Source: Bacteroidota bacterium
GTDB taxonomy: Bacteria > Bacteroidota > Bacteroidia > Flavobacteriales > Flavobacteriaceae
NCBI GenBank assembly: GCA_012522045.1
Contig: JAAYLC010000030.1
Coordinates: forward strand, 1-54,443
DNA: 54,443 nt
Direction: 5' to 3'
Shown: piece after piece, positions 1 to 54,443 of the stretch
Layout of the letters: every line of letters starts with the position of its first letter
How positions within the stretch are numbered: position 1 is the stretch's first letter
Program-made: the position numbers and the translations under genes
The notes under the pieces: generated by a model
The model's input: the letters and a program-made list of their open reading frames with translations, nothing else
The model's database searches: none
Told to the model about the DNA's origin: nothing

Positions 1-83
1 ATTTATTTTAAAAATAATTTAATCCGAAATCCCAACCTGTAAATGAACTTAAATCCGCTACCATCAACTCCCAAACGAGGGCG

Positions 84-113
84 CAAAATTAAACGAGATT
101 TACATATAAACAA
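84..113 (-). promoter_or_regulatory. Putative promoter for a gene left of the window
   Basis: On the minus strand TTG (113-111), a 19-base spacer and TAATTTTG (91-84) match the flavobacterial consensus TTG-N(17-23)-TAnnTTTG. It lies just past the probable terminator of the DUF4294 gene and points towards the left edge, so the neighbouring gene is probably transcribed leftwards. The only ATG in the next 80 bases (64-62) opens a frame of 18 codons that then stops, so this edge is probably 5' leader. Confidence 0.4.
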
Positions 114-178
114 GGAAAAATGAAAGATATTTTTATTTATTTTTTATCTCGCTACAAATCAGCTTGCTAGAAAACAAA

Positions 179-196
179 AGCTGTTAAACCACAGCT
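179..196 (-). terminator. Possible terminator of the DUF4294 gene
   Basis: Read on the minus strand, AGCTGT and ACAGCT form a 6-bp stem around a 6-base loop, followed by TTTGTTTT. It lies about 75 bases after the DUF4294 stop codon. The stem is short, so this is tentative. Confidence 0.4.
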
Positions 197-272
197 CTTG
201 ATATTAAACACACAAGGTTATCGAAAGAACAGACTGCAAATTTAAAACGTTATTCCTTACCAACCAAAAAAA

Positions 273-959
273 TTATGGAGAGTTATCCATATTTTTTTTT
301 CGCCAATAATCTCTTAGCTCAAAATAATCAATTGGAATGGCAGGCTCCTGTTTTTCAAGGCTTTTATCTTGAAAAGCTCGAAGTAGAATATCCTCAATTA
401 AATAGTCTTCTTCGTTTACATAGGGATTAAATTCCTCTTTTAAAGAAATATCGAACATATTGGCTGTTACATTATACCAGAATGCACGCCAACCGGTTCG
501 CAATTCCTTGACCAAATCAAAAGCAGTTTCTCCGGTTTGACGATGAATAAGCTTCACCAAAATCTGACCTTCTGAACGTGTAAGCTTCTTTAACTGTTCT
601 GAAAATTCATTTTCAATGTAGTCTTGAAGTCGTTTTGTATAAATTCTCTTGTGCTTCTTTTTTTCAATTTGTTCCAGTCTTTGATTCATTACCACCAATC
701 TTTCTGCTGCCAACTTCGCATAAGGATATACTTTATGAGTTCGTCTTTTTAATAAAAGATACCGTCTTTGTGCTTCTTTAGAATCAAATTGCAATTCAGA
801 CAATAAAAAAACCTCGTCCAAACTAATCCTATCCCTATGAATTGAATCGCCTTCTATGACATAATAGAACACTTCTGTAGTGTCATTATCAATTTGAGCG
901 TTGAGAAATTGGACGTTTGTCAACAAAAACACTCCTATATATATATACCACTTAATCAT
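273..959 (-). CDS. DUF4294 domain-containing exported protein
   Basis: A protein of 228 residues that I place in the DUF4294 family, common in Flavobacteriia and of unknown function. The frame is open further upstream (to 1013), but I prefer the ATG at 959 because it opens directly onto a signal peptide (MIKWYIYIGVFLLTNVQFLNAQ-like, hydrophobic core then NAQ). The extended version would put 18 odd residues before it. The centre is basic and probably helical (KRRTHKVYPYAKLAAERL, then a KKKHKR stretch). This is followed by a conserved tract with EGQILVKLIHRQTGETAF. It is divergent from the M42 peptidase gene across 117 bases. Family assignment is from memory of the motif; no catalytic residues can be proposed. 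Confidence 0.8.
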   Translation of the reverse strand: MIKWYIYIGVFLLTNVQFLNAQIDNDTTEVFYYVIEGDSIHRDRISLDEVFLLSELQFDSKEAQRRYLLLKRRTHKVYPYAKLAAERLVVMNQRLEQIEKKKHKRIYTKRLQDYIENEFSEQLKKLTRSEGQILVKLIHRQTGETAFDLVKELRTGWRAFWYNVTANMFDISLKEEFNPYVNEEDYLIEDILLRAFQDKSLEKQEPAIPIDYFELRDYWRKKNMDNSP

Positions 960-1041
960 ACACTTTTCCGAACTTCTGCCCATAGGTACAAAAAGTATCC
1001 CAAAAATAAACAAATAGATGGCTGCTGTGTTCTTTATTCAT

Positions 1042-1049
1042 TAATTTTG
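1042..1049 (+). promoter_or_regulatory. Possible -7 box for the M42 peptidase gene
   Basis: TAATTTTG fits TAnnTTTG and lies 27 bases before the ATG at 1077. No TTG sits at the right distance upstream, so only half of the promoter is present. Confidence 0.25.
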
Positions 1050-1076
1050 GAAGTTTAATCATTAAAAAATGTTTGA

Positions 1077-2162
1077 ATGGAATCATCTATATTGAACGAA
1101 AAATCATTAGAGTTTTTAGAATCTTACCTTAACAACGCCTCTCCCACGGGTTACGAATGGAAAGGTCAAAAAATCTGGATGGATTATTTAAAACCGTATG
1201 TAGATACTTTTATCACCGATACATACGGAACAGCAGTAGGTGTAATTAATCCCGATGCAAAATATCGTGTGGTTATTGAAGGCCATGCAGATGAAATTTC
1301 CTGGTATGTAAATTATATTACCGATAACGGTCTTATTTATGTTGTGCGTAATGGCGGAAGCGATCATCAAATTGCTCCTTCTAAAGTTGTAAATATTCAT
1401 ACCGCAAACGGAATTGTTCAAGGCGTGTTTGGTTGGCCTGCAATTCACACACGCGATAAATCAAAAGAAGAATCACCAAAACCGGAAAATATTTTCATCG
1501 ATGTGGGTGCCCATAGTGCTGATGAAGTGGCAAAAATGGGAATTCACGTTGGTTGTGTTATAACTTATCCCGATCAATTTCATATTTTAAATGAGAAAAA
1601 ATTCGTTTGTCGTGCGCTGGATAACAGAATCGGAGGTTTTATGATTGCTGAGGTTGCGCGCTTATTGAAAGAAAATAACGTTCAACTTCCATTTGGACTT
1701 TACATTACAAATTCAGTACAAGAAGAAATCGGTCTTCGTGGTGCAGAAATGATAGCAGCAAGATTAAAACCCAACGTTGCCATCATAACCGATGTGACTC
1801 ACGACACCACCACTCCGATGATTGACAAAAAGAAAGAAGGTCATATTGAATTAGGCAAAGGTCCGGTTATCGCATACGCACCGGCGGTACAGCAAAAGTT
1901 ACGCGATTTGATAACTTCTACTGCCGAAAAAAACAACATTCCTTTTCAGCGTGCTGCACTTTCCAGAGCTACCGGAACAGACACTGATGCTTTTGCATAC
2001 AGCAATGAAGGCGTGGCAAGCTCGCTTATTTCGCTTCCTCTACGTTATATGCATACCACTGTAGAAATGGCTGACCGAGAAGATATCGAAAACGTTATCA
2101 AATTGATTTACAAAACTCTTGGAGAGATTAAAGAAAATGATAATTTCAGTTATTTTGAATAA
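1077..2162 (+). CDS. M42 family metallopeptidase (glutamyl aminopeptidase/endoglucanase M type)
   Basis: A 361-residue cytosolic aminopeptidase of the M42 family, which in other organisms forms large tetrahedral dodecamers that trim peptides using two metal ions. The expected ligand motifs appear in order: EGHADEISW (His, then Asp in the same loop), RALDNRIGG (bridging Asp), SVQEEIGLRG (catalytic Glu pair), ITDVTHDT (Asp) and MHTTVEM (His) near the C-terminus. The length is normal and there is no signal peptide. The topoisomerase gene follows after 30 bases on the same strand, so the two may be co-transcribed. Confidence 0.92.
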   Translation: MESSILNEKSLEFLESYLNNASPTGYEWKGQKIWMDYLKPYVDTFITDTYGTAVGVINPDAKYRVVIEGHADEISWYVNYITDNGLIYVVRNGGSDHQIAPSKVVNIHTANGIVQGVFGWPAIHTRDKSKEESPKPENIFIDVGAHSADEVAKMGIHVGCVITYPDQFHILNEKKFVCRALDNRIGGFMIAEVARLLKENNVQLPFGLYITNSVQEEIGLRGAEMIAARLKPNVAIITDVTHDTTTPMIDKKKEGHIELGKGPVIAYAPAVQQKLRDLITSTAEKNNIPFQRAALSRATGTDTDAFAYSNEGVASSLISLPLRYMHTTVEMADREDIENVIKLIYKTLGEIKENDNFSYFE

Positions 2163-2192
2163 AATCCATTTGCCACTCACATTATCGTCCTT

Positions 2193-3266
2193 ATGAAACT
2201 CTCTCCAAAACAAGTTGAAAAAATTATTGATGATAATGAAAAAGCTGCTGCCATAGCCCAACTTGTTTATTATGAGGATGAACAATTGACCATTGAGCGG
2301 AAAAGACGAGGAAGAGGATTTTCCTATTACCATAACACTAAAAACGTAAAGGACAAATCCTCTTTGGCTCGTATTAAAAAACTTGTTATTCCTCCGGCTT
2401 GGAAAAATGTTCGCATTTCGGATAATCCGAACAGTCATCTTCAAGCAACAGGAATTGACAGCAAAGGGCGAAAACAATATCTCTACCATCCGCGATGGAA
2501 TCAAATTAAAAACAGTACGAAATTTTTTAGAATGTCTGCCTTTGGAGAAGCGCTTCCCAAAATTCGCGATCAAGTAGCTCGCGATTTGCGAAGACGAAAA
2601 ATGGACAAACAAAAGTGCATTGCTCTTGTCATTCGTTTGATGGAAGAAACACATATTCGAATTGGCAACAACCAATATGCGCGAGCAAATAAAACTTACG
2701 GCCTATCTACGATGCGAAAGCGTCATTTAACTGAAGAAGATGGCACCTTATATTTTGAATTTACAGGAAAAAAAGGCAAACAACACAAAGTCCCTATCGA
2801 GGACAAAAAATTGAGCAAACTCGTGATGCAATGTGAAGAAATTCCGGGCTGGGAATTGTTTAAATACACAGACGAAGACGGACATCATCGCATTGATTCA
2901 GGAATGGTAAACGACTATTTGCACGAAATAACAAAGAACTCGTTTACAGCCAAAGATTTCAGAACTTGGGCAGCCAGTAAAATATTTTTAGAAACCATTT
3001 TGGAAATTGAGCCACCGCAAAACGAAACAGCTTTGAATAAAATTATTCAGGAATCATGTAATATTGCAGCTGCTGCTTTAGGAAACACAAGAACAGTTTG
3101 TAGGAAATACTATATTCATCCGGCGGTTATTGAAGCTTATGAAAAAAACACACTGCCTTCCATAAAAAACCTTTCAAAGTCTAAATTGCCTGAATCGTTA
3201 GAAGATTCCGAGAAATTACTGCTGAATATTATCGAAAATTACACTTTTAAAATTGACGAAGAATAA
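2193..3266 (+). CDS. DNA topoisomerase IB (poxvirus-like type)
   Basis: A 357-residue type IB topoisomerase, which relaxes supercoils by cutting one strand through a 3'-phosphotyrosyl link. The N-terminal half has the bacterial TopIB signature (IPPAWKNVRIS, GRKQYLYHPRW). The catalytic domain has RIGNNQYARANKTYG (first Arg region), KHKVPIEDKKL, DFRTWAASK and the tyrosine motif KYYIHPAV, with Tyr307 the likely nucleophile. Length matches bacterial members, which are sporadic and non-essential. It converges on purC with only 12 bases between stop codons and no obvious hairpin. Confidence 0.93.
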   Translation: MKLSPKQVEKIIDDNEKAAAIAQLVYYEDEQLTIERKRRGRGFSYYHNTKNVKDKSSLARIKKLVIPPAWKNVRISDNPNSHLQATGIDSKGRKQYLYHPRWNQIKNSTKFFRMSAFGEALPKIRDQVARDLRRRKMDKQKCIALVIRLMEETHIRIGNNQYARANKTYGLSTMRKRHLTEEDGTLYFEFTGKKGKQHKVPIEDKKLSKLVMQCEEIPGWELFKYTDEDGHHRIDSGMVNDYLHEITKNSFTAKDFRTWAASKIFLETILEIEPPQNETALNKIIQESCNIAAAALGNTRTVCRKYYIHPAVIEAYEKNTLPSIKNLSKSKLPESLEDSEKLLLNIIENYTFKIDEE

Positions 3267-3278
3267 TTTTTGAGTATA

Positions 3279-4244
3279 TCACTTCCTGTAATTTTCCAGA
3301 AAATTTATGACATTTCGCTCAATTCTTTCCAAGATATTGGAAGTTTCCTCTTTAATAAATTTCTCTCCGGTAATGTGTTCATACAATTCAATATAACGTT
3401 CCGAAACGGATTGCACGTAATCATCAGTCATTTCTGGTAATGCTTGACCTTCTTTCCCTTGAAAGTTGTTGTCTATGAGCCATTGTCTTAAAAATTCTTT
3501 TGACAATTGACGCTGTGGTTCGTTTGCGTTTTGTCTTTCTTCATAACCTTCAGCATAAAAATAACGAGAAGAATCGGGTGTATGAATTTCATCAATCAAT
3601 ACAATTTTTCCCTCTTTGGTTTTTCCAAATTCATATTTCGTATCCACGAGAATCAACCCTCTTTCAGCTGCGATTTCGGTTCCTCTTTGAAATAGTTTTT
3701 TCGTGTAATCTTCCAATTTTGCATAATCTTCTTCCGAGACAATTTTTCTTTTTAGGATTTCTTCTCGAGAAATATCTTCATCGTGTTCACCCAATTCTGC
3801 TTTAGTGGCAGGCGTTATGATAGGCTCGGGAAATTTGTCATTTTCTTTCATCCCTTCCGGCATCGGAACTCCGCAAATCATACGTTTTCCCAATTTGTAT
3901 TCGCGTGCGGCATGCCCGCTTAAATACCCTCTGATAACCATTTCAATTTTAATAGGTTGACACGCATGACCAATGGCGACATTCGGATCGGGAATTTCAA
4001 TCAACCAATTTGGAACGATATCTTCCGTAGCTTTCATCATTTTAGTTGCAATTTGATTGAGAATTTGTCCTTTGTAAGGAATTCCTTTAGGCATTACCAC
4101 GTCAAATGCGCTAATCCGATCGGAAACAATCATTACTAAAATATCATTGGCTAAGGTATAAACATCACGTACTTTTCCGTGATATACATTTTTTTGTCCG
4201 GGGAAATTAAAATTGGTCTCTGTAAGTGTATTGGTCATTGCCAT
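3279..4244 (-). CDS. purC: Phosphoribosylaminoimidazole-succinocarboxamide synthase
   Basis: SAICAR synthase of 321 residues, joining aspartate to CAIR with ATP in de novo purine synthesis. Family hallmarks include KVRDVY near the N-terminus (phosphate-binding loop), [36 protein letters not shown] and LVDTKYEFG followed by [11 protein letters not shown]. There are two candidate ATGs two codons apart (4244 and 4238); the second, giving [10 protein letters not shown], is equally plausible. It lies 97 bases downstream of phoH on the same strand with no hairpin between, so co-transcription is likely. I recall this gene pair from other flavobacteria. Confidence 0.96.
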
Positions 4245-4341
4245 GGGTTTCTGTAAACTTGTTTTTATAATTTAAATGAATTCTTATTCTAAAAAAGTCA
4301 GGTGCTTAGTTAAGGATGTCTTTAAGAAAATTAAATAAAAA

Positions 4342-5295
4342 TCATTCCATATTTTCAATGGTTTTATACGCTGATATAATATCTCTTACCAATCTGTGGC
4401 GAATGACATCTTTATCGTCCAATTGAACCACTCCTATTCCTTTGACATCTTTTAAAACTAAAATGGCTTCTTTTAATCCCGAAACGACACGCCGGGGCAA
4501 ATCAATCTGACCGGGATCGCCGGTGATCATAAATTTTGCATTTTTTCCCATGCGTGTGAGAAACATTTTCATTTGGGCGTGGGTCGTGTTTTGGGCTTCG
4601 TCCAAAATCACAAAAGCATTGTCCAAGGTGCGTCCTCTCATAAAGGCAAGTGGCGCAATTTGAATAGTTCCGGATTCCAGATAGGAAACCAGACGTTCGG
4701 CAGGTATCATATCCCGAAGTGCATCGTAAAGCGGTTGCATGTAGGGATCTAATTTTTCTTTTAAATCGCCCGGAAGAAAACCCAAATTTTCACCGGATTC
4801 TACCGCCGGACGCGTCAAAATAATCCGACGCACTTCTTTCTGTTTCAGTGCACGAACCGCGAGCGCTACTCCGGTATATGTCTTTCCGGTTCCGGCAGGC
4901 CCCACGGCAAAAATCAAATCATTTTTTTCCATCAGTGTTACCAACTTTCGCTGATTGGCAGTTTGTGCCCGTATCGGTTTGCCACTGACGCCGTGAACTA
5001 TTATTCCGCCACTGCTGATAGGTGTTTCATAATCTTCTCTTTTATCACTTACCAGCACACGCTCTATTAAATTTTCATCGAGTTTGTTATAACGCGCGTA
5101 CTGCTCCAATAACATCTCCATGCGTTTATCAAACTCTTCCAGAACTTCTTCATCACCATAAGCCTTTATTTTATTACCTCGGGCAACAATTTTCAGTTTT
5201 GGAAAATATTTTTTTAAAATTTCTATGTGGGTGTTTTCTAATCCAAAAAATTCTCTCGGATTGATTTCATTTAATTCGATAATTAATTCGTTCAA
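4342..5295 (-). CDS. PhoH family ATPase
   Basis: A 317-residue PhoH-like protein, a cytosolic P-loop ATPase of the RecD-like helicase fold. The N-terminal ~110 residues resemble the PhoH leader domain. The ATPase follows: Walker A VGPAGTGKTYTG, RRIILTRPAVESGENLGFLPGDLKEKLDPYMQPLYD, Walker B FVILDEAQNTT, then TRMGKNAKFMITGDPGQIDLP. All family motifs are intact. The exact role is unsettled; links to RNA metabolism are inferred from relatives. The gene is divergent from the SAM hydrolase across about 150 bases and probably heads a transcript with purC. Confidence 0.93.
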   Translation of the reverse strand: MNELIIELNEINPREFFGLENTHIEILKKYFPKLKIVARGNKIKAYGDEEVLEEFDKRMEMLLEQYARYNKLDENLIERVLVSDKREDYETPISSGGIIVHGVSGKPIRAQTANQRKLVTLMEKNDLIFAVGPAGTGKTYTGVALAVRALKQKEVRRIILTRPAVESGENLGFLPGDLKEKLDPYMQPLYDALRDMIPAERLVSYLESGTIQIAPLAFMRGRTLDNAFVILDEAQNTTHAQMKMFLTRMGKNAKFMITGDPGQIDLPRRVVSGLKEAILVLKDVKGIGVVQLDDKDVIRHRLVRDIISAYKTIENME

Positions 5296-5383
5296 ATTCA
5301 GCTTATTTTTTATAGTTGGTTTTAAAAATCTATTTTTTTGAAAAAAAGAATTCTCATGCTGCGCTATTCAATTAAAATAGTTT

Positions 5384-5412
5384 TTGACACTAACAAAAGT
5401 AATTTATTTTTG
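5384..5412 (+). promoter_or_regulatory. Promoter of the SAM hydrolase-gldFG run
   Basis: TTG (5384-5386, in TTTTTGACAC), an 18-base spacer and TATTTTTG (5405-5412) are a full match to the Bacteroidota consensus. Initiation would fall near 5419, about 30 bases before the ATG at 5449. Confidence 0.65.
5394..5401 (-). promoter_or_regulatory. Possible -7 box of phoH
   Basis: Minus-strand TACTTTTG fits TAnnTTTG and overlaps the promoter of the divergent SAM hydrolase gene. No TTG is present at the proper spacing, so support is partial. Confidence 0.28.
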
Positions 5413-5448
5413 CGTACTTTATCTTTTAATCATCAATAATTACAATCT

Positions 5449-6300
5449 ATGGCAATTATCACACTCACAACTGATTTTGGTTTAAAAGACCATTTTGTGG
5501 GCGCTGTTAAAGGTGCCATTCTCTCAGAAATAGGATCTGTCCCGATTATTGATATCTCTCATCAAGTGGCTCCGTTTCACATACACGAAGCCGCATATAT
5601 TATTCAGAGTTCCTACAAAAGCTTCCCTAATGAAACCATTCATATAATCGGTGTTGATTCGGAATTAAGTCCGGAAAATCGTCACATTGCAATGTATTTG
5701 GACAATCATTATTTTATTTGTGCAGATAACGGGATTTTATCACTCTTGACCAATGAAATAAAACCTGAAAAAATAGTAGAAATTAATATACACGGCAGGT
5801 TTACCAGTAATTTTCCGGTTTTAGACGTTTTCGTAAAAGTTGCAGCGCATATCGCTCGCGGAGGAACATTGGAGGTAGTGGGAAGAACCATAACGGAGTT
5901 AAAAGAAATGACAGAATTGCGTCCGGTGGTTCTCAATAATGATTCTCAAATTATAGGGAATGTAATTTACATTGACAATTATGGAAATGTCATTACAAAC
6001 ATCACCAAAAAGTTTTTTGAGAAAGTTGCACACGGTCGTGCTTTTAACATCACCGCCAGAACCACTAAAATTGGTAAAATATTCAATAAATACAGTGAAG
6101 CAATCGATTTTGAAATTCCGGCGAATCAACAACGCGAAGAAGGCGGAAAAAAATTGGCTATCTGGAATACGGCAGGTTATTTGGAACTTGCGGTTTACAA
6201 AAGCAATCCGCTAACTGTCGGAGGCGCTTCCACCCTTTTCGGATTGGATTTCAGAGATAGCGTTTCTATTGAATTTAAACCTGAAGAAATTAAACCATAA
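5449..6300 (+). CDS. SAM hydroxide adenosyltransferase (DUF62) family protein
   Basis: A 283-residue member of the family once called DUF62. Characterised members split S-adenosylmethionine into adenosine and methionine, using a water-derived hydroxide, and are relatives of the fluorinase. Signature segments are ITLTTDFGLKDHFVGAVKGAI at the start (Asp and substrate loop), VPIIDISHQV, VDSELSPENRHIAM, FICADNGILSLL and VIYIDNYGNVITNI. The C-terminal domain begins near residue 175. It heads a tight run (3-base gap to the next gene) into gldF and gldG. The frequent flavobacterial association with gldFG is recalled, not explained. Confidence 0.9.
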   Translation: MAIITLTTDFGLKDHFVGAVKGAILSEIGSVPIIDISHQVAPFHIHEAAYIIQSSYKSFPNETIHIIGVDSELSPENRHIAMYLDNHYFICADNGILSLLTNEIKPEKIVEINIHGRFTSNFPVLDVFVKVAAHIARGGTLEVVGRTITELKEMTELRPVVLNNDSQIIGNVIYIDNYGNVITNITKKFFEKVAHGRAFNITARTTKIGKIFNKYSEAIDFEIPANQQREEGGKKLAIWNTAGYLELAVYKSNPLTVGGASTLFGLDFRDSVSIEFKPEEIKP

Positions 6301-6303
6301 AAC

Positions 6304-6600
6304 ATGTTTACACGTATCGTAAAAATGGAATTTCAAAAAAATGAAATTCCTGCATTTCTTGAAAACTTCGAAAAAGTAAAACATAAAATCAGAGCGTTTC
6401 CGGGATGTTTATTTTTGGAGCTGTATCAAGATAAAGAAGACAAGTCGGTATTTTTCACATATAGCAAATGGAACGCGACAGCAGATTTAGAAAATTACCG
6501 ACAAAGTGAATTGTTTAAATCTGTCTGGAGTTTTACAAAACCAAAATTTAAAAATAAAGCGCAAGCATGGAGCGTTAATACACTACATTCGCTTTCCTAA
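6304..6600 (+). CDS. Antibiotic-biosynthesis-monooxygenase-like (ABM fold) protein
   Basis: A 98-residue single-domain protein of the dimeric alpha/beta-barrel ABM type. It starts with FTRIVKMEFQKNEIPAFLENFEKVKHKIRAFPGC and continues with LFLELYQDKEDKSVFFTYSKW, the usual core in which a Trp closes the second strand pair. Members act on quinols or haem, or only bind small ligands, so the substrate cannot be stated. It sits 3 bases after the SAM hydrolase gene and 9 bases before the preferred gldF start, clearly in one operon. Confidence 0.8.
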   Translation: MFTRIVKMEFQKNEIPAFLENFEKVKHKIRAFPGCLFLELYQDKEDKSVFFTYSKWNATADLENYRQSELFKSVWSFTKPKFKNKAQAWSVNTLHSLS

Positions 6601-6609
6601 TCTTTGGCT

Positions 6610-7317
6610 ATGTTATCAATTATCAGCAAAGAAATTCAATCATTTTTTTCCGGTATCATCGGGTATTTGGTAGTTGCCATTTTTGTGGTTATCAATGGAT
6701 TGTTTTTATGGGTTTTTAAAGGAGATTTTAACATTTTTGACAGTGGATTTGCAGATGTAACTCCATTTTTTGAACTCGCGCCGTGGGTCTTGCTCTTTCT
6801 GGTTCCTGCCGTTTGCATGAGAGCATTCAGCGATGAAAAGAAATCAGGAACTTTGGAATTGTTACTCACAAAACCTTTAACGGTGAATCAAATCGTTTTT
6901 GGTAAATATTTAGGAGCCGTTTTGTTGGTCATAATTGCTCTGATTCCATCCGTTCTGTATGTTTTTACTATTTCTGAATTGGGAAATCCGCCGGGAAATT
7001 GGGATTTAGGAAGTACCTTAGGCTCCTATTTCGGACTTTTATTCTTGATTTTTAGTTATTCGGCAATCGGAATTTTTTCGTCAACCCTCACTCAAAGTCA
7101 AATTGCAGCATTCATAATTGCCATTTTCCTCTGCCTGTTTTTTTATTACGGTTTTGAGGGCTTGTCAACGGCTTCATTGGATTTGTCCGGATTTGGTTTT
7201 AAAGCGCACTACGAAAGCATTTCCCGAGGCGTCATAGATTCACGAGACTTGGTTTATTTTCTTTGTGTAACAGGCTTTTTTATTGGATTAACATCATTAA
7301 GTTTAAAAAGACAATGA
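6610..7317 (+). CDS. gldF: Gliding motility ABC transporter permease GldF
   Basis: A 235-residue integral membrane protein with about six hydrophobic segments, of the ABC-2 permease type. The recognisable family stretch is FSDEKKSGTLELLLTKPLTVNQIVFGKYLGA between the second and third segments. In Flavobacterium johnsoniae, GldA, GldF and GldG form an ABC transporter needed for gliding. The frame is open from a TTG at 6604, but the ATG at 6610 (MLSIISKEIQSFF) fits relatives, which start with a short basic residue run before SFF. Its stop overlaps the gldG start (ATGA at 7314-7317), a sign of translational coupling. Confidence 0.92.
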   Translation: MLSIISKEIQSFFSGIIGYLVVAIFVVINGLFLWVFKGDFNIFDSGFADVTPFFELAPWVLLFLVPAVCMRAFSDEKKSGTLELLLTKPLTVNQIVFGKYLGAVLLVIIALIPSVLYVFTISELGNPPGNWDLGSTLGSYFGLLFLIFSYSAIGIFSSTLTQSQIAAFIIAIFLCLFFYYGFEGLSTASLDLSGFGFKAHYESISRGVIDSRDLVYFLCVTGFFIGLTSLSLKRQ

Positions 7318-9005
7318 AAGGCAAGCATACATTCATCAAACAACTCTTTTTATTAATCGCCGGATTGGGCTTGTTATATGCGATAGGGCAATTCTTCTAT
7401 GTACGCATTGACATGACGAAAGATAAACGCTATACTTTGGCGTCTGTGACAAAAGATATTGTCAACCAAGCAGATTCTCCGGTTGTTGTCGATGTGTTGT
7501 TAGGTGGAAAATTTCCTCCGGAGTTTCGTAAACTTCAAAGTGAAACCCGACAGTTATTGGAGGAATTCGCCACAGAAAATTCACATATTAAATTCTCCTT
7601 CATTAACCCGATGGAAGAAGAATCAGAGACCCTTTATAAAACCATTGAAGAGTTAGGAATTGAAGCCGCTCAAGTTTCTGTCACCGAAAGCGGAAGACAA
7701 AGTGTAGAAGTTGTTTTCCCATGGGCAATTGCGCATTATCAAGGGAGTAAAGTTGCCATTCCGTTATTGAAAAATCAACTCGGTGCTACTACCGAAGATC
7801 GGGTGAACAGTTCGCTGCAAAATCTGCAGTATGCTTTTGCCGATGGATTTAAAAAATTATTGACAGAACGCTCCAAGAAAATTGCCGTACTTAAAGGGAA
7901 CGGCGAATTGGAAGACAAATATATTTTTGACTTTATAAGCACCATTCGTGATTATTATTACACAGCACCTTTTACATTAGATTCTGTTGCCACCAACCCT
8001 TCAGGAACTTTAAAAGCACTCAGAGAATTTGATTTAATCATCGTTGCCTAACCCACGAAACCCTTTACGGAAGAACAAAAATACGTATTGGACCAATACA
8101 TCATGGACGGCGGAAATTCCCTCTGGCTGATTGATATGACTCAAATGCATATTGACCCGGATTCCGGTGGAACTTTTGCTTTTGGATTGGATTTAAATTT
8201 AAATGATTTTCTGTTTCGATATGGTGTGCGAATCAATCCGAATCTTGTAAAAGATATTTATGCAGCGCCCATCGTTCTTGCGAGCGGAGAAGAACGCAAT
8301 ACACAATACGACAGATTTCCCTGGTTCTTCAGTCCTTTGAGCAGCAGTCACAACAATCATCCCATTGTAACCAATATGGAAGCGGTGAAATTTGACTATG
8401 CAAGCGCGATTGATACGCTTGAATCACCGATTGATAAAACAATTCTTTTAACAACCTCTCCGTTTTCAAGACGTGTTGGACTTCCTTTTGAAATAGATTT
8501 AAATTCAGAAATTGCACACAATTTGGAAGTTATCAATTCCGGCACGCATATGGAACTCTATAATTCCGGTGAAGTTCCATTGGCAGTATTATTGGAGGGC
8601 AAATTTACTTCCGTTTATAAAAATCGGGTGAAACCATTTCAGCTGTCCGAAAATATGGTCAATATGGATGAAGGCCACACAGCAAAAATGGTCGTTGTAA
8701 GTGACGGCGATTTAATTAAAAATCAAATGGCAGGAAACCGCCCGCTGGAATTAGGATTTGACAGAATGACGAATTCTTTTTACGGTAATAAAGAATTTTT
8801 ATTAAATACCGTAAACTATTTATTAGACGACACCGGATTGATTAATTTGAGAACCAAACAAATTCAAATTGCATTTTTAGACCCTATCAAAGTCATTGAC
8901 GAACGCATCAAATTTCAGTTTATAAATATCTTGATTCCTATTTTATTGTTCGGTATTTTTGGTTTCATCTTCAACTATCTCAGAAAACGCAAAAATGTGA
9001 AATAA
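7314..9005 (+). pseudogene. gldG: gldG interrupted by an in-frame stop at codon 246
   Basis: The GldG gliding-associated transporter subunit, an auxiliary membrane protein with a large extracytoplasmic domain (DUF4350/ABC-type_uncharacterised fold) between an N-terminal and a C-terminal membrane segment. The reading frame from the ATG at 7314 is continuous for 564 codons, the full family length, except for one TAA at 8049-8051. Codons before it end LIIVA. Those after it resume at once as PTKPFTEEQKYVLDQYIMDGG, which is normal GldG sequence, and the protein ends with a hydrophobic segment plus RKRKNVK. No frameshift is seen. A single base change from CAA or AAA would make this stop. Unless it is a sequencing error or is read through, the product is a 245-residue fragment lacking the C-terminal anchor. 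Confidence 0.85.
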
Positions 9006-9013
9006 GTTAAACT

Positions 9014-9048
9014 TTGTTTTTTCATGGGAAGCAATTCAAATATATTTG
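9014..9048 (+). promoter_or_regulatory. Putative dnaN promoter
   Basis: TATATTTG at 9041-9048 matches TAnnTTTG, with a TTG at 9014-9016 separated by 24 bases, one longer than the usual range. The ATG of dnaN lies 76 bases downstream of the box. Confidence 0.4.
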
Positions 9049-9123
9049 TAAACTTGTTAGAATCGTATTTTAGCTACCGCGAAACCAACTTTTTAAATTC
9101 ATTTATATAGAAACTATAACTTT

Positions 9124-10242
9124 ATGAAATTCATTGTTTCCAGCTCCTATCTTTTAAAGCAATTACAAGTGTTGGGAGGCATTATAAACGCTTCAAATAC
9201 ACTTCCTATTCTCGATAATTTTCTATTCAATTTAGAAAACAACACGCTTACAGTTTCTGCATCAGATTTAGAGACTACAATTTCTTCTCAATTGGAAGTT
9301 GACAGTTCCCAAAACGGCACTCTTTGCATGAATGCCAAACTTCTTTTGGAAACGTTAAAAACCTTACCGGAACAACCACTGACTTTTACTGCTACAGATA
9401 ATCATACTGTGGAAATCAGTTCAAGTCAAGGAAAATATACGCTTGCTTATGCAGATGCCGATGATTTTCCAAAAGTTATCGAAATGGAAGACACTAATTC
9501 TTTAACGGTTCAGGGGGATATTTTAGCAAGTGCAATCAGTAAAACTATTTTTGCATCCGGAAATGACGATTTGCGTCCGGTGATGAGCGGCGTATTTTTT
9601 CAATTTTCTACCGAAAAACTAATCTTTGTGGCAACAGATGCGCATAAGTTGGTTAAATATGAGCGAACAGATGTCAGGGCTCCTGAAGATGCTGAATTTA
9701 TTATGCCTAAAAAACCGCTCAATTTACTGAAAAATATTCTCGCGGGGAAAGAAGAAATGGTCACCATCGAATATTCTGAAAGCAATGCAAAGTTTAGTTT
9801 TGAAAATACCGAGATGGTCTGCAGATTAATCGATGGAAAATATCCGAATTACGAAGCAGTGATTCCAAATGAAAATCCAAACAAACTGCTTATCAGCCGT
9901 ACACAGTTTTTAAATTCAGTAAGGAGAATTTCTATTTTCTCCAATAAAAGTACGCATCAAATCCGGCTTAAAATTGCAGGTGCCGAATTGAACATTTCTG
10001 CTGAAGACCACGATTTTAGCAATAAAGCAGAAGAGCGCTTGACATGTGATTATCAAGGTGATGACCTGCAAATCGGGTTTAACAGCAGATTCTTAACAGA
10101 AATGCTTGGAAATCTTGACAGCGATGACATTACCCTTGAAATGAGTTTACCGAATCGTGCAGGAATTTTAAAACCTGCTGATGGCTTAGATGAAGGGGAA
10201 GCAATTACGATGCTCGTGATGCCGGTAATGTTGGGAAGTTAA
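9124..10242 (+). CDS. dnaN: DNA polymerase III beta subunit (sliding clamp)
   Basis: The 372-residue processivity clamp, a ring-shaped dimer with three similar domains per subunit (about residues 1-120, 130-245 and 250-372). Typical segments are the start MKFIVSSSYLLKQLQVLGGII, NTLPILDNFLF, LETTISSQLEV, RPVMSGVFFQF, ATDAHKLVKYER, YPNYEAVIP and the C-terminal VMPVML, whose final strand forms the partner-binding pocket. Length and order are normal. It follows gldG by 118 bases with its own promoter-like sequence and is closed by a hairpin terminator. Confidence 0.97.
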   Translation: MKFIVSSSYLLKQLQVLGGIINASNTLPILDNFLFNLENNTLTVSASDLETTISSQLEVDSSQNGTLCMNAKLLLETLKTLPEQPLTFTATDNHTVEISSSQGKYTLAYADADDFPKVIEMEDTNSLTVQGDILASAISKTIFASGNDDLRPVMSGVFFQFSTEKLIFVATDAHKLVKYERTDVRAPEDAEFIMPKKPLNLLKNILAGKEEMVTIEYSESNAKFSFENTEMVCRLIDGKYPNYEAVIPNENPNKLLISRTQFLNSVRRISIFSNKSTHQIRLKIAGAELNISAEDHDFSNKAEERLTCDYQGDDLQIGFNSRFLTEMLGNLDSDDITLEMSLPNRAGILKPADGLDEGEAITMLVMPVMLGS

Positions 10243-10270
10243 GCAGAAAACTTTTTAAAATAATCTTTGA

Positions 10271-10307
10271 AAACCGTCTCAAAAATGAAAGTTGAGGCGG
10301 TTTTTTT
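10271..10307 (+). terminator. Rho-independent terminator of dnaN
   Basis: AAACCGTCTCAA (10271-10282) pairs with TTGAGGCGGTTT (10292-10303) with one G-T wobble, a 9-base loop and a run of T to 10307. It lies 28 bases after the dnaN stop codon. Confidence 0.85.
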
Positions 10308-10495
10308 ATGAATTGAATTTTATTCCTGATAAAATTATTCAAAACAACCTTACTTTTGACTTGATCTCATTACTGACTTCGCATTCATTCGGAGCTTTAA
10401 ATCGCAGTGAGAAATCCTATCTCCAAGGTTACAAATCCATAGTAAAATGATTATTTTACGGATACAATATAGCTATGTTTTAAATGGAAAATGAA
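10308..10495. other. Intergenic stretch between two terminators
   Basis: The gap between dnaN and the adhesin gene (10243-10552) holds a hairpin at each end and about 190 bases between them with no reading frame of note. Read on the minus strand, the middle (about 10370-10430) contains TTTCTCACTGCG and TCCGAATGAATGCG. These faintly resemble the short dispersed repeats with CGGAATGA that I recall from Bacteroidota intergenic regions. This resemblance is from memory and weak; nothing else is seen here. Confidence 0.25.
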
Positions 10496-10527
10496 AAAAG
10501 CCGTCTCAAAAATTTGAGACGGCTTTT
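10496..10527 (-). terminator. Strong hairpin terminator of the adhesin gene
   Basis: AAAAGCCGTCTCAAA (10496-10510) and TTTGAGACGGCTTTT (10513-10527) are a perfect 15-bp inverted repeat with a 2-base gap. It lies 26 bases beyond the adhesin stop codon on the minus strand. The A/T-flanked arms allow termination in either direction. Confidence 0.88.
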
Positions 10528-10552
10528 CATTACTATTAAATTATGATTCGGA

Positions 10553-13500
10553 TTATCGTTTCAAACTAAAGTGTCCTTTAATTTGTTTCGGCATATCGTG
10601 TTCCATATACTCAACACGGAACCAATAGTCGCTTGAAGGCATCGGGTTTCCGTTATGCGTACCGTCCCATCCTTCACCGCCGGGAACCAATTGCTTCAAC
10701 AATTTTCCATAACGGTCGAATATGTAGATTTTCGCATTTGGATCCAATTCACCCATTCCGTAGATGTTCCAAGTGTCGTTGTAATTATCACCGTTTGGTG
10801 TAAAGAACAACGGATAATCTACTACTCCTACTGGGATTCTCACACTTCCACAACCGTTTTTATCGCGGATGGTAATAATGTGTGAGCCCGCAGGAACATC
10901 GTAGAAAACAGTACCGTCTTGGAATGGTTCGTCGTTAAACTGGAACTCATATTCACCCAAACCTGATGCAGATACTTCAACAATATGAACACTTGAGAAA
11001 GCATCGGTAGTTGTGATTGCATTGTAAGTAAGTGGCGGTGAAGACAACACCACTGTGGCAGTTCCGATAGTCACACATCCGGATTCGATATGGGTTGCCG
11101 TAACAACATATTCTCCAGCTTCAGTTGCAATAATCGAAGGGCCTTCTTCTCCGGGAATAATCACACCGTTGTGTGTCCATTCGAAAGTAAATAACTCAGG
11201 ATCCAAGAACGTATCGATTAATGGTGGTGATGTTTCTCCAAACTCTTCAGTTAACGGGTTACCTTCAGCATCCACACACAATCTGTACTGATCTTCGAAA
11301 TAAATTTCCGGCAGCTCTTCTACCAATAGGATTACTTCGACGATTTCATAACACTGCGGCTCCCAAGGATTGTCCTCATTTGTTACACGTGCGTAAATTA
11401 TTTGTGGATTAATCACATTAATATAAGGCCATACAATCGGATTTTCTCCTGCAACCGCTTCATCGTAGCTTTCATAGAAATGCAATGAATAGATTGACGG
11501 ATCTTGATTGTTCAATATTTCATTTCTAAAGTCAACAACTTTTTGCAGACTGAAATCTTCTAGGTCAAATTCGGCAATTCCGTCGCTTGGCATTAAATTG
11601 TCACAAATCTTAAAGGGCTCTGCCGGTTCATTTGCTACAACACCTTCCATAACTCTCAAGAAGAAACTGCCTCCACTTACGAAACATTCAGTATCTCTAT
11701 TTTCGATTCGCACAAAGATTTCTTGTGGATTCGTTTGATTGAAGAATGCATCAGGAGTTACAATAGCATTGACTCCGTTATCAGCGTCATTTTGATCTTC
11801 ATAGAACTTGACATCAAAAACAAATGGACTCTGACCGTTTAAAATTTCTGGAATCTTTGTTGTTAAATCAAACAAGGCTCTTCCGTCTGTATCCAACTCA
11901 CAGATAATATAGTCTGAAATATCACCATCCAGAATCGGAAGCGGATTGACAATTAATAACAACTCTACAATGGTGTAGCAGCCGGTTTCAGAATTTGTTA
12001 CGCGAACGTAAATAATCTGTTGCGGAGTTTCCACATTTACGTAACTGCTCGGGTCAAGAATCGGATTGACATTGTCTTCCGCATCTTCATAGGTCAAGTG
12101 ATACGTGAAATCACCTACCTCTCCGTTTAGAATTTCAGCTTCTCTGATTGTCAAGTCGAATTCCATAAATCCGGTACCATCCACATCACAAAGCTCAATC
12201 GGTTCCGGAGCTTCAATATCCGGATTCGAATTTACTACCAATGTTAAAGTAGTATGAGAAGCACAACCGTTGTCTCCATCGACTACGCGTACATAAATGG
12301 TCTGTGGATTGGATGTATTTGTAAAGGCATAATCCGGATTAATAGGATTTATACCTTGTAAAGCATCGTCTTCATCTACATAATACTGAACATCCATACC
12401 CAATTGACCCAAAGTAAAGTCATTGTACATCGTGCTCAAATCAAATTCTGCGGTCTCTCCATCTCCACACACTTCCATTCTGAACGGTCCTCCAATTTCA
12501 GGAGCCATTTCAACAATGAGCGTCATTTTTCGAACAGTACCGCATTCAGTATCAGTATTCCCCAAGCGTACCCAAATATCTTGCGGATTGGATATGTTAA
12601 AGTAATTCTGAGGATCACTAATTGGCTGAATATTATCGATTGCACTTTGTTCAGTTTCATGATACGTGAGGTCAAAATCGGCCGGATTTTGAACACCGTA
12701 AATAACAGTTTCATTTACTGTCAAGTCAAACAAAATCCCGGTATCTATAAACGGATCTTCACTACAGACAACAATTTCCGGTAAAATAACGGGCACATCC
12801 GGGGTATCGTGAACGATCAATTCAAGTTCTACCACTGCAAAACATCCGGTTGTCGTAAATTCTGAACGTGCATAAACTGTTTGATTGTATGCAACCACGT
12901 TTGCGTAAGGACTGGTCAATGCAAATATTCCCAAATTGGCGTCACTTAATGTTTCGTGATACGTCACTACTGTATTAGGCTCATTATTTCTGATATATTG
13001 CGTTGCCAATTCCAAATCAAACCATGCAAATCCATCACTGCTCGGATCACAAACCTCTAAAGGTTCAGGTTCTCTTGGAGAAGGTTGCGGATTTACGATA
13101 AGCGTTAATGTATATCCTTCGGTTATTACACAACCTTCCGAACTTTCTGCACGAATGTAGATTGTCAGGTTATTGATAATGTTTGTATAAAGTGCAGGCA
13201 ATGGATTAATTCCGGCGTCTGCATCTGCTTGTGTTTCGTGATACGTGATAGAAATACTCGTATCGCCGCCTGTAATTTGAGAAGTTGCCATATTCAAATT
13301 AAACTCCTCAATTCCATCATTCGGATTATTCACATCACACAATTCCAATGGATCGGGATGGAAAATATTAGGCATATCAACAACAGATATTTCAAACTCC
13401 ACCTGATTTGAGCAACCGTTATCGTCATCACTTACCACCACATAAATGGTTTGTGGATTGGTGATGCTTGTATAAGCAGTCGGTACAGGAATCGAATTGT

Positions 13501-16500
13501 TATTGTTAAGATCTGTCAATGTTGCAAAATATCTTATCGTATAATCCGAAGGATTTGGAATGTTGATCATCACCTGAGGCTCCACCACAGTCAAGTCAAA
13601 CAAACCGGTACCATTTCCGTTAAAGTCACATTCAACCAAGTCATCCGGAGCTTCAATTTGCGGACTATCCAATACTTTCAATTCCAATTCCACCACACTG
13701 TAACAGGCCACACCGGCAGATTCTACGCGCGCATAAATAATTTGCAAATACGGTACAGTATTGTAGAATGGACTTGCCAAAGGAAGCACATTGTTATTTG
13801 CATCTGCCAAGGTAACGTGGTAAGTTACATTTACTCCGGCTACACCACCCGTGATTTGAAGATCAGCATCGGTCAAAGTGAAAGAACCGAGACCATCATT
13901 ATCTTCATCACAATAGGTCAATGGATCAGGAATATTGGCAACAGGCGCTTCGTTCACTTGTAAATCAAGCGGTGCAACTGCGTAACATCCGGTGGTTTTA
14001 TCTTCAATTCTCACATAAATCGTCTGATTGTATGGAGTTGTATTCGTAAACGGAGAATTTAATTGATCGCCGGGGTTTCCGGTATGGGCTTCTGAATCTG
14101 TCAAATAATAAGTCACATCAAGATTCGGATCGTTTCCGGTAATTTGTGTTGTTGCAAGCGACAAATCAAACGGAACCATTCCCGTTCCGGAACCGGTATC
14201 ACAAACAATCAATGGTTGTGGCGGATTGAATGCAACAGGATCATGGAACATCAGATTAAACTGACCGACACTGTAACAACCTCCACCAACTGTGTACTCT
14301 ACACGAACGTAAATCACCTCATTTCCTGTACTCGGATAAGCAGTAGGATCCGCAATCGGATTTGTAGCGTTGTTAGCATCAGCTGATGAATTGTGATATG
14401 TAATATCTACAGAACCCGGAGCAATTGTATTTAAAATTTCAGGCTCTTTTAAAGTCAAATCGAAATCTTCTGTGCCATCTCCGTCGTTATCACACAGTTT
14501 CAAATCAGTGATTGGATCGGTAATTGGCGGATTGCTAACCACTTCAAGGTCAAAATTTCCTGTTGCATAACATCCTGTTACATCGTCTTCTATTCTGAAA
14601 TAAATAGTTTGCGGATTGCTCGTGTTTGTATAAGGCGTTGGAAGCGCATTGGTCGTTCCTCCTGCATCAGCCGCAGCCTGAGAAGTATAGAAATTAACTG
14701 TAAATCCGGTTTGTCCGTTGAGGATTTCAGCTTCAGGAACTGTCAAATCAAACGGAGCTGTTCCGTTGCCTGAAGTATCACACAGCAACATATCATTTAC
14801 CATTCCCGGTTCAGGATTCGGATTGACAATTAAATCAAACTCCGTAATGATAAAACAATCAGTCGCTGAATCTTCTATTCGTACGTATATTGTTTGAGGA
14901 TTACTTGTATTCGTATGATTTAATGGCAAAGCAGAGACTCCGGTTTCAGCATCTGTTTCATCAGCGTGGAAAGTAACATCTAAATTCGGGTCGTTGTTCG
15001 TCATTTGAGTGACCATGGTGTTCAGATCAAATTGGGTGAACCCATCAGCGACCGCATCGTCACACAGTTCATAATGCGTTGGAATATTAAAATTAATTTC
15101 CGGATGAATAACTATATCAAAGGAAACAACTATGAAGCAATCGTCAGGACCTGTGACCCTTATGTAGATGGTATCTGTTTGTCCGGGACTTATATTTGCT
15201 ATATAGGCATCAGGATCTGAGATTTCATTTTGAGGAATTATTTGGGCATCATCGTAATAAGTCCATGAATAATCAGAAACAGGAGACAAGTTAGATGGCA
15301 AATAAGTTTCTACTTCTGTCAAATCAAATTCATAATCCGTAAGTGCTGGATCCGGACACAATTCCAAAGGTCCCACTACCACATCAAAATCTGAAGGAAC
15401 ATCAGGAGCTTGCCCTGCAAATAATTCAAACATAACCACATCATAACAATCCTCTGGTTGAGGACCGGCGTTTAATCCCGCCCAGTTAAAATCCAAACGG
15501 GCATAAATATCGTAAGTTCCAGGTGAATTAACAGTATATGCAGAAGTCGTCTGTCCAGTTCCTGTAGAAGGGATTGCCCCTACTCCAGCATGAGCATCAG
15601 CTTCTGAAGTATAATAACTGACACTGTATTCGTGTGGCAGATAATTGGCACCGATGATTGAATCTTGCAGTGTTAAATCAAATGTAGCCTGAGTCATGGT
15701 GGGGTCATTGTTACACACCGCCATATCAGGTGGACAAGCAGCTACGGGGCAGAATTTGAATATATCCACCATAGACTTTAATGGAAAATCATATATCAAC
15801 CCGCAATTCATTTCATAAATAGTAGTCGCTTCAACCGAAAAATATCCATACAATGGAGTTCCCTGATTAAAATCCCGCGGATAATCCACTTCATAACAAA
15901 ATGATGATGTTGTGCTACTATTTAACGTAGTGGTCTGTCCTACTTGCGTGTTGTTTTTAAAAATTTTAAGTTCAACTGTACCCGGGGTTATGGTTCCATT
16001 GTTTCCAGGTGCAATAATTGGGGTGGAGAATGTTCCACATACTTCAATAGGGAACACGGGATTTAAAACCGGAACTGCAGGAGAACAATTGTCTGAGTCA
16101 ATCTCTTCTATGAGAGAGCATGGTTCATAATCCGGATCAGAAACAGCATTTTCTACAGGTTCAACTGCCAAATAACCAAATGAAGGACTACTACAAATAT
16201 CCGGTCCATCATCCCCTACATAAATATTATCCACATAAACATAACTGAAGTGAAAATCGGGTTGACAAGTAGAAGCTGAAAATTCCACTCTGATTTTTTG
16301 ACCTTGGACTTCTCTAGTGTTCATTTTAACACAAGACCAGTTTGAGTATAATAAAGTATATGGAGAGCCCGGAAGATTTGGTTCCTCATTGAGAATACAG
16401 TCACCATTATTAGCTTTAATACAACGCTCCTCTATAACATTATTATTCATATCATATACTTTTACCTGAAAGAAAGGTTCTGTTTGAGTAGGTATATGGT

Positions 16501-18016
16501 GTACCGGATTTTCCATTAGAATTGCAAAATCGAAAGCAAGTACTTCTCCGGCAATCATTTCTTTACGCATGGTAACAATACCACTATTCTGAGATGTGTT
16601 TGGAATATTTCTGTTTAAGCGCATCGAAAATTTAGAACACGTATCTCCTAAAGGACTAGTTCGTGGAAATGGAATTCCCATACACATTAAAGTAGGATCA
16701 TTTCCAGCCGTTACAATGGAAGCATAAGTAGAGTATTGAGTACAAGCTGATGGCGATTCCGGTGGCCCGAGGGCGATAGGGTTATTATAAAGAAAAGTGA
16801 TATTACACACTTGAAAGTTAGGGTAATTTCCAGATATTGGATTATGGAAAATAGTAACCCCTGTAGTATCTGCTTCTCCATCTTGAGTTTCAAAACCAGT
16901 ATTTTTTGCACAGGCGCAAGTACGTTCTTCCACTATCACTTCCAAGGGTTCGCTTTCACATCCATTTATGGTTTGAGTTACATAGTAAATTTCACCATCC
17001 TCCAAAAAAGTACTTGAAGGCAAACTTGTCATTGTACTATCATACCATTTCAAATTTTGACCACATATTGTCAAATCAGAAAGCATATCTCCAGGAAAAG
17101 AAATCATACCCGAAGCAGCATAAGTATCTCCAGTACAGAAGAAATATTCATTTTGTCCGGATGGCGGTTCTACTTTATATTCTATGATAACTGGCAACAA
17201 ATCAGGACAATTTGGGTCATTAAAGCCGGCATAATAAGTTGTATTTCCTTCTACTATGGTATTTCCCGAAATGGAATTGTTTCCTGCCGGATCGTCATAC
17301 CAAGAATGATTGTTCCCGGGCAGTCCCAAATCATCCAAAGTCGTATTGGCACCATGACAATATTGGTCATAGATCCACGCTCCGGTTAAAATGGTAAAGT
17401 TCTGTACCGTCGCAGGGCATCCTCCTTGAGAAGTATTTGTCGTAGCAGAAAAATCATAGCGTTTGTTGGGCTCGCCATTAAAATAAGTTGGGTTGTAACC
17501 CCACTGAAAGTTAGGATTACCTAAACCACTGTCAAAATACAACGGTTCGCCCCAAGGATTAGCTGTTCCGGTTTTTCGCCAGATAGGTTGATCTACAAGC
17601 GTATCTCCGTTTATATCCAAAGCATAGATAGTTACAATATCTGACGGATCGACTACAAATATATTATCTCCAAGATTGATACACGATTTCGGACTTACGT
17701 CAAAATGTATCGACTGTAGTTTGACAGTAATAGGAATCAAATTACTCTCCGTACAAACGCCGCCGGGTTCTGTGTTGCTTACATAATAAGTGGTCCCGTG
17801 AACAATGGGTGTGGTTCCCGGGAGTGGTGGATTTGATGCTGTAGCATCGTCATACCAAGTTAAATCACCGGTAGCCGTAACGGTTAAATCATCTAATATC
17901 GGAGAAGCACCGGTACAGAAATACTGCGGACTGTCTGCTACCGGATCAGGACATTGTTGGGAATAAATGAATAATGGTAGAAATATAAAGAAAGCTATTA
18001 GCGTATTTTTTTTCAT
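10553..18016 (-). CDS. Giant T9SS type B sorting-domain repeat protein (adhesin-like)
   Basis: A secreted or surface protein of 2487 residues. A signal peptide occupies residues 1-20 (MKKNTLIAFFIFLPLFIYSQ). Three Ig-like modules of about 75-90 residues, each with FCTG/YCHG and WYD motifs, fill much of the first 370. A beta-rich region around 370-610 resembles a jelly-roll, ending FSYVYVDNIYVGDDG. About fifteen imperfect repeats of about 97 residues run from roughly 760 to 2230, then come one or two Ig/PKD-like modules. The last ~88 residues are the gliding-motility-associated C-terminal domain (FFTPNGDNYNDTWNIYG, IYIFDRYGKLLKQ, GWDGTHNGNPMPSSDYWF, ending GHFSLKR), which directs type IX secretion. 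The protein is very acidic. No PorP/SprF-like partner lies nearby in the window. Adhesion is inferred from architecture; the ligand is unknown. Confidence 0.93.
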   Translation of the reverse strand: MKKNTLIAFFIFLPLFIYSQQCPDPVADSPQYFCTGASPILDDLTVTATGDLTWYDDATASNPPLPGTTPIVHGTTYYVSNTEPGGVCTESNLIPITVKLQSIHFDVSPKSCINLGDNIFVVDPSDIVTIYALDINGDTLVDQPIWRKTGTANPWGEPLYFDSGLGNPNFQWGYNPTYFNGEPNKRYDFSATTNTSQGGCPATVQNFTILTGAWIYDQYCHGANTTLDDLGLPGNNHSWYDDPAGNNSISGNTIVEGNTTYYAGFNDPNCPDLLPVIIEYKVEPPSGQNEYFFCTGDTYAASGMISFPGDMLSDLTICGQNLKWYDSTMTSLPSSTFLEDGEIYYVTQTINGCESEPLEVIVEERTCACAKNTGFETQDGEADTTGVTIFHNPISGNYPNFQVCNITFLYNNPIALGPPESPSACTQYSTYASIVTAGNDPTLMCMGIPFPRTSPLGDTCSKFSMRLNRNIPNTSQNSGIVTMRKEMIAGEVLAFDFAILMENPVHHIPTQTEPFFQVKVYDMNNNVIEERCIKANNGDCILNEEPNLPGSPYTLLYSNWSCVKMNTREVQGQKIRVEFSASTCQPDFHFSYVYVDNIYVGDDGPDICSSPSFGYLAVEPVENAVSDPDYEPCSLIEEIDSDNCSPAVPVLNPVFPIEVCGTFSTPIIAPGNNGTITPGTVELKIFKNNTQVGQTTTLNSSTTSSFCYEVDYPRDFNQGTPLYGYFSVEATTIYEMNCGLIYDFPLKSMVDIFKFCPVAACPPDMAVCNNDPTMTQATFDLTLQDSIIGANYLPHEYSVSYYTSEADAHAGVGAIPSTGTGQTTSAYTVNSPGTYDIYARLDFNWAGLNAGPQPEDCYDVVMFELFAGQAPDVPSDFDVVVGPLELCPDPALTDYEFDLTEVETYLPSNLSPVSDYSWTYYDDAQIIPQNEISDPDAYIANISPGQTDTIYIRVTGPDDCFIVVSFDIVIHPEINFNIPTHYELCDDAVADGFTQFDLNTMVTQMTNNDPNLDVTFHADETDAETGVSALPLNHTNTSNPQTIYVRIEDSATDCFIITEFDLIVNPNPEPGMVNDMLLCDTSGNGTAPFDLTVPEAEILNGQTGFTVNFYTSQAAADAGGTTNALPTPYTNTSNPQTIYFRIEDDVTGCYATGNFDLEVVSNPPITDPITDLKLCDNDGDGTEDFDLTLKEPEILNTIAPGSVDITYHNSSADANNATNPIADPTAYPSTGNEVIYVRVEYTVGGGCYSVGQFNLMFHDPVAFNPPQPLIVCDTGSGTGMVPFDLSLATTQITGNDPNLDVTYYLTDSEAHTGNPGDQLNSPFTNTTPYNQTIYVRIEDKTTGCYAVAPLDLQVNEAPVANIPDPLTYCDEDNDGLGSFTLTDADLQITGGVAGVNVTYHVTLADANNNVLPLASPFYNTVPYLQIIYARVESAGVACYSVVELELKVLDSPQIEAPDDLVECDFNGNGTGLFDLTVVEPQVMINIPNPSDYTIRYFATLTDLNNNNSIPVPTAYTSITNPQTIYVVVSDDDNGCSNQVEFEISVVDMPNIFHPDPLELCDVNNPNDGIEEFNLNMATSQITGGDTSISITYHETQADADAGINPLPALYTNIINNLTIYIRAESSEGCVITEGYTLTLIVNPQPSPREPEPLEVCDPSSDGFAWFDLELATQYIRNNEPNTVVTYHETLSDANLGIFALTSPYANVVAYNQTVYARSEFTTTGCFAVVELELIVHDTPDVPVILPEIVVCSEDPFIDTGILFDLTVNETVIYGVQNPADFDLTYHETEQSAIDNIQPISDPQNYFNISNPQDIWVRLGNTDTECGTVRKMTLIVEMAPEIGGPFRMEVCGDGETAEFDLSTMYNDFTLGQLGMDVQYYVDEDDALQGINPINPDYAFTNTSNPQTIYVRVVDGDNGCASHTTLTLVVNSNPDIEAPEPIELCDVDGTGFMEFDLTIREAEILNGEVGDFTYHLTYEDAEDNVNPILDPSSYVNVETPQQIIYVRVTNSETGCYTIVELLLIVNPLPILDGDISDYIICELDTDGRALFDLTTKIPEILNGQSPFVFDVKFYEDQNDADNGVNAIVTPDAFFNQTNPQEIFVRIENRDTECFVSGGSFFLRVMEGVVANEPAEPFKICDNLMPSDGIAEFDLEDFSLQKVVDFRNEILNNQDPSIYSLHFYESYDEAVAGENPIVWPYINVINPQIIYARVTNEDNPWEPQCYEIVEVILLVEELPEIYFEDQYRLCVDAEGNPLTEEFGETSPPLIDTFLDPELFTFEWTHNGVIIPGEEGPSIIATEAGEYVVTATHIESGCVTIGTATVVLSSPPLTYNAITTTDAFSSVHIVEVSASGLGEYEFQFNDEPFQDGTVFYDVPAGSHIITIRDKNGCGSVRIPVGVVDYPLFFTPNGDNYNDTWNIYGMGELDPNAKIYIFDRYGKLLKQLVPGGEGWDGTHNGNPMPSSDYWFRVEYMEHDMPKQIKGHFSLKR
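11310..15740 (-). repeat. About 15 protein-level tandem repeats in the adhesin
   Basis: Each unit is about 97 residues and follows the pattern LCD-x-DGDG-x-x-FDLT-x-x-x-x-x-IL, then TYH/YY-x-T-x-ADA, NPI or LP, a YTNxxNPQTIYVR strand, and TGCYxVxxFxLxV before a Pro-rich linker. Two Cys per unit, one in LCD and one in GCY, are kept in nearly all copies, suggesting one disulfide per module. The units are diverged in DNA, so they are old duplications, not recent slippage. Boundaries are approximate. Confidence 0.85.
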
Positions 18017-18025
18017 GGGGAACGA

Positions 18026-18154
18026 TTAGTTTTGGGAAAATAAAAGTTTTAATCTTGATGTGTTTGAGGAACATAAATTGTTACCAAAAAATAAATATTC
18101 CGTTTTCTTTTGCTTCAAAACGGTTTCAACTCTGCTTATATTGTTGTAATTCAT
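18026..18154 (-). CDS. Possible 42-residue leader ORF before the adhesin
   Basis: Inside the predicted adhesin leader, an ATG at 18154 opens 42 codons (MNYNNISRVETVLKQKK...) ending with TAA at 18028-18026, nine bases before the adhesin ATG and in the same frame. A purine-rich GAAGGTGG lies about 5 bases before the ATG, unusual because Bacteroidota rarely use Shine-Dalgarno pairing. The sequence is basic, has no signal peptide and is not recognised. It could be a regulatory leader peptide or chance. Confidence 0.2.
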   Translation of the reverse strand: MNYNNISRVETVLKQKKTEYLFFGNNLCSSNTSRLKLLFSQN

Positions 18155-18220
18155 AATAACCACCTTCTTTTTTAACGCATTTTTTATTTAACTAATATCC
18201 TAAAGGTTTGTTAAGGCTGT

Positions 18221-18252
18221 CAAATATACTAAAAAAACTCTGTCATTATCAA
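18221..18252 (-). promoter_or_regulatory. Promoter of the adhesin gene
   Basis: Minus-strand TTG (18252-18250), a 21-base spacer and TATATTTG (18228-18221) match the consensus fully. Initiation near 18214 would give an unusually long leader of about 200 bases before the start codon. Confidence 0.55.
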
Positions 18253-18554
18253 AATTTATCTCTTTTCGCAGCTGCTGAACAAACCCTTTCTAATCGTAAA
18301 GGTAAGTAACAAAACCACAAAAAGCCCAATGACAACTTAGAATCTCTTTAATACAATTTTAATAAGTCGGAAAATTAAAAAATTTTGTGAAATACACACA
18401 ATACAAACGGGAAAGTTTCTGCTTAATTCACTTTAACAAAAAAGCAACTCCAATCTCTTAATAGTGAAATACATATAAAATTCGACTCCTGACTTCAACA
18501 TGAATTTGTGTTATATTTATGAAATAATTTAAGAAAAGGACGCTTTTGTTGAAC

Positions 18555-18584
18555 GAAAAAAACCCGAAATCTGCATAATTTCAG
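18555..18584 (-). terminator. Terminator of ftsY
   Basis: On the minus strand CTGAAAT (18584-18578) pairs with ATTTCGG (18570-18564), with one wobble and a 7-base loop. It is followed by G and seven T. It lies about 32 bases after the ftsY stop. Confidence 0.65.
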
Positions 18585-18615
18585 AACTCAATTTAAACTA
18601 AAGGAAGAATTGTCT

Positions 18616-19569
18616 CTATTTAAAGAAAGAATCTACAAATTCAAATTTATTGAACACTTGCAAGTCTTCAACGCCTTCGCCTACTCCTATATATTTAACC
18701 GGAATTTGAAACTGGTCACTAATACCGATTACCACACCTCCTTTTGCAGTGCCATCGAGTTTGGTAACCGCCAATGAGGTGACCTCAGTTGCCGCAGTAA
18801 ATTGTTTGGCTTGTTCGAAAGCATTTTGTCCGGTGGAGCCATCCAACACAAGCAACACTTCGTGGGGTGCATCCGGAACAACTTTTTGCATCACACGTTT
18901 TATTTTGGTGAGCTCATTCATCAAGTTTACTTTGTTGTGAAGACGTCCTGCCGTATCAATGAGGACGACATCGGCTTGTTGAGAAGCTGCACTTTTTAAA
19001 GTATCAAAAGCAACGCTGGCAGGATCACTCCCCATTCCTTGTTTGACAATGGGAACTCCGGTTCGGTCGGCCCAGATTTGCAATTGATCCACTGCCGCTG
19101 CACGAAAGGTATCAGCAGCACCCAAAACAACAGATTTTCCGGATTTTTTAAATTGATGGGCGAGTTTTCCGATGGTCGTCGTTTTCCCAACACCGTTCAC
19201 ACCCACTACCATTATTACATATGGTTTTTTGTCGGAAGGCACATGAAAGTCGGTGGCATTTCCTGAATCGATTTCATTTAACAAGGAAGCGATTTCTTCT
19301 CGTAAAATTCTGTTGAGCTCTTCCGTTCCTACATATTTATCTCTCGCTACGCGTGCTTCTATACGTTCAATAATTTTTAAAGTGGTTGCCACACCAACAT
19401 CGCTGGAAACCAACACTTCTTCCAAATTGTCTAAAACAGCATCGTCAACCTTACTTTTTCCGGCAACGGCTCTGCTTAATTTATCAAAGAAGGAAGTTTT
19501 GCTTTTCTCAAGGCCTTTGTCAAGGGTTTCTTTTTTTTCTTTTGAGAATATTTTTTTAAAGAAGCTCAT
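18616..19569 (-). CDS. ftsY: Signal recognition particle receptor FtsY
   Basis: A 317-residue SRP-type GTPase that docks ribosome-SRP complexes at the inner membrane for co-translational insertion. The short basic N-terminus (FFKKIFSKEKKE) replaces the long acidic A domain of E. coli, as is usual in this phylum. The N domain (about 20-100) is followed by the G domain: GVNGVGKTTTIGKLA (G1), DTFRAAAVDQL, DTAGRLHNK (G3), TKLDGTAKGG (G4) and GVGEGVEDLQVFN at the end. All motifs are intact. Downstream of the ribosomal-protein run, but a terminator (19744-19781) separates them. Confidence 0.96.
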   Translation of the reverse strand: MSFFKKIFSKEKKETLDKGLEKSKTSFFDKLSRAVAGKSKVDDAVLDNLEEVLVSSDVGVATTLKIIERIEARVARDKYVGTEELNRILREEIASLLNEIDSGNATDFHVPSDKKPYVIMVVGVNGVGKTTTIGKLAHQFKKSGKSVVLGAADTFRAAAVDQLQIWADRTGVPIVKQGMGSDPASVAFDTLKSAASQQADVVLIDTAGRLHNKVNLMNELTKIKRVMQKVVPDAPHEVLLVLDGSTGQNAFEQAKQFTAATEVTSLAVTKLDGTAKGGVVIGISDQFQIPVKYIGVGEGVEDLQVFNKFEFVDSFFK

Positions 19570-19619
19570 AGATAATATTAACTTAAGTAAAAAGTTTTAA
19601 AAAAGTGAATGCCACTAGA

Positions 19620-19627
19620 CAAAGATA
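19620..19627 (-). promoter_or_regulatory. -7 box upstream of ftsY
   Basis: Minus-strand TATCTTTG is a perfect TAnnTTTG box about 50 bases before the ftsY ATG. No TTG is found at the expected distance. Confidence 0.4.
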
Positions 19628-19743
19628 CATAAAAAAGGAAGTGTTTTTAACATAAGTTTGCGGAGGATTTCTGCTTTTAAACAAATGCGAGAAATCAATC
19701 TAAAACGCATTTGGAGTGTGTTGCAGTATGTCGAGTAGGACAT

Positions 19744-19781
19744 AAAAAAACTACCTATGATAGCAAAATCACAGATAGTTT
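19744..19781 (-). terminator. Terminator of the rpmB-rpmG-DUF4295 operon
   Basis: A 13-bp stem with two mismatches (19781-19769 with 19760-19748, loop of 8) is followed on the minus strand by a run of T. It lies 27 bases after the DUF4295 stop and isolates ftsY. Confidence 0.75.
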
Positions 19782-19807
19782 AAAATATCTTTACTTGTAA
19801 CGTTTGT

Positions 19808-19963
19808 TTACTTCTGTTTCCCCAACCAATCATTTACCATCTCAGGCGGAAGAATGGTTTCTTTAAATATATAGGCTCCCGTTTTATCTGACCTCACCAT
19901 TTTAATGGCTTTAGTCATCCGTCTAGAACCTGTTTGTAATGTTGCAACTGATTTTTTTGCCAT
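19808..19963 (-). CDS. DUF4295 domain-containing small protein
   Basis: A 51-residue basic protein starting MAKKSVATLQTGSRRMTKAIK and ending NDWLGKQK, which I recognise as the DUF4295 family. In Bacteroidota this small protein is encoded just after rpmG, which is its position here (39 bases downstream). Its length, basic charge and position suggest a ribosome-associated role, but the function is not established. It is the last gene before a hairpin terminator. Confidence 0.9.
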   Translation of the reverse strand: MAKKSVATLQTGSRRMTKAIKMVRSDKTGAYIFKETILPPEMVNDWLGKQK

Positions 19964-20002
19964 TTCTAATATTTTTAAACCCTTATAAAATTTAAGGAGT
20001 TA

Positions 20003-20185
20003 TTATTTAATTTCTTTATGAACAGTCATACGCTTCAGAATGGGATTGAATTTTTTCATTTCCAATCTGTCCGGTGTGTTCTTTTTATTTTTAGTAGTAA
20101 TGTAGCGTGAAGTTCCCGGCATTCCGGACTCTTTATGCTCTGTACACTCTAATATAACCTGTACTCTATTTCCTTTTTTAGCCAT
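20003..20185 (-). CDS. rpmG: 50S ribosomal protein bL33
   Basis: A 60-residue large-subunit ribosomal protein: [18 protein letters not shown], then [23 protein letters not shown] and a basic tail. Only one Cys is present, so this is the zinc-free form that lacks the two CxxC pairs. It lies 25 bases after rpmB and 39 before the DUF4295 gene. Confidence 0.97.
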
Positions 20186-20210
20186 AATAACAGACTTTTA
20201 TTTTTTGCGC

Positions 20211-20450
20211 TTATTTAGTCAAATATCCTTTCTGACGGGCTTCTTTAAGAACTGCAGAAATCCCTTTCTTGTTGATATCTTTAATTGCTGATGCAGAAAC
20301 GCGAAGTGTAATCCATTTATCTTCTTCAGGAATGTAAAAACGCTTCTTTAGCAAATTTACATTAAATTTACGCTTCGTCTTATTGATTGCGTGAGAAACG
20401 TTATTTCCCACCATTGCTCTTTTTCCGGTAAGCTCACAAACTCTTGACAT
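20211..20450 (-). CDS. rpmB: 50S ribosomal protein bL28
   Basis: A 79-residue large-subunit protein: MSRVCELTGKRAMVGNNVSHAINKTKRKF, then WITLRVSASAIKDINKKG, both family signatures. It is the first gene of the three-gene run, with a full promoter 34 bases upstream of the ATG. Confidence 0.97.
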   Translation of the reverse strand: MSRVCELTGKRAMVGNNVSHAINKTKRKFNVNLLKKRFYIPEEDKWITLRVSASAIKDINKKGISAVLKEARQKGYLTK

Positions 20451-20791
20451 TGTCTTACGAATTAGTTATTTAAAAACAAGGTGCAAAAATATTTAAACTT
20501 ATCGGGATACACAAAAATATACGATTGTTTTTTGTCTGTAATTTAAAAACAAGCAGACTTTCTCCCCTACTCCTTTATATATATGTATTGCTCTTAAATT
20601 TTTATCCAAAAATAATCTTTTACACCCGCTCCGGCAATCCTTTTAAAATTTTACACTATTACACAAAACTGTGTATTTATTACACGCTTTGCATCATTGA
20701 CCTCCCCAACGAAACTCTGATTTACAACTATTTACATAAAAGGCACACCGATTGCCTAAATAGCACACAGTAATCAATTTTTATAATTATT
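20451..20791. other. 341-base gap between divergent rpmB and the GT2 gene
   Basis: The rpmB promoter fills the left end. The rest has TTACAC at 20620, 20651, 20659 and 20680 and an inverted copy GTGTA at 20671-20675. No clear TTG/TAnnTTTG promoter faces the glycosyltransferase. An 82-codon frame (20525-20773) has no protein character. Confidence 0.4.
20484..20514 (-). promoter_or_regulatory. Promoter of rpmB-rpmG-DUF4295
   Basis: Minus-strand TTG (20514-20512), a 20-base spacer and TATTTTTG (20491-20484) are a complete consensus match, giving a leader of about 27 bases before the rpmB ATG. Confidence 0.65.
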
Positions 20792-22183
20792 ATGAACATC
20801 CAAACGGAAGTAAAGACCAATTTTCAAGAAAATATAAAAGCCAAGAAAAAAGTTTCCAATCCATGGGCACTGTTTGTCTTAGGAAGTTCTTTTCTGTTGA
20901 TGATTATTGCTTCTTATCTCTTTTTCAATTTACAAGATGATTTTATGCAGTTTCGTGAAGATCGTTTAAACTCAACGATTGGAGCACTATTTTTATACAT
21001 TGCAACAGGTCTTTTCGTCTTTAATGCGTTGTTTTTTCTATATACGGTGGTTCGCTATTTCAAATATAAACCGATTCCGTCTGTTTCGGATGCAGAATTA
21101 CCCACCACAACGGTCATTGTTCCGGCTTACAATGAAGGAAGACAAGTTTACGACACGCTTTTAAGTTTGGCTTCAAGCGACTACCCTCTCGATAAATTAC
21201 AACTGATAGCCATTGATGATGGCAGCCAAGACGATACGTGGGCATGGATGCAGCGCGCGAAACACCATTTGGGAACTCGCGTTTCTATTTACCAACAACC
21301 AAAAAACAAAGGAAAGCGCCATGCCCTTTATCGTGGGTTTCACTTAGGAACCGGTGACGTTTTTGTAACTGTAGACAGTGATTCTATCGTACGAAAAGAT
21401 ACACTCCGAAACTTAGTAAGTCCGTTTATTGTAGATGAAAACTGTGGAGCAGTTGCCGGAAATATTCGTGTGCTTAACAATCAAAAAGCCCTACTTCCCA
21501 AAATGTTGGATGTGAGTTTTGTGTTGAGTTTTGAATTCGTCCGTTCGGCAGAAAGCAGTTTGAATTCAGTGTTATGTACACCGGGAGCACTTGCTGCTTA
21601 TCGTCGTGAAGCTGTATTTGCGTGTTTGGAAACCTGGATTAATCAGACCTTTATGAGAAAACCTTCCGATATCGGAGAAGATCGAGCGATGACCAATATG
21701 ATATTAAAACAAGGATACAGTGTACTTTTCCAACGAAATGCGTATGCGTATACTGAAGTGCCTGAAAGCTACAAAGGCTTGTATAAAATGTTTATCCGAT
21801 GGAGCCGAAGCAACGTTCGTGAAAATATTGAAATGTCAAAATACGTATTCCGGAACTTTAGAAATGGAAACAAATTTGGACCGCGAATTTTATTCTTAAG
21901 TCAGTCGTTAAAAATAATAATGTGTTACCCGTTTATATTGTTTATGCTGTTCTTTATCATCACCCATCCAATATTGTTTTTAACTTCAACATTGTTTGCC
22001 ATCCTCATCTTTTCTAGTTTCCCGGCATTGTTTTATGCAAAAAGATATTCGGTGTCTGAATCCGTGTGGGCATATACATATAGTATTTTCTACACCTTCG
22101 GATTGTTCTGGATTACACCATACGCCATTGCAACGGCAAGTCGCAGAGGGTGGTTAACCAGAGGACTGAGTGAAAAAAAATAA
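20792..22183 (+). CDS. Processive family 2 glycosyltransferase (HasA/NodC-like)
   Basis: A 463-residue membrane glycosyltransferase of the type that makes and extrudes beta-linked polysaccharides. Two hydrophobic segments (about 25-46 and 63-88) precede the catalytic domain: VIVPAYNEG at 108-116, IDDGS at 141-145, the metal-binding DSD at 195-197, PGALAAYRR, GED at 295-297 (catalytic base) and RW at 336-337 (a shortened QxxRW, here FIRWSRSN). Several C-terminal membrane segments follow. The fold matches hyaluronan, chitin-oligosaccharide and poly-GlcNAc synthases; the sugar cannot be told. It is a lone gene with no polysaccharide export or modification genes beside it, closed by a bidirectional hairpin shared with rimO. 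Confidence 0.85.
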   Translation: MNIQTEVKTNFQENIKAKKKVSNPWALFVLGSSFLLMIIASYLFFNLQDDFMQFREDRLNSTIGALFLYIATGLFVFNALFFLYTVVRYFKYKPIPSVSDAELPTTTVIVPAYNEGRQVYDTLLSLASSDYPLDKLQLIAIDDGSQDDTWAWMQRAKHHLGTRVSIYQQPKNKGKRHALYRGFHLGTGDVFVTVDSDSIVRKDTLRNLVSPFIVDENCGAVAGNIRVLNNQKALLPKMLDVSFVLSFEFVRSAESSLNSVLCTPGALAAYRREAVFACLETWINQTFMRKPSDIGEDRAMTNMILKQGYSVLFQRNAYAYTEVPESYKGLYKMFIRWSRSNVRENIEMSKYVFRNFRNGNKFGPRILFLSQSLKIIMCYPFILFMLFFIITHPILFLTSTLFAILIFSSFPALFYAKRYSVSESVWAYTYSIFYTFGLFWITPYAIATASRRGWLTRGLSEKK

Positions 22184-22299
22184 TGAATTCCCCCTTAATG
22201 GAAAGTGCTCCATTAATTCTATGTGTAGGTTAGTTGCTTCAACCTCTCGTTCTTAAGACCACAACCAAGTCTTAAAAAATGATGTTGACCAATTGATTA

Positions 22300-22336
22300 A
22301 AAAGAGCTTCCTTATCATTAATAAAGAAGCTCTTTT
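22300..22336. terminator. Bidirectional terminator between GT2 and rimO
   Basis: AAAAGAGCTTC (22300-22310) and GAAGCTCTTTT (22326-22336) are a perfect 11-bp inverted repeat with a 15-base loop. It lies between convergent genes, with T runs on both strands. Confidence 0.8.
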
Positions 22337-22400
22337 ACTTTTCACTTTATCTTTTTTAGTTGTTTTTACACAATCTAAAAAAGCCGGAAACAATCGTAAG

Positions 22401-23708
22401 TTATTTTCTTTTTAAAACGGCGTATAAATCAAAATCTTCGGCAGCTGTTATTTCCACATCATAAAAATCACCGGGTCTCAAATACGTTTCATCTGCGTTT
22501 ATCAAAACTTCATTATCCACATTCGGGCTGTCATATTCGGTACGTCCCACAAAATAACCTCCTTCTTTTCGGTCAATCATTACACGCAACGTCTTCCCTA
22601 CTTTCTCTTGATTTAATTCCCAGGAGATTTGAGATTGGATGTCCATAATTTCATTGGCACGTGCCATTTTCACTTCCTCGGGAACATCATCTTCCAACTG
22701 ATACGCATGCGTATTTTCTTCATGACTATAGGTAAAACATCCCAAACGTTCAAAACGTGTTTCGCGCACCCACGCTTTCAGCAAATTAAAATCCGCTTCG
22801 GTTTCACCCGGATACCCTACGATTAAAGTGGTTCGGATTGCTATATCAGGAACCGCTTTGCGGAATTCTTTCAGCAAATTATTCGTTTTTTCTTGAGTCG
22901 TGCCGCGTCGCATCGATTTTAAAATCGGGTCGGAAATGTGTTGCAACGGAATGTCTATGTAATTGCAAATTTTCGGTTCGTTTTTCATCACTTCCAAAAC
23001 ATCCATCGGAAAGCCGGTCGGAAAAGCATAATGCAACCGAATCCACTCGATTCCTTCCACAGCTGCCAATTTTTTCAACAACTCGGCCAAAGCGCGTTTT
23101 TTGTATAAATCCAATCCGTAATAGGTCAAATCTTGTGCAATCAGGATTAATTCTTTCACACCCTTTGCAGCCAGATTTTTGGCTTCTGAAACCAGCTCCT
23201 CCATTTCTCTGCTTTTGTGGGTTCCGCGCATCAGTGGAATTGCACAAAAAGAACACGGTCGGTTGCATCCTTCGGCGATTTTTAAATAAGCGTAATTTTT
23301 CGGCGTGGTCATCAGTCGTTCGCCTACCAATTCATGCTTGTAATCCGCGCCCAGTGCTTTAAGCAATGAAGGCAGTTCTGTAGTACCGAAATATTGATCG
23401 ACATTGGGAATTTCGCGTTCCAAATCCGGCTTGTATCGCTCCGACAAACACCCGGTTACAAAAACCTTATCCACGATTCCTTCTTCTTTCTTTTCAATAT
23501 ATTCCAGAATGGTATTAATACTTTCTTCCTTGGCATTGTTAATGAAGCCACAGGTATTGATTACCACAATATTTCCCGTCTCTTCGTGAACTACTTTTTT
23601 TCCATTGGCTTTTAATTGTCCCATCAACACTTCACTGTCGTACACATTTTTGGAACAACCCAAGGTTACTACATTAATTTTATTTTTCTTTATCGACTTT
23701 GTTCTCAT
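22401..23708 (-). CDS. rimO: Ribosomal protein uS12 methylthiotransferase
   Basis: A 435-residue radical-SAM enzyme that adds a methylthio group to a conserved aspartate of ribosomal protein S12. The N-terminal UPF0004 domain has VVTLGCSKNVYDSE, INTCGF and TGCLSERY, whose Cys bind one 4Fe-4S cluster. The radical-SAM domain has CNRPCSFC (Cys148, 152, 155) and IRTTLIVGYPGETEADF. The C-terminal ~70 residues form the TRAM domain. SKNVYDSE and the RxxTHKSRE-type loop favour RimO over MiaB. It is alone on its strand. Confidence 0.95.
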   Translation of the reverse strand: MRTKSIKKNKINVVTLGCSKNVYDSEVLMGQLKANGKKVVHEETGNIVVINTCGFINNAKEESINTILEYIEKKEEGIVDKVFVTGCLSERYKPDLEREIPNVDQYFGTTELPSLLKALGADYKHELVGERLMTTPKNYAYLKIAEGCNRPCSFCAIPLMRGTHKSREMEELVSEAKNLAAKGVKELILIAQDLTYYGLDLYKKRALAELLKKLAAVEGIEWIRLHYAFPTGFPMDVLEVMKNEPKICNYIDIPLQHISDPILKSMRRGTTQEKTNNLLKEFRKAVPDIAIRTTLIVGYPGETEADFNLLKAWVRETRFERLGCFTYSHEENTHAYQLEDDVPEEVKMARANEIMDIQSQISWELNQEKVGKTLRVMIDRKEGGYFVGRTEYDSPNVDNEVLINADETYLRPGDFYDVEITAAEDFDLYAVLKRK

Positions 23709-23756
23709 AATTGAAATTCAGTTTATTGGCAGTAAATTATCCGCTAAACAAGCGTG

Positions 23757-23764
23757 CAAAGGTA
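23757..23764 (-). promoter_or_regulatory. Possible -7 box of rimO
   Basis: Minus-strand TACCTTTG fits TAnnTTTG about 49 bases before the rimO ATG. No TTG occurs at the right spacing. Confidence 0.33.
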
Positions 23765-23820
23765 AGTGAGAATTCAAGATAAATCTGCTTCATGCGTTCT
23801 AAATGTTTTGCGCAACTTGA

Positions 23821-23850
23821 TTGACATAAAAAATAAAAGGATTAGTTTTG
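23821..23850 (+). promoter_or_regulatory. Promoter of the GNAT-like gene; decides its start
   Basis: TTG (23821-23823, in TTGACA), a 19-base spacer and TAGTTTTG (23843-23850) are an ideal consensus match. Initiation near 23857 leaves almost no leader for the ATG at 23861, but about 43 bases for the ATG at 23900. Confidence 0.65.
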
Positions 23851-23899
23851 TGAAAATCTCATGAACCAACCGCTAACTAAACGTATATTTTTAAATTTT

Positions 23900-25063
23900 A
23901 TGCAAGCAGTTTTAGTTACCGATAAAAAAACTTTAAAACATTTTCATCGGATTCCATCGATAATTTATTCAGACGACCCTAATTATATCCCGCACTTGTT
24001 TCAAGACATAGACAAACTTTTTGATCCTTCTAAAAATAAATTATTGAGAAAAGGAAAGGCAAGACGATGGATTTTTCTAAATGAAAACGAAAAATTGGTT
24101 GGTCGCATTGCTGCTTTTATCAATCCAAAAACAGCATACTCGGGAAAACAACCTACCGGCGGAATCGGTTTTTTTGAATGCATCAACAATCAAAAAACTG
24201 CTGATTTTATTTTGGATACGGCAAAAAACTGGTTGGAACAAGAAGGAATGGAAGCCATGGACGGTCCGATAAATTTTGGAGAACGCAATCAATTTTGGGG
24301 ACTGCTGATAAAAAATTTTGAAGCTCCGCCTTCCTACGGCATGAACTACAATCCGCCCTATTATCAAAAATTGTTCGAAAATTACGGATTTCAAACATAT
24401 TTTGAACAATATGTTTATAAACGTCCGATACTCATGCCGGTTCAGGAAGTGTTTAAACGAAAATCCAAGAAAATTAAATCTAATGAAGAAATCCGCGTCA
24501 CCAATATTGTCGGTATTCCGCTGAATCAAGTAGTGGAAGATTTCCGAACCGTTTACAATGCTGCATGGGGCGGGCACAATCATTTTAAACCGATCACCCT
24601 TGCAGCGGCTCAAAAAATCATTTTTTCTTTAAAACCTGTCATCGATCCGCGCATCGTCATTTTTGCCTATTATCGGGATGAACCTATCGGATTTTTTATA
24701 AACATTCCCGAACTGAACGAAATTTTTAAATATGTCAACGGCAAATTAAACTGGATAGGAAAACTCAAATTCCTCTATCACAAATGGAGACAAACTCCGC
24801 GTACCATGGTGGGGATCGTTTTTGGTGTTTCGCTTGATTGGCAAGGCGAAGGTGTGGAAAGCGCCATGATTGAATGGGCAGGAAATTACCTGACAAAAAA
24901 CACCAATTACAGAGAGATTGTGATGACTTGGATTGGAGATTTTAATCCAAAAATGCTAAAGGTCTGTCAAAACCTGGGAGCGAAACGTTTCAGAGAATTA
25001 AAGACCTATCGCTACCTTTTTGATCGGACAAAAGTCTTTGAACGCGCCCCTATTATAACTTAA
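23900..25063 (+). CDS. GNAT-superfamily N-acetyltransferase-like protein
   Basis: A 387-residue protein of a family common in Bacteroidota, annotated as GNAT-like. Segments I recognise are LKHFHRIPSIIYSDDPNYIPHLFQD near the start, GKARRWIFLNENEKLVGRIAAFIN, GGIGFFECINNQKTADFILDTAKNWL and MDGPINFGERNQFWGLLI. The C-terminal half carries EPIGFFINIPELNEI and EGVESAMIEW. The frame opens at 23861, but the canonical promoter ends only 10 bases before that codon, and MQAVLVTDKKTLKHF at 23900 resembles family N-termini. No substrate is known to me. It is probably monocistronic, since the next gene has its own -7 box. Confidence 0.78.
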   Translation: MQAVLVTDKKTLKHFHRIPSIIYSDDPNYIPHLFQDIDKLFDPSKNKLLRKGKARRWIFLNENEKLVGRIAAFINPKTAYSGKQPTGGIGFFECINNQKTADFILDTAKNWLEQEGMEAMDGPINFGERNQFWGLLIKNFEAPPSYGMNYNPPYYQKLFENYGFQTYFEQYVYKRPILMPVQEVFKRKSKKIKSNEEIRVTNIVGIPLNQVVEDFRTVYNAAWGGHNHFKPITLAAAQKIIFSLKPVIDPRIVIFAYYRDEPIGFFINIPELNEIFKYVNGKLNWIGKLKFLYHKWRQTPRTMVGIVFGVSLDWQGEGVESAMIEWAGNYLTKNTNYREIVMTWIGDFNPKMLKVCQNLGAKRFRELKTYRYLFDRTKVFERAPIIT

Positions 25064-25070
25064 AATCAAA

Positions 25071-25096
25071 TTGGTATCACAATTTTAATAACTTTG
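25071..25096 (+). promoter_or_regulatory. Possible promoter of the S9 peptidase gene
   Basis: TAACTTTG (25089-25096) fits the -7 box. A TTG at 25071-25073 is only 15 bases upstream, shorter than the usual 17-23. The ATG at 25121 is 24 bases further on. Confidence 0.38.
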
Positions 25097-25120
25097 CAGT
25101 TTTACAAAAATCAATAACCG

Positions 25121-27019
25121 ATGAAAAGAATTTTTTTTGTGTTAACACTTATGAGTGCCGGATTAACTTACGCCCAACAAACAATGACTCCGGAATTGCT
25201 GTGGCAAGTAAAACGCGTGAGCCCTATCGGGTTGTCTGAAAATGGCAACGATTTATTTTATAAAGTCACCCTTCCGAATGTGGAAAAGAACACCTCGGAA
25301 ACCAAATATTATAAAATGCCGGTAAGCGGAGGAAAAGGAATAGAAATTAGTGAAGAAGAAGTAAAAGCTGTCGATAAAAACATTTCTCCGGATGGAAACC
25401 ACAAACTGTTTCACAAAGAAGTTCATCTGAAAGATATTAAAGGTTCAGATATTTATAAGGATCTTCCTCAAAGCGATGTGTATGTTTACAATTCATTGGA
25501 TTACAGACATTGGGACACATTTAACGAAGGGAAATTCAATCATGTTTTTTATAAAAACTTAGAAACCGGCGCTGAAGTAGACATCATGGAAAATGAACCT
25601 TATTATTCTCCTCAAGCTCCTTTTGGAGGAAGTGAAGATTATATCTGGGCACCCGATGGCGAACATATTTATTACGTAAGCAAAAAAGAAGAAGGCACGG
25701 CTTATGCAACAAGCACCAACACAGATATTTACAAATACAATTTAAAATCCGGCAATACTGAAAACATCACTCAAGACAACAAAGGATACGACACGAATCC
25801 TGCTTTCTCAGATAAAGGGGTGTTGGCGTATTTGCAAATGAAAACCGAAGGATATGAAGCCGACAAAAACGACATTATTGTTTTGGAAAACGGAATCAAG
25901 CGAAATCTTACGACACATTGGGATGAGACGGTATTCAGTTTCAAATGGGCAAAAAACGGAAAAGAAATTTATTTTACAGCGCCCACCGACGGAACCATCC
26001 AATTGTTTAAAGTAGATTATCCCGGACGCACCAAAAAAATGCCCCATGTGGAGCAGCTTTCAGACGGACAATTTGATGTTACGGGAATTGTGGGAGAAGT
26101 TAAAGGCGCACTTATCGTTACCCGCACCGATATGAATCGTGCAACGGAAATTTTTTCATTTGATTTAAAAAAGAAAAACTTCACTCCTTTGACGCAAGAG
26201 AATGACGAATTCTACTCGAAATTGGATTTGCCTCAAGTCGAAAAACGATATGTTACCACAAAGGACGGAAAACGCATGCTTGTTTGGGTGATTCTTCCTC
26301 CAAATTTTGATAAATCCAAGAAGTATCCCACGTTGTTATATGCACAAGGAGGACCGCAATCACCGTTGTCTCAGTTTTACTCTTTCCGTTGGAATTTCCA
26401 ACTCATGGCTTCACAAGGTTATATTGTGGTAGCTCCCAACCGACGCGGAATGCCGGGTCATGGCGTGGAATGGAACGCCGAAATAAGCAAAAACTGGGGA
26501 GCCGGTGCCATGCAAGATTACCTTGATGCAATTGATGCACTGTCTAAAGAACCTTATGTCGATTCTGACCGTTTAGGAGCAGTTGGCGCCAGTTTTGGAG
26601 GCTATTCGGTGTTTTGGTTGGCAGGAAATCACAACAACAGGTTTAAATCTTTTATATCACATAACGGTGTTTTTGACAATCGCGCGATGTACGGAACCAC
26701 CGAAGAATTATTTTTTGTAAACCACGATATGGGCGGTCCTTACTGGGAAAAAGACAATGCCGACGCACAAAAAGCATTCAACGAATACAATCCCATCAAT
26801 TATGTGGCAAACTGGAATACACCCATTCTGATAATTCAAGGAGGCAGAGATTACCGCGTTCCTATTGAACAAGGTTTGGGAGCATTCCAAGCCGCACAAT
26901 TGCAAGGAATTAAAAGCAGATTGTTGTATTTTCCCGATGAGAATCACTGGATTTTAACTCCTCAAAATGCAATTGCTTGGCAACGTCAATTTTTTGATTG
27001 GTTAAAAGAAACATTGTAA
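25121..27019 (+). CDS. S9 family serine peptidase (prolyl oligopeptidase/DPP type)
   Basis: A 632-residue exported peptidase. The signal peptide is MKRIFFVLTLMSAGLTYAQ. Residues 20 to about 350 form a WD40-like beta-propeller (SPDGNHKLF, WAPDGEHIYYVS, WAKNGKEIYFTAPTDG) that screens access to the active site. The alpha/beta-hydrolase domain follows, with nucleophile Ser491 in GASFGGYS, Asp577 in GGRDYRVP and His609 in DENHWI, so the catalytic triad is complete. Such enzymes release dipeptides or acyl-amino acids from oligopeptides in the periplasm. It begins a run with the thioredoxin-like, map and methyltransferase genes, with gaps of 36-39 bases. Confidence 0.93.
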   Translation: MKRIFFVLTLMSAGLTYAQQTMTPELLWQVKRVSPIGLSENGNDLFYKVTLPNVEKNTSETKYYKMPVSGGKGIEISEEEVKAVDKNISPDGNHKLFHKEVHLKDIKGSDIYKDLPQSDVYVYNSLDYRHWDTFNEGKFNHVFYKNLETGAEVDIMENEPYYSPQAPFGGSEDYIWAPDGEHIYYVSKKEEGTAYATSTNTDIYKYNLKSGNTENITQDNKGYDTNPAFSDKGVLAYLQMKTEGYEADKNDIIVLENGIKRNLTTHWDETVFSFKWAKNGKEIYFTAPTDGTIQLFKVDYPGRTKKMPHVEQLSDGQFDVTGIVGEVKGALIVTRTDMNRATEIFSFDLKKKNFTPLTQENDEFYSKLDLPQVEKRYVTTKDGKRMLVWVILPPNFDKSKKYPTLLYAQGGPQSPLSQFYSFRWNFQLMASQGYIVVAPNRRGMPGHGVEWNAEISKNWGAGAMQDYLDAIDALSKEPYVDSDRLGAVGASFGGYSVFWLAGNHNNRFKSFISHNGVFDNRAMYGTTEELFFVNHDMGGPYWEKDNADAQKAFNEYNPINYVANWNTPILIIQGGRDYRVPIEQGLGAFQAAQLQGIKSRLLYFPDENHWILTPQNAIAWQRQFFDWLKETL

Positions 27020-27057
27020 TTCGTTAAAACCGGCACTCAATTTTAATATAAACACAG

Positions 27058-27621
27058 ATGAAATACATCACATCAATTCTAACACTATTTGTTATTATGG
27101 CTTGCAATTCACCAAAAGACAAAACGCCTGATAACCTTGATTCCGAGGCTGTAAATCAAATTACAGAAGGTACAGACGGCTCAATCCTTATCGGAAGAAT
27201 CAATCGTGAAGGGCTTTCTTTAGATGAATTTAGTCCTTGGTACGATGAAGGATATGCTGCTTACAATCCTGATTTAGAAGTTCTCGAACAGTTATTACCG
27301 TTAATGCAAGACGTGAGAATTGTCGCGTTTATAGGCAGTTGGTGTGAGGACAGCCATCGGGAAATTCCAAATTTATACCGCATTCTCGACAAGATGAAAT
27401 ACGATGAATCCCAAATGCTGATGTACGCTGTCTCTAACGACAAAACAGAACCTGCAGATTTAGTGGAAAAATATGAAATCAGTCAAGTTCCGACCCTTAT
27501 CTTTTACAAAAACGGAAAAGAACTCGGTCGCATAGTGGAATACAGCATTCGTTCACTTGAACAAGACATGCTCGACATTATGAGCGGTAAAGATTACAAA
27601 CACCCTTATTCGGATTTTTAG
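27058..27621 (+). CDS. Thioredoxin-fold lipoprotein with a CxxS motif
   Basis: A 187-residue lipoprotein with a lipobox ending at Cys16 (FVIMAC), so it is anchored on the periplasmic face of a membrane. The thioredoxin fold occupies about 80-180. The usual WCxxC is replaced by SWCEDSH, with Cys96 kept and Ser99 in place of the second Cys. The cis-proline loop QVPTLIFYKNGKELGRI is intact. A single Cys argues against a simple disulfide reductase; CxxS thioredoxins may act in isomerisation, glutathionylation or binding. It lies 38 bases after the S9 peptidase gene and 36 before map. Confidence 0.85.
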   Translation: MKYITSILTLFVIMACNSPKDKTPDNLDSEAVNQITEGTDGSILIGRINREGLSLDEFSPWYDEGYAAYNPDLEVLEQLLPLMQDVRIVAFIGSWCEDSHREIPNLYRILDKMKYDESQMLMYAVSNDKTEPADLVEKYEISQVPTLIFYKNGKELGRIVEYSIRSLEQDMLDIMSGKDYKHPYSDF

Positions 27622-27657
27622 AATTTTTCTAAAAACTCCGGCATCTAATTATACAGT

Positions 27658-28461
27658 ATGATCATTCCAAAAACATCAGAAGAAATAGCACTCATGCATG
27701 AAAGCGCACACGTCGTATCCCGAACCCTCGGAATGCTTGCCAAAGAATTAAAACCCGGCGTAACTACAAAATATCTTGATAAACTCGCAGAAGATTACAT
27801 CCGTGCACAAGACGCCGTTCCGGGATTTCTCGGACTTTATGGCTGTCCCTCAACCATTTTAACCAGTGTTAACGAAGCTGTTGTTCACGGATTGCCCACA
27901 GATATCCCTTTGAAAGAAGGCGATATTGTTTCCATTGACTGCGGCGCCGTTAAAAACGGCTTTTACGGCGATCACGCTTATACGTTTGAAATTGGTGAAG
28001 TGAAACCTGAAATAAAAAAATTGCTTCAAATCACAAAAGAATCGCTATACGTCGGCATTCGTGAATTCAGAAAAGGAAATCGCGTGGGCGATGTCGGCTT
28101 TGCCATTCAGACCTATTGTGAAGCAGAAGGTTACGGAGTCGTTCGGGAATTGGTGGGTCACGGCATCGGAAAAAAAATGCACGAAGATCCTGAAATGCCG
28201 AATTACGGAAGACGCGGTCGGGGCAAAAAGTTTATGGAAGGAATGACCGTCGCTATTGAACCTATGATAAACCTCGGGACACATCGTGTAAAACAACTTT
28301 CGGACGGCTGGACAATCGTCACTTTAGACGGACAAGCAAGTGCCCATTTTGAACACAACGTGGCAATCGTTGATGGCAAACCGCAATTGCTTTCTACTTT
28401 TGATTACGTCTATGAAGCCTTGGGAATTGAAAGCGATGAAGAAGACGAATTCCGACCGTAA
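27658..28461 (+). CDS. map: Methionine aminopeptidase, type I
   Basis: A 267-residue cytosolic enzyme that removes the initiator methionine. The metal ligands are all present: Asp94 (SIDCG), Asp105 (YGDHAY), His168 (VGHGIG), Glu201 (AIEPM) and Glu232 (HFEHN), with the substrate His77 in VVHGLP. There is no N-terminal zinc-finger extension, so it is the short type Ia form. It lies away from the ribosomal-protein operons, inside the S9/thioredoxin/methyltransferase run. Confidence 0.96.
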   Translation: MIIPKTSEEIALMHESAHVVSRTLGMLAKELKPGVTTKYLDKLAEDYIRAQDAVPGFLGLYGCPSTILTSVNEAVVHGLPTDIPLKEGDIVSIDCGAVKNGFYGDHAYTFEIGEVKPEIKKLLQITKESLYVGIREFRKGNRVGDVGFAIQTYCEAEGYGVVRELVGHGIGKKMHEDPEMPNYGRRGRGKKFMEGMTVAIEPMINLGTHRVKQLSDGWTIVTLDGQASAHFEHNVAIVDGKPQLLSTFDYVYEALGIESDEEDEFRP

Positions 28462-28500
28462 AAATAAATTGCAACACTTTCTCTTGCATCCGAAAATGTA

Positions 28501-29265
28501 ATGGCAATCTTTAAAAAATTTCTCAATACGCTTCCGCGACCATTGCTGATACGCTTGAGTCTTATTGCACGACCGTTTGTGGATTTATGGCTTCGCGGAA
28601 ATCGGTATGTCGATCCGATTAACGGAAAATCATATCGGAAGTTTTTGCCTTACGGTTACGAAACCATTCGGGAAAATGTTTTGTCCCCCGGAACGCTTTC
28701 TTTGGAAAGACACAGGCTTTTATGGCTTTATATTACAAGAGAAACCAACTGGTTTTCACAACCTTTAAAAGTGCTTCATTTTGCGCCCGAACAAGCTTTT
28801 TACAAAAGATTTAAACAAATTAAAAATTGGAAGTATACCACAACCGATTTAAATTCTCCCATAGCAGACGTAAAAGCAGATATTTGTAATTTGCCTTTTG
28901 AAAACAATAAATACGATTTAATTATCTGCAATCATGTGTTAGAACACATTCCGGACGATTTGAAAGCGATGAAGGAATTATTCAGAGTTCTCAAACCCGG
29001 TGGTTATGCAGTTTTGCAAGTTCCCTATGAAAAAGAACGGTCAAAAACGTTTGAAGACAACAGCATCACTGATCCCGAAGAACGAAGAAAAATATTTGGG
29101 CAATACGACCATGTTCGTGTGTATGGAATGGATTATTTCGACACCTTGTCATCCGTTGGGTTTCAAGTTAAAGCAGTCGATTACACAAAGAATCTGACCG
29201 ATGCTGAAATTGAAAAATACCGTTTGCCCAAAGGAGAATTAATTCCGGTTTGCAAAAAAGTATAG
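28501..29265 (+). CDS. Class I SAM-dependent methyltransferase
   Basis: A 254-residue protein. The first ~95 residues are a basic, partly hydrophobic lead-in (RPLLIRLSLIARPFVDLW, GKSYRKFLPYG). The methyltransferase core follows: VLHFAPEQAFYKRF stands where motif I (ExGxGxG) is expected, YTTTDLNSP binds the ribose, ICNLPFENNKYDLIICNHVLEHIPDD is motif IV and FRVLKPGGYAVLQVP motif VI. The absence of the glycine loop is typical of this Bacteroidota subfamily as I recall it. Target unknown. It lies 39 bases after map. Confidence 0.85.
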   Translation: MAIFKKFLNTLPRPLLIRLSLIARPFVDLWLRGNRYVDPINGKSYRKFLPYGYETIRENVLSPGTLSLERHRLLWLYITRETNWFSQPLKVLHFAPEQAFYKRFKQIKNWKYTTTDLNSPIADVKADICNLPFENNKYDLIICNHVLEHIPDDLKAMKELFRVLKPGGYAVLQVPYEKERSKTFEDNSITDPEERRKIFGQYDHVRVYGMDYFDTLSSVGFQVKAVDYTKNLTDAEIEKYRLPKGELIPVCKKV

Positions 29266-29322
29266 ACTTTGAGCAAACTTTGTATTTTTACGCCTTATTT
29301 CAAAAAAAACAACTCCTGAATT

Positions 29323-30762
29323 ATGCAACCTATCCATATTCTTCTGATTATTGCAGCCTATTTTGGTGTTTTGATTTTGGTTTCGCTATTCACCGGTAAA
29401 GGCGATTCCAATGCTGATTTTTTTCAGGCGAGTCGTCAATCTCCGTGGTATTTAGTGGCATTCGGAATGATTGGTGCCTCGCTGAGCGGTGTAACCTTTA
29501 TCTCCGTTCCCGGATGGGTTGAAGAATCAAAGTTTAGTTATTTCCAGGTAGTATTGGGATACATTGTCGGTTATTTTGTTATCGGAAGTGTGTTGCTTCC
29601 TTTGTATTACCGACTCAATCTGACTTCCATTTACACCTATCTCGAAGGGCGTTTCGGACGTTCGTCATACAAAACCGGAGCTTCATTTTTTCTGCTTTCA
29701 AGAATGGTAGGATCGGCATTTCGACTTTATCTTATTGCTGTTGTATTGCAAGCATTGGTATTCGACGACCTAAACATCCCGTTTTGGGCAACCGTAACCA
29801 TGACCATCCTTCTCATTTGGGTTTATACATTTAAAAACGGAATTAAAACGGTTGTTTTAACCGATACGTTACAGACTTTTTTCATGTTATTGGCCGTTGG
29901 AATCACTGTTTATTTTGTAGCTGATGATTTGGGACTCGGTGGAACTGCCTTGATTGATTTCATTGCACAAAGCGAATACAGTCAAATATTCTTTTTTGAC
30001 GATTGGCGCGGAAGCGAACACTTTGTGAAGCAATTTATCAGTGGTGCTTTTATTGCAATCGTAATGACCGGATTGGATCAAGATATGATGCAAAAAAACT
30101 TGACTTGCCGAACTTTGGGCGATGCTCAAAAAAACATGTTCTGGTTTACAATCATTCTTACGATTGTCAATTTTGTTTTCTTAGTACTTGGTTTGTTATT
30201 GACAGTGTATGCGCAACAAAACGGAATCGATGCCCACAGAGACCAACTCTATCCCACACTTGCCATGCAAAATGAATTCGGAATTTTAGTTGCCGTACTT
30301 TTTATCATCGGTTTGGTAGCCGCAGCGTACAGCAGTGCAGACAGTGCTTTAACCGCTTTGACCACATCTTTCTGTATCGATATTTTGGAAATTGAAAAAC
30401 GCTATGATAAAAAAGACCAGGTGCGTGTCCGCAAACGCACTCACGTACTCATGTCAATTTCACTAATTGCTGTAATTATTATTTTTAAATACCTCATTGC
30501 AGATGAATCGGTGATTGCTAAATTATTCGTTTTTGCAGGTTATACCTACGGTCCGTTATTGGGACTGTATTCATTCGGACTCTTCACAAAATGGAAAGTC
30601 CGTGACCGATTTGTGCCTGTCATTGCTATTGCAACACCTTTTATAGGGTATTTTATCAGCGAAATGGCACTTAAATATTTAAACTTTGAATTCGGTTTCT
30701 TTATTCTGATTTTAAACGGCGCACTGACTTATCTGGGATTAGTATTGTTGCGTCGCAAGTAA
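29323..30762 (+). CDS. Sodium:solute symporter family protein
   Basis: A 479-residue inner-membrane transporter with about 13 hydrophobic segments, of the SSS family (LeuT fold) that couples substrate uptake to sodium. Family marks are GASLSGVTFISVPGWVEESKFSYFQ in the first helix region, SIYTYLEGRFGRSSYK, GLDQDMMQKNLTCRTLGDAQKNM and AAAYSSADSALTALTTSFCIDIL. The substrate cannot be read from sequence; sugars, sialic acid or amino acids occur in the family. Its 3' end overlaps the convergent CoA-binding gene by 24 bases. Confidence 0.92.
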   Translation: MQPIHILLIIAAYFGVLILVSLFTGKGDSNADFFQASRQSPWYLVAFGMIGASLSGVTFISVPGWVEESKFSYFQVVLGYIVGYFVIGSVLLPLYYRLNLTSIYTYLEGRFGRSSYKTGASFFLLSRMVGSAFRLYLIAVVLQALVFDDLNIPFWATVTMTILLIWVYTFKNGIKTVVLTDTLQTFFMLLAVGITVYFVADDLGLGGTALIDFIAQSEYSQIFFFDDWRGSEHFVKQFISGAFIAIVMTGLDQDMMQKNLTCRTLGDAQKNMFWFTIILTIVNFVFLVLGLLLTVYAQQNGIDAHRDQLYPTLAMQNEFGILVAVLFIIGLVAAAYSSADSALTALTTSFCIDILEIEKRYDKKDQVRVRKRTHVLMSISLIAVIIIFKYLIADESVIAKLFVFAGYTYGPLLGLYSFGLFTKWKVRDRFVPVIAIATPFIGYFISEMALKYLNFEFGFFILILNGALTYLGLVLLRRK

Positions 30763-31098
30763 AACCAACGTACAAGCAACTTCTGTTTTAATACCTTTAT
30801 TGTGTAGCAACTCGTAAAATTCGGGATTTTCAGTACCGGGATTAAATACCACGCGCTTTGGATTTAGTGAAATAATGTAATCGTAATATTCTTGTTGACG
30901 CTGCGGATTCAAATAAAGAGTGACTGTATCTACAGCTTCATAATTGACTTTTTCAGTATCAATGGAAACTCCTGCCACTTCGCCTTTTTTAAGACCGACG
31001 GCCACCACCGGATGACCGGCATTTACCAACCTGTTTATAGCAATATTTGAATAACGCCCCGGATTTAAACTCGCTCCGAGTACTAAAGTTTTTTTCAT
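30739..31098 (-). CDS. CoA-binding domain protein (YccU-like)
   Basis: A 119-residue protein made of a single Rossmann-like CoA_binding_2 domain: KKTLVLGASLNPGRYSNIAINRL at the start, then HPVVAVG and ending KRVVFNPGTENPEFYELL and VACTLVLLATQ. Family members bind CoA or an acyl-CoA; no reaction is known. The last 24 bases overlap the 3' end of the convergent symporter gene. Confidence 0.9.
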   Translation of the reverse strand: MKKTLVLGASLNPGRYSNIAINRLVNAGHPVVAVGLKKGEVAGVSIDTEKVNYEAVDTVTLYLNPQRQQEYYDYIISLNPKRVVFNPGTENPEFYELLHNKGIKTEVACTLVLLATQQY

Positions 31099-31127
31099 GG
31101 TTTAATCTTTTATAAGTGATGCACTTA

Positions 31128-31135
31128 CAAAGTTA
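31128..31135 (-). promoter_or_regulatory. Possible -7 box of the CoA-binding gene
   Basis: Minus-strand TAACTTTG fits TAnnTTTG 29 bases before the ATG. There is no TTG at the expected distance. Confidence 0.3.
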
Positions 31136-31279
31136 GGCATCTCCAAGAAGTCACGTAAAGTTGTTTCATAAATCATTCCTAAAGTTTTTTCATTCTTATT
31201 TTGAAGATTTTTTCTGTAAATTCGTCAACTACTCTCTCACATTTTAGCTTATATCAATAATCACGTTTTCGTATTCAAA

Positions 31280-33028
31280 ATGAATTTAACCAAAGACGTC
31301 CATCGACAGTTTGCACAATATTTTAAAAAACCCAATTTAGAACCTTATTTGTACCTGCTTTCAAAACGCTTGAGCGAAGGGCATATTTGCATCGATTTAG
31401 AAAGTACGACTACCGAGGATTGGGAAGATGCCGGCTATAACCCTCCTCGAGAAAATGCACTGAAAGATTCTTACTTTGTATCGGACGGAACCAAAAGAAC
31501 TCCCTTGGTGTTATGGAATAGAAATCTTTATTTACAACGTTATTTTGATTATGAAAAAAGTGTATTTGAACGCATTAAATTTTTTACCGCCCATCAAGAG
31601 GATGGAACTATAAAAAATAAATTAATCGCTCAAAAAGCGTATGTACAGCATTTATTTTCAAATACTTCTGAAATCGATTGGCAAATGATTGCCGCCATAT
31701 CCGCTGTGTTAAATCGGTTTACAATTATTACAGGCGGTCCCGGAACGGGAAAAACAACCACGGTGGCAAAATTCCTTTCGTTGTTGTTGCGTATAGCCCC
31801 CGAAACACGCGTTGCTCTTGCTGCTCCTACCGGAAAAGCTGCAGCAAGAATGGCAGAATCATTAAAAAATTCAACGGCATTGGAGACGAATACACAAAAA
31901 TTAATTCAACAATTTGAACCTTCTACCATCCATCGGTTGTTGAAAGTGAAAAGAAACTCAATTTATTTCAAACACAACCGCGAAAATCCAATTCCTTATG
32001 ATTTGGTCATTATCGATGAATCGTCAATGATTGACATCGCCCTATTTTCAAAACTTATGGAAGCCATTCCAGACACTTCGAAAATTGTACTTCTAGGCGA
32101 TAAAAACCAACTTGCCTCCGTAGAAGCCGGAAGCTTGTTTGGCGATTTGTGTTTGGCGCAAAATCGATTAAACCAATTCGCAACAGAACGCGCCCGGTTT
32201 ATAAATCAATTTATAACATCAGAATCCGCTAAAATTTCAGAAAATCACCTGTCAGAAAAAAAACATTTGCTTTTTGAAAAAGTAATCGAACTTCAAAAAA
32301 GTTATCGTTTTTCAGACCAAGGCGGCATCGGAAAATTAAGCAATGCCATCATCACAAACGCGCGTGAAAATTTGATTGCATTCTTTGAAAATAAAGATGA
32401 AGAAGTCACCATCGACACAACCTATTCTGATGAAGTTTTTACTACTTTCATTGAAGGCTATGAGGAATACATCCAAGAAACGGATATCAAAAAAGCTTTT
32501 GAAAAATTGAATCAACTGCGCGTACTTTGTGCCGTTCGTGAGGGACCGCAAGGCGTTTATTCCGTAAACACACAAATCGAAAACTATCTCATCGCTAAAA
32601 AATTAATTGCGCGAACCGGCGAATTCTATGAAAATCGACCGATTATCATCACCGGAAACAATTATGAACTATCCCTTTTTAACGGCGATATCGGAATTGT
32701 GCGCAGCGACAAAAACGGAAAATTGAGGGTGTGGTTTGAAGATGAAAATCAAGGATTAAAATCAGTATTGCCTGCGTATATTTCGGCAGCGGAAACTGTT
32801 TTTGCCATGACCATTCACAAAAGTCAAGGTTCTGAATTTGATCACGTTTGTGTGTTGTTGCCAAATTTGGAAGCCAATCCGTTACTTACCCGCGAATTGC
32901 TTTATACCGCTGTGACCCGTGCCAAAAAAGAAGTAATCATACAAGCTGATAAAGAAGTGCTTCTAAAATGTATAGAACGCGGCGTGGAAAGAAGTTCCGG
33001 ACTCCTAAAAAGATTTAATAACGCATAA
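31280..33028 (+). CDS. recD: Exodeoxyribonuclease V subunit alpha (RecD)
   Basis: The 582-residue 5'-3' helicase of RecBCD. A ~130-residue N-terminal domain that contacts RecC is followed by Walker A GGPGTGKTTT (from Gly152), AAPTGKAAARMAES, STIHRLLK, Walker B VIIDESSMID and LLGDKNQLASVEAGSLFGDL. Helicase domain 2B follows, with AMTIHKSQGSEFDHV and LLYTAVTRAKKEV near the C-terminus. The length is close to E. coli RecD (about 608), and having an N-terminal RecC-binding type domain plus this context makes it RecD1, not the stand-alone RecD2. It is first in a recD-recC-recB run, 15 bases before recC. Confidence 0.94.
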   Translation: MNLTKDVHRQFAQYFKKPNLEPYLYLLSKRLSEGHICIDLESTTTEDWEDAGYNPPRENALKDSYFVSDGTKRTPLVLWNRNLYLQRYFDYEKSVFERIKFFTAHQEDGTIKNKLIAQKAYVQHLFSNTSEIDWQMIAAISAVLNRFTIITGGPGTGKTTTVAKFLSLLLRIAPETRVALAAPTGKAAARMAESLKNSTALETNTQKLIQQFEPSTIHRLLKVKRNSIYFKHNRENPIPYDLVIIDESSMIDIALFSKLMEAIPDTSKIVLLGDKNQLASVEAGSLFGDLCLAQNRLNQFATERARFINQFITSESAKISENHLSEKKHLLFEKVIELQKSYRFSDQGGIGKLSNAIITNARENLIAFFENKDEEVTIDTTYSDEVFTTFIEGYEEYIQETDIKKAFEKLNQLRVLCAVREGPQGVYSVNTQIENYLIAKKLIARTGEFYENRPIIITGNNYELSLFNGDIGIVRSDKNGKLRVWFEDENQGLKSVLPAYISAAETVFAMTIHKSQGSEFDHVCVLLPNLEANPLLTRELLYTAVTRAKKEVIIQADKEVLLKCIERGVERSSGLLKRFNNA

Positions 33029-33043
33029 TCCGCAACTGTTTCC

Positions 33044-36000
33044 ATGAGTATTCGATTAAAAGTTTCTAATTCCTTGCTTCAACTCGTAGAAAATCTGGCA
33101 ACAGAAATTCAACATTCTGCGGATGTTTTTCGTCCGATTTACATCGTAACTCAAACTGAAGGGATGAATATCTGGCTTAAACAACAACTGGCGGAACGCC
33201 TCAGAATTATTGCCAATATTCATTTTTTAAAACCAAATGACAGTGTGCATTTGTTATTTAGAAAAGTATCGGGAACTTATAAGCGTTCCATATCATCATT
33301 AGATTTTACTTGGTTGCTTTTTAATTTATTGGAGGACAGAGAGTTTAAAAATCGTTATCCTTTTATTGCACAATACTACAGTCCGGAACAGACAGACAGC
33401 GAATTAAAACGGATGGCATTGGCTCAAAAAGTTGCTGACCTTTTTGATCAATATCAAGTGTATCGAACCACGGTAATTGAAGCCTGGATTACCGATGAGG
33501 ACCATTTTGACAATTGGCAAAAAACACTCTGGAAAATGGCGGTAGAACGCATTGGAGAAAACTTTCCCGATAAAAATTACATCGGAAAATTTATTGAACA
33601 AGCGCTACAAACTCCGGAAACACAACAAAAATTACAAGAAGAAGTTTCGACCTTATATTTTTTTGGAATCAGTTTAATTACTCACTATCATTATACAATC
33701 ATCAATTCTGTTTCAAAATTTATCGATGTTCAATTTTTAATGCAAAATCCAGCACCTGAGGATTATTGGTTTGAAGAAAAAACAGAAAAAGTTATTTCTT
33801 ATTTACAAAGCAAAGGGTATTACGATCACACTGAAAAATCTGAAGCAAACCCTTTATTGGTAAGTTGGGGGAAATTAATTCAAGATACCTTTTTAATGAT
33901 TTTTGAAGACGGTCAAACCTTAAATACGATGCAAGAACTTCCTACGGAAATTCCGACTTCCAACACGCTTTTGCACCGTATTCAGCAATCAATTTATCAC
34001 AATGAAAAACAATTAAATATTCCTGAGAATCTTATAAACGACGGTACCATTACAATAAATTCCTGTTTTAATCCGCTGCGTGAAGTTCAAGTTTTATACA
34101 ATTATCTGGTTCACTTAATCGACCAACGCAATGAAAATTTATCGGCGCGCGACATCGTGGTTATGGTTTCCGATATCGATATTTATGCATCCTACATCAG
34201 AGCCGTTTTTGACAATGCTCCGTATCGATTTCGCTATACAATTGCAGATGAAAGTTTTGCGGTTTCTGATAGTTTGTCAAATGCTTTGATTGAACTTCTA
34301 TCCCTTCGTGAAAGTCAATTTACGTCGGAAAACATCGTCCGACTTTTGGATTTTTCGGCACTTCGCAATAATTTTCAAATCAACGATGTTGAATTTATCA
34401 GAAATCTGGTTCGCGAAGCCAACATTCGTTTCGGCATCGTGGGGAATAAAGAAGATGACACGTATTTTGTCAGTTGGCAATACGGATTAAAACGGATTAT
34501 GTACGGACTTTGTATGCGTGGTGGAGACACCTATGAAACCGAAAATGAAAGCTTATTTCCATTGGATTCGGTGGAAGGTTTTCAAATGTCGCAAGCAGTG
34601 CATTTTACGTACTTCGCAGAAATGCTGATACAATCTGTTCAGGCGCGAAAAACACAGCGCACCCTTTCGGAATGGGTTACTTATGTGGAAGAAACTGTCT
34701 ATCAATTTATCGGAGAACGAGAAGAAAATGAGGATGAAGATTATTTGCTACTGCTCAAAGCATTGGAAAACTACAACTTGCTTCAAGAAGTTTTTGAAGA
34801 AAAAGTTAGTTACGATGTGTTTCTGTATAATTTCCTTCCCATTCTAAAAAATGCACGAAGAAGTCACGCATTTGCGTCGTCCGGAATCACTTTTTGTTCC
34901 TTGATTCCCATGAGAAGCATTCCCTTTAAAGTAGTAGCACTTTTGGGAATGGATTATGACAAATTTCCACGAATCGATACCCGTGTAAGCTTTGATTTAA
35001 TGATTAAAGAAAAACAACGCGGCGATCGCAATATCAAAGAAAATGACAAACACCTCTTTTTGGAGACTTTAGTATCTGCCGAAGATTATTTGTACATCAG
35101 TTATACCGGACAAAGCGTGAAAGACAACAGCAATATTCCGCCGTCCTCTTTGGTGGATGAACTCATAGATTTTATCGTAACCCATACAGAAAATCCGGAA
35201 AAAACGCGGAACAAAATGGTTCAAAAACATCCGCTGCACGACTTTAGCAAAAATTACAATTCCGACAATCCGAATCTGTATTCGTATCTGTCCGATCGCC
35301 CTTCAGAAATCACTTTTCTTAAAACCAATCCGGAAATTTATTATGACTTTGATGACATTGCCATAGAAGAATTCATCTCCTTTTTAAAAAATCCCATCAA
35401 AAGCTATTACAACAAAGTCCTGAACATTTATTATCAAGAAGACGAATTGGTTTTGGAAACTACAGAAAAATTTGATTTAGATAACAGAGACAAGTGGCAA
35501 TTGCGAACAAATTTTCTATCACTTTCGGAAGAAGCCTATGAAACTGAAAGGCAGCGGCTGCTCAAACAAGGAAAATTACCACTAAAAAATATGAGCAAGA
35601 GAAGATTTCAGGAACTCATTGAGGAAATTGCTTTTGTGAAAAAAACTTTTGAAAACCTGACAGCGTCTCTGGAAAAAAACAAAGTTCCTGTGGCATTAAG
35701 AATCGGCGACTCACAAATCAGTGGAAATATAGAAGTTTTCGGAAATCTGTTGGTCTATGCTTGTTTTTCCAAAAACGAATTAAAATATCAATTGGACGCC
35801 TACATTCAATATTTAGTATTGGCAGCATCGGGAATGGATGTCGAGCTTCATTACATATCACATCATCTCGCTAAAGTCACCGAACTCCGTGATATTTCAA
35901 AATCGGAAGCGCTGGAAAACTTAGAAAAAATGCATCATTTTTATGTTCAAGGACATCTGGAAATTCTTCCTTTTATTCTTGAAATTACGAAAGAAATCAA

Positions 36001-36196
36001 AGATTTCGAAAACTGGACTTTTGAGAAATTTAAAAAAGATTTAAACACTTATTTCCACAACTACAGATTCCCTTGTACGGATAACTACCATATCAGAGAA
36101 TATCAGCAAGGCTTATTTTCCGACGAATCCAATTTTGAAAAGTTTAAAGAGGCGGCTTTTGTTTTGATAGCTCCGTTAAAAACCCTATTTGATTAA
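33044..36196 (+). CDS. recC: Exodeoxyribonuclease V subunit gamma (RecC)
   Basis: The 1050-residue RecC scaffold subunit, which holds inactive helicase and nuclease folds, splits the DNA duplex and reads the Chi sequence in E. coli. Recognisable stretches are VTQTEGMNIWLKQQLAERL near the N-terminus, TINSCFNPLREVQVLYNYL (start of the second helicase-like fold), ARDIVVMVSDIDIYASYIRAVF and ITFCSLIPMRSIPFKVVALLGMDYDKFPR. No Walker A is present, as expected. It follows recD by 15 bases, and its stop abuts the recB start (TAAATG). Confidence 0.93.
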   Translation: MSIRLKVSNSLLQLVENLATEIQHSADVFRPIYIVTQTEGMNIWLKQQLAERLRIIANIHFLKPNDSVHLLFRKVSGTYKRSISSLDFTWLLFNLLEDREFKNRYPFIAQYYSPEQTDSELKRMALAQKVADLFDQYQVYRTTVIEAWITDEDHFDNWQKTLWKMAVERIGENFPDKNYIGKFIEQALQTPETQQKLQEEVSTLYFFGISLITHYHYTIINSVSKFIDVQFLMQNPAPEDYWFEEKTEKVISYLQSKGYYDHTEKSEANPLLVSWGKLIQDTFLMIFEDGQTLNTMQELPTEIPTSNTLLHRIQQSIYHNEKQLNIPENLINDGTITINSCFNPLREVQVLYNYLVHLIDQRNENLSARDIVVMVSDIDIYASYIRAVFDNAPYRFRYTIADESFAVSDSLSNALIELLSLRESQFTSENIVRLLDFSALRNNFQINDVEFIRNLVREANIRFGIVGNKEDDTYFVSWQYGLKRIMYGLCMRGGDTYETENESLFPLDSVEGFQMSQAVHFTYFAEMLIQSVQARKTQRTLSEWVTYVEETVYQFIGEREENEDEDYLLLLKALENYNLLQEVFEEKVSYDVFLYNFLPILKNARRSHAFASSGITFCSLIPMRSIPFKVVALLGMDYDKFPRIDTRVSFDLMIKEKQRGDRNIKENDKHLFLETLVSAEDYLYISYTGQSVKDNSNIPPSSLVDELIDFIVTHTENPEKTRNKMVQKHPLHDFSKNYNSDNPNLYSYLSDRPSEITFLKTNPEIYYDFDDIAIEEFISFLKNPIKSYYNKVLNIYYQEDELVLETTEKFDLDNRDKWQLRTNFLSLSEEAYETERQRLLKQGKLPLKNMSKRRFQELIEEIAFVKKTFENLTASLEKNKVPVALRIGDSQISGNIEVFGNLLVYACFSKNELKYQLDAYIQYLVLAASGMDVELHYISHHLAKVTELRDISKSEALENLEKMHHFYVQGHLEILPFILEITKEIKDFENWTFEKFKKDLNTYFHNYRFPCTDNYHIREYQQGLFSDESNFEKFKEAAFVLIAPLKTLFD

Positions 36197-39100
36197 ATGA
36201 CAGCAAAAAAAATCAATTTTAAAAAGTTTGAAGTTTTGACGGTTCCCTTGACAGGCAGCAATTTGATAGAAGCAAGTGCGGGAACAGGAAAAACCTATTC
36301 CATAGCCATTCTTTCTTTACGCTTGATTTTGGAAAAGAAAATTCCTATCAACGAAATTCTGATGGTAACTTTTACCAATGCCGCTGTTGCCGAACTTCAA
36401 GAACGCGTACGCTTTTTTATTCGAGAAGCTTACAAATACGTGAACGGTCAAGACATTGGAGATGCGCAAATTAAATCGGTAGTAGATGCTTCAAAAAGTC
36501 AGCTGACTCATGAAGAAGCACAACTGCTTTTGCGACGTGCCCTGCTTAATATCGATGAAACGGCAATTATGACCATTCACGGATTTTGTCAAAAAAGTCT
36601 TCATGAATTTGCGTTTGAAACCAATCAACTTTTTAATGCCGAATTAATTCAGGATGTTACAGAAATTATCACCAAAGAGATTCAACAATTTTGGCGTTCG
36701 CACATCACTGTTTTAGAAGATGAATATTTAAAAATATTAACAGCCTGTGGATTTAACCACGCTACGATTTTTGCTGTTTTAAAAGACCATTTAAATGAAA
36801 AAAACTATCTGTTTTACGATTTCGAGCGCCGATACGATTTAAAAACCGATTTAGAAAAAAACACAGGAGAATCTTATAAAACCTTACAAGCCCAAGCTGA
36901 AACATGCAAAGAACAACTCATTCAAAAAATAATTGATGAACGCACGCATATTGAAAACCAATGTTATAAAAATAGATACGCACAATCATTAGTGACAACC
37001 TTGGACGATCCCGAAAAATTTATTGCGATAATTTATGAGAGAAAAACTAAGAAATACATTAAAGATTTATTCCCGGAATATCTAAAAGAAATACTCCGCT
37101 ATTACGAACTTTGTGAAGCCATACTTGTCCAAGAAGAAAAAACAATCAACGATGTTTATTCATTTGCCATTCAAGAAATCAGTGAACAAATAGAAAAGCA
37201 CAAACGCGCTTTGAATTTGATGTCTTTTGACGATATGATTGTCAGAATGCACGACGCTCTGACAAAGAATAAAAATACCTCCCTTGCCGAAGAATTGCGT
37301 AAAAAATACAAAGCTGTTTTTATCGATGAGTTCCAAGATACCGATAAAAAACAGTATGAAATTTTTAAAAATGCATTTCAAGATAACAGCATTTTATTTT
37401 ATATAGGCGATCCCAAACAGTCCATTTACGCATTTAGAAAAGCCGATATCGCAACCTATTTTGAGGCGCGAAATCGAGTGGACAACGTGTATGAGATGAA
37501 TATCAATTACCGATCTACTCCATCGTTGATAACAGCGCTGAATCATTTTTTTCTTCCTCATGAAACCTTTGACACCTTTCATTATGAAGATGACAATCAA
37601 AACATTACTTATACAAATGTGGATGCGCCTGCAAACGATTCAAAAGGAAACATTCTTTATAAAAACAATCCCATCACTCCGATTCAACTTACCAAGCTGA
37701 ACAAGAAAGATGAAATTGCTTCTGATTTAACCTATCAAATCTTGAATTTATTGACAGATTCTAATTTCACGATTCCGGATAAAAAGTTGGGAAATCGTCC
37801 CATCCGACCTTCAGATATCGGCGTGTTGGTTCGTTCAAACCGAGATGGATTAAAAATTCAACAGCAACTGTCACATGTGAACATACCGACCGTTATCTTT
37901 TCGGATATCAAAATTTTACAAACCAATGAAGCCCAAGAAATCGCTTATTTGTTAGATGCCATCATTCAGCACAAGCGCGCGCAGGTAAATCGGGTTTTAC
38001 TCACCAAAATGTTCGGATGGAAAAAAGAAGACATTCTGCAAGCCGATGATGAACACCTTATAGAAATGTTCCGAAACTATTATTCGATGTGGCTGGAAAA
38101 AGGTATTTATGCGACACTGATGACTGTTATTTCTGATTTCGGAATCCGTACCGCTTTAACTTCTGATGACGAAGAAAACGGAATGCGCATTTTGACAAAC
38201 CTCACCCATCTGATGGAATTACTGTACAAAACCGAAAGTCGCCAGCACCTCAATCCGGTAGAATTATTGCAATGGCTTCGGTTAAATATCGCGAATCCGG
38301 AATCTGAGGATGACGAATGGATTCAACGCATGGAAACAGATGAGGAAGCTGTTAAAATCGTTACCATTCACAAAAGCAAAGGCTTGCAATATCCTATTGT
38401 TTTTGCACCCTATTTGGATTTTGCTTTGCGTGTCGAAAATTCTTCCATCGTAAATTTTCGTGATAAAAACGGCGATTATCGGTCGGGAAAACTCACGCAA
38501 TTAGATGATTCTCAACGCCAACTTTATCTGAATCAATCGGAACAAGAAAACCGCCGATTGCTCTATGTAACCCTTACCCGAGCAGTGTACGCTTGTTTTA
38601 TTTATAAAAACAATTATTACACAAAATCCACACTCAGTGAATTTGTAAATGCCATTACCGTTGATGGCGTTTACATCGGCGAAAACGAACCTCTTGAAAA
38701 ACCGACTACTCATTATGTCCCAGAAGCTCCAAAAAAGCAAAACCATCCAAAAATCACGAATTTCATACTAAGAGAAAATTATTGGGCACGGATGAGTTAC
38801 AGCAGTTTGGCAGCAAAGCCGGAATTTATTCCCAGAGCGAATTACAGTTCCGAGACCCAAGATTACGATTATTTTATTTTCAAATCGCTTGGAAAAGGCT
38901 CGAAAATCGGTAATTTTTTACATACGCTGTTTGAAAACATCAGTTTTGATACAACTCAAAATCAACAACGAACGATTCAACGAATCATCAATCAATTTAT
39001 ACAGAAAAAAGAACAATCGTTTGAAGAAAATATTCATCAATTACTCGAACATACCCTTCAAGTTAAAATTCAAACCGATGCAGAATCTTTCAGTTTGTCC

Positions 39101-39595
39101 GAAGTAAATCCGCAAACACTTATTCACGAATTGGAATTCGATTTTCCTGTAGCGCGCTTTACTCCTGCTCTTCTTCAGAATTTACAACAACAAGGCATCA
39201 CCATTTCTCACGAAACTTGGAAACAATTGGAAGGAATGATGACCGGTAAAATCGACTTGTTTTTTAAACACAACGGCAAATATTATCTGTTGGATTGGAA
39301 ATCAAATTATTTGGGCGCCACCTTGGAAGATTATTCCCAAACAGCATTATCCGAAGTGATGCGTGTTAACAATTATCATTTGCAATATTATATTTATACC
39401 TATGCCGTTCGAAAATTTTTAGTTAGCCGCTTAGACAACGATTTCGATTATGAAAGAGATTTCGGAGGCGTTTTGTATCTGTTTATCCGCGGCATTCGTC
39501 GCGATAAAACCCATGGAATATTTTATGCAAAACCCACTTTAAAACAATTGAAACTTATGGAAAAATTATTTGAAGAATCGGTAAATACGCTATAA
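36197..39595 (+). CDS. recB: Exodeoxyribonuclease V subunit beta (RecB)
   Basis: The 1132-residue 3'-5' helicase/nuclease of RecBCD. The UvrD-like motor has EASAGTGKTYS (25-35), VTFTNAAVAELQERV, FIDEFQDTDKKQYEIF, IGDPKQSIYAFRKADI, MNINYRST and VTIHKSKGLQYPIVF. The C-terminal PD-(D/E)XK nuclease is intact: His909 (NFLHTLFE), Asp1020 (TGKIDLF), then Asp1033 and Lys1035 in DWKSN. It starts directly after the recC stop with no gap, so the three genes are surely co-transcribed. Confidence 0.95.
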   Translation: MTAKKINFKKFEVLTVPLTGSNLIEASAGTGKTYSIAILSLRLILEKKIPINEILMVTFTNAAVAELQERVRFFIREAYKYVNGQDIGDAQIKSVVDASKSQLTHEEAQLLLRRALLNIDETAIMTIHGFCQKSLHEFAFETNQLFNAELIQDVTEIITKEIQQFWRSHITVLEDEYLKILTACGFNHATIFAVLKDHLNEKNYLFYDFERRYDLKTDLEKNTGESYKTLQAQAETCKEQLIQKIIDERTHIENQCYKNRYAQSLVTTLDDPEKFIAIIYERKTKKYIKDLFPEYLKEILRYYELCEAILVQEEKTINDVYSFAIQEISEQIEKHKRALNLMSFDDMIVRMHDALTKNKNTSLAEELRKKYKAVFIDEFQDTDKKQYEIFKNAFQDNSILFYIGDPKQSIYAFRKADIATYFEARNRVDNVYEMNINYRSTPSLITALNHFFLPHETFDTFHYEDDNQNITYTNVDAPANDSKGNILYKNNPITPIQLTKLNKKDEIASDLTYQILNLLTDSNFTIPDKKLGNRPIRPSDIGVLVRSNRDGLKIQQQLSHVNIPTVIFSDIKILQTNEAQEIAYLLDAIIQHKRAQVNRVLLTKMFGWKKEDILQADDEHLIEMFRNYYSMWLEKGIYATLMTVISDFGIRTALTSDDEENGMRILTNLTHLMELLYKTESRQHLNPVELLQWLRLNIANPESEDDEWIQRMETDEEAVKIVTIHKSKGLQYPIVFAPYLDFALRVENSSIVNFRDKNGDYRSGKLTQLDDSQRQLYLNQSEQENRRLLYVTLTRAVYACFIYKNNYYTKSTLSEFVNAITVDGVYIGENEPLEKPTTHYVPEAPKKQNHPKITNFILRENYWARMSYSSLAAKPEFIPRANYSSETQDYDYFIFKSLGKGSKIGNFLHTLFENISFDTTQNQQRTIQRIINQFIQKKEQSFEENIHQLLEHTLQVKIQTDAESFSLSEVNPQTLIHELEFDFPVARFTPALLQNLQQQGITISHETWKQLEGMMTGKIDLFFKHNGKYYLLDWKSNYLGATLEDYSQTALSEVMRVNNYHLQYYIYTYAVRKFLVSRLDNDFDYERDFGGVLYLFIRGIRRDKTHGIFYAKPTLKQLKLMEKLFEESVNTL

Positions 39596-39710
39596 AATCA
39601 TGCGATTAAACGTTTTGTTTATTTTTAGAAAAATCATTTTACAGAAAGAGATTCTACTTCATAATCTGCCAACTATTAGTATCTTGCACGCATATTAAAA
39701 AAATAGTAGC

Positions 39711-41897
39711 ATGAGATTTCTAAACCTTTTATTTGTTCTTTTTTCGTTTTCACTTTTTGCGCAGCAAGGCGGCATGTGGATTCCTTCACTTTTGGAAGGA
39801 ATGAATGAAAACGAAATGCAAAATTTGGGCATGAAAATGTCCGCTAAAGACATTTACGACGTCAATAATTCCAGTTTAAAAGATGCCATTGTTCATTTTA
39901 ACGGAGGATGTACTTCCGAACTTATTTCCGAAAAAGGATTGTTACTGACCAATCATCACTGTGGATATTCGCAGATTCAGAGTCATTCCACGGTAGAAAA
40001 TGACTATTTGGAAAACGGATTTTGGGCCAAAAACTTAAAAGAAGAATTGCCTAATCCCGGAATGACAGCAACTATCATCGTGCGCATTGAAGATGTTACC
40101 GATAAGGTAATGAACGGAATTACCGAAACCACGCCCGAAGATGAAAGACAAAAACAAATAGAAGCCAATATTTCTCGTGTAGTTTCAACTTCGCCCAAAG
40201 AATCGTACCAAGAAAACCGCGTGCGAACATTTTATGAAGGCAATCAATACATGCTTTTCGTAGTTGAAACTTTTAAAGACATTCGTTTGGTTGGAGCACC
40301 TCCTTCATCCATTGGAAAGTTTGGAAGCGACACCGATAATTGGGTATGGCCGAGACATACCGGAGATTTTGCACTCTTCAGAATTTATGCCGACAGCAAC
40401 AACCGCCCTGCGGAATATTCTGAAAATAATGTCCCCTACAAACCCAAACATTTCCTGCCGATTTCATTGGATGGCGTAGCAGAAAACGATTTCACGTTAG
40501 TCTTCGGATTTCCCGGAATGACCGATGAATACCTTCCCGCGATTGCTATTGAGCAAATTGTAACTTCCATAAATCCGGCAAGAGATAAAATCCGAACAAA
40601 AGCGTTAGATATTGTTGACAAATATATGCGAAACGATCCGCAAATCAAACTTCAATATGCCTCAAAATTTGCCCGAATTGCAAATTTTTGGAAAAAATGG
40701 CGCGGAGAAACTCAAGGATTGATTAAATCAAATGCTGTTCAGATTAAAAAGCAACAAGAACAAGCCTTAAAAAAAGAAATACAAAGAAAAGGCAAACAAG
40801 AAGAATACGGGCACATTCTTCTCCAATTTGAATCCTACTACACTCAAATAGCCCCATATAATTTGGCGAGAGAATACTTTATGGAAACTGTTTTGAGAAA
40901 TGGTGAATTGTTGCGCTTTGCATTTCAGACGTATCAACTTAAAAACAGCTATGACCGATTGGGAGCTCAATCTTTTACCGATCGTCGGGAAAATTTGTTA
41001 AACTCATTCACGGTTCAATATCGCGACTACAACGCACAAGTGGATAAAGAAGTTTTTGAAGCTTTATTAACGCTATATGTAGCGGAAGTTCCGGAAAGAT
41101 TTTTACCGGATGCGTTGAAAAATGCAGACATTCCGCAATTGACTCAAACAGTTTATCAAAATTCGGCTTTTACGGATTATGAACAACTTAAACAATTGCT
41201 CTCTGGCGATGCTGAAACTGCAGTACAACGTTTGCAGGAAGATCCGGGCTATCAAATTGCCGCTGCGATGGCAGATGCGTATTTTGAAAAAATTGCACCC
41301 GATTACGATGCCTTGGATTTAAAAATTACCGGATTAAAGCGTGGATATATGAAAGCATTGATGGAGTTAAGTCCTCCCGAAACACGAATTTTCCCCAATG
41401 CGAACAGTACCCTGCGCGTGACTTATGGACAAGTTAAAGGTTACAGTCCTGCAGATGCCGTTTATTACGAACCCATTACCCATTTGGAAGGCGTTATGGA
41501 AAAATACATTCCGGGAGATTATGAATTCGATGTTCCGCAAAAACTTATCGATTTGTACAACAGCAAAGATTACGGACCCTATACAGATGAAGCCGGGAGA
41601 ATTCCCGTTAACTTTATCGGTACCAACCACACCACAGGAGGAAACAGCGGAAGTCCTGCCATTGACGCGTTTGGGAACTTGGTAGGAATAAACTTTGACC
41701 GCGTTTGGGAAGGAACAATGAGCGATTATTTTTACGATCCTGCCATATCCCGAAACATTATGGTCGATATTCGGTATGTCCTTTTTATTGTAGACAAATT
41801 CGCCGATGCCTCACATCTTATCGATGAAATGAAATTGGTTCATCCAAAAAAAGATCAAGCACAAAAAAGTAAAAAATCTAAGAGAAAACGAAAATAA
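39711..41897 (+). CDS. S46 family dipeptidyl-peptidase, DPP11-like
   Basis: A 728-residue periplasmic exopeptidase releasing dipeptides from the N-terminus of oligopeptides. The signal peptide is MRFLNLLFVLFSFSLFAQ. It has the chymotrypsin-type triad His83 (TNHHCGYSQIQ), Asp219 (RHTGDFALFR) and Ser646 (GGNSGSPAID). In S46 enzymes the residue 18 after the serine sets P1 preference. It is Arg in Porphyromonas gingivalis DPP11 (acidic P1) and Gly in DPP7. Here it is Arg664 (NFDRVWEG), pointing to Asp/Glu specificity. The C-terminus is a basic tail (KKSKRKRK) without a T9SS domain. It has a hairpin terminator. Confidence 0.93.
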   Translation: MRFLNLLFVLFSFSLFAQQGGMWIPSLLEGMNENEMQNLGMKMSAKDIYDVNNSSLKDAIVHFNGGCTSELISEKGLLLTNHHCGYSQIQSHSTVENDYLENGFWAKNLKEELPNPGMTATIIVRIEDVTDKVMNGITETTPEDERQKQIEANISRVVSTSPKESYQENRVRTFYEGNQYMLFVVETFKDIRLVGAPPSSIGKFGSDTDNWVWPRHTGDFALFRIYADSNNRPAEYSENNVPYKPKHFLPISLDGVAENDFTLVFGFPGMTDEYLPAIAIEQIVTSINPARDKIRTKALDIVDKYMRNDPQIKLQYASKFARIANFWKKWRGETQGLIKSNAVQIKKQQEQALKKEIQRKGKQEEYGHILLQFESYYTQIAPYNLAREYFMETVLRNGELLRFAFQTYQLKNSYDRLGAQSFTDRRENLLNSFTVQYRDYNAQVDKEVFEALLTLYVAEVPERFLPDALKNADIPQLTQTVYQNSAFTDYEQLKQLLSGDAETAVQRLQEDPGYQIAAAMADAYFEKIAPDYDALDLKITGLKRGYMKALMELSPPETRIFPNANSTLRVTYGQVKGYSPADAVYYEPITHLEGVMEKYIPGDYEFDVPQKLIDLYNSKDYGPYTDEAGRIPVNFIGTNHTTGGNSGSPAIDAFGNLVGINFDRVWEGTMSDYFYDPAISRNIMVDIRYVLFIVDKFADASHLIDEMKLVHPKKDQAQKSKKSKRKRK

Positions 41898-41940
41898 TAA
41901 GCTATATTGCTTGCTTTACGTGTTTTCATAGTTAAATAAG

Positions 41941-41978
41941 AATCCCCGGATTTATATAAATTCAGGGGATTTCTTTTT
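41941..41978 (+). terminator. Terminator of the S46 peptidase gene
   Basis: AATCCCC (41941-41947) pairs with GGGGATT (41965-41971) around an inner AT palindrome, and is followed by TCTTTTTT. It lies 43 bases after the stop codon. Confidence 0.8.
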
Positions 41979-42107
41979 TGATGCACAAGAAAATCTTCTA
42001 ATTTTATGATTTAATCCACAGCGTTTCATTGATTAAATCTGTTCTTGAAAAGATTTATGCGAAAGAAAACCACATCTTTGTAACACTAAATAAAAATCAA
42101 TCCTATT

Positions 42108-42605
42108 ATGAAACATATTTTTGTCCTCTTTGGTTTGTCGATTGTAACAGTCGGTTGCAATCAATCGAATTCAAATGAAGCCTATTTTGAAAATCAGATA
42201 AAGGAATTAGAAAAGAAGATTGAAAATGCATACACCCCCGGATTTGGTGATTTTATGGGTAGTATTCAAAATCATCACAACAAATTGTGGTTTGCCGGAA
42301 TCAATGAAAACTGGGAACTCGCCGCATTTGAGATTCATGAGCTAGAGGAGATTTTTGAAGACATTGAAAATACGTATCCTAATCGTGAAGAAACAAAATT
42401 TATTCCGATGATTCATCCCGGACTGGAAGCTGTGGAAAAAGCAGTTTCCGAACAAAATTCAGATATTTTTAAAAGCAGTTATCAAACACTTACAAATGCC
42501 TGTAACACTTGCCATAAAGCGACAAAACACGAATTTATCAATATTACGATTCCCACGGCTCCTTCTTATACCAATCAAGACTATAAACCGTTTTCGAATG
42601 ATTAA
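42108..42605 (+). CDS. Putative haem-c lipoprotein (cytochrome c'-like helical bundle)
   Basis: A 165-residue lipoprotein with a lipobox ending at Cys17 (TVGC). The body is helical: EAYFENQIKELEKKIENAY, then HHNKLWFAGINENWELAAFEIHELEEIFEDI, with charged heptad-like spacing. A single haem-attachment motif CNTCH (Cys132, Cys135, His136) lies near the C-terminus. A four-helix bundle with CxxCH in the last helix is the layout of cytochrome c'. The usual sixth-ligand position is not clear from sequence. Its function could be electron transfer, gas binding or stress protection. It is isolated between two terminators, so no partner is suggested. The motif is seen directly; the cytochrome c' comparison is inference. 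Confidence 0.7.
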   Translation: MKHIFVLFGLSIVTVGCNQSNSNEAYFENQIKELEKKIENAYTPGFGDFMGSIQNHHNKLWFAGINENWELAAFEIHELEEIFEDIENTYPNREETKFIPMIHPGLEAVEKAVSEQNSDIFKSSYQTLTNACNTCHKATKHEFINITIPTAPSYTNQDYKPFSND

Positions 42606-42623
42606 TATGTATCAGCAATAAGC

Positions 42624-42665
42624 AAATTCACCCCTTTGAATGGTAACATTTAAAGGGGTGAATTT
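42624..42665. terminator. Bidirectional terminator
   Basis: AAATTCACCCCTTT (42624-42637) and AAAGGGGTGAATTT (42652-42665) are a perfect 14-bp inverted repeat with a 14-base loop, between the convergent haem-lipoprotein and M3 peptidase genes. Confidence 0.88.
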
Positions 42666-42685
42666 TATTTATGCAAAAATATTTA

Positions 42686-44800
42686 TTAGTTAATACCTCT
42701 TGCTTTCAGGAGCGGTTCGATTTTGGGTTCACTTCCTCTCCAAGCTCTGTAAACTTCATCCAAAGGTTCAGTATTTCCTTTGGAAAGTACCATTTCTCTA
42801 AAACGTTGGCCGTTTTCACGGGTTAATCCTCCGTTATTTTCAAACCAGTTGCGCGCATCTTGATCTAACATTTCTGTCCATAAATAAGAATAATAACCTG
42901 CGGCATAACCTCCGGCGAAAATATGAGAGAAGTATGTAGCTCGATATCTCGGAGGAACGGCATGAACCACATCCAATTTTGTTCTGTTTAGCGCATCTTT
43001 TTCAAATTGTGCAACATCGTCAATTTCTGTATCCGTACCGATGGTATGAAACTCAAAATCTAAATTGGACGAAGCCAGATTTTCAGTGAGGCTGTACCCT
43101 TGATTGAAAGTACCGGAATTTTTAATCTTATCGATTAATTCCTGTGGAATTTGCGCTCCGGTTTCATAATGTACCGCATAATTTTTTAATACTTCCGGAT
43201 ACAATGCCCACATTTCGTTAAACTGAGAAGGGAATTCAACAAAATCACGTGCTACTGCAGTTCCACTCAAGGTTGGATATTGCTGATTTGCAAAGAATCC
43301 GTGTAAAGCATGTCCAAATTCGTGGAACAAGGTAATAACCTCGTCAAATGTCAATAAAGCCGGTTCTCCTGCTAATGGTTTGGGATAATTACACACATTG
43401 TAAATTACCGGTTTATGGTCGTATAAATGAGATTGTGTTACAAAATTCGACATCCAAGCGCCGCCTCTTTTGCTACTTCTGGCGAAAAAATCAGTGTAAA
43501 AAAGTCCCAACGGATCTCCGTTTTCTTCAAAAACTTCATAAACTTTCACATCTTCATGATATACGGGAATATCTGTTCTCTCTTTAAAAGTAATGCCATA
43601 TAATTTCGTTGCGGCATAAAAAACACCGTCGTGAAGTACTTTATTCAATTCAAAATAAGGTTTGATTTGATTTTCGTCCAAATCATATTTTTCTTTGCGA
43701 ACCATTTCGCCGTAATAATTCCAGTCCCAAGGTTCTAATGTGAAATTTTCTCCTTTTGAACGAATCATATTTTGAATTTCTTCAGCCTCTTTTGACGCCA
43801 AACGTGTTGCGGCAGGAATTAACTGTGCAAAAAAGTTACGTACATTTTCAGGGTTTTTAGCCATTGTATTTTGCAAACTCCAAGCTGCATAATTTTCAAA
43901 TCCGAGCAATTCCGCTTTCTTTGCTCTCAATTCAACAAGTTCCTTTACAATGTCCTCCGTGCTATGAGCGCCGGTTGCTCTTTCCCAGGCCGAAGTAAAT
44001 AATTTTTCACGACTGTCTCTGTTTTCCATAGATTGCAGTAAAGGCTGTTGCGTTGTGTTCAGAAGTGGAACTTTCCAACCTTCTCCGTCTTCATTCTCCA
44101 AAGTTTTCAAACGGTTTTCATCAATTCCTGCCAATTCTGATTTATCTGTAAAGATTACTGCTCCTGCGTTGTTGGCTTCTAAAAGGGTTTTTCCAAATTG
44201 CGTAGTCAACACTGCCAATCGCGCATTGTATTCTTTTAATGTCGCTTTATCCTCATCAGAAAGATTGGCGCCTGCCACGACAAAATCATCGTAATATTTT
44301 TCCAAAAGTCGTTTCGACTCTGCATCCAATCCAAGATCGTCACGGGTTTCATAAAGCGTTTTTACTCTTTGAAAAAGCTTGTCATTCAAATAAATATTAT
44401 CGTTCAATTCAGATAATTTGGGTGCTAATTCTTCTGAAACAGACTGAATGGTATCGTTGGTATGAGCAGAAGAAAGTGCGTAAAAAACGCGACTCGTTCG
44501 ATTAAGTAGGTCGCCACTTTGTTCAAGTGCTACAATAGTGTTTTCAAAAGTCGGCGCTTCGTCGTTGTTGGAAATTTCCTGAATGCGTTCATTCTTTTCT
44601 TTAATTCCCTGTTCCATTGCAGGTTTAAAATGTTCATTTCTGATTTTAGAAAAATCGGGAGCGTAATAAGGTAGTGTGCTTTCTGTAAAAAATGGATTCT
44701 CTGTTTCCATGGCAGCGTTTGGTGATTGTTCGGTTTCTTTATTTTGATTGCAACTCACAATAAATGTTGCAACCATAAAAACCACAATAGTTTTTTTCAT
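42686..44800 (-). CDS. M3 family metallopeptidase (Dcp-like) lipoprotein
   Basis: A 704-residue zinc peptidase of the peptidyl-dipeptidase Dcp/oligopeptidase A group. The lipobox (TFIVSC, Cys at about 17) makes it an exported lipoprotein, unlike cytosolic E. coli relatives, as is usual in Bacteroidota. The zinc motif is HEFGH (His493, Glu494, His497), with the third ligand Glu about 25 residues on (DFVEFPSQFNE), and RYRATYFSHIFAGGYAAGYYSYLW supplies substrate-binding Tyr/His. Dcp-type enzymes clip C-terminal dipeptides from short peptides. It lies 78 bases after the UDG-like gene. Confidence 0.93.
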   Translation of the reverse strand: MKKTIVVFMVATFIVSCNQNKETEQSPNAAMETENPFFTESTLPYYAPDFSKIRNEHFKPAMEQGIKEKNERIQEISNNDEAPTFENTIVALEQSGDLLNRTSRVFYALSSAHTNDTIQSVSEELAPKLSELNDNIYLNDKLFQRVKTLYETRDDLGLDAESKRLLEKYYDDFVVAGANLSDEDKATLKEYNARLAVLTTQFGKTLLEANNAGAVIFTDKSELAGIDENRLKTLENEDGEGWKVPLLNTTQQPLLQSMENRDSREKLFTSAWERATGAHSTEDIVKELVELRAKKAELLGFENYAAWSLQNTMAKNPENVRNFFAQLIPAATRLASKEAEEIQNMIRSKGENFTLEPWDWNYYGEMVRKEKYDLDENQIKPYFELNKVLHDGVFYAATKLYGITFKERTDIPVYHEDVKVYEVFEENGDPLGLFYTDFFARSSKRGGAWMSNFVTQSHLYDHKPVIYNVCNYPKPLAGEPALLTFDEVITLFHEFGHALHGFFANQQYPTLSGTAVARDFVEFPSQFNEMWALYPEVLKNYAVHYETGAQIPQELIDKIKNSGTFNQGYSLTENLASSNLDFEFHTIGTDTEIDDVAQFEKDALNRTKLDVVHAVPPRYRATYFSHIFAGGYAAGYYSYLWTEMLDQDARNWFENNGGLTRENGQRFREMVLSKGNTEPLDEVYRAWRGSEPKIEPLLKARGIN

Positions 44801-44826
44801 GATTCGGAATGATTTTAAGTTTGTCC

Positions 44827-44834
44827 CAAAGATA
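44827..44834 (-). promoter_or_regulatory. -7 box of the M3 peptidase gene
   Basis: Minus-strand TATCTTTG is a perfect TAnnTTTG box 26 bases before the ATG. No matching TTG is seen at 17-23 bases. Confidence 0.4.
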
Positions 44835-44878
44835 CACTTTTAACCAGAATTCTTTTAGGGTCTTGAAACCGATGCACT

Positions 44879-45547
44879 TCAAAAAAAAGGTTTGTAAAGC
44901 CACACACGAAAATCTATGGCGGTCAGCTGTGGATTCTGTCGTTTCATTTCTTTGTATTGTTTGAGACTTCCCATGGCACGATTGGCTGCTCCTGAAGGCG
45001 CCAACAAGGAAACGGTCTTGATAATCCGATCTGTTTCCGGCAGGTTAAACTGATGAATTTTCGGCATCATAGCGGAAATTAGTTGCAATCTTTCTCGATA
45101 TGAACTCAGATGCTGTCTAAAAAAATATTCCGGTCCGTTTTTACTGTTCCCGCCGGTAAATAACAACGTATCGATTTTGGAATGTCTTTGTAAAATACTT
45201 ACTAAGTCACGAAGTTCAACTTCCAAAATTCCAACATCTGAAGCGTCAATTTTTTTGCGTTTTGCCGAAGCGACCATATCACAAATTCCAATTCCTCTTG
45301 AAACTAAAAAATCTTCCCGTTGGTTTCGTGCCTCTGGCGTGTTTTCATATTTTAAATTTAAGTCAAACAATTTGTCCAAAATAGGCCATAACTGACCGTC
45401 CCGACTTCCATAGCAAAAATCAACATCCCCTTTTTTTAAGTTGCCGGTCGTGAAACGCGGTGGTGGCAAGGTGCCGACAATTAATTTGGTTGCTGTTTCC
45501 GGAATGAATGGCGAATAAGGATGGATATGATGAAATAACTCGGACAT
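44879..45547 (-). CDS. Uracil-DNA glycosylase superfamily protein
   Basis: A 222-residue protein of the UDG fold. Motif 1 is IVGTLPPPR (where Mug-type enzymes have GINPG and HDG types GSxPS), followed by FCYGSRDGQLWPILDKLF, an aromatic-lined pocket. The middle has GIGICDMVASAKRKK and LLFTGGNSKNGPEYFF. Motif 2 is LLAPSGAANRAMGS, like the LPSTSPAN loop of the hypoxanthine-DNA-glycosylase group. It should remove a deaminated base, but the substrate base is not predictable. I prefer the ATG at 45547 (MSELFHH) over 45553 (MFMSEL). A terminator separates it from the upstream dioxygenase gene. Confidence 0.75.
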   Translation of the reverse strand: MSELFHHIHPYSPFIPETATKLIVGTLPPPRFTTGNLKKGDVDFCYGSRDGQLWPILDKLFDLNLKYENTPEARNQREDFLVSRGIGICDMVASAKRKKIDASDVGILEVELRDLVSILQRHSKIDTLLFTGGNSKNGPEYFFRQHLSSYRERLQLISAMMPKIHQFNLPETDRIIKTVSLLAPSGAANRAMGSLKQYKEMKRQNPQLTAIDFRVWLYKPFF

Positions 45548-45602
45548 AAACAATTCTAATTCAAAGTTTTGAAATTAAAATTTCGCTAAATTTAAAGGTT
45601 TA

Positions 45603-45644
45603 AAAAAACAATCAAACCAATTCCGATTTCGCAGAATTGGTTTG
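45603..45644 (-). terminator. Terminator of the persulfide dioxygenase gene
   Basis: CAAACCAATTC and GAATTGGTTTG (45613-45623 and 45634-45644) form a perfect 11-bp stem with a 10-base loop. On the minus strand it is followed by ATTGTTTTTTT. It lies about 37 bases after the stop codon. Confidence 0.8.
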
Positions 45645-45680
45645 AAAAAATATATATTTAATTACTTTTTATAATGAGTT

Positions 45681-47081
45681 TTATTCTGTAACAACGCCAT
45701 TTCCTTTGGCTTTCCAATCTGCCATTCCTCCGGTGTAATTGAGGATATTGTGGATTCCGGCTCTTTTCAGCAAGGAACTTGCAATCGTGGAACGCATTCC
45801 GCTTTGGCAGTGAATAATCACTTCTTTATCGGATGCAATTTTATCGGTATTCTCTAAAAGTGTTCCCAAGAAAACGTGATTTGCTCCTTGGATATGTCCG
45901 GACTTAAATTCAGATGTCCCTCTCACATCGACGATTTGCACATTATCCGCACCCATTTTCTCTTTTACCGTGCTTTCATCAATATTGGTCACAGACGCTA
46001 AAGATTCGGCATTTTCAAGCACGGTATCAATTCCGATAAACCCTTGAATGTTATCTAAACCGATGCGCATCAGCATACGTGTTAATTCTTCTTTTCTGTC
46101 TAAATCTGCCATGAGGATAAACTGCTCATCATAATCTAAAAACCAACCCATCCACGTTGCGAATGACTTATTTCCGGGAATGTTGATTGCTCCCGGAAGA
46201 TGTCCTTTGGTAAATGCATCTTTATTGCGCGTATCGATAAGTTTTACTCCGTTTTGAAGCGCTTGTTGTACCGTTTCAAAAGAAAGTATCGGATGGTTTG
46301 GAACTTCAGTTAACAACGGTCGGTTTACCTTGTTCAGTTTTTTCATCATCGCAAAGTAACGTGGAGGCTCCGGCTGATCGGCGAGTAAGTAGTTGACGAA
46401 TCCTTCTTCGTCATTTTCAAATCTGAAAGCCCAATTGGCATGTTTTTCATATCCGACTGTCGAACTCGGCACCGCTCCAAGACTTTTCCCGCAAGCAGAA
46501 CCTGCACCGTGACCCGGCCATACTTGAATAAATTCTTTTAATTCAGAAAACCGCTGAATGGATTCATACATTTGTTTTGCGCCGAGTTCCTTAGTGTCTT
46601 GAATTCCGGCTGCTTTTTCAAGCAAATCCGGACGCCCGATATCTCCTACAAAAACAAAATCTCCCGTAAAAATTATAACTGGTTCGTCGGTGGCAGGATG
46701 ATCGGTCAATAAAAACGAAATGCTTTCGGGAGTGTGACCGGGAGTATGCAAAACTTCTAAAGAGAGATTTCCTACTTTAATGACATCTTTATGCTTCAAA
46801 CCCTGGTGCGGAAATTCATACTGCCAATCCGGTCCGCCTTCATCTGACAAATACATTTGTGCTCCGGTAACCGCTGCCAACTCTCTGGAACCCGAAAGAA
46901 AATCCGCATGAATATGCGTTTCCGCAATATGCGTGATTTTTAAATTGTTTTCTTTGGCTATTTTTAAATAGTCATCAATGTCTCGTTTGGCATCAATTAC
47001 AATCGATTCTCCGGTTGCCTGACAACCGATTAAATAACTTCCTTGTGATAAGGTCTTGTCATAAATATGTTGAAAAAACAT
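45681..47081 (-). CDS. Persulfide dioxygenase-rhodanese fusion (CstB/ETHE1-like)
   Basis: A 466-residue cytosolic protein with an N-terminal metallo-beta-lactamase domain (1-240) and two rhodanese domains (about 265-355 and 375-462). The metal motif is ETHIHADF: His56, with His116 (TPGHTPES) and Asp141 (FTGDF) as the other ligands. Phe61 replaces the second-site His, fitting the single iron of ETHE1-type persulfide dioxygenases. The first rhodanese lacks a Cys in its active loop (MADLDRKEE). The second has Cys425 in IHCQSGMRS. The expected role is oxidation of persulfides, with sulfur moved to or from thiosulfate. An operator-like palindrome lies upstream (47132-47157). Confidence 0.9.
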   Translation of the reverse strand: MFFQHIYDKTLSQGSYLIGCQATGESIVIDAKRDIDDYLKIAKENNLKITHIAETHIHADFLSGSRELAAVTGAQMYLSDEGGPDWQYEFPHQGLKHKDVIKVGNLSLEVLHTPGHTPESISFLLTDHPATDEPVIIFTGDFVFVGDIGRPDLLEKAAGIQDTKELGAKQMYESIQRFSELKEFIQVWPGHGAGSACGKSLGAVPSSTVGYEKHANWAFRFENDEEGFVNYLLADQPEPPRYFAMMKKLNKVNRPLLTEVPNHPILSFETVQQALQNGVKLIDTRNKDAFTKGHLPGAINIPGNKSFATWMGWFLDYDEQFILMADLDRKEELTRMLMRIGLDNIQGFIGIDTVLENAESLASVTNIDESTVKEKMGADNVQIVDVRGTSEFKSGHIQGANHVFLGTLLENTDKIASDKEVIIHCQSGMRSTIASSLLKRAGIHNILNYTGGMADWKAKGNGVVTE

Positions 47082-47131
47082 AACTTCTATTTTTAAATTT
47101 ATTCAAGTTGAAAATATACAATGCATATTTA

Positions 47132-47157
47132 ATTTGTAAAATTACAGATTTACAAAT
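47132..47157. promoter_or_regulatory. Palindromic operator candidate before the persulfide dioxygenase
   Basis: ATTTGTAAA (47132-47140) and TTTACAAAT (47149-47157) are a perfect 9-bp inverted repeat around ATTACAGA. An additional TGTAA/TTACA pair is nested inside. It lies 51-76 bases before the start codon, upstream of a near-consensus TATATTTT (47118-47111). It also overlaps the region just after the TlpA stop, where no T-run follows, so it is more likely a protein-binding site than a terminator. The regulator is unknown. Confidence 0.5.
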
Positions 47158-47178
47158 AATTATATCCTAACTTCTTTT

Positions 47179-47742
47179 TTATTCATCCAATAAGTCGTCC
47201 AATAAATTTCTCACTTTTTTGCTGTTCCAATCTGCTACGCCTGTTTCCTTGATGGCTATGGCTCCTTCTTTAGAAATTACGAACGTGGTTGGCAATGCTC
47301 GAGATTCCAGTTGCTTCGGTGCGGCGTATCGTTGAAAATAAATCAGCAAATCGTATCCGTGTTTTTGCATAAAAGTATCTACTCTTTCTTTTTCTTCGGA
47401 GGTAACAAATAGAAATTCTACTTTGCTTCCGTAACCATCATAAAGTTTTTGAAACGACGGTATTTCCGCTACACACGGTGGGCACCAGGTTGCCCAAAAA
47501 TTTAAAACAACAACCTTGTCTTTGACTAGTTGAAAGGAATAAGGCGTTTCTTCAAAGGTCATTAACATCCAATCATAATCGTTGAGAATCTCTCGCTTAT
47601 TTTCAGAAGTTGTCGAAGGTGAAAATGAAATCAGTCGTTGTACTGTGACCATAATGGGCATCCTTGTTTGCGGAATTATCAACAATGCCAAAAAAAGCAC
47701 AAACAAAATGTTGCTCCAATTTTTTACAAAAAACTTTTTCAT
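47179..47742 (-). CDS. TlpA-family thioredoxin, membrane anchored
   Basis: A 187-residue protein with an N-terminal membrane segment (about 10-25), probably an uncleaved anchor, and a periplasmic thioredoxin domain. The redox site is WATWCPPC (Cys87, Cys90), and the cis-proline loop is RALPTTFVIS. TlpA-type proteins reduce disulfides for cytochrome c maturation or protein repair outside the cytosol. It is transcribed away from aconitase after a terminator, and the dioxygenase gene follows after 97 bases. Its promoter is not obvious. Confidence 0.9.
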   Translation of the reverse strand: MKKFFVKNWSNILFVLFLALLIIPQTRMPIMVTVQRLISFSPSTTSENKREILNDYDWMLMTFEETPYSFQLVKDKVVVLNFWATWCPPCVAEIPSFQKLYDGYGSKVEFLFVTSEEKERVDTFMQKHGYDLLIYFQRYAAPKQLESRALPTTFVISKEGAIAIKETGVADWNSKKVRNLLDDLLDE

Positions 47743-47754
47743 TTCACTTCAAAA

Positions 47755-47789
47755 ATAAAAACCCTACAAAACGGCTGTTTTGCAGGGTT
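47755..47789 (-). terminator. Terminator of the aconitase gene
   Basis: GTTTTGCAGGGTT (47777-47789) pairs with AACCCTACAAAAC (47760-47772) with one mismatch and a 4-base loop. On the minus strand it is followed by TTTATTTTTG. It lies 24 bases after the stop codon. Confidence 0.82.
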
Positions 47790-47813
47790 AAAAGCTATTA
47801 AAATGCGCTTGGT

Positions 47814-50078
47814 TTATGCACTTTGTTTTTTTATTAAGTTCAATGCAGAGCCTTCACGATACCATTCAATCTGGGCACTGTTGTATGAATGATTTGCCAT
47901 AATGGTATCTTTGCTTCCATCGCTGTGAATCACTTCGATAGTCAAAGGTTTTCCTTCAGCAAATTGGTCAATATCGACAAAATTGAACGTATCGTCTTCT
48001 TGAATCAAGTCGTAATCGGCTTCATTTGCAAAAGTAATCCCGAGCATTCCTTGTTTTTTCAAGTTCGTTTCGTGAATTCTGGCAAATGACTTTACTAAAA
48101 CAACAGCTACGCCGAGATGTCGTGGTTGCATTGCTGCATGTTCACGAGAAGATCCTTCTCCATAATTATGGTCTCCAACCACAATTGTTTTAATTCCATT
48201 CGCTTTATAGGCTCTTTGAACATTTGGAACGCCGTCATATTTTCCGGTAAGCTGATTTTTTACAAAATTCGTCTGCTGATTGAAAGCATTCACAGCACCG
48301 ATTAGGGTATTGTTTGCGATATTGTCCAAATGACCTCGGTAACGCAACCACGGACCTGCCATAGAAATGTGGTCGGTAGTACATTTTCCGTGTGCTTTAA
48401 TCAATAATTTCACGCCTTGCAATTCGCTGTCTTTAATAGGCTCAAAAGGTTCTAATAGCTGCAAACGATCACTGTCCGGATTTACAATAACTTCTACGTC
48501 ACTTCCGTCTTTTTTAGGAGCAATATAGCCATTGTCATCCACTTCAAAACCTTCAGGCGGCAATTCGATTCCGCGAGGTTCGTCAAGTTTTACTTCTTCG
48601 CCGTCTTCATTAATGAGTGTATCGTTCATCGGGTCAAAATCCAATCTTCCCGAAATGGCAATCGCTGCCACCATTTCCGGGGAGCCCACAAAAGCGTGGG
48701 TGTTAGGATTTCCGTCTGCACGTTTGGAGAAGTTTCTGTTAAACGAGTGTACGATGGTATTCTTTTCGTCGCCTTTACGGTCGCTTCTGTCCCACTGTCC
48801 GATACAAGGACCGCAAGCATTGGTAAATATGGTAGTTTTTAAATCTTCAAAGATTTTCAAAATTCCGTCACGTTCGGCTGTATATCGAATTTGTTCAGAT
48901 CCCGGATTAATCCCCAAATCACTTTTTGGAACTAATTTTTTCTCAATGGCTTGCTTGGCGATGGATGCCGCTCGTGTTAAATCTTCGTAAGAAGAGTTTG
49001 TACAAGAACCAATCAATCCCCAATCCACTTTAATCGGCCAATCGTTTTCTTTGGCTTTTTGTCCCAATTCTCCTACCGGTGTGGCAAGATCTGGAGTAAA
49101 AGGACCGTTTAAATGAGGTCTTAATGTAGATAAATCGATTTCAATAACTTGATCAAAATAAGCTTCCGGATTCTCATATACTTCTGCATCACCTGTCAAA
49201 TATTCTTTGATTTTATTGGCTTCATCTGCAATTTCATCACGTCCGGTAGCTCTAAGGAAACGCTCCATAGATTCGTCATAACCAAAAGTAGAAGTCGTAG
49301 CACCGATTTCTGCCCCCATATTACAAATGGTTCCTTTCCCCGTGCACGACAAGTTTTTGGCTCCGGGTCCGAAATATTCGAGAATTGCTCCCGTTCCGCC
49401 TTTTACCGTTAGAATCCCTGCCACTTTTAAAATCACATCTTTCGATGCCGTCCAACCGTTTAGTTTTCCAGTCAGCTTCACACCAATAAGTTTTGGAAAA
49501 CGCAATTCCCAAGGCATGCCAGCCATCACGTCAACAGCATCTGCTCCTCCTACTCCCACAGCGACCATTCCGAGTCCGCCTGCATTTACGGTGTGGCTGT
49601 CTGTTCCAATCATCATCCCTCCCGGAAATGCATAATTTTCAAGAACTACCTGGTGAATAATTCCGGCGCCGGGTTTCCAGAATCCGATGCCGTATTTATT
49701 TGAAACCGATTCTAAGAAATTAAATACTTCGCTACTGGATTCATTCGCACGAATCAAATCGGGTACAGCACCTTGTTTTGCCTGAATGAGGTGATCGCAA
49801 TGCACGGTGGTAGGCACGGCAACTTTCTTTTTTCCGGCTTGCATAAACTGCAATAAAGCCATTTGTGCAGTTGCATCTTGACAAGCAATTCTGTCTGGAG
49901 CAAAATCAACATAATCTTTTCCACGTTGAAGAACTTTAGTGGGATTTCCGTCCCATAAATGAGAATAGAGTATTTTTTCAGAAAGCGTCAACGGTTTTCC
50001 TATCAGTTCACGAGCTTTGTCAACCCGCTCAGGAATTCGTTCATAAACTTTCTTAATCATGTCGATATCGAATGCCAT
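47814..50078 (-). CDS. Aconitate hydratase (mitochondrial-type)
   Basis: A 754-residue TCA-cycle enzyme interconverting citrate and isocitrate through a 4Fe-4S cluster. The cluster Cys are 359 ([11 protein letters not shown]), 422 and 425 ([10 protein letters not shown]), within one residue of the mitochondrial enzyme's 358, 421 and 424. Other marks are [30 protein letters not shown] near the N-terminus, [21 protein letters not shown], and the swivel domain with [10 protein letters not shown] and [18 protein letters not shown]. Length and similarity favour the mitochondrial-type form over bacterial AcnA (about 890 residues) or AcnB. Confidence 0.96.
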
Positions 50079-50119
50079 AGTCTGTTTTATTTAAATTATT
50101 ATGTGAGATTTTTCGAGTG

Positions 50120-50127
50120 CAAAGATA
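50120..50127 (-). promoter_or_regulatory. -7 box of the aconitase gene
   Basis: Minus-strand TATCTTTG, a perfect TAnnTTTG box, lies 41 bases before the ATG. The nearest TTG copies are 13 or 28 bases upstream, outside the usual spacing. Confidence 0.4.
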
Positions 50128-50276
50128 CAAAACAGCGTGTCAATTAAAAAATAATCAACAAAAGAGGTGTTACGCAAAATGATTTTCATCAAAATAGCGA
50201 ATTTTCAATAAAAAAATTATGAAAATGATGTTTTCAACGTTTAAAAATAAGAATTTAATAATCTTTCCTATTTATT

Positions 50277-51230
50277 TTAGAACAAGCTTTTTATGATTTC
50301 ATCAATGGAAAGACCTTCGGCTTCTGCTTTGTAGTTTTTTATCATCCGATGACGAAGGATGCCGACGGCTACTTTTTGAACGTTTTCAATATCCGGTGAA
50401 AATTTTCCTTGCAGTGCAGCATGTGCTTTCGCCGCAAGAATTAAATTTTGTGAAGCCCGCGGACCGGCTCCCCAATCAACGTAATTCTTTACTAATTCCG
50501 GAGCTTCGGGAGAATTGGGTCGTGTTTTTCCGACAAGTCTCACAGCGTATTCCACTACGTTGTCAGCAACGGGAATGCGACGAATCAACTGTTGAAAATC
50601 GATTATTTCCTGACTTGTAAAAAGCGGTTGAACAGTGGCTGTTTTTCCGGCAGTAGTCATTTTAACGACTTCAACTTCTTCTTCAAAACTTGGATATTCC
50701 AAATTGATGGCAAACATAAAACGGTCGAGTTGCGCTTCCGGAAGCGGATACGTTCCTTCTTGTTCGATTGGGTTTTGGGTAGCCAACACAAAATAAGGCA
50801 ATTCCATTTTATAATGTCTCCCGGCAACCGTTACCGCACGTTCTTGCATTGCTTCCAGCAACGCTGCTTGTGTTTTTGGAGGCGTTCGGTTAATCTCATC
50901 CGCAAGAATAATATTTGCAAAAAGAGGTCCTTTTATAAATTTAAATTCTCTGTTGGTATCGAGGATTTCAGAGCCCAAAATATCGCTTGGCATCAAATCG
51001 GGTGTAAATTGAATACGTTTAAAATCCAATCCGAGTGCTTGCGCAACCGTATTTACCAACAAGGTTTTTGCAAGACCCGGGACCCCTATCAAAAGCGCAT
51101 GACCTCCGGAAAATATAGCGAGTAATACTTGCTCAACAACTTCGTCTTGCCCGACAATAACTTTTCTAATTTCTTGTCTTAATGTGTTGTATTTAGATAC
51201 CAGTTCTGAAACTGCCGCAACGTCTGACAT
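50277..51230 (-). CDS. MoxR-family AAA+ ATPase
   Basis: A 317-residue cytosolic AAA+ ATPase. It shows IFSGGHALLIGVPGLAKTLLVNTVA (Walker A with the MoxR-type GxxGxxKT), FKFIKGPLFANIILADEINRTPPKTQAALLEAMQE (Walker B and sensor region), LPYFVLATQNPIEQEGTYPLPEAQLDRFMF (sensor 1 and Arg finger) and GPRASQNLILAAKAHA (sensor 2). MoxR proteins usually work with a DUF58 protein and von Willebrand factor A proteins to mature other proteins. Those partners are absent here; instead it follows three PPIase genes with a 28-base gap, suggesting a role tied to envelope protein folding. Confidence 0.93.
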   Translation of the reverse strand: MSDVAAVSELVSKYNTLRQEIRKVIVGQDEVVEQVLLAIFSGGHALLIGVPGLAKTLLVNTVAQALGLDFKRIQFTPDLMPSDILGSEILDTNREFKFIKGPLFANIILADEINRTPPKTQAALLEAMQERAVTVAGRHYKMELPYFVLATQNPIEQEGTYPLPEAQLDRFMFAINLEYPSFEEEVEVVKMTTAGKTATVQPLFTSQEIIDFQQLIRRIPVADNVVEYAVRLVGKTRPNSPEAPELVKNYVDWGAGPRASQNLILAAKAHAALQGKFSPDIENVQKVAVGILRHRMIKNYKAEAEGLSIDEIIKSLF

Positions 51231-51258
51231 TTTTATTTCTTATTAAATATTAATGATA

Positions 51259-52689
51259 TTATTTTAACCAATCAATTTCAAAATTACAATCTTCATAATC
51301 TTCATTCACGTGAACATAAACTGATTCCAAAATATCGTCCTGCCATTTTGTAATGGTTTTAATCTGTTTTTCGCGCAGTGCCAATTGCTTGATTCTTTCG
51401 TAATCTTTTACATAATCAGCTGTATGCTCCGGATATTTTTTGGTTACCGTATACAGTTTAAACAGTCCTTTTCCGGTACGATCTCGGTCCGTTATCACAT
51501 TGGAAACTTCCCCTTCATTCAAGTTGTAAACATACGCACTAAAAGTCGGATCCATTTTTGTTAAATCAAATCGGGTATCAAAACTCATCGGATTGATGAG
51601 TTGACCGCCATTGTTCCGTGTTTCTTTATCGGTTGAATATTTCCGCGCTGCTTCGGCAAAAGTGAGTTCTCCGGATTGAATTTCTTTGCGGATGTTGGTA
51701 ATTTTTTCGTGAGCCGCATCAATCGCTGCTTGCGAAACTTCCGGAAACAATAAAATATGACGCACATCCACTTCTTGTCCTCGAATGCGTTCAACATATA
51801 ATATATGCCAACCGAAATCGGTTTCAAAAGGTTCACTTACTTCGCCTTCCATCAAGGAAAACGCCATGTCTTTAAACTCTTTTGCCATGGGCGAATCTCT
51901 TTTGAGTCCTTCGTACAGTCCGCCTCTTCTCGCCGAACCGGGATCTTTGGAATAAAGTACGGCTTTGGTTGAAAAACTTGAATTGTTTTCAAGGACATCG
52001 GCACGCATCACTCGTAATCTTGAAATCACATCAGCAATGGCTTCTTCCGAAATTTCAGGTTCGATTACAATTTGAGCAATTTCAACTTCGGTGGGAAATA
52101 CCGGACGTTCTTCTTCAGGAATGCTGTAAAAGAAAGTGCGAACTTCTTCAGGAGTAACCTCCAGTTTATCGATTATTTTTTGTTGCATCAAACTGGACAA
52201 CCGATTCATTTTGTTTGCTTCAAAAAGTTCTTTGCGCAAATCGGTCATGCTTTCTTTGCGATAAAAAGAAACTACTCTTTCTTCACTCCCCAATTCACCT
52301 ATCATATATTGTAACTGCTGATCGGTCATAGCATTAATTTCAGCATCGGAAACCATGATGCTGTCTTGTTTTGCCTGATGTGCATAGAGTTTGTCCTCCA
52401 TAAGCTTCCCCAGTAATTGACAGCGCGAGATTCCGTCTGTATTAATCCCTTGAGAACGCATCTCAAAATACCCTTTGTCAATATCGGTATCCAGGATTAC
52501 ATATTCTCCCACAACGGCACTTATTCCTTCAGCTTTAAAACGCTTAAAACTCTGCGGAACAGTGTCTTGCACTATTGTTTCTTCTTGTTCTTCTTTCTCT
52601 TCAACAACGCCTTCTTCATTAGGTTCCAAAACAATTTGTGCCTGTGTGAACGTGCATGTGAACAGAAAAAACCATATGATTTTATTCAT
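51259..52689 (-). CDS. SurA-like periplasmic peptidyl-prolyl isomerase
   Basis: A 476-residue exported chaperone. The frame is open from 52704, but the ATG at 52689 opens directly onto the signal peptide MNKIIWFFLFTCTFTQAQ. An acidic linker (EEKEEQEE) precedes a SurA N-terminal domain with VGEYVILDTDIDKGYFEMRSQG. Two parvulin domains follow, roughly 180-285 (EIAQIVIEP, LYSKDPGSARRGGLYEG, PFETDFGWHILYVE) and 290-400 (DVRHILLFP, YSTDKETRNNGGQL). It should guide outer-membrane proteins. The start overlaps the upstream gene by 8 bases. Confidence 0.9.
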   Translation of the reverse strand: MNKIIWFFLFTCTFTQAQIVLEPNEEGVVEEKEEQEETIVQDTVPQSFKRFKAEGISAVVGEYVILDTDIDKGYFEMRSQGINTDGISRCQLLGKLMEDKLYAHQAKQDSIMVSDAEINAMTDQQLQYMIGELGSEERVVSFYRKESMTDLRKELFEANKMNRLSSLMQQKIIDKLEVTPEEVRTFFYSIPEEERPVFPTEVEIAQIVIEPEISEEAIADVISRLRVMRADVLENNSSFSTKAVLYSKDPGSARRGGLYEGLKRDSPMAKEFKDMAFSLMEGEVSEPFETDFGWHILYVERIRGQEVDVRHILLFPEVSQAAIDAAHEKITNIRKEIQSGELTFAEAARKYSTDKETRNNGGQLINPMSFDTRFDLTKMDPTFSAYVYNLNEGEVSNVITDRDRTGKGLFKLYTVTKKYPEHTADYVKDYERIKQLALREKQIKTITKWQDDILESVYVHVNEDYEDCNFEIDWLK

Positions 52690-53533
52690 AGTCATAAATT
52701 TCAAATACGTTATTTTTTATTGCATCTCTCGTAAGATCAACTTCAAATTTATTAATCAAATCTAATTTTCTTTTGTTGATAATAATTTGTTTCAGCGTTG
52801 GTTTAATAAATTGTAGCGGTGCCACATCTTGAATGTTCCGAACGTCTTCTACTTTTACAAAATAAATCCCGAGCGAATCTTTTAATTCAGTAAATGTATC
52901 TTCTTTAATTGCCGATGCATTTTCTTTCAAAATCGGAAGCAATGTAAACAAATTATCCTGTTTTACCCATACGGAATCATTCAGATTTGAAGAATTAAAT
53001 CCATAGCTCTGACTCATCAACAGTAATTTATCGGCTTCTTCAAAGTCGACAAAATGTTTTTTAATGGTGTTTGCTCCTTCATAATCGGGCGAAAGATGGA
53101 TGTATCGCATCTTTAAAAGAACATCATTTAATCGGAAATTTTCTTTGTTTTCTTCATAATATGATTTGTATTCCTCATCAGAAATCACGCTGTCCAAATG
53201 TTTGCTTACTACCATATTGATATAAGCATCGGTGAGTAAATCAGAGCGGTACTGACTGACCAGATTTTCATAGCGTTGCAATTCTTGCTCCGGCAAATTA
53301 ACTTGTGCTCTGTCAATGAGAATCATTCTCCGCGCCCATCGTTCAATAAAATTCCGGACTATAAACGTACTGTCTTCCGGCGAAGCGCCTTGCGGAACGA
53401 TGTTTTCTATATCGGCTTTGGTAAGGTAGTTTGTATTTACACGTGCCACTACATCCTTCTGAGGTTCTTCTTCAAAATATTGACAAGAAACCAGCGTAAA
53501 TAAAAACAAAAAAAAGATAGTTCGGACAATCAC
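52682..53533 (-). CDS. PPIase-like lipoprotein
   Basis: A 283-residue lipoprotein with a lipobox ending in LVSC at about residue 17, then KDVVARVNTNYLTKADIENIVP, the SurA/PpiC-type N-terminal motif. A helical chaperone region has EEYKSYYEENKENFRLND, a typical approach to a parvulin domain. The following ~120 residues are poorly matched to a parvulin active site, so catalysis is doubtful. The start is a GTG that overlaps the preceding stop by one base (TAGTG at 53535-53531), a coupling signal. It lies in the middle of the three-gene chaperone run. Confidence 0.8.
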   Translation of the reverse strand: MIVRTIFFLFLFTLVSCQYFEEEPQKDVVARVNTNYLTKADIENIVPQGASPEDSTFIVRNFIERWARRMILIDRAQVNLPEQELQRYENLVSQYRSDLLTDAYINMVVSKHLDSVISDEEYKSYYEENKENFRLNDVLLKMRYIHLSPDYEGANTIKKHFVDFEEADKLLLMSQSYGFNSSNLNDSVWVKQDNLFTLLPILKENASAIKEDTFTELKDSLGIYFVKVEDVRNIQDVAPLQFIKPTLKQIIINKRKLDLINKFEVDLTRDAIKNNVFEIYDYE

Positions 53534-54443
53534 TACAATTCTCTTCTAAGCTTTCGCAACATTCTTTTTCGAACCTTCACATCGTAATTTTGGTGCAAAT
53601 AATCCAGCCATTCTTTTTCCAATTGCTGTTGATATTGACTGATTACAATGCCGCGAACATCATCCAAGGTTTTTGGAGATTCCGGAAGTACTTCATTTAC
53701 CAAAACGACTGTGTACGATCCGTTATCAGTAGTATAAATATCTGAAATTCCTTTTTTGAATTCAAAATTCTCAGGAAGTGTCGGATGAGTAGCTTCAAAA
53801 GCGCCGTTGCTCAAAATCACATTCACGGTTTCGCCTTCATTGAGCGTTTTACGAATTTCTTCGGGCGTTTTTCCTTCTTCCAACATTTTCTTTACTCGCT
53901 GAGCTTGCTCTTGAGAAGTAGCAGAGAAAATAGTTCCTTCTACCCTTTCATTCCAACGATAATTGTGCTTTATTTTTTCAAAATACGCTTGTAATCCCAG
54001 CGTGTCTTGTTGTGCTTTGGTCCAAATATTTCTATCCATCACATCAAAAATGAGCAATCCGTCGCGGTATTCATTTAAGATAGCAGCATAATCCGGATTT
54101 TCTTTTTCTAGTTTTTCTTTAAAGTAATCTTTGACGGTTTCAATTTCAAACTCATCATACAGATTTGAAAGAATTGCTTCTTTGCTTGGAAACGGACGCA
54201 TGGTTTTTTGTTTCACCTCCAAAAACTTGGCAAAATCAGAAAATTTATAGCTTTTGTTTCCAATTCGGAAAAGCAATTTATCGTCTTTTTCAGCAATGGG
54301 CTCCATCACCCATTTACGTCTGGCAATGGCAGTGTCCGGCAGATATGCTTGAAAAAAGGGCATAAAAGGTTCCCCTGGTTGAAATCCGTACTTAGCCTTG
54401 ATTTTTTTAGTGACCGTAAATGAAACTACTTTTGACCGATCGC
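53533..54443 (-). CDS. Periplasmic peptidyl-prolyl isomerase, C-terminal part
   Basis: The C-terminal 303 residues of a gene cut by the right edge. An ATG at 54363 exists, but the frame stays open to the edge with sensible sequence before it (KKIKAKYGFQPGEPFMPFF), so that ATG is internal. The segment has KDDKLLFRIGNKSYKFSDFAKFLE and WTKAQQDTLGLQAYFEKIKHNYRWNERVEGTIFSA, typical of large Bacteroidota PpiC proteins (about 650 residues) whose parvulin domains would mostly lie outside the window. It ends in a basic tail (RKRMLRKLRREL). It is the most upstream gene visible in this operon. Confidence 0.85.
   Translation of the reverse strand, partial: DRSKVVSFTVTKKIKAKYGFQPGEPFMPFFQAYLPDTAIARRKWVMEPIAEKDDKLLFRIGNKSYKFSDFAKFLEVKQKTMRPFPSKEAILSNLYDEFEIETVKDYFKEKLEKENPDYAAILNEYRDGLLIFDVMDRNIWTKAQQDTLGLQAYFEKIKHNYRWNERVEGTIFSATSQEQAQRVKKMLEEGKTPEEIRKTLNEGETVNVILSNGAFEATHPTLPENFEFKKGISDIYTTDNGSYTVVLVNEVLPESPKTLDDVRGIVISQYQQQLEKEWLDYLHQNYDVKVRKRMLRKLRREL

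Follow-up and report, generated by a model that had tools for sequence, protein, structure and literature searches.

An isolated in-frame stop codon in gldG of a fragmented flavobacterial draft genome, most probably a sequence error

The gldG gene of this flavobacterium is interrupted by an in-frame TAA in the given sequence, and our analyses suggest that this stop is one of many alike in a fragmented draft and is most probably an error. We consider a substitution error in the draft consensus to be its likeliest origin, with a probability of roughly 0.6. Taken at face value, the sequence depicts a flavobacterium giving up the GldAFG transporter while retaining type 9 secretion substrates. A single stop cannot carry such a claim, because isolated stops occur at about one per 90 kb here, in unrelated genes.

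The gldG frame and its stop

The window, that is, the whole stretch of 54,443 nucleotides that was analysed, is one contig (C159) of a 2.69 Mb draft genome in 247 contigs with 93% completeness. The features around the stop are as follows.

6610..7317, + strand: gldF, intact, with a 4-base overlap with the gldG start (TIGR03518, 337 bits, positions 1-239 of 240)
7314..9005, + strand: gldG reading frame, 563 codons plus stop, with one TAA inside (TIGR03521 match over 1-550 of 552)
7314..8048, + strand: first 245 codons of gldG, including the N-terminal membrane segment (TIGR03521 positions 1-240, E 1.7e-84)
8049..8051, + strand: in-frame TAA, codon 246 (Lys or Gln in 30/30 relatives aligned)
8052..9002, + strand: remaining 317 codons of gldG, including the C-terminal membrane segment, without decay (TIGR03521 positions 243-550, E 8.7e-119)
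9124..10242, + strand: dnaN, intact, the usual gene downstream of gldG (TIGR00663)

The initial annotation had described a gldG of full length with a TAA at codon 246, no frameshift and normal GldG sequence on either side. This description is confirmed by the translation of 7314-9005, in which the TAA is the sole internal stop, and by the two TIGR03521 matches flanking it, which share one frame and are not offset by any indel. With the stop passed over, the gene scores 698.8 bits, above the curated TIGR03521 cut-off of 389.85. Scored alone, the N-terminal part reaches 284.4 bits and the C-terminal part 397.6 bits, the latter exceeding the GldG cut-off by itself. Hydropathy places the membrane segments at about residues 6-30 and 531-557; a 245-residue product would indeed lack the C-terminal anchor, as had been proposed, and the given sequence does not encode both segments in one uninterrupted product. 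The genome has one copy of gldG.

gldG adjoins gldF and precedes dnaN, which is the family's usual gene order; the order gldF-gldG-dnaN has been described for flavobacteria (PMC5682007). gldA is intact on a different contig, and gldK and sprA are intact in the same genome. Directly past dnaN lies an intact gene (window 10553-18016, - strand) whose 2487-residue product bears a type B T9SS sorting domain. Elsewhere in the window, recD and recC are clustered ahead of a frame of 1132 residues that is likely recB (31280-39595); Dpp5-like (25121-27019) and Dpp7-like (39711-41897) dipeptidyl-peptidase genes flank this group.

A gldG match was found in 54 of 60 relatives, and none of the 54 carries an internal stop. 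In the 30 relatives aligned, the codon opposite the TAA is AAA or AAG (Lys) in 28 and CAA (Gln) in two, and the nearest relative (62-68% identity) is one with CAA. Identity to these relatives is equal or higher in the C-terminal part than in the N-terminal part. Since the relatives are uninterrupted and the part past the stop is equally or better conserved, the TAA is a solitary change in a gldG that is sound in all other respects. No second lesion, be it another stop or a frameshift, was found along the frame 7314-9005. Residues unique to the given gldG at otherwise invariant sites number two, which is ordinary, and missense errors therefore gain no independent support. In several relatives (L012, L013, L014, L019, L020 and L031), gldG sits in an open frame of about 790-806 codons, as though gldF were continuous with it, which may point to a natural gldF-gldG fusion.

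The maintenance of frame and conservation on both sides of the stop would also be expected if the TAA were read through and full-length GldG were made. However, TAA is the terminator of gldG itself and the commonest one among the window's long frames (25 TAA, 4 TGA and 4 TAG for frames of at least 200 codons), interruptions elsewhere in the genome use TAA, TAG and TGA, no tRNA with a stop anticodon occurs in the 54 sampled stretches, which hold some 13 tRNA genes, and none of the 30 aligned relatives has a stop at this site. We therefore regard readthrough as extremely improbable. A division of gldG into two proteins, with the latter one starting internally and acting as a split subunit, is highly improbable as well. 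Candidate starts are present (ATG at 8103, 51 bases past the stop, or TTG at 8088), and the C-terminal part alone is recognisable as GldG. On the other hand, the coding potential is unbroken between the stop and the ATG at 8103, the C-terminal part would be deprived of the N-terminal membrane segment that probably places the domain outside the cytoplasm, and a split gldG is found in none of the 54 relatives with a match.

Isolated stops across the draft genome

The genome was scanned for pairs of long coding stretches in one frame, separated by a single stop, with coding potential unbroken across it. The scan covered 1.108 Mb (41%) of the genome as sampled stretches; the counts come from a home-made coding-potential scan, curated by eye and by HMM family matches. 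Twelve genes with an in-frame stop, of unrelated functions, were identified (6 TAA, 3 TAG and 3 TGA).

gldG, window 8049-8051, + strand: in-frame TAA; scan and TIGR03521
gldJ, L051 -16381, - strand: in-frame TGA; gene L051 15664-17388 (G000 C165:35673-37316); family match continues past the stop
menG/ubiE, L045 -10958, - strand: in-frame TAG; gene L045 10724-11530 (G000 C195); family match continues past the stop
bcp, L044 -9761, - strand: in-frame TAG; family match continues past the stop
upp, L078 -10394, - strand: in-frame TGA; family match continues past the stop
amidohydrolase, L050 +7419, + strand: in-frame TAA; coding-potential scan
TonB-dependent receptor, L064 +2007, + strand: in-frame TAA; coding-potential scan
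UDG-superfamily (UDG-like) gene, L081 +11413, + strand: in-frame TAA; coding-potential scan
histidine kinase, first of two, L110 +13199, + strand: in-frame TAA; coding-potential scan
histidine kinase, second of two, L130 -11111, - strand: in-frame TAA; coding-potential scan
response regulator with PglZ domain, L123 -8158, - strand: in-frame TAG; coding-potential scan
SulP transporter, L124 -991, - strand: in-frame TGA; gene L124 7-1134 and upstream; coding-potential scan

Beyond gldJ, menG, bcp and upp, the stop parts domains or cuts the gene mid-profile in most cases. All listed genes except that of the SulP transporter show a single lesion in an otherwise sound frame. The SulP gene is the only one among the 12 with two lesions, an apparent frameshift and the in-frame TGA, and is perhaps a real pseudogene. 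Several further scan candidates proved to be ordinary gene boundaries, among them L055 -12905 (rbfA/FtsX-like), L058 +6090 (panB/RluA-like) and L043 -4715 (MBL hydrolase/LuxR-type). The candidates in L062 and L129 were ambiguous and were also kept out of the count of 12.

As a control, the same scan was run with less training sequence on four relatives (0.674 Mb in total, two of the genomes being single contigs) and yielded about one gene with an in-frame stop (L159 -13605). The difference, 12 versus about one, corresponds to a conditional exact p of about 0.02. Frameshifts, on the other hand, are not in excess: 5 candidates in 1.108 Mb here compare with 7 in 0.674 Mb of the controls, as counted by a Viterbi frame scan that is blind to in-frame stops owing to cheap re-entry at TTG or GTG. 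Real gene decay usually brings indels, and the absence of a frameshift excess therefore favours error. Our comparison thus revealed an excess of isolated lesions over unrelated genes, and the use of all three stop codons, the unrelated functions, the single lesions and the lack of extra frameshifts fit substitution errors.

Given the codon usage here, 4-5% of random coding substitutions create a stop. The 12 stops therefore correspond to about one wrong or new base in every 3.6 kb of coding DNA, or roughly one in 3.5-4 kb. A background of substitution errors at that rate would suffice for the observed scattered stops. On this reading, the TAA of gldG most likely reflects a miscalled consensus base in a fragmented assembly, probably one made from a metagenome, and the organism itself probably carries a normal, uninterrupted gldG between gldF and dnaN. 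Besides errors from thin coverage, unresolved strain variation may be an alternative source of the excess; we infer that one or the other, rather than real fixed mutations, accounts for it. Intact mutY and mutS genes give no indication of a mutator strain. The stop-making change can be assigned unambiguously in gldJ, upp and menG, and is G-to-T/C-to-A in all three, too few for a spectrum.

The strongest single case for the error reading is menG. One copy above the family cut-off exists in the genome, and it is interrupted by a TAG that replaces a Ser invariant in ten relatives; more than 70 conserved residues are lost past the stop. menA is intact, and menG is presumably essential in this organism. 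To our knowledge, menaquinone is the sole respiratory quinone of flavobacteria, and the loss of menG in a flavobacterium is therefore implausible. It is not strictly impossible, and losing menG is not lethal for every bacterium.

Real inactivation and the gliding genes

The other explanation to be weighed is a genuine nonsense mutation that disabled gldG only recently, in a lineage under weak selection that would have accumulated many young pseudogenes. We consider this possible, if doubtful. An argument for it, and a point against the error reading, is that gldJ, a functional partner of gldG, carries an internal TGA too, which lends slight support to a real loss of gliding. The TGA site of gldJ is Gly in 10 of 11 homologues and Ser in the remaining one, which is an additional copy in G027; gldJ is otherwise sound. 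From gene lengths, we estimate the chance of another gliding gene being among 11 other random stops at about 0.1-0.15, and the pair of stops in gldG and gldJ is thus suggestive of real inactivation, not decisive. In addition, the CAA of the nearest relative is one transition from TAA.

In Flavobacterium psychrophilum, truncation of GldG after residue 307 of 559 abolishes spreading and T9SS-dependent secretion (PMC5682007). Given that this 307-residue product is already defective, the 245-residue product here would be expected to be null. In F. johnsoniae, gliding is abolished in gldG mutants and GldK is unstable in the gld mutants (PMC8444969); where these Gld proteins are missing, the instability of GldK impairs T9SS secretion (PMC8444969, PMC9127263). 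Were the inactivation real, gliding would be lost, together with much of type 9 secretion through the loss of GldJ and GldK. If the stops in gldG and gldJ were both real, which we regard as unlikely, the lineage would have been caught while gliding and T9SS accessory functions were being lost, and the genome would offer a snapshot of the order of dismantling, with sorting-domain proteins, gldK and sprA still intact.

Several observations speak against real inactivation. gldF, gldA, gldK, sprA and the 2487-residue sorting-domain protein are all intact. gldG itself shows neither the second lesions nor the faster change past the stop expected of a decaying pseudogene, although a very young pseudogene would look alike. 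Moreover, stops are also found in genes unrelated to gliding, the only menG among them, and frameshifts are not in excess.

The genome context therefore bears differently on the three options offered by the initial annotation: it favours sequence error, it weighs against readthrough through the use of all three stops and the lack of a suppressor tRNA in the sampled part, and it leaves recent inactivation as the rival. For the case that the stop is real, the annotation further proposed a probable loss of GldAFG with T9SS substrates remaining; such a loss is disfavoured by the count of 12 versus about one stops, the hit in the only menG and the lack of a frameshift excess. It was also correctly stated that some gliding Bacteroidota lack gldAFG, as certain gliding flavobacteria are without the transporter (PMC7440613). 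Loss of the transporter alone would for this reason be unsurprising, but the point has no bearing on a gene so well preserved. Loss of GldAFG should not be claimed from this stop without read support. The practical lesson is that a draft genome should be checked for isolated stops before any single one is interpreted biologically.

Comparison with known systems

The gene described here resembles GldG of the GldAFG ABC transporter (TIGR03521) in its full-length match, gene order, topology and intact gldF and gldA partners, and differs from it by the in-frame TAA at codon 246 of the given sequence. The product predicted at face value is comparable to that of the gldG::Tn4351 mutant of F. psychrophilum (PMC5682007), in that GldG is cut mid-protein and the C-terminal segment is lost; in that mutant, the interruption is a transposon at residue 307, in contrast to the stop at codon 246. 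A literature search on error-derived stops in draft genomes returned nothing useful. As judged from the assembly, the present case shares with consensus substitution errors in draft metagenome-assembled genomes the occurrence of isolated in-frame stops of all three types, the spread over unrelated genes, the lack of a frameshift excess and the fragmented assembly.
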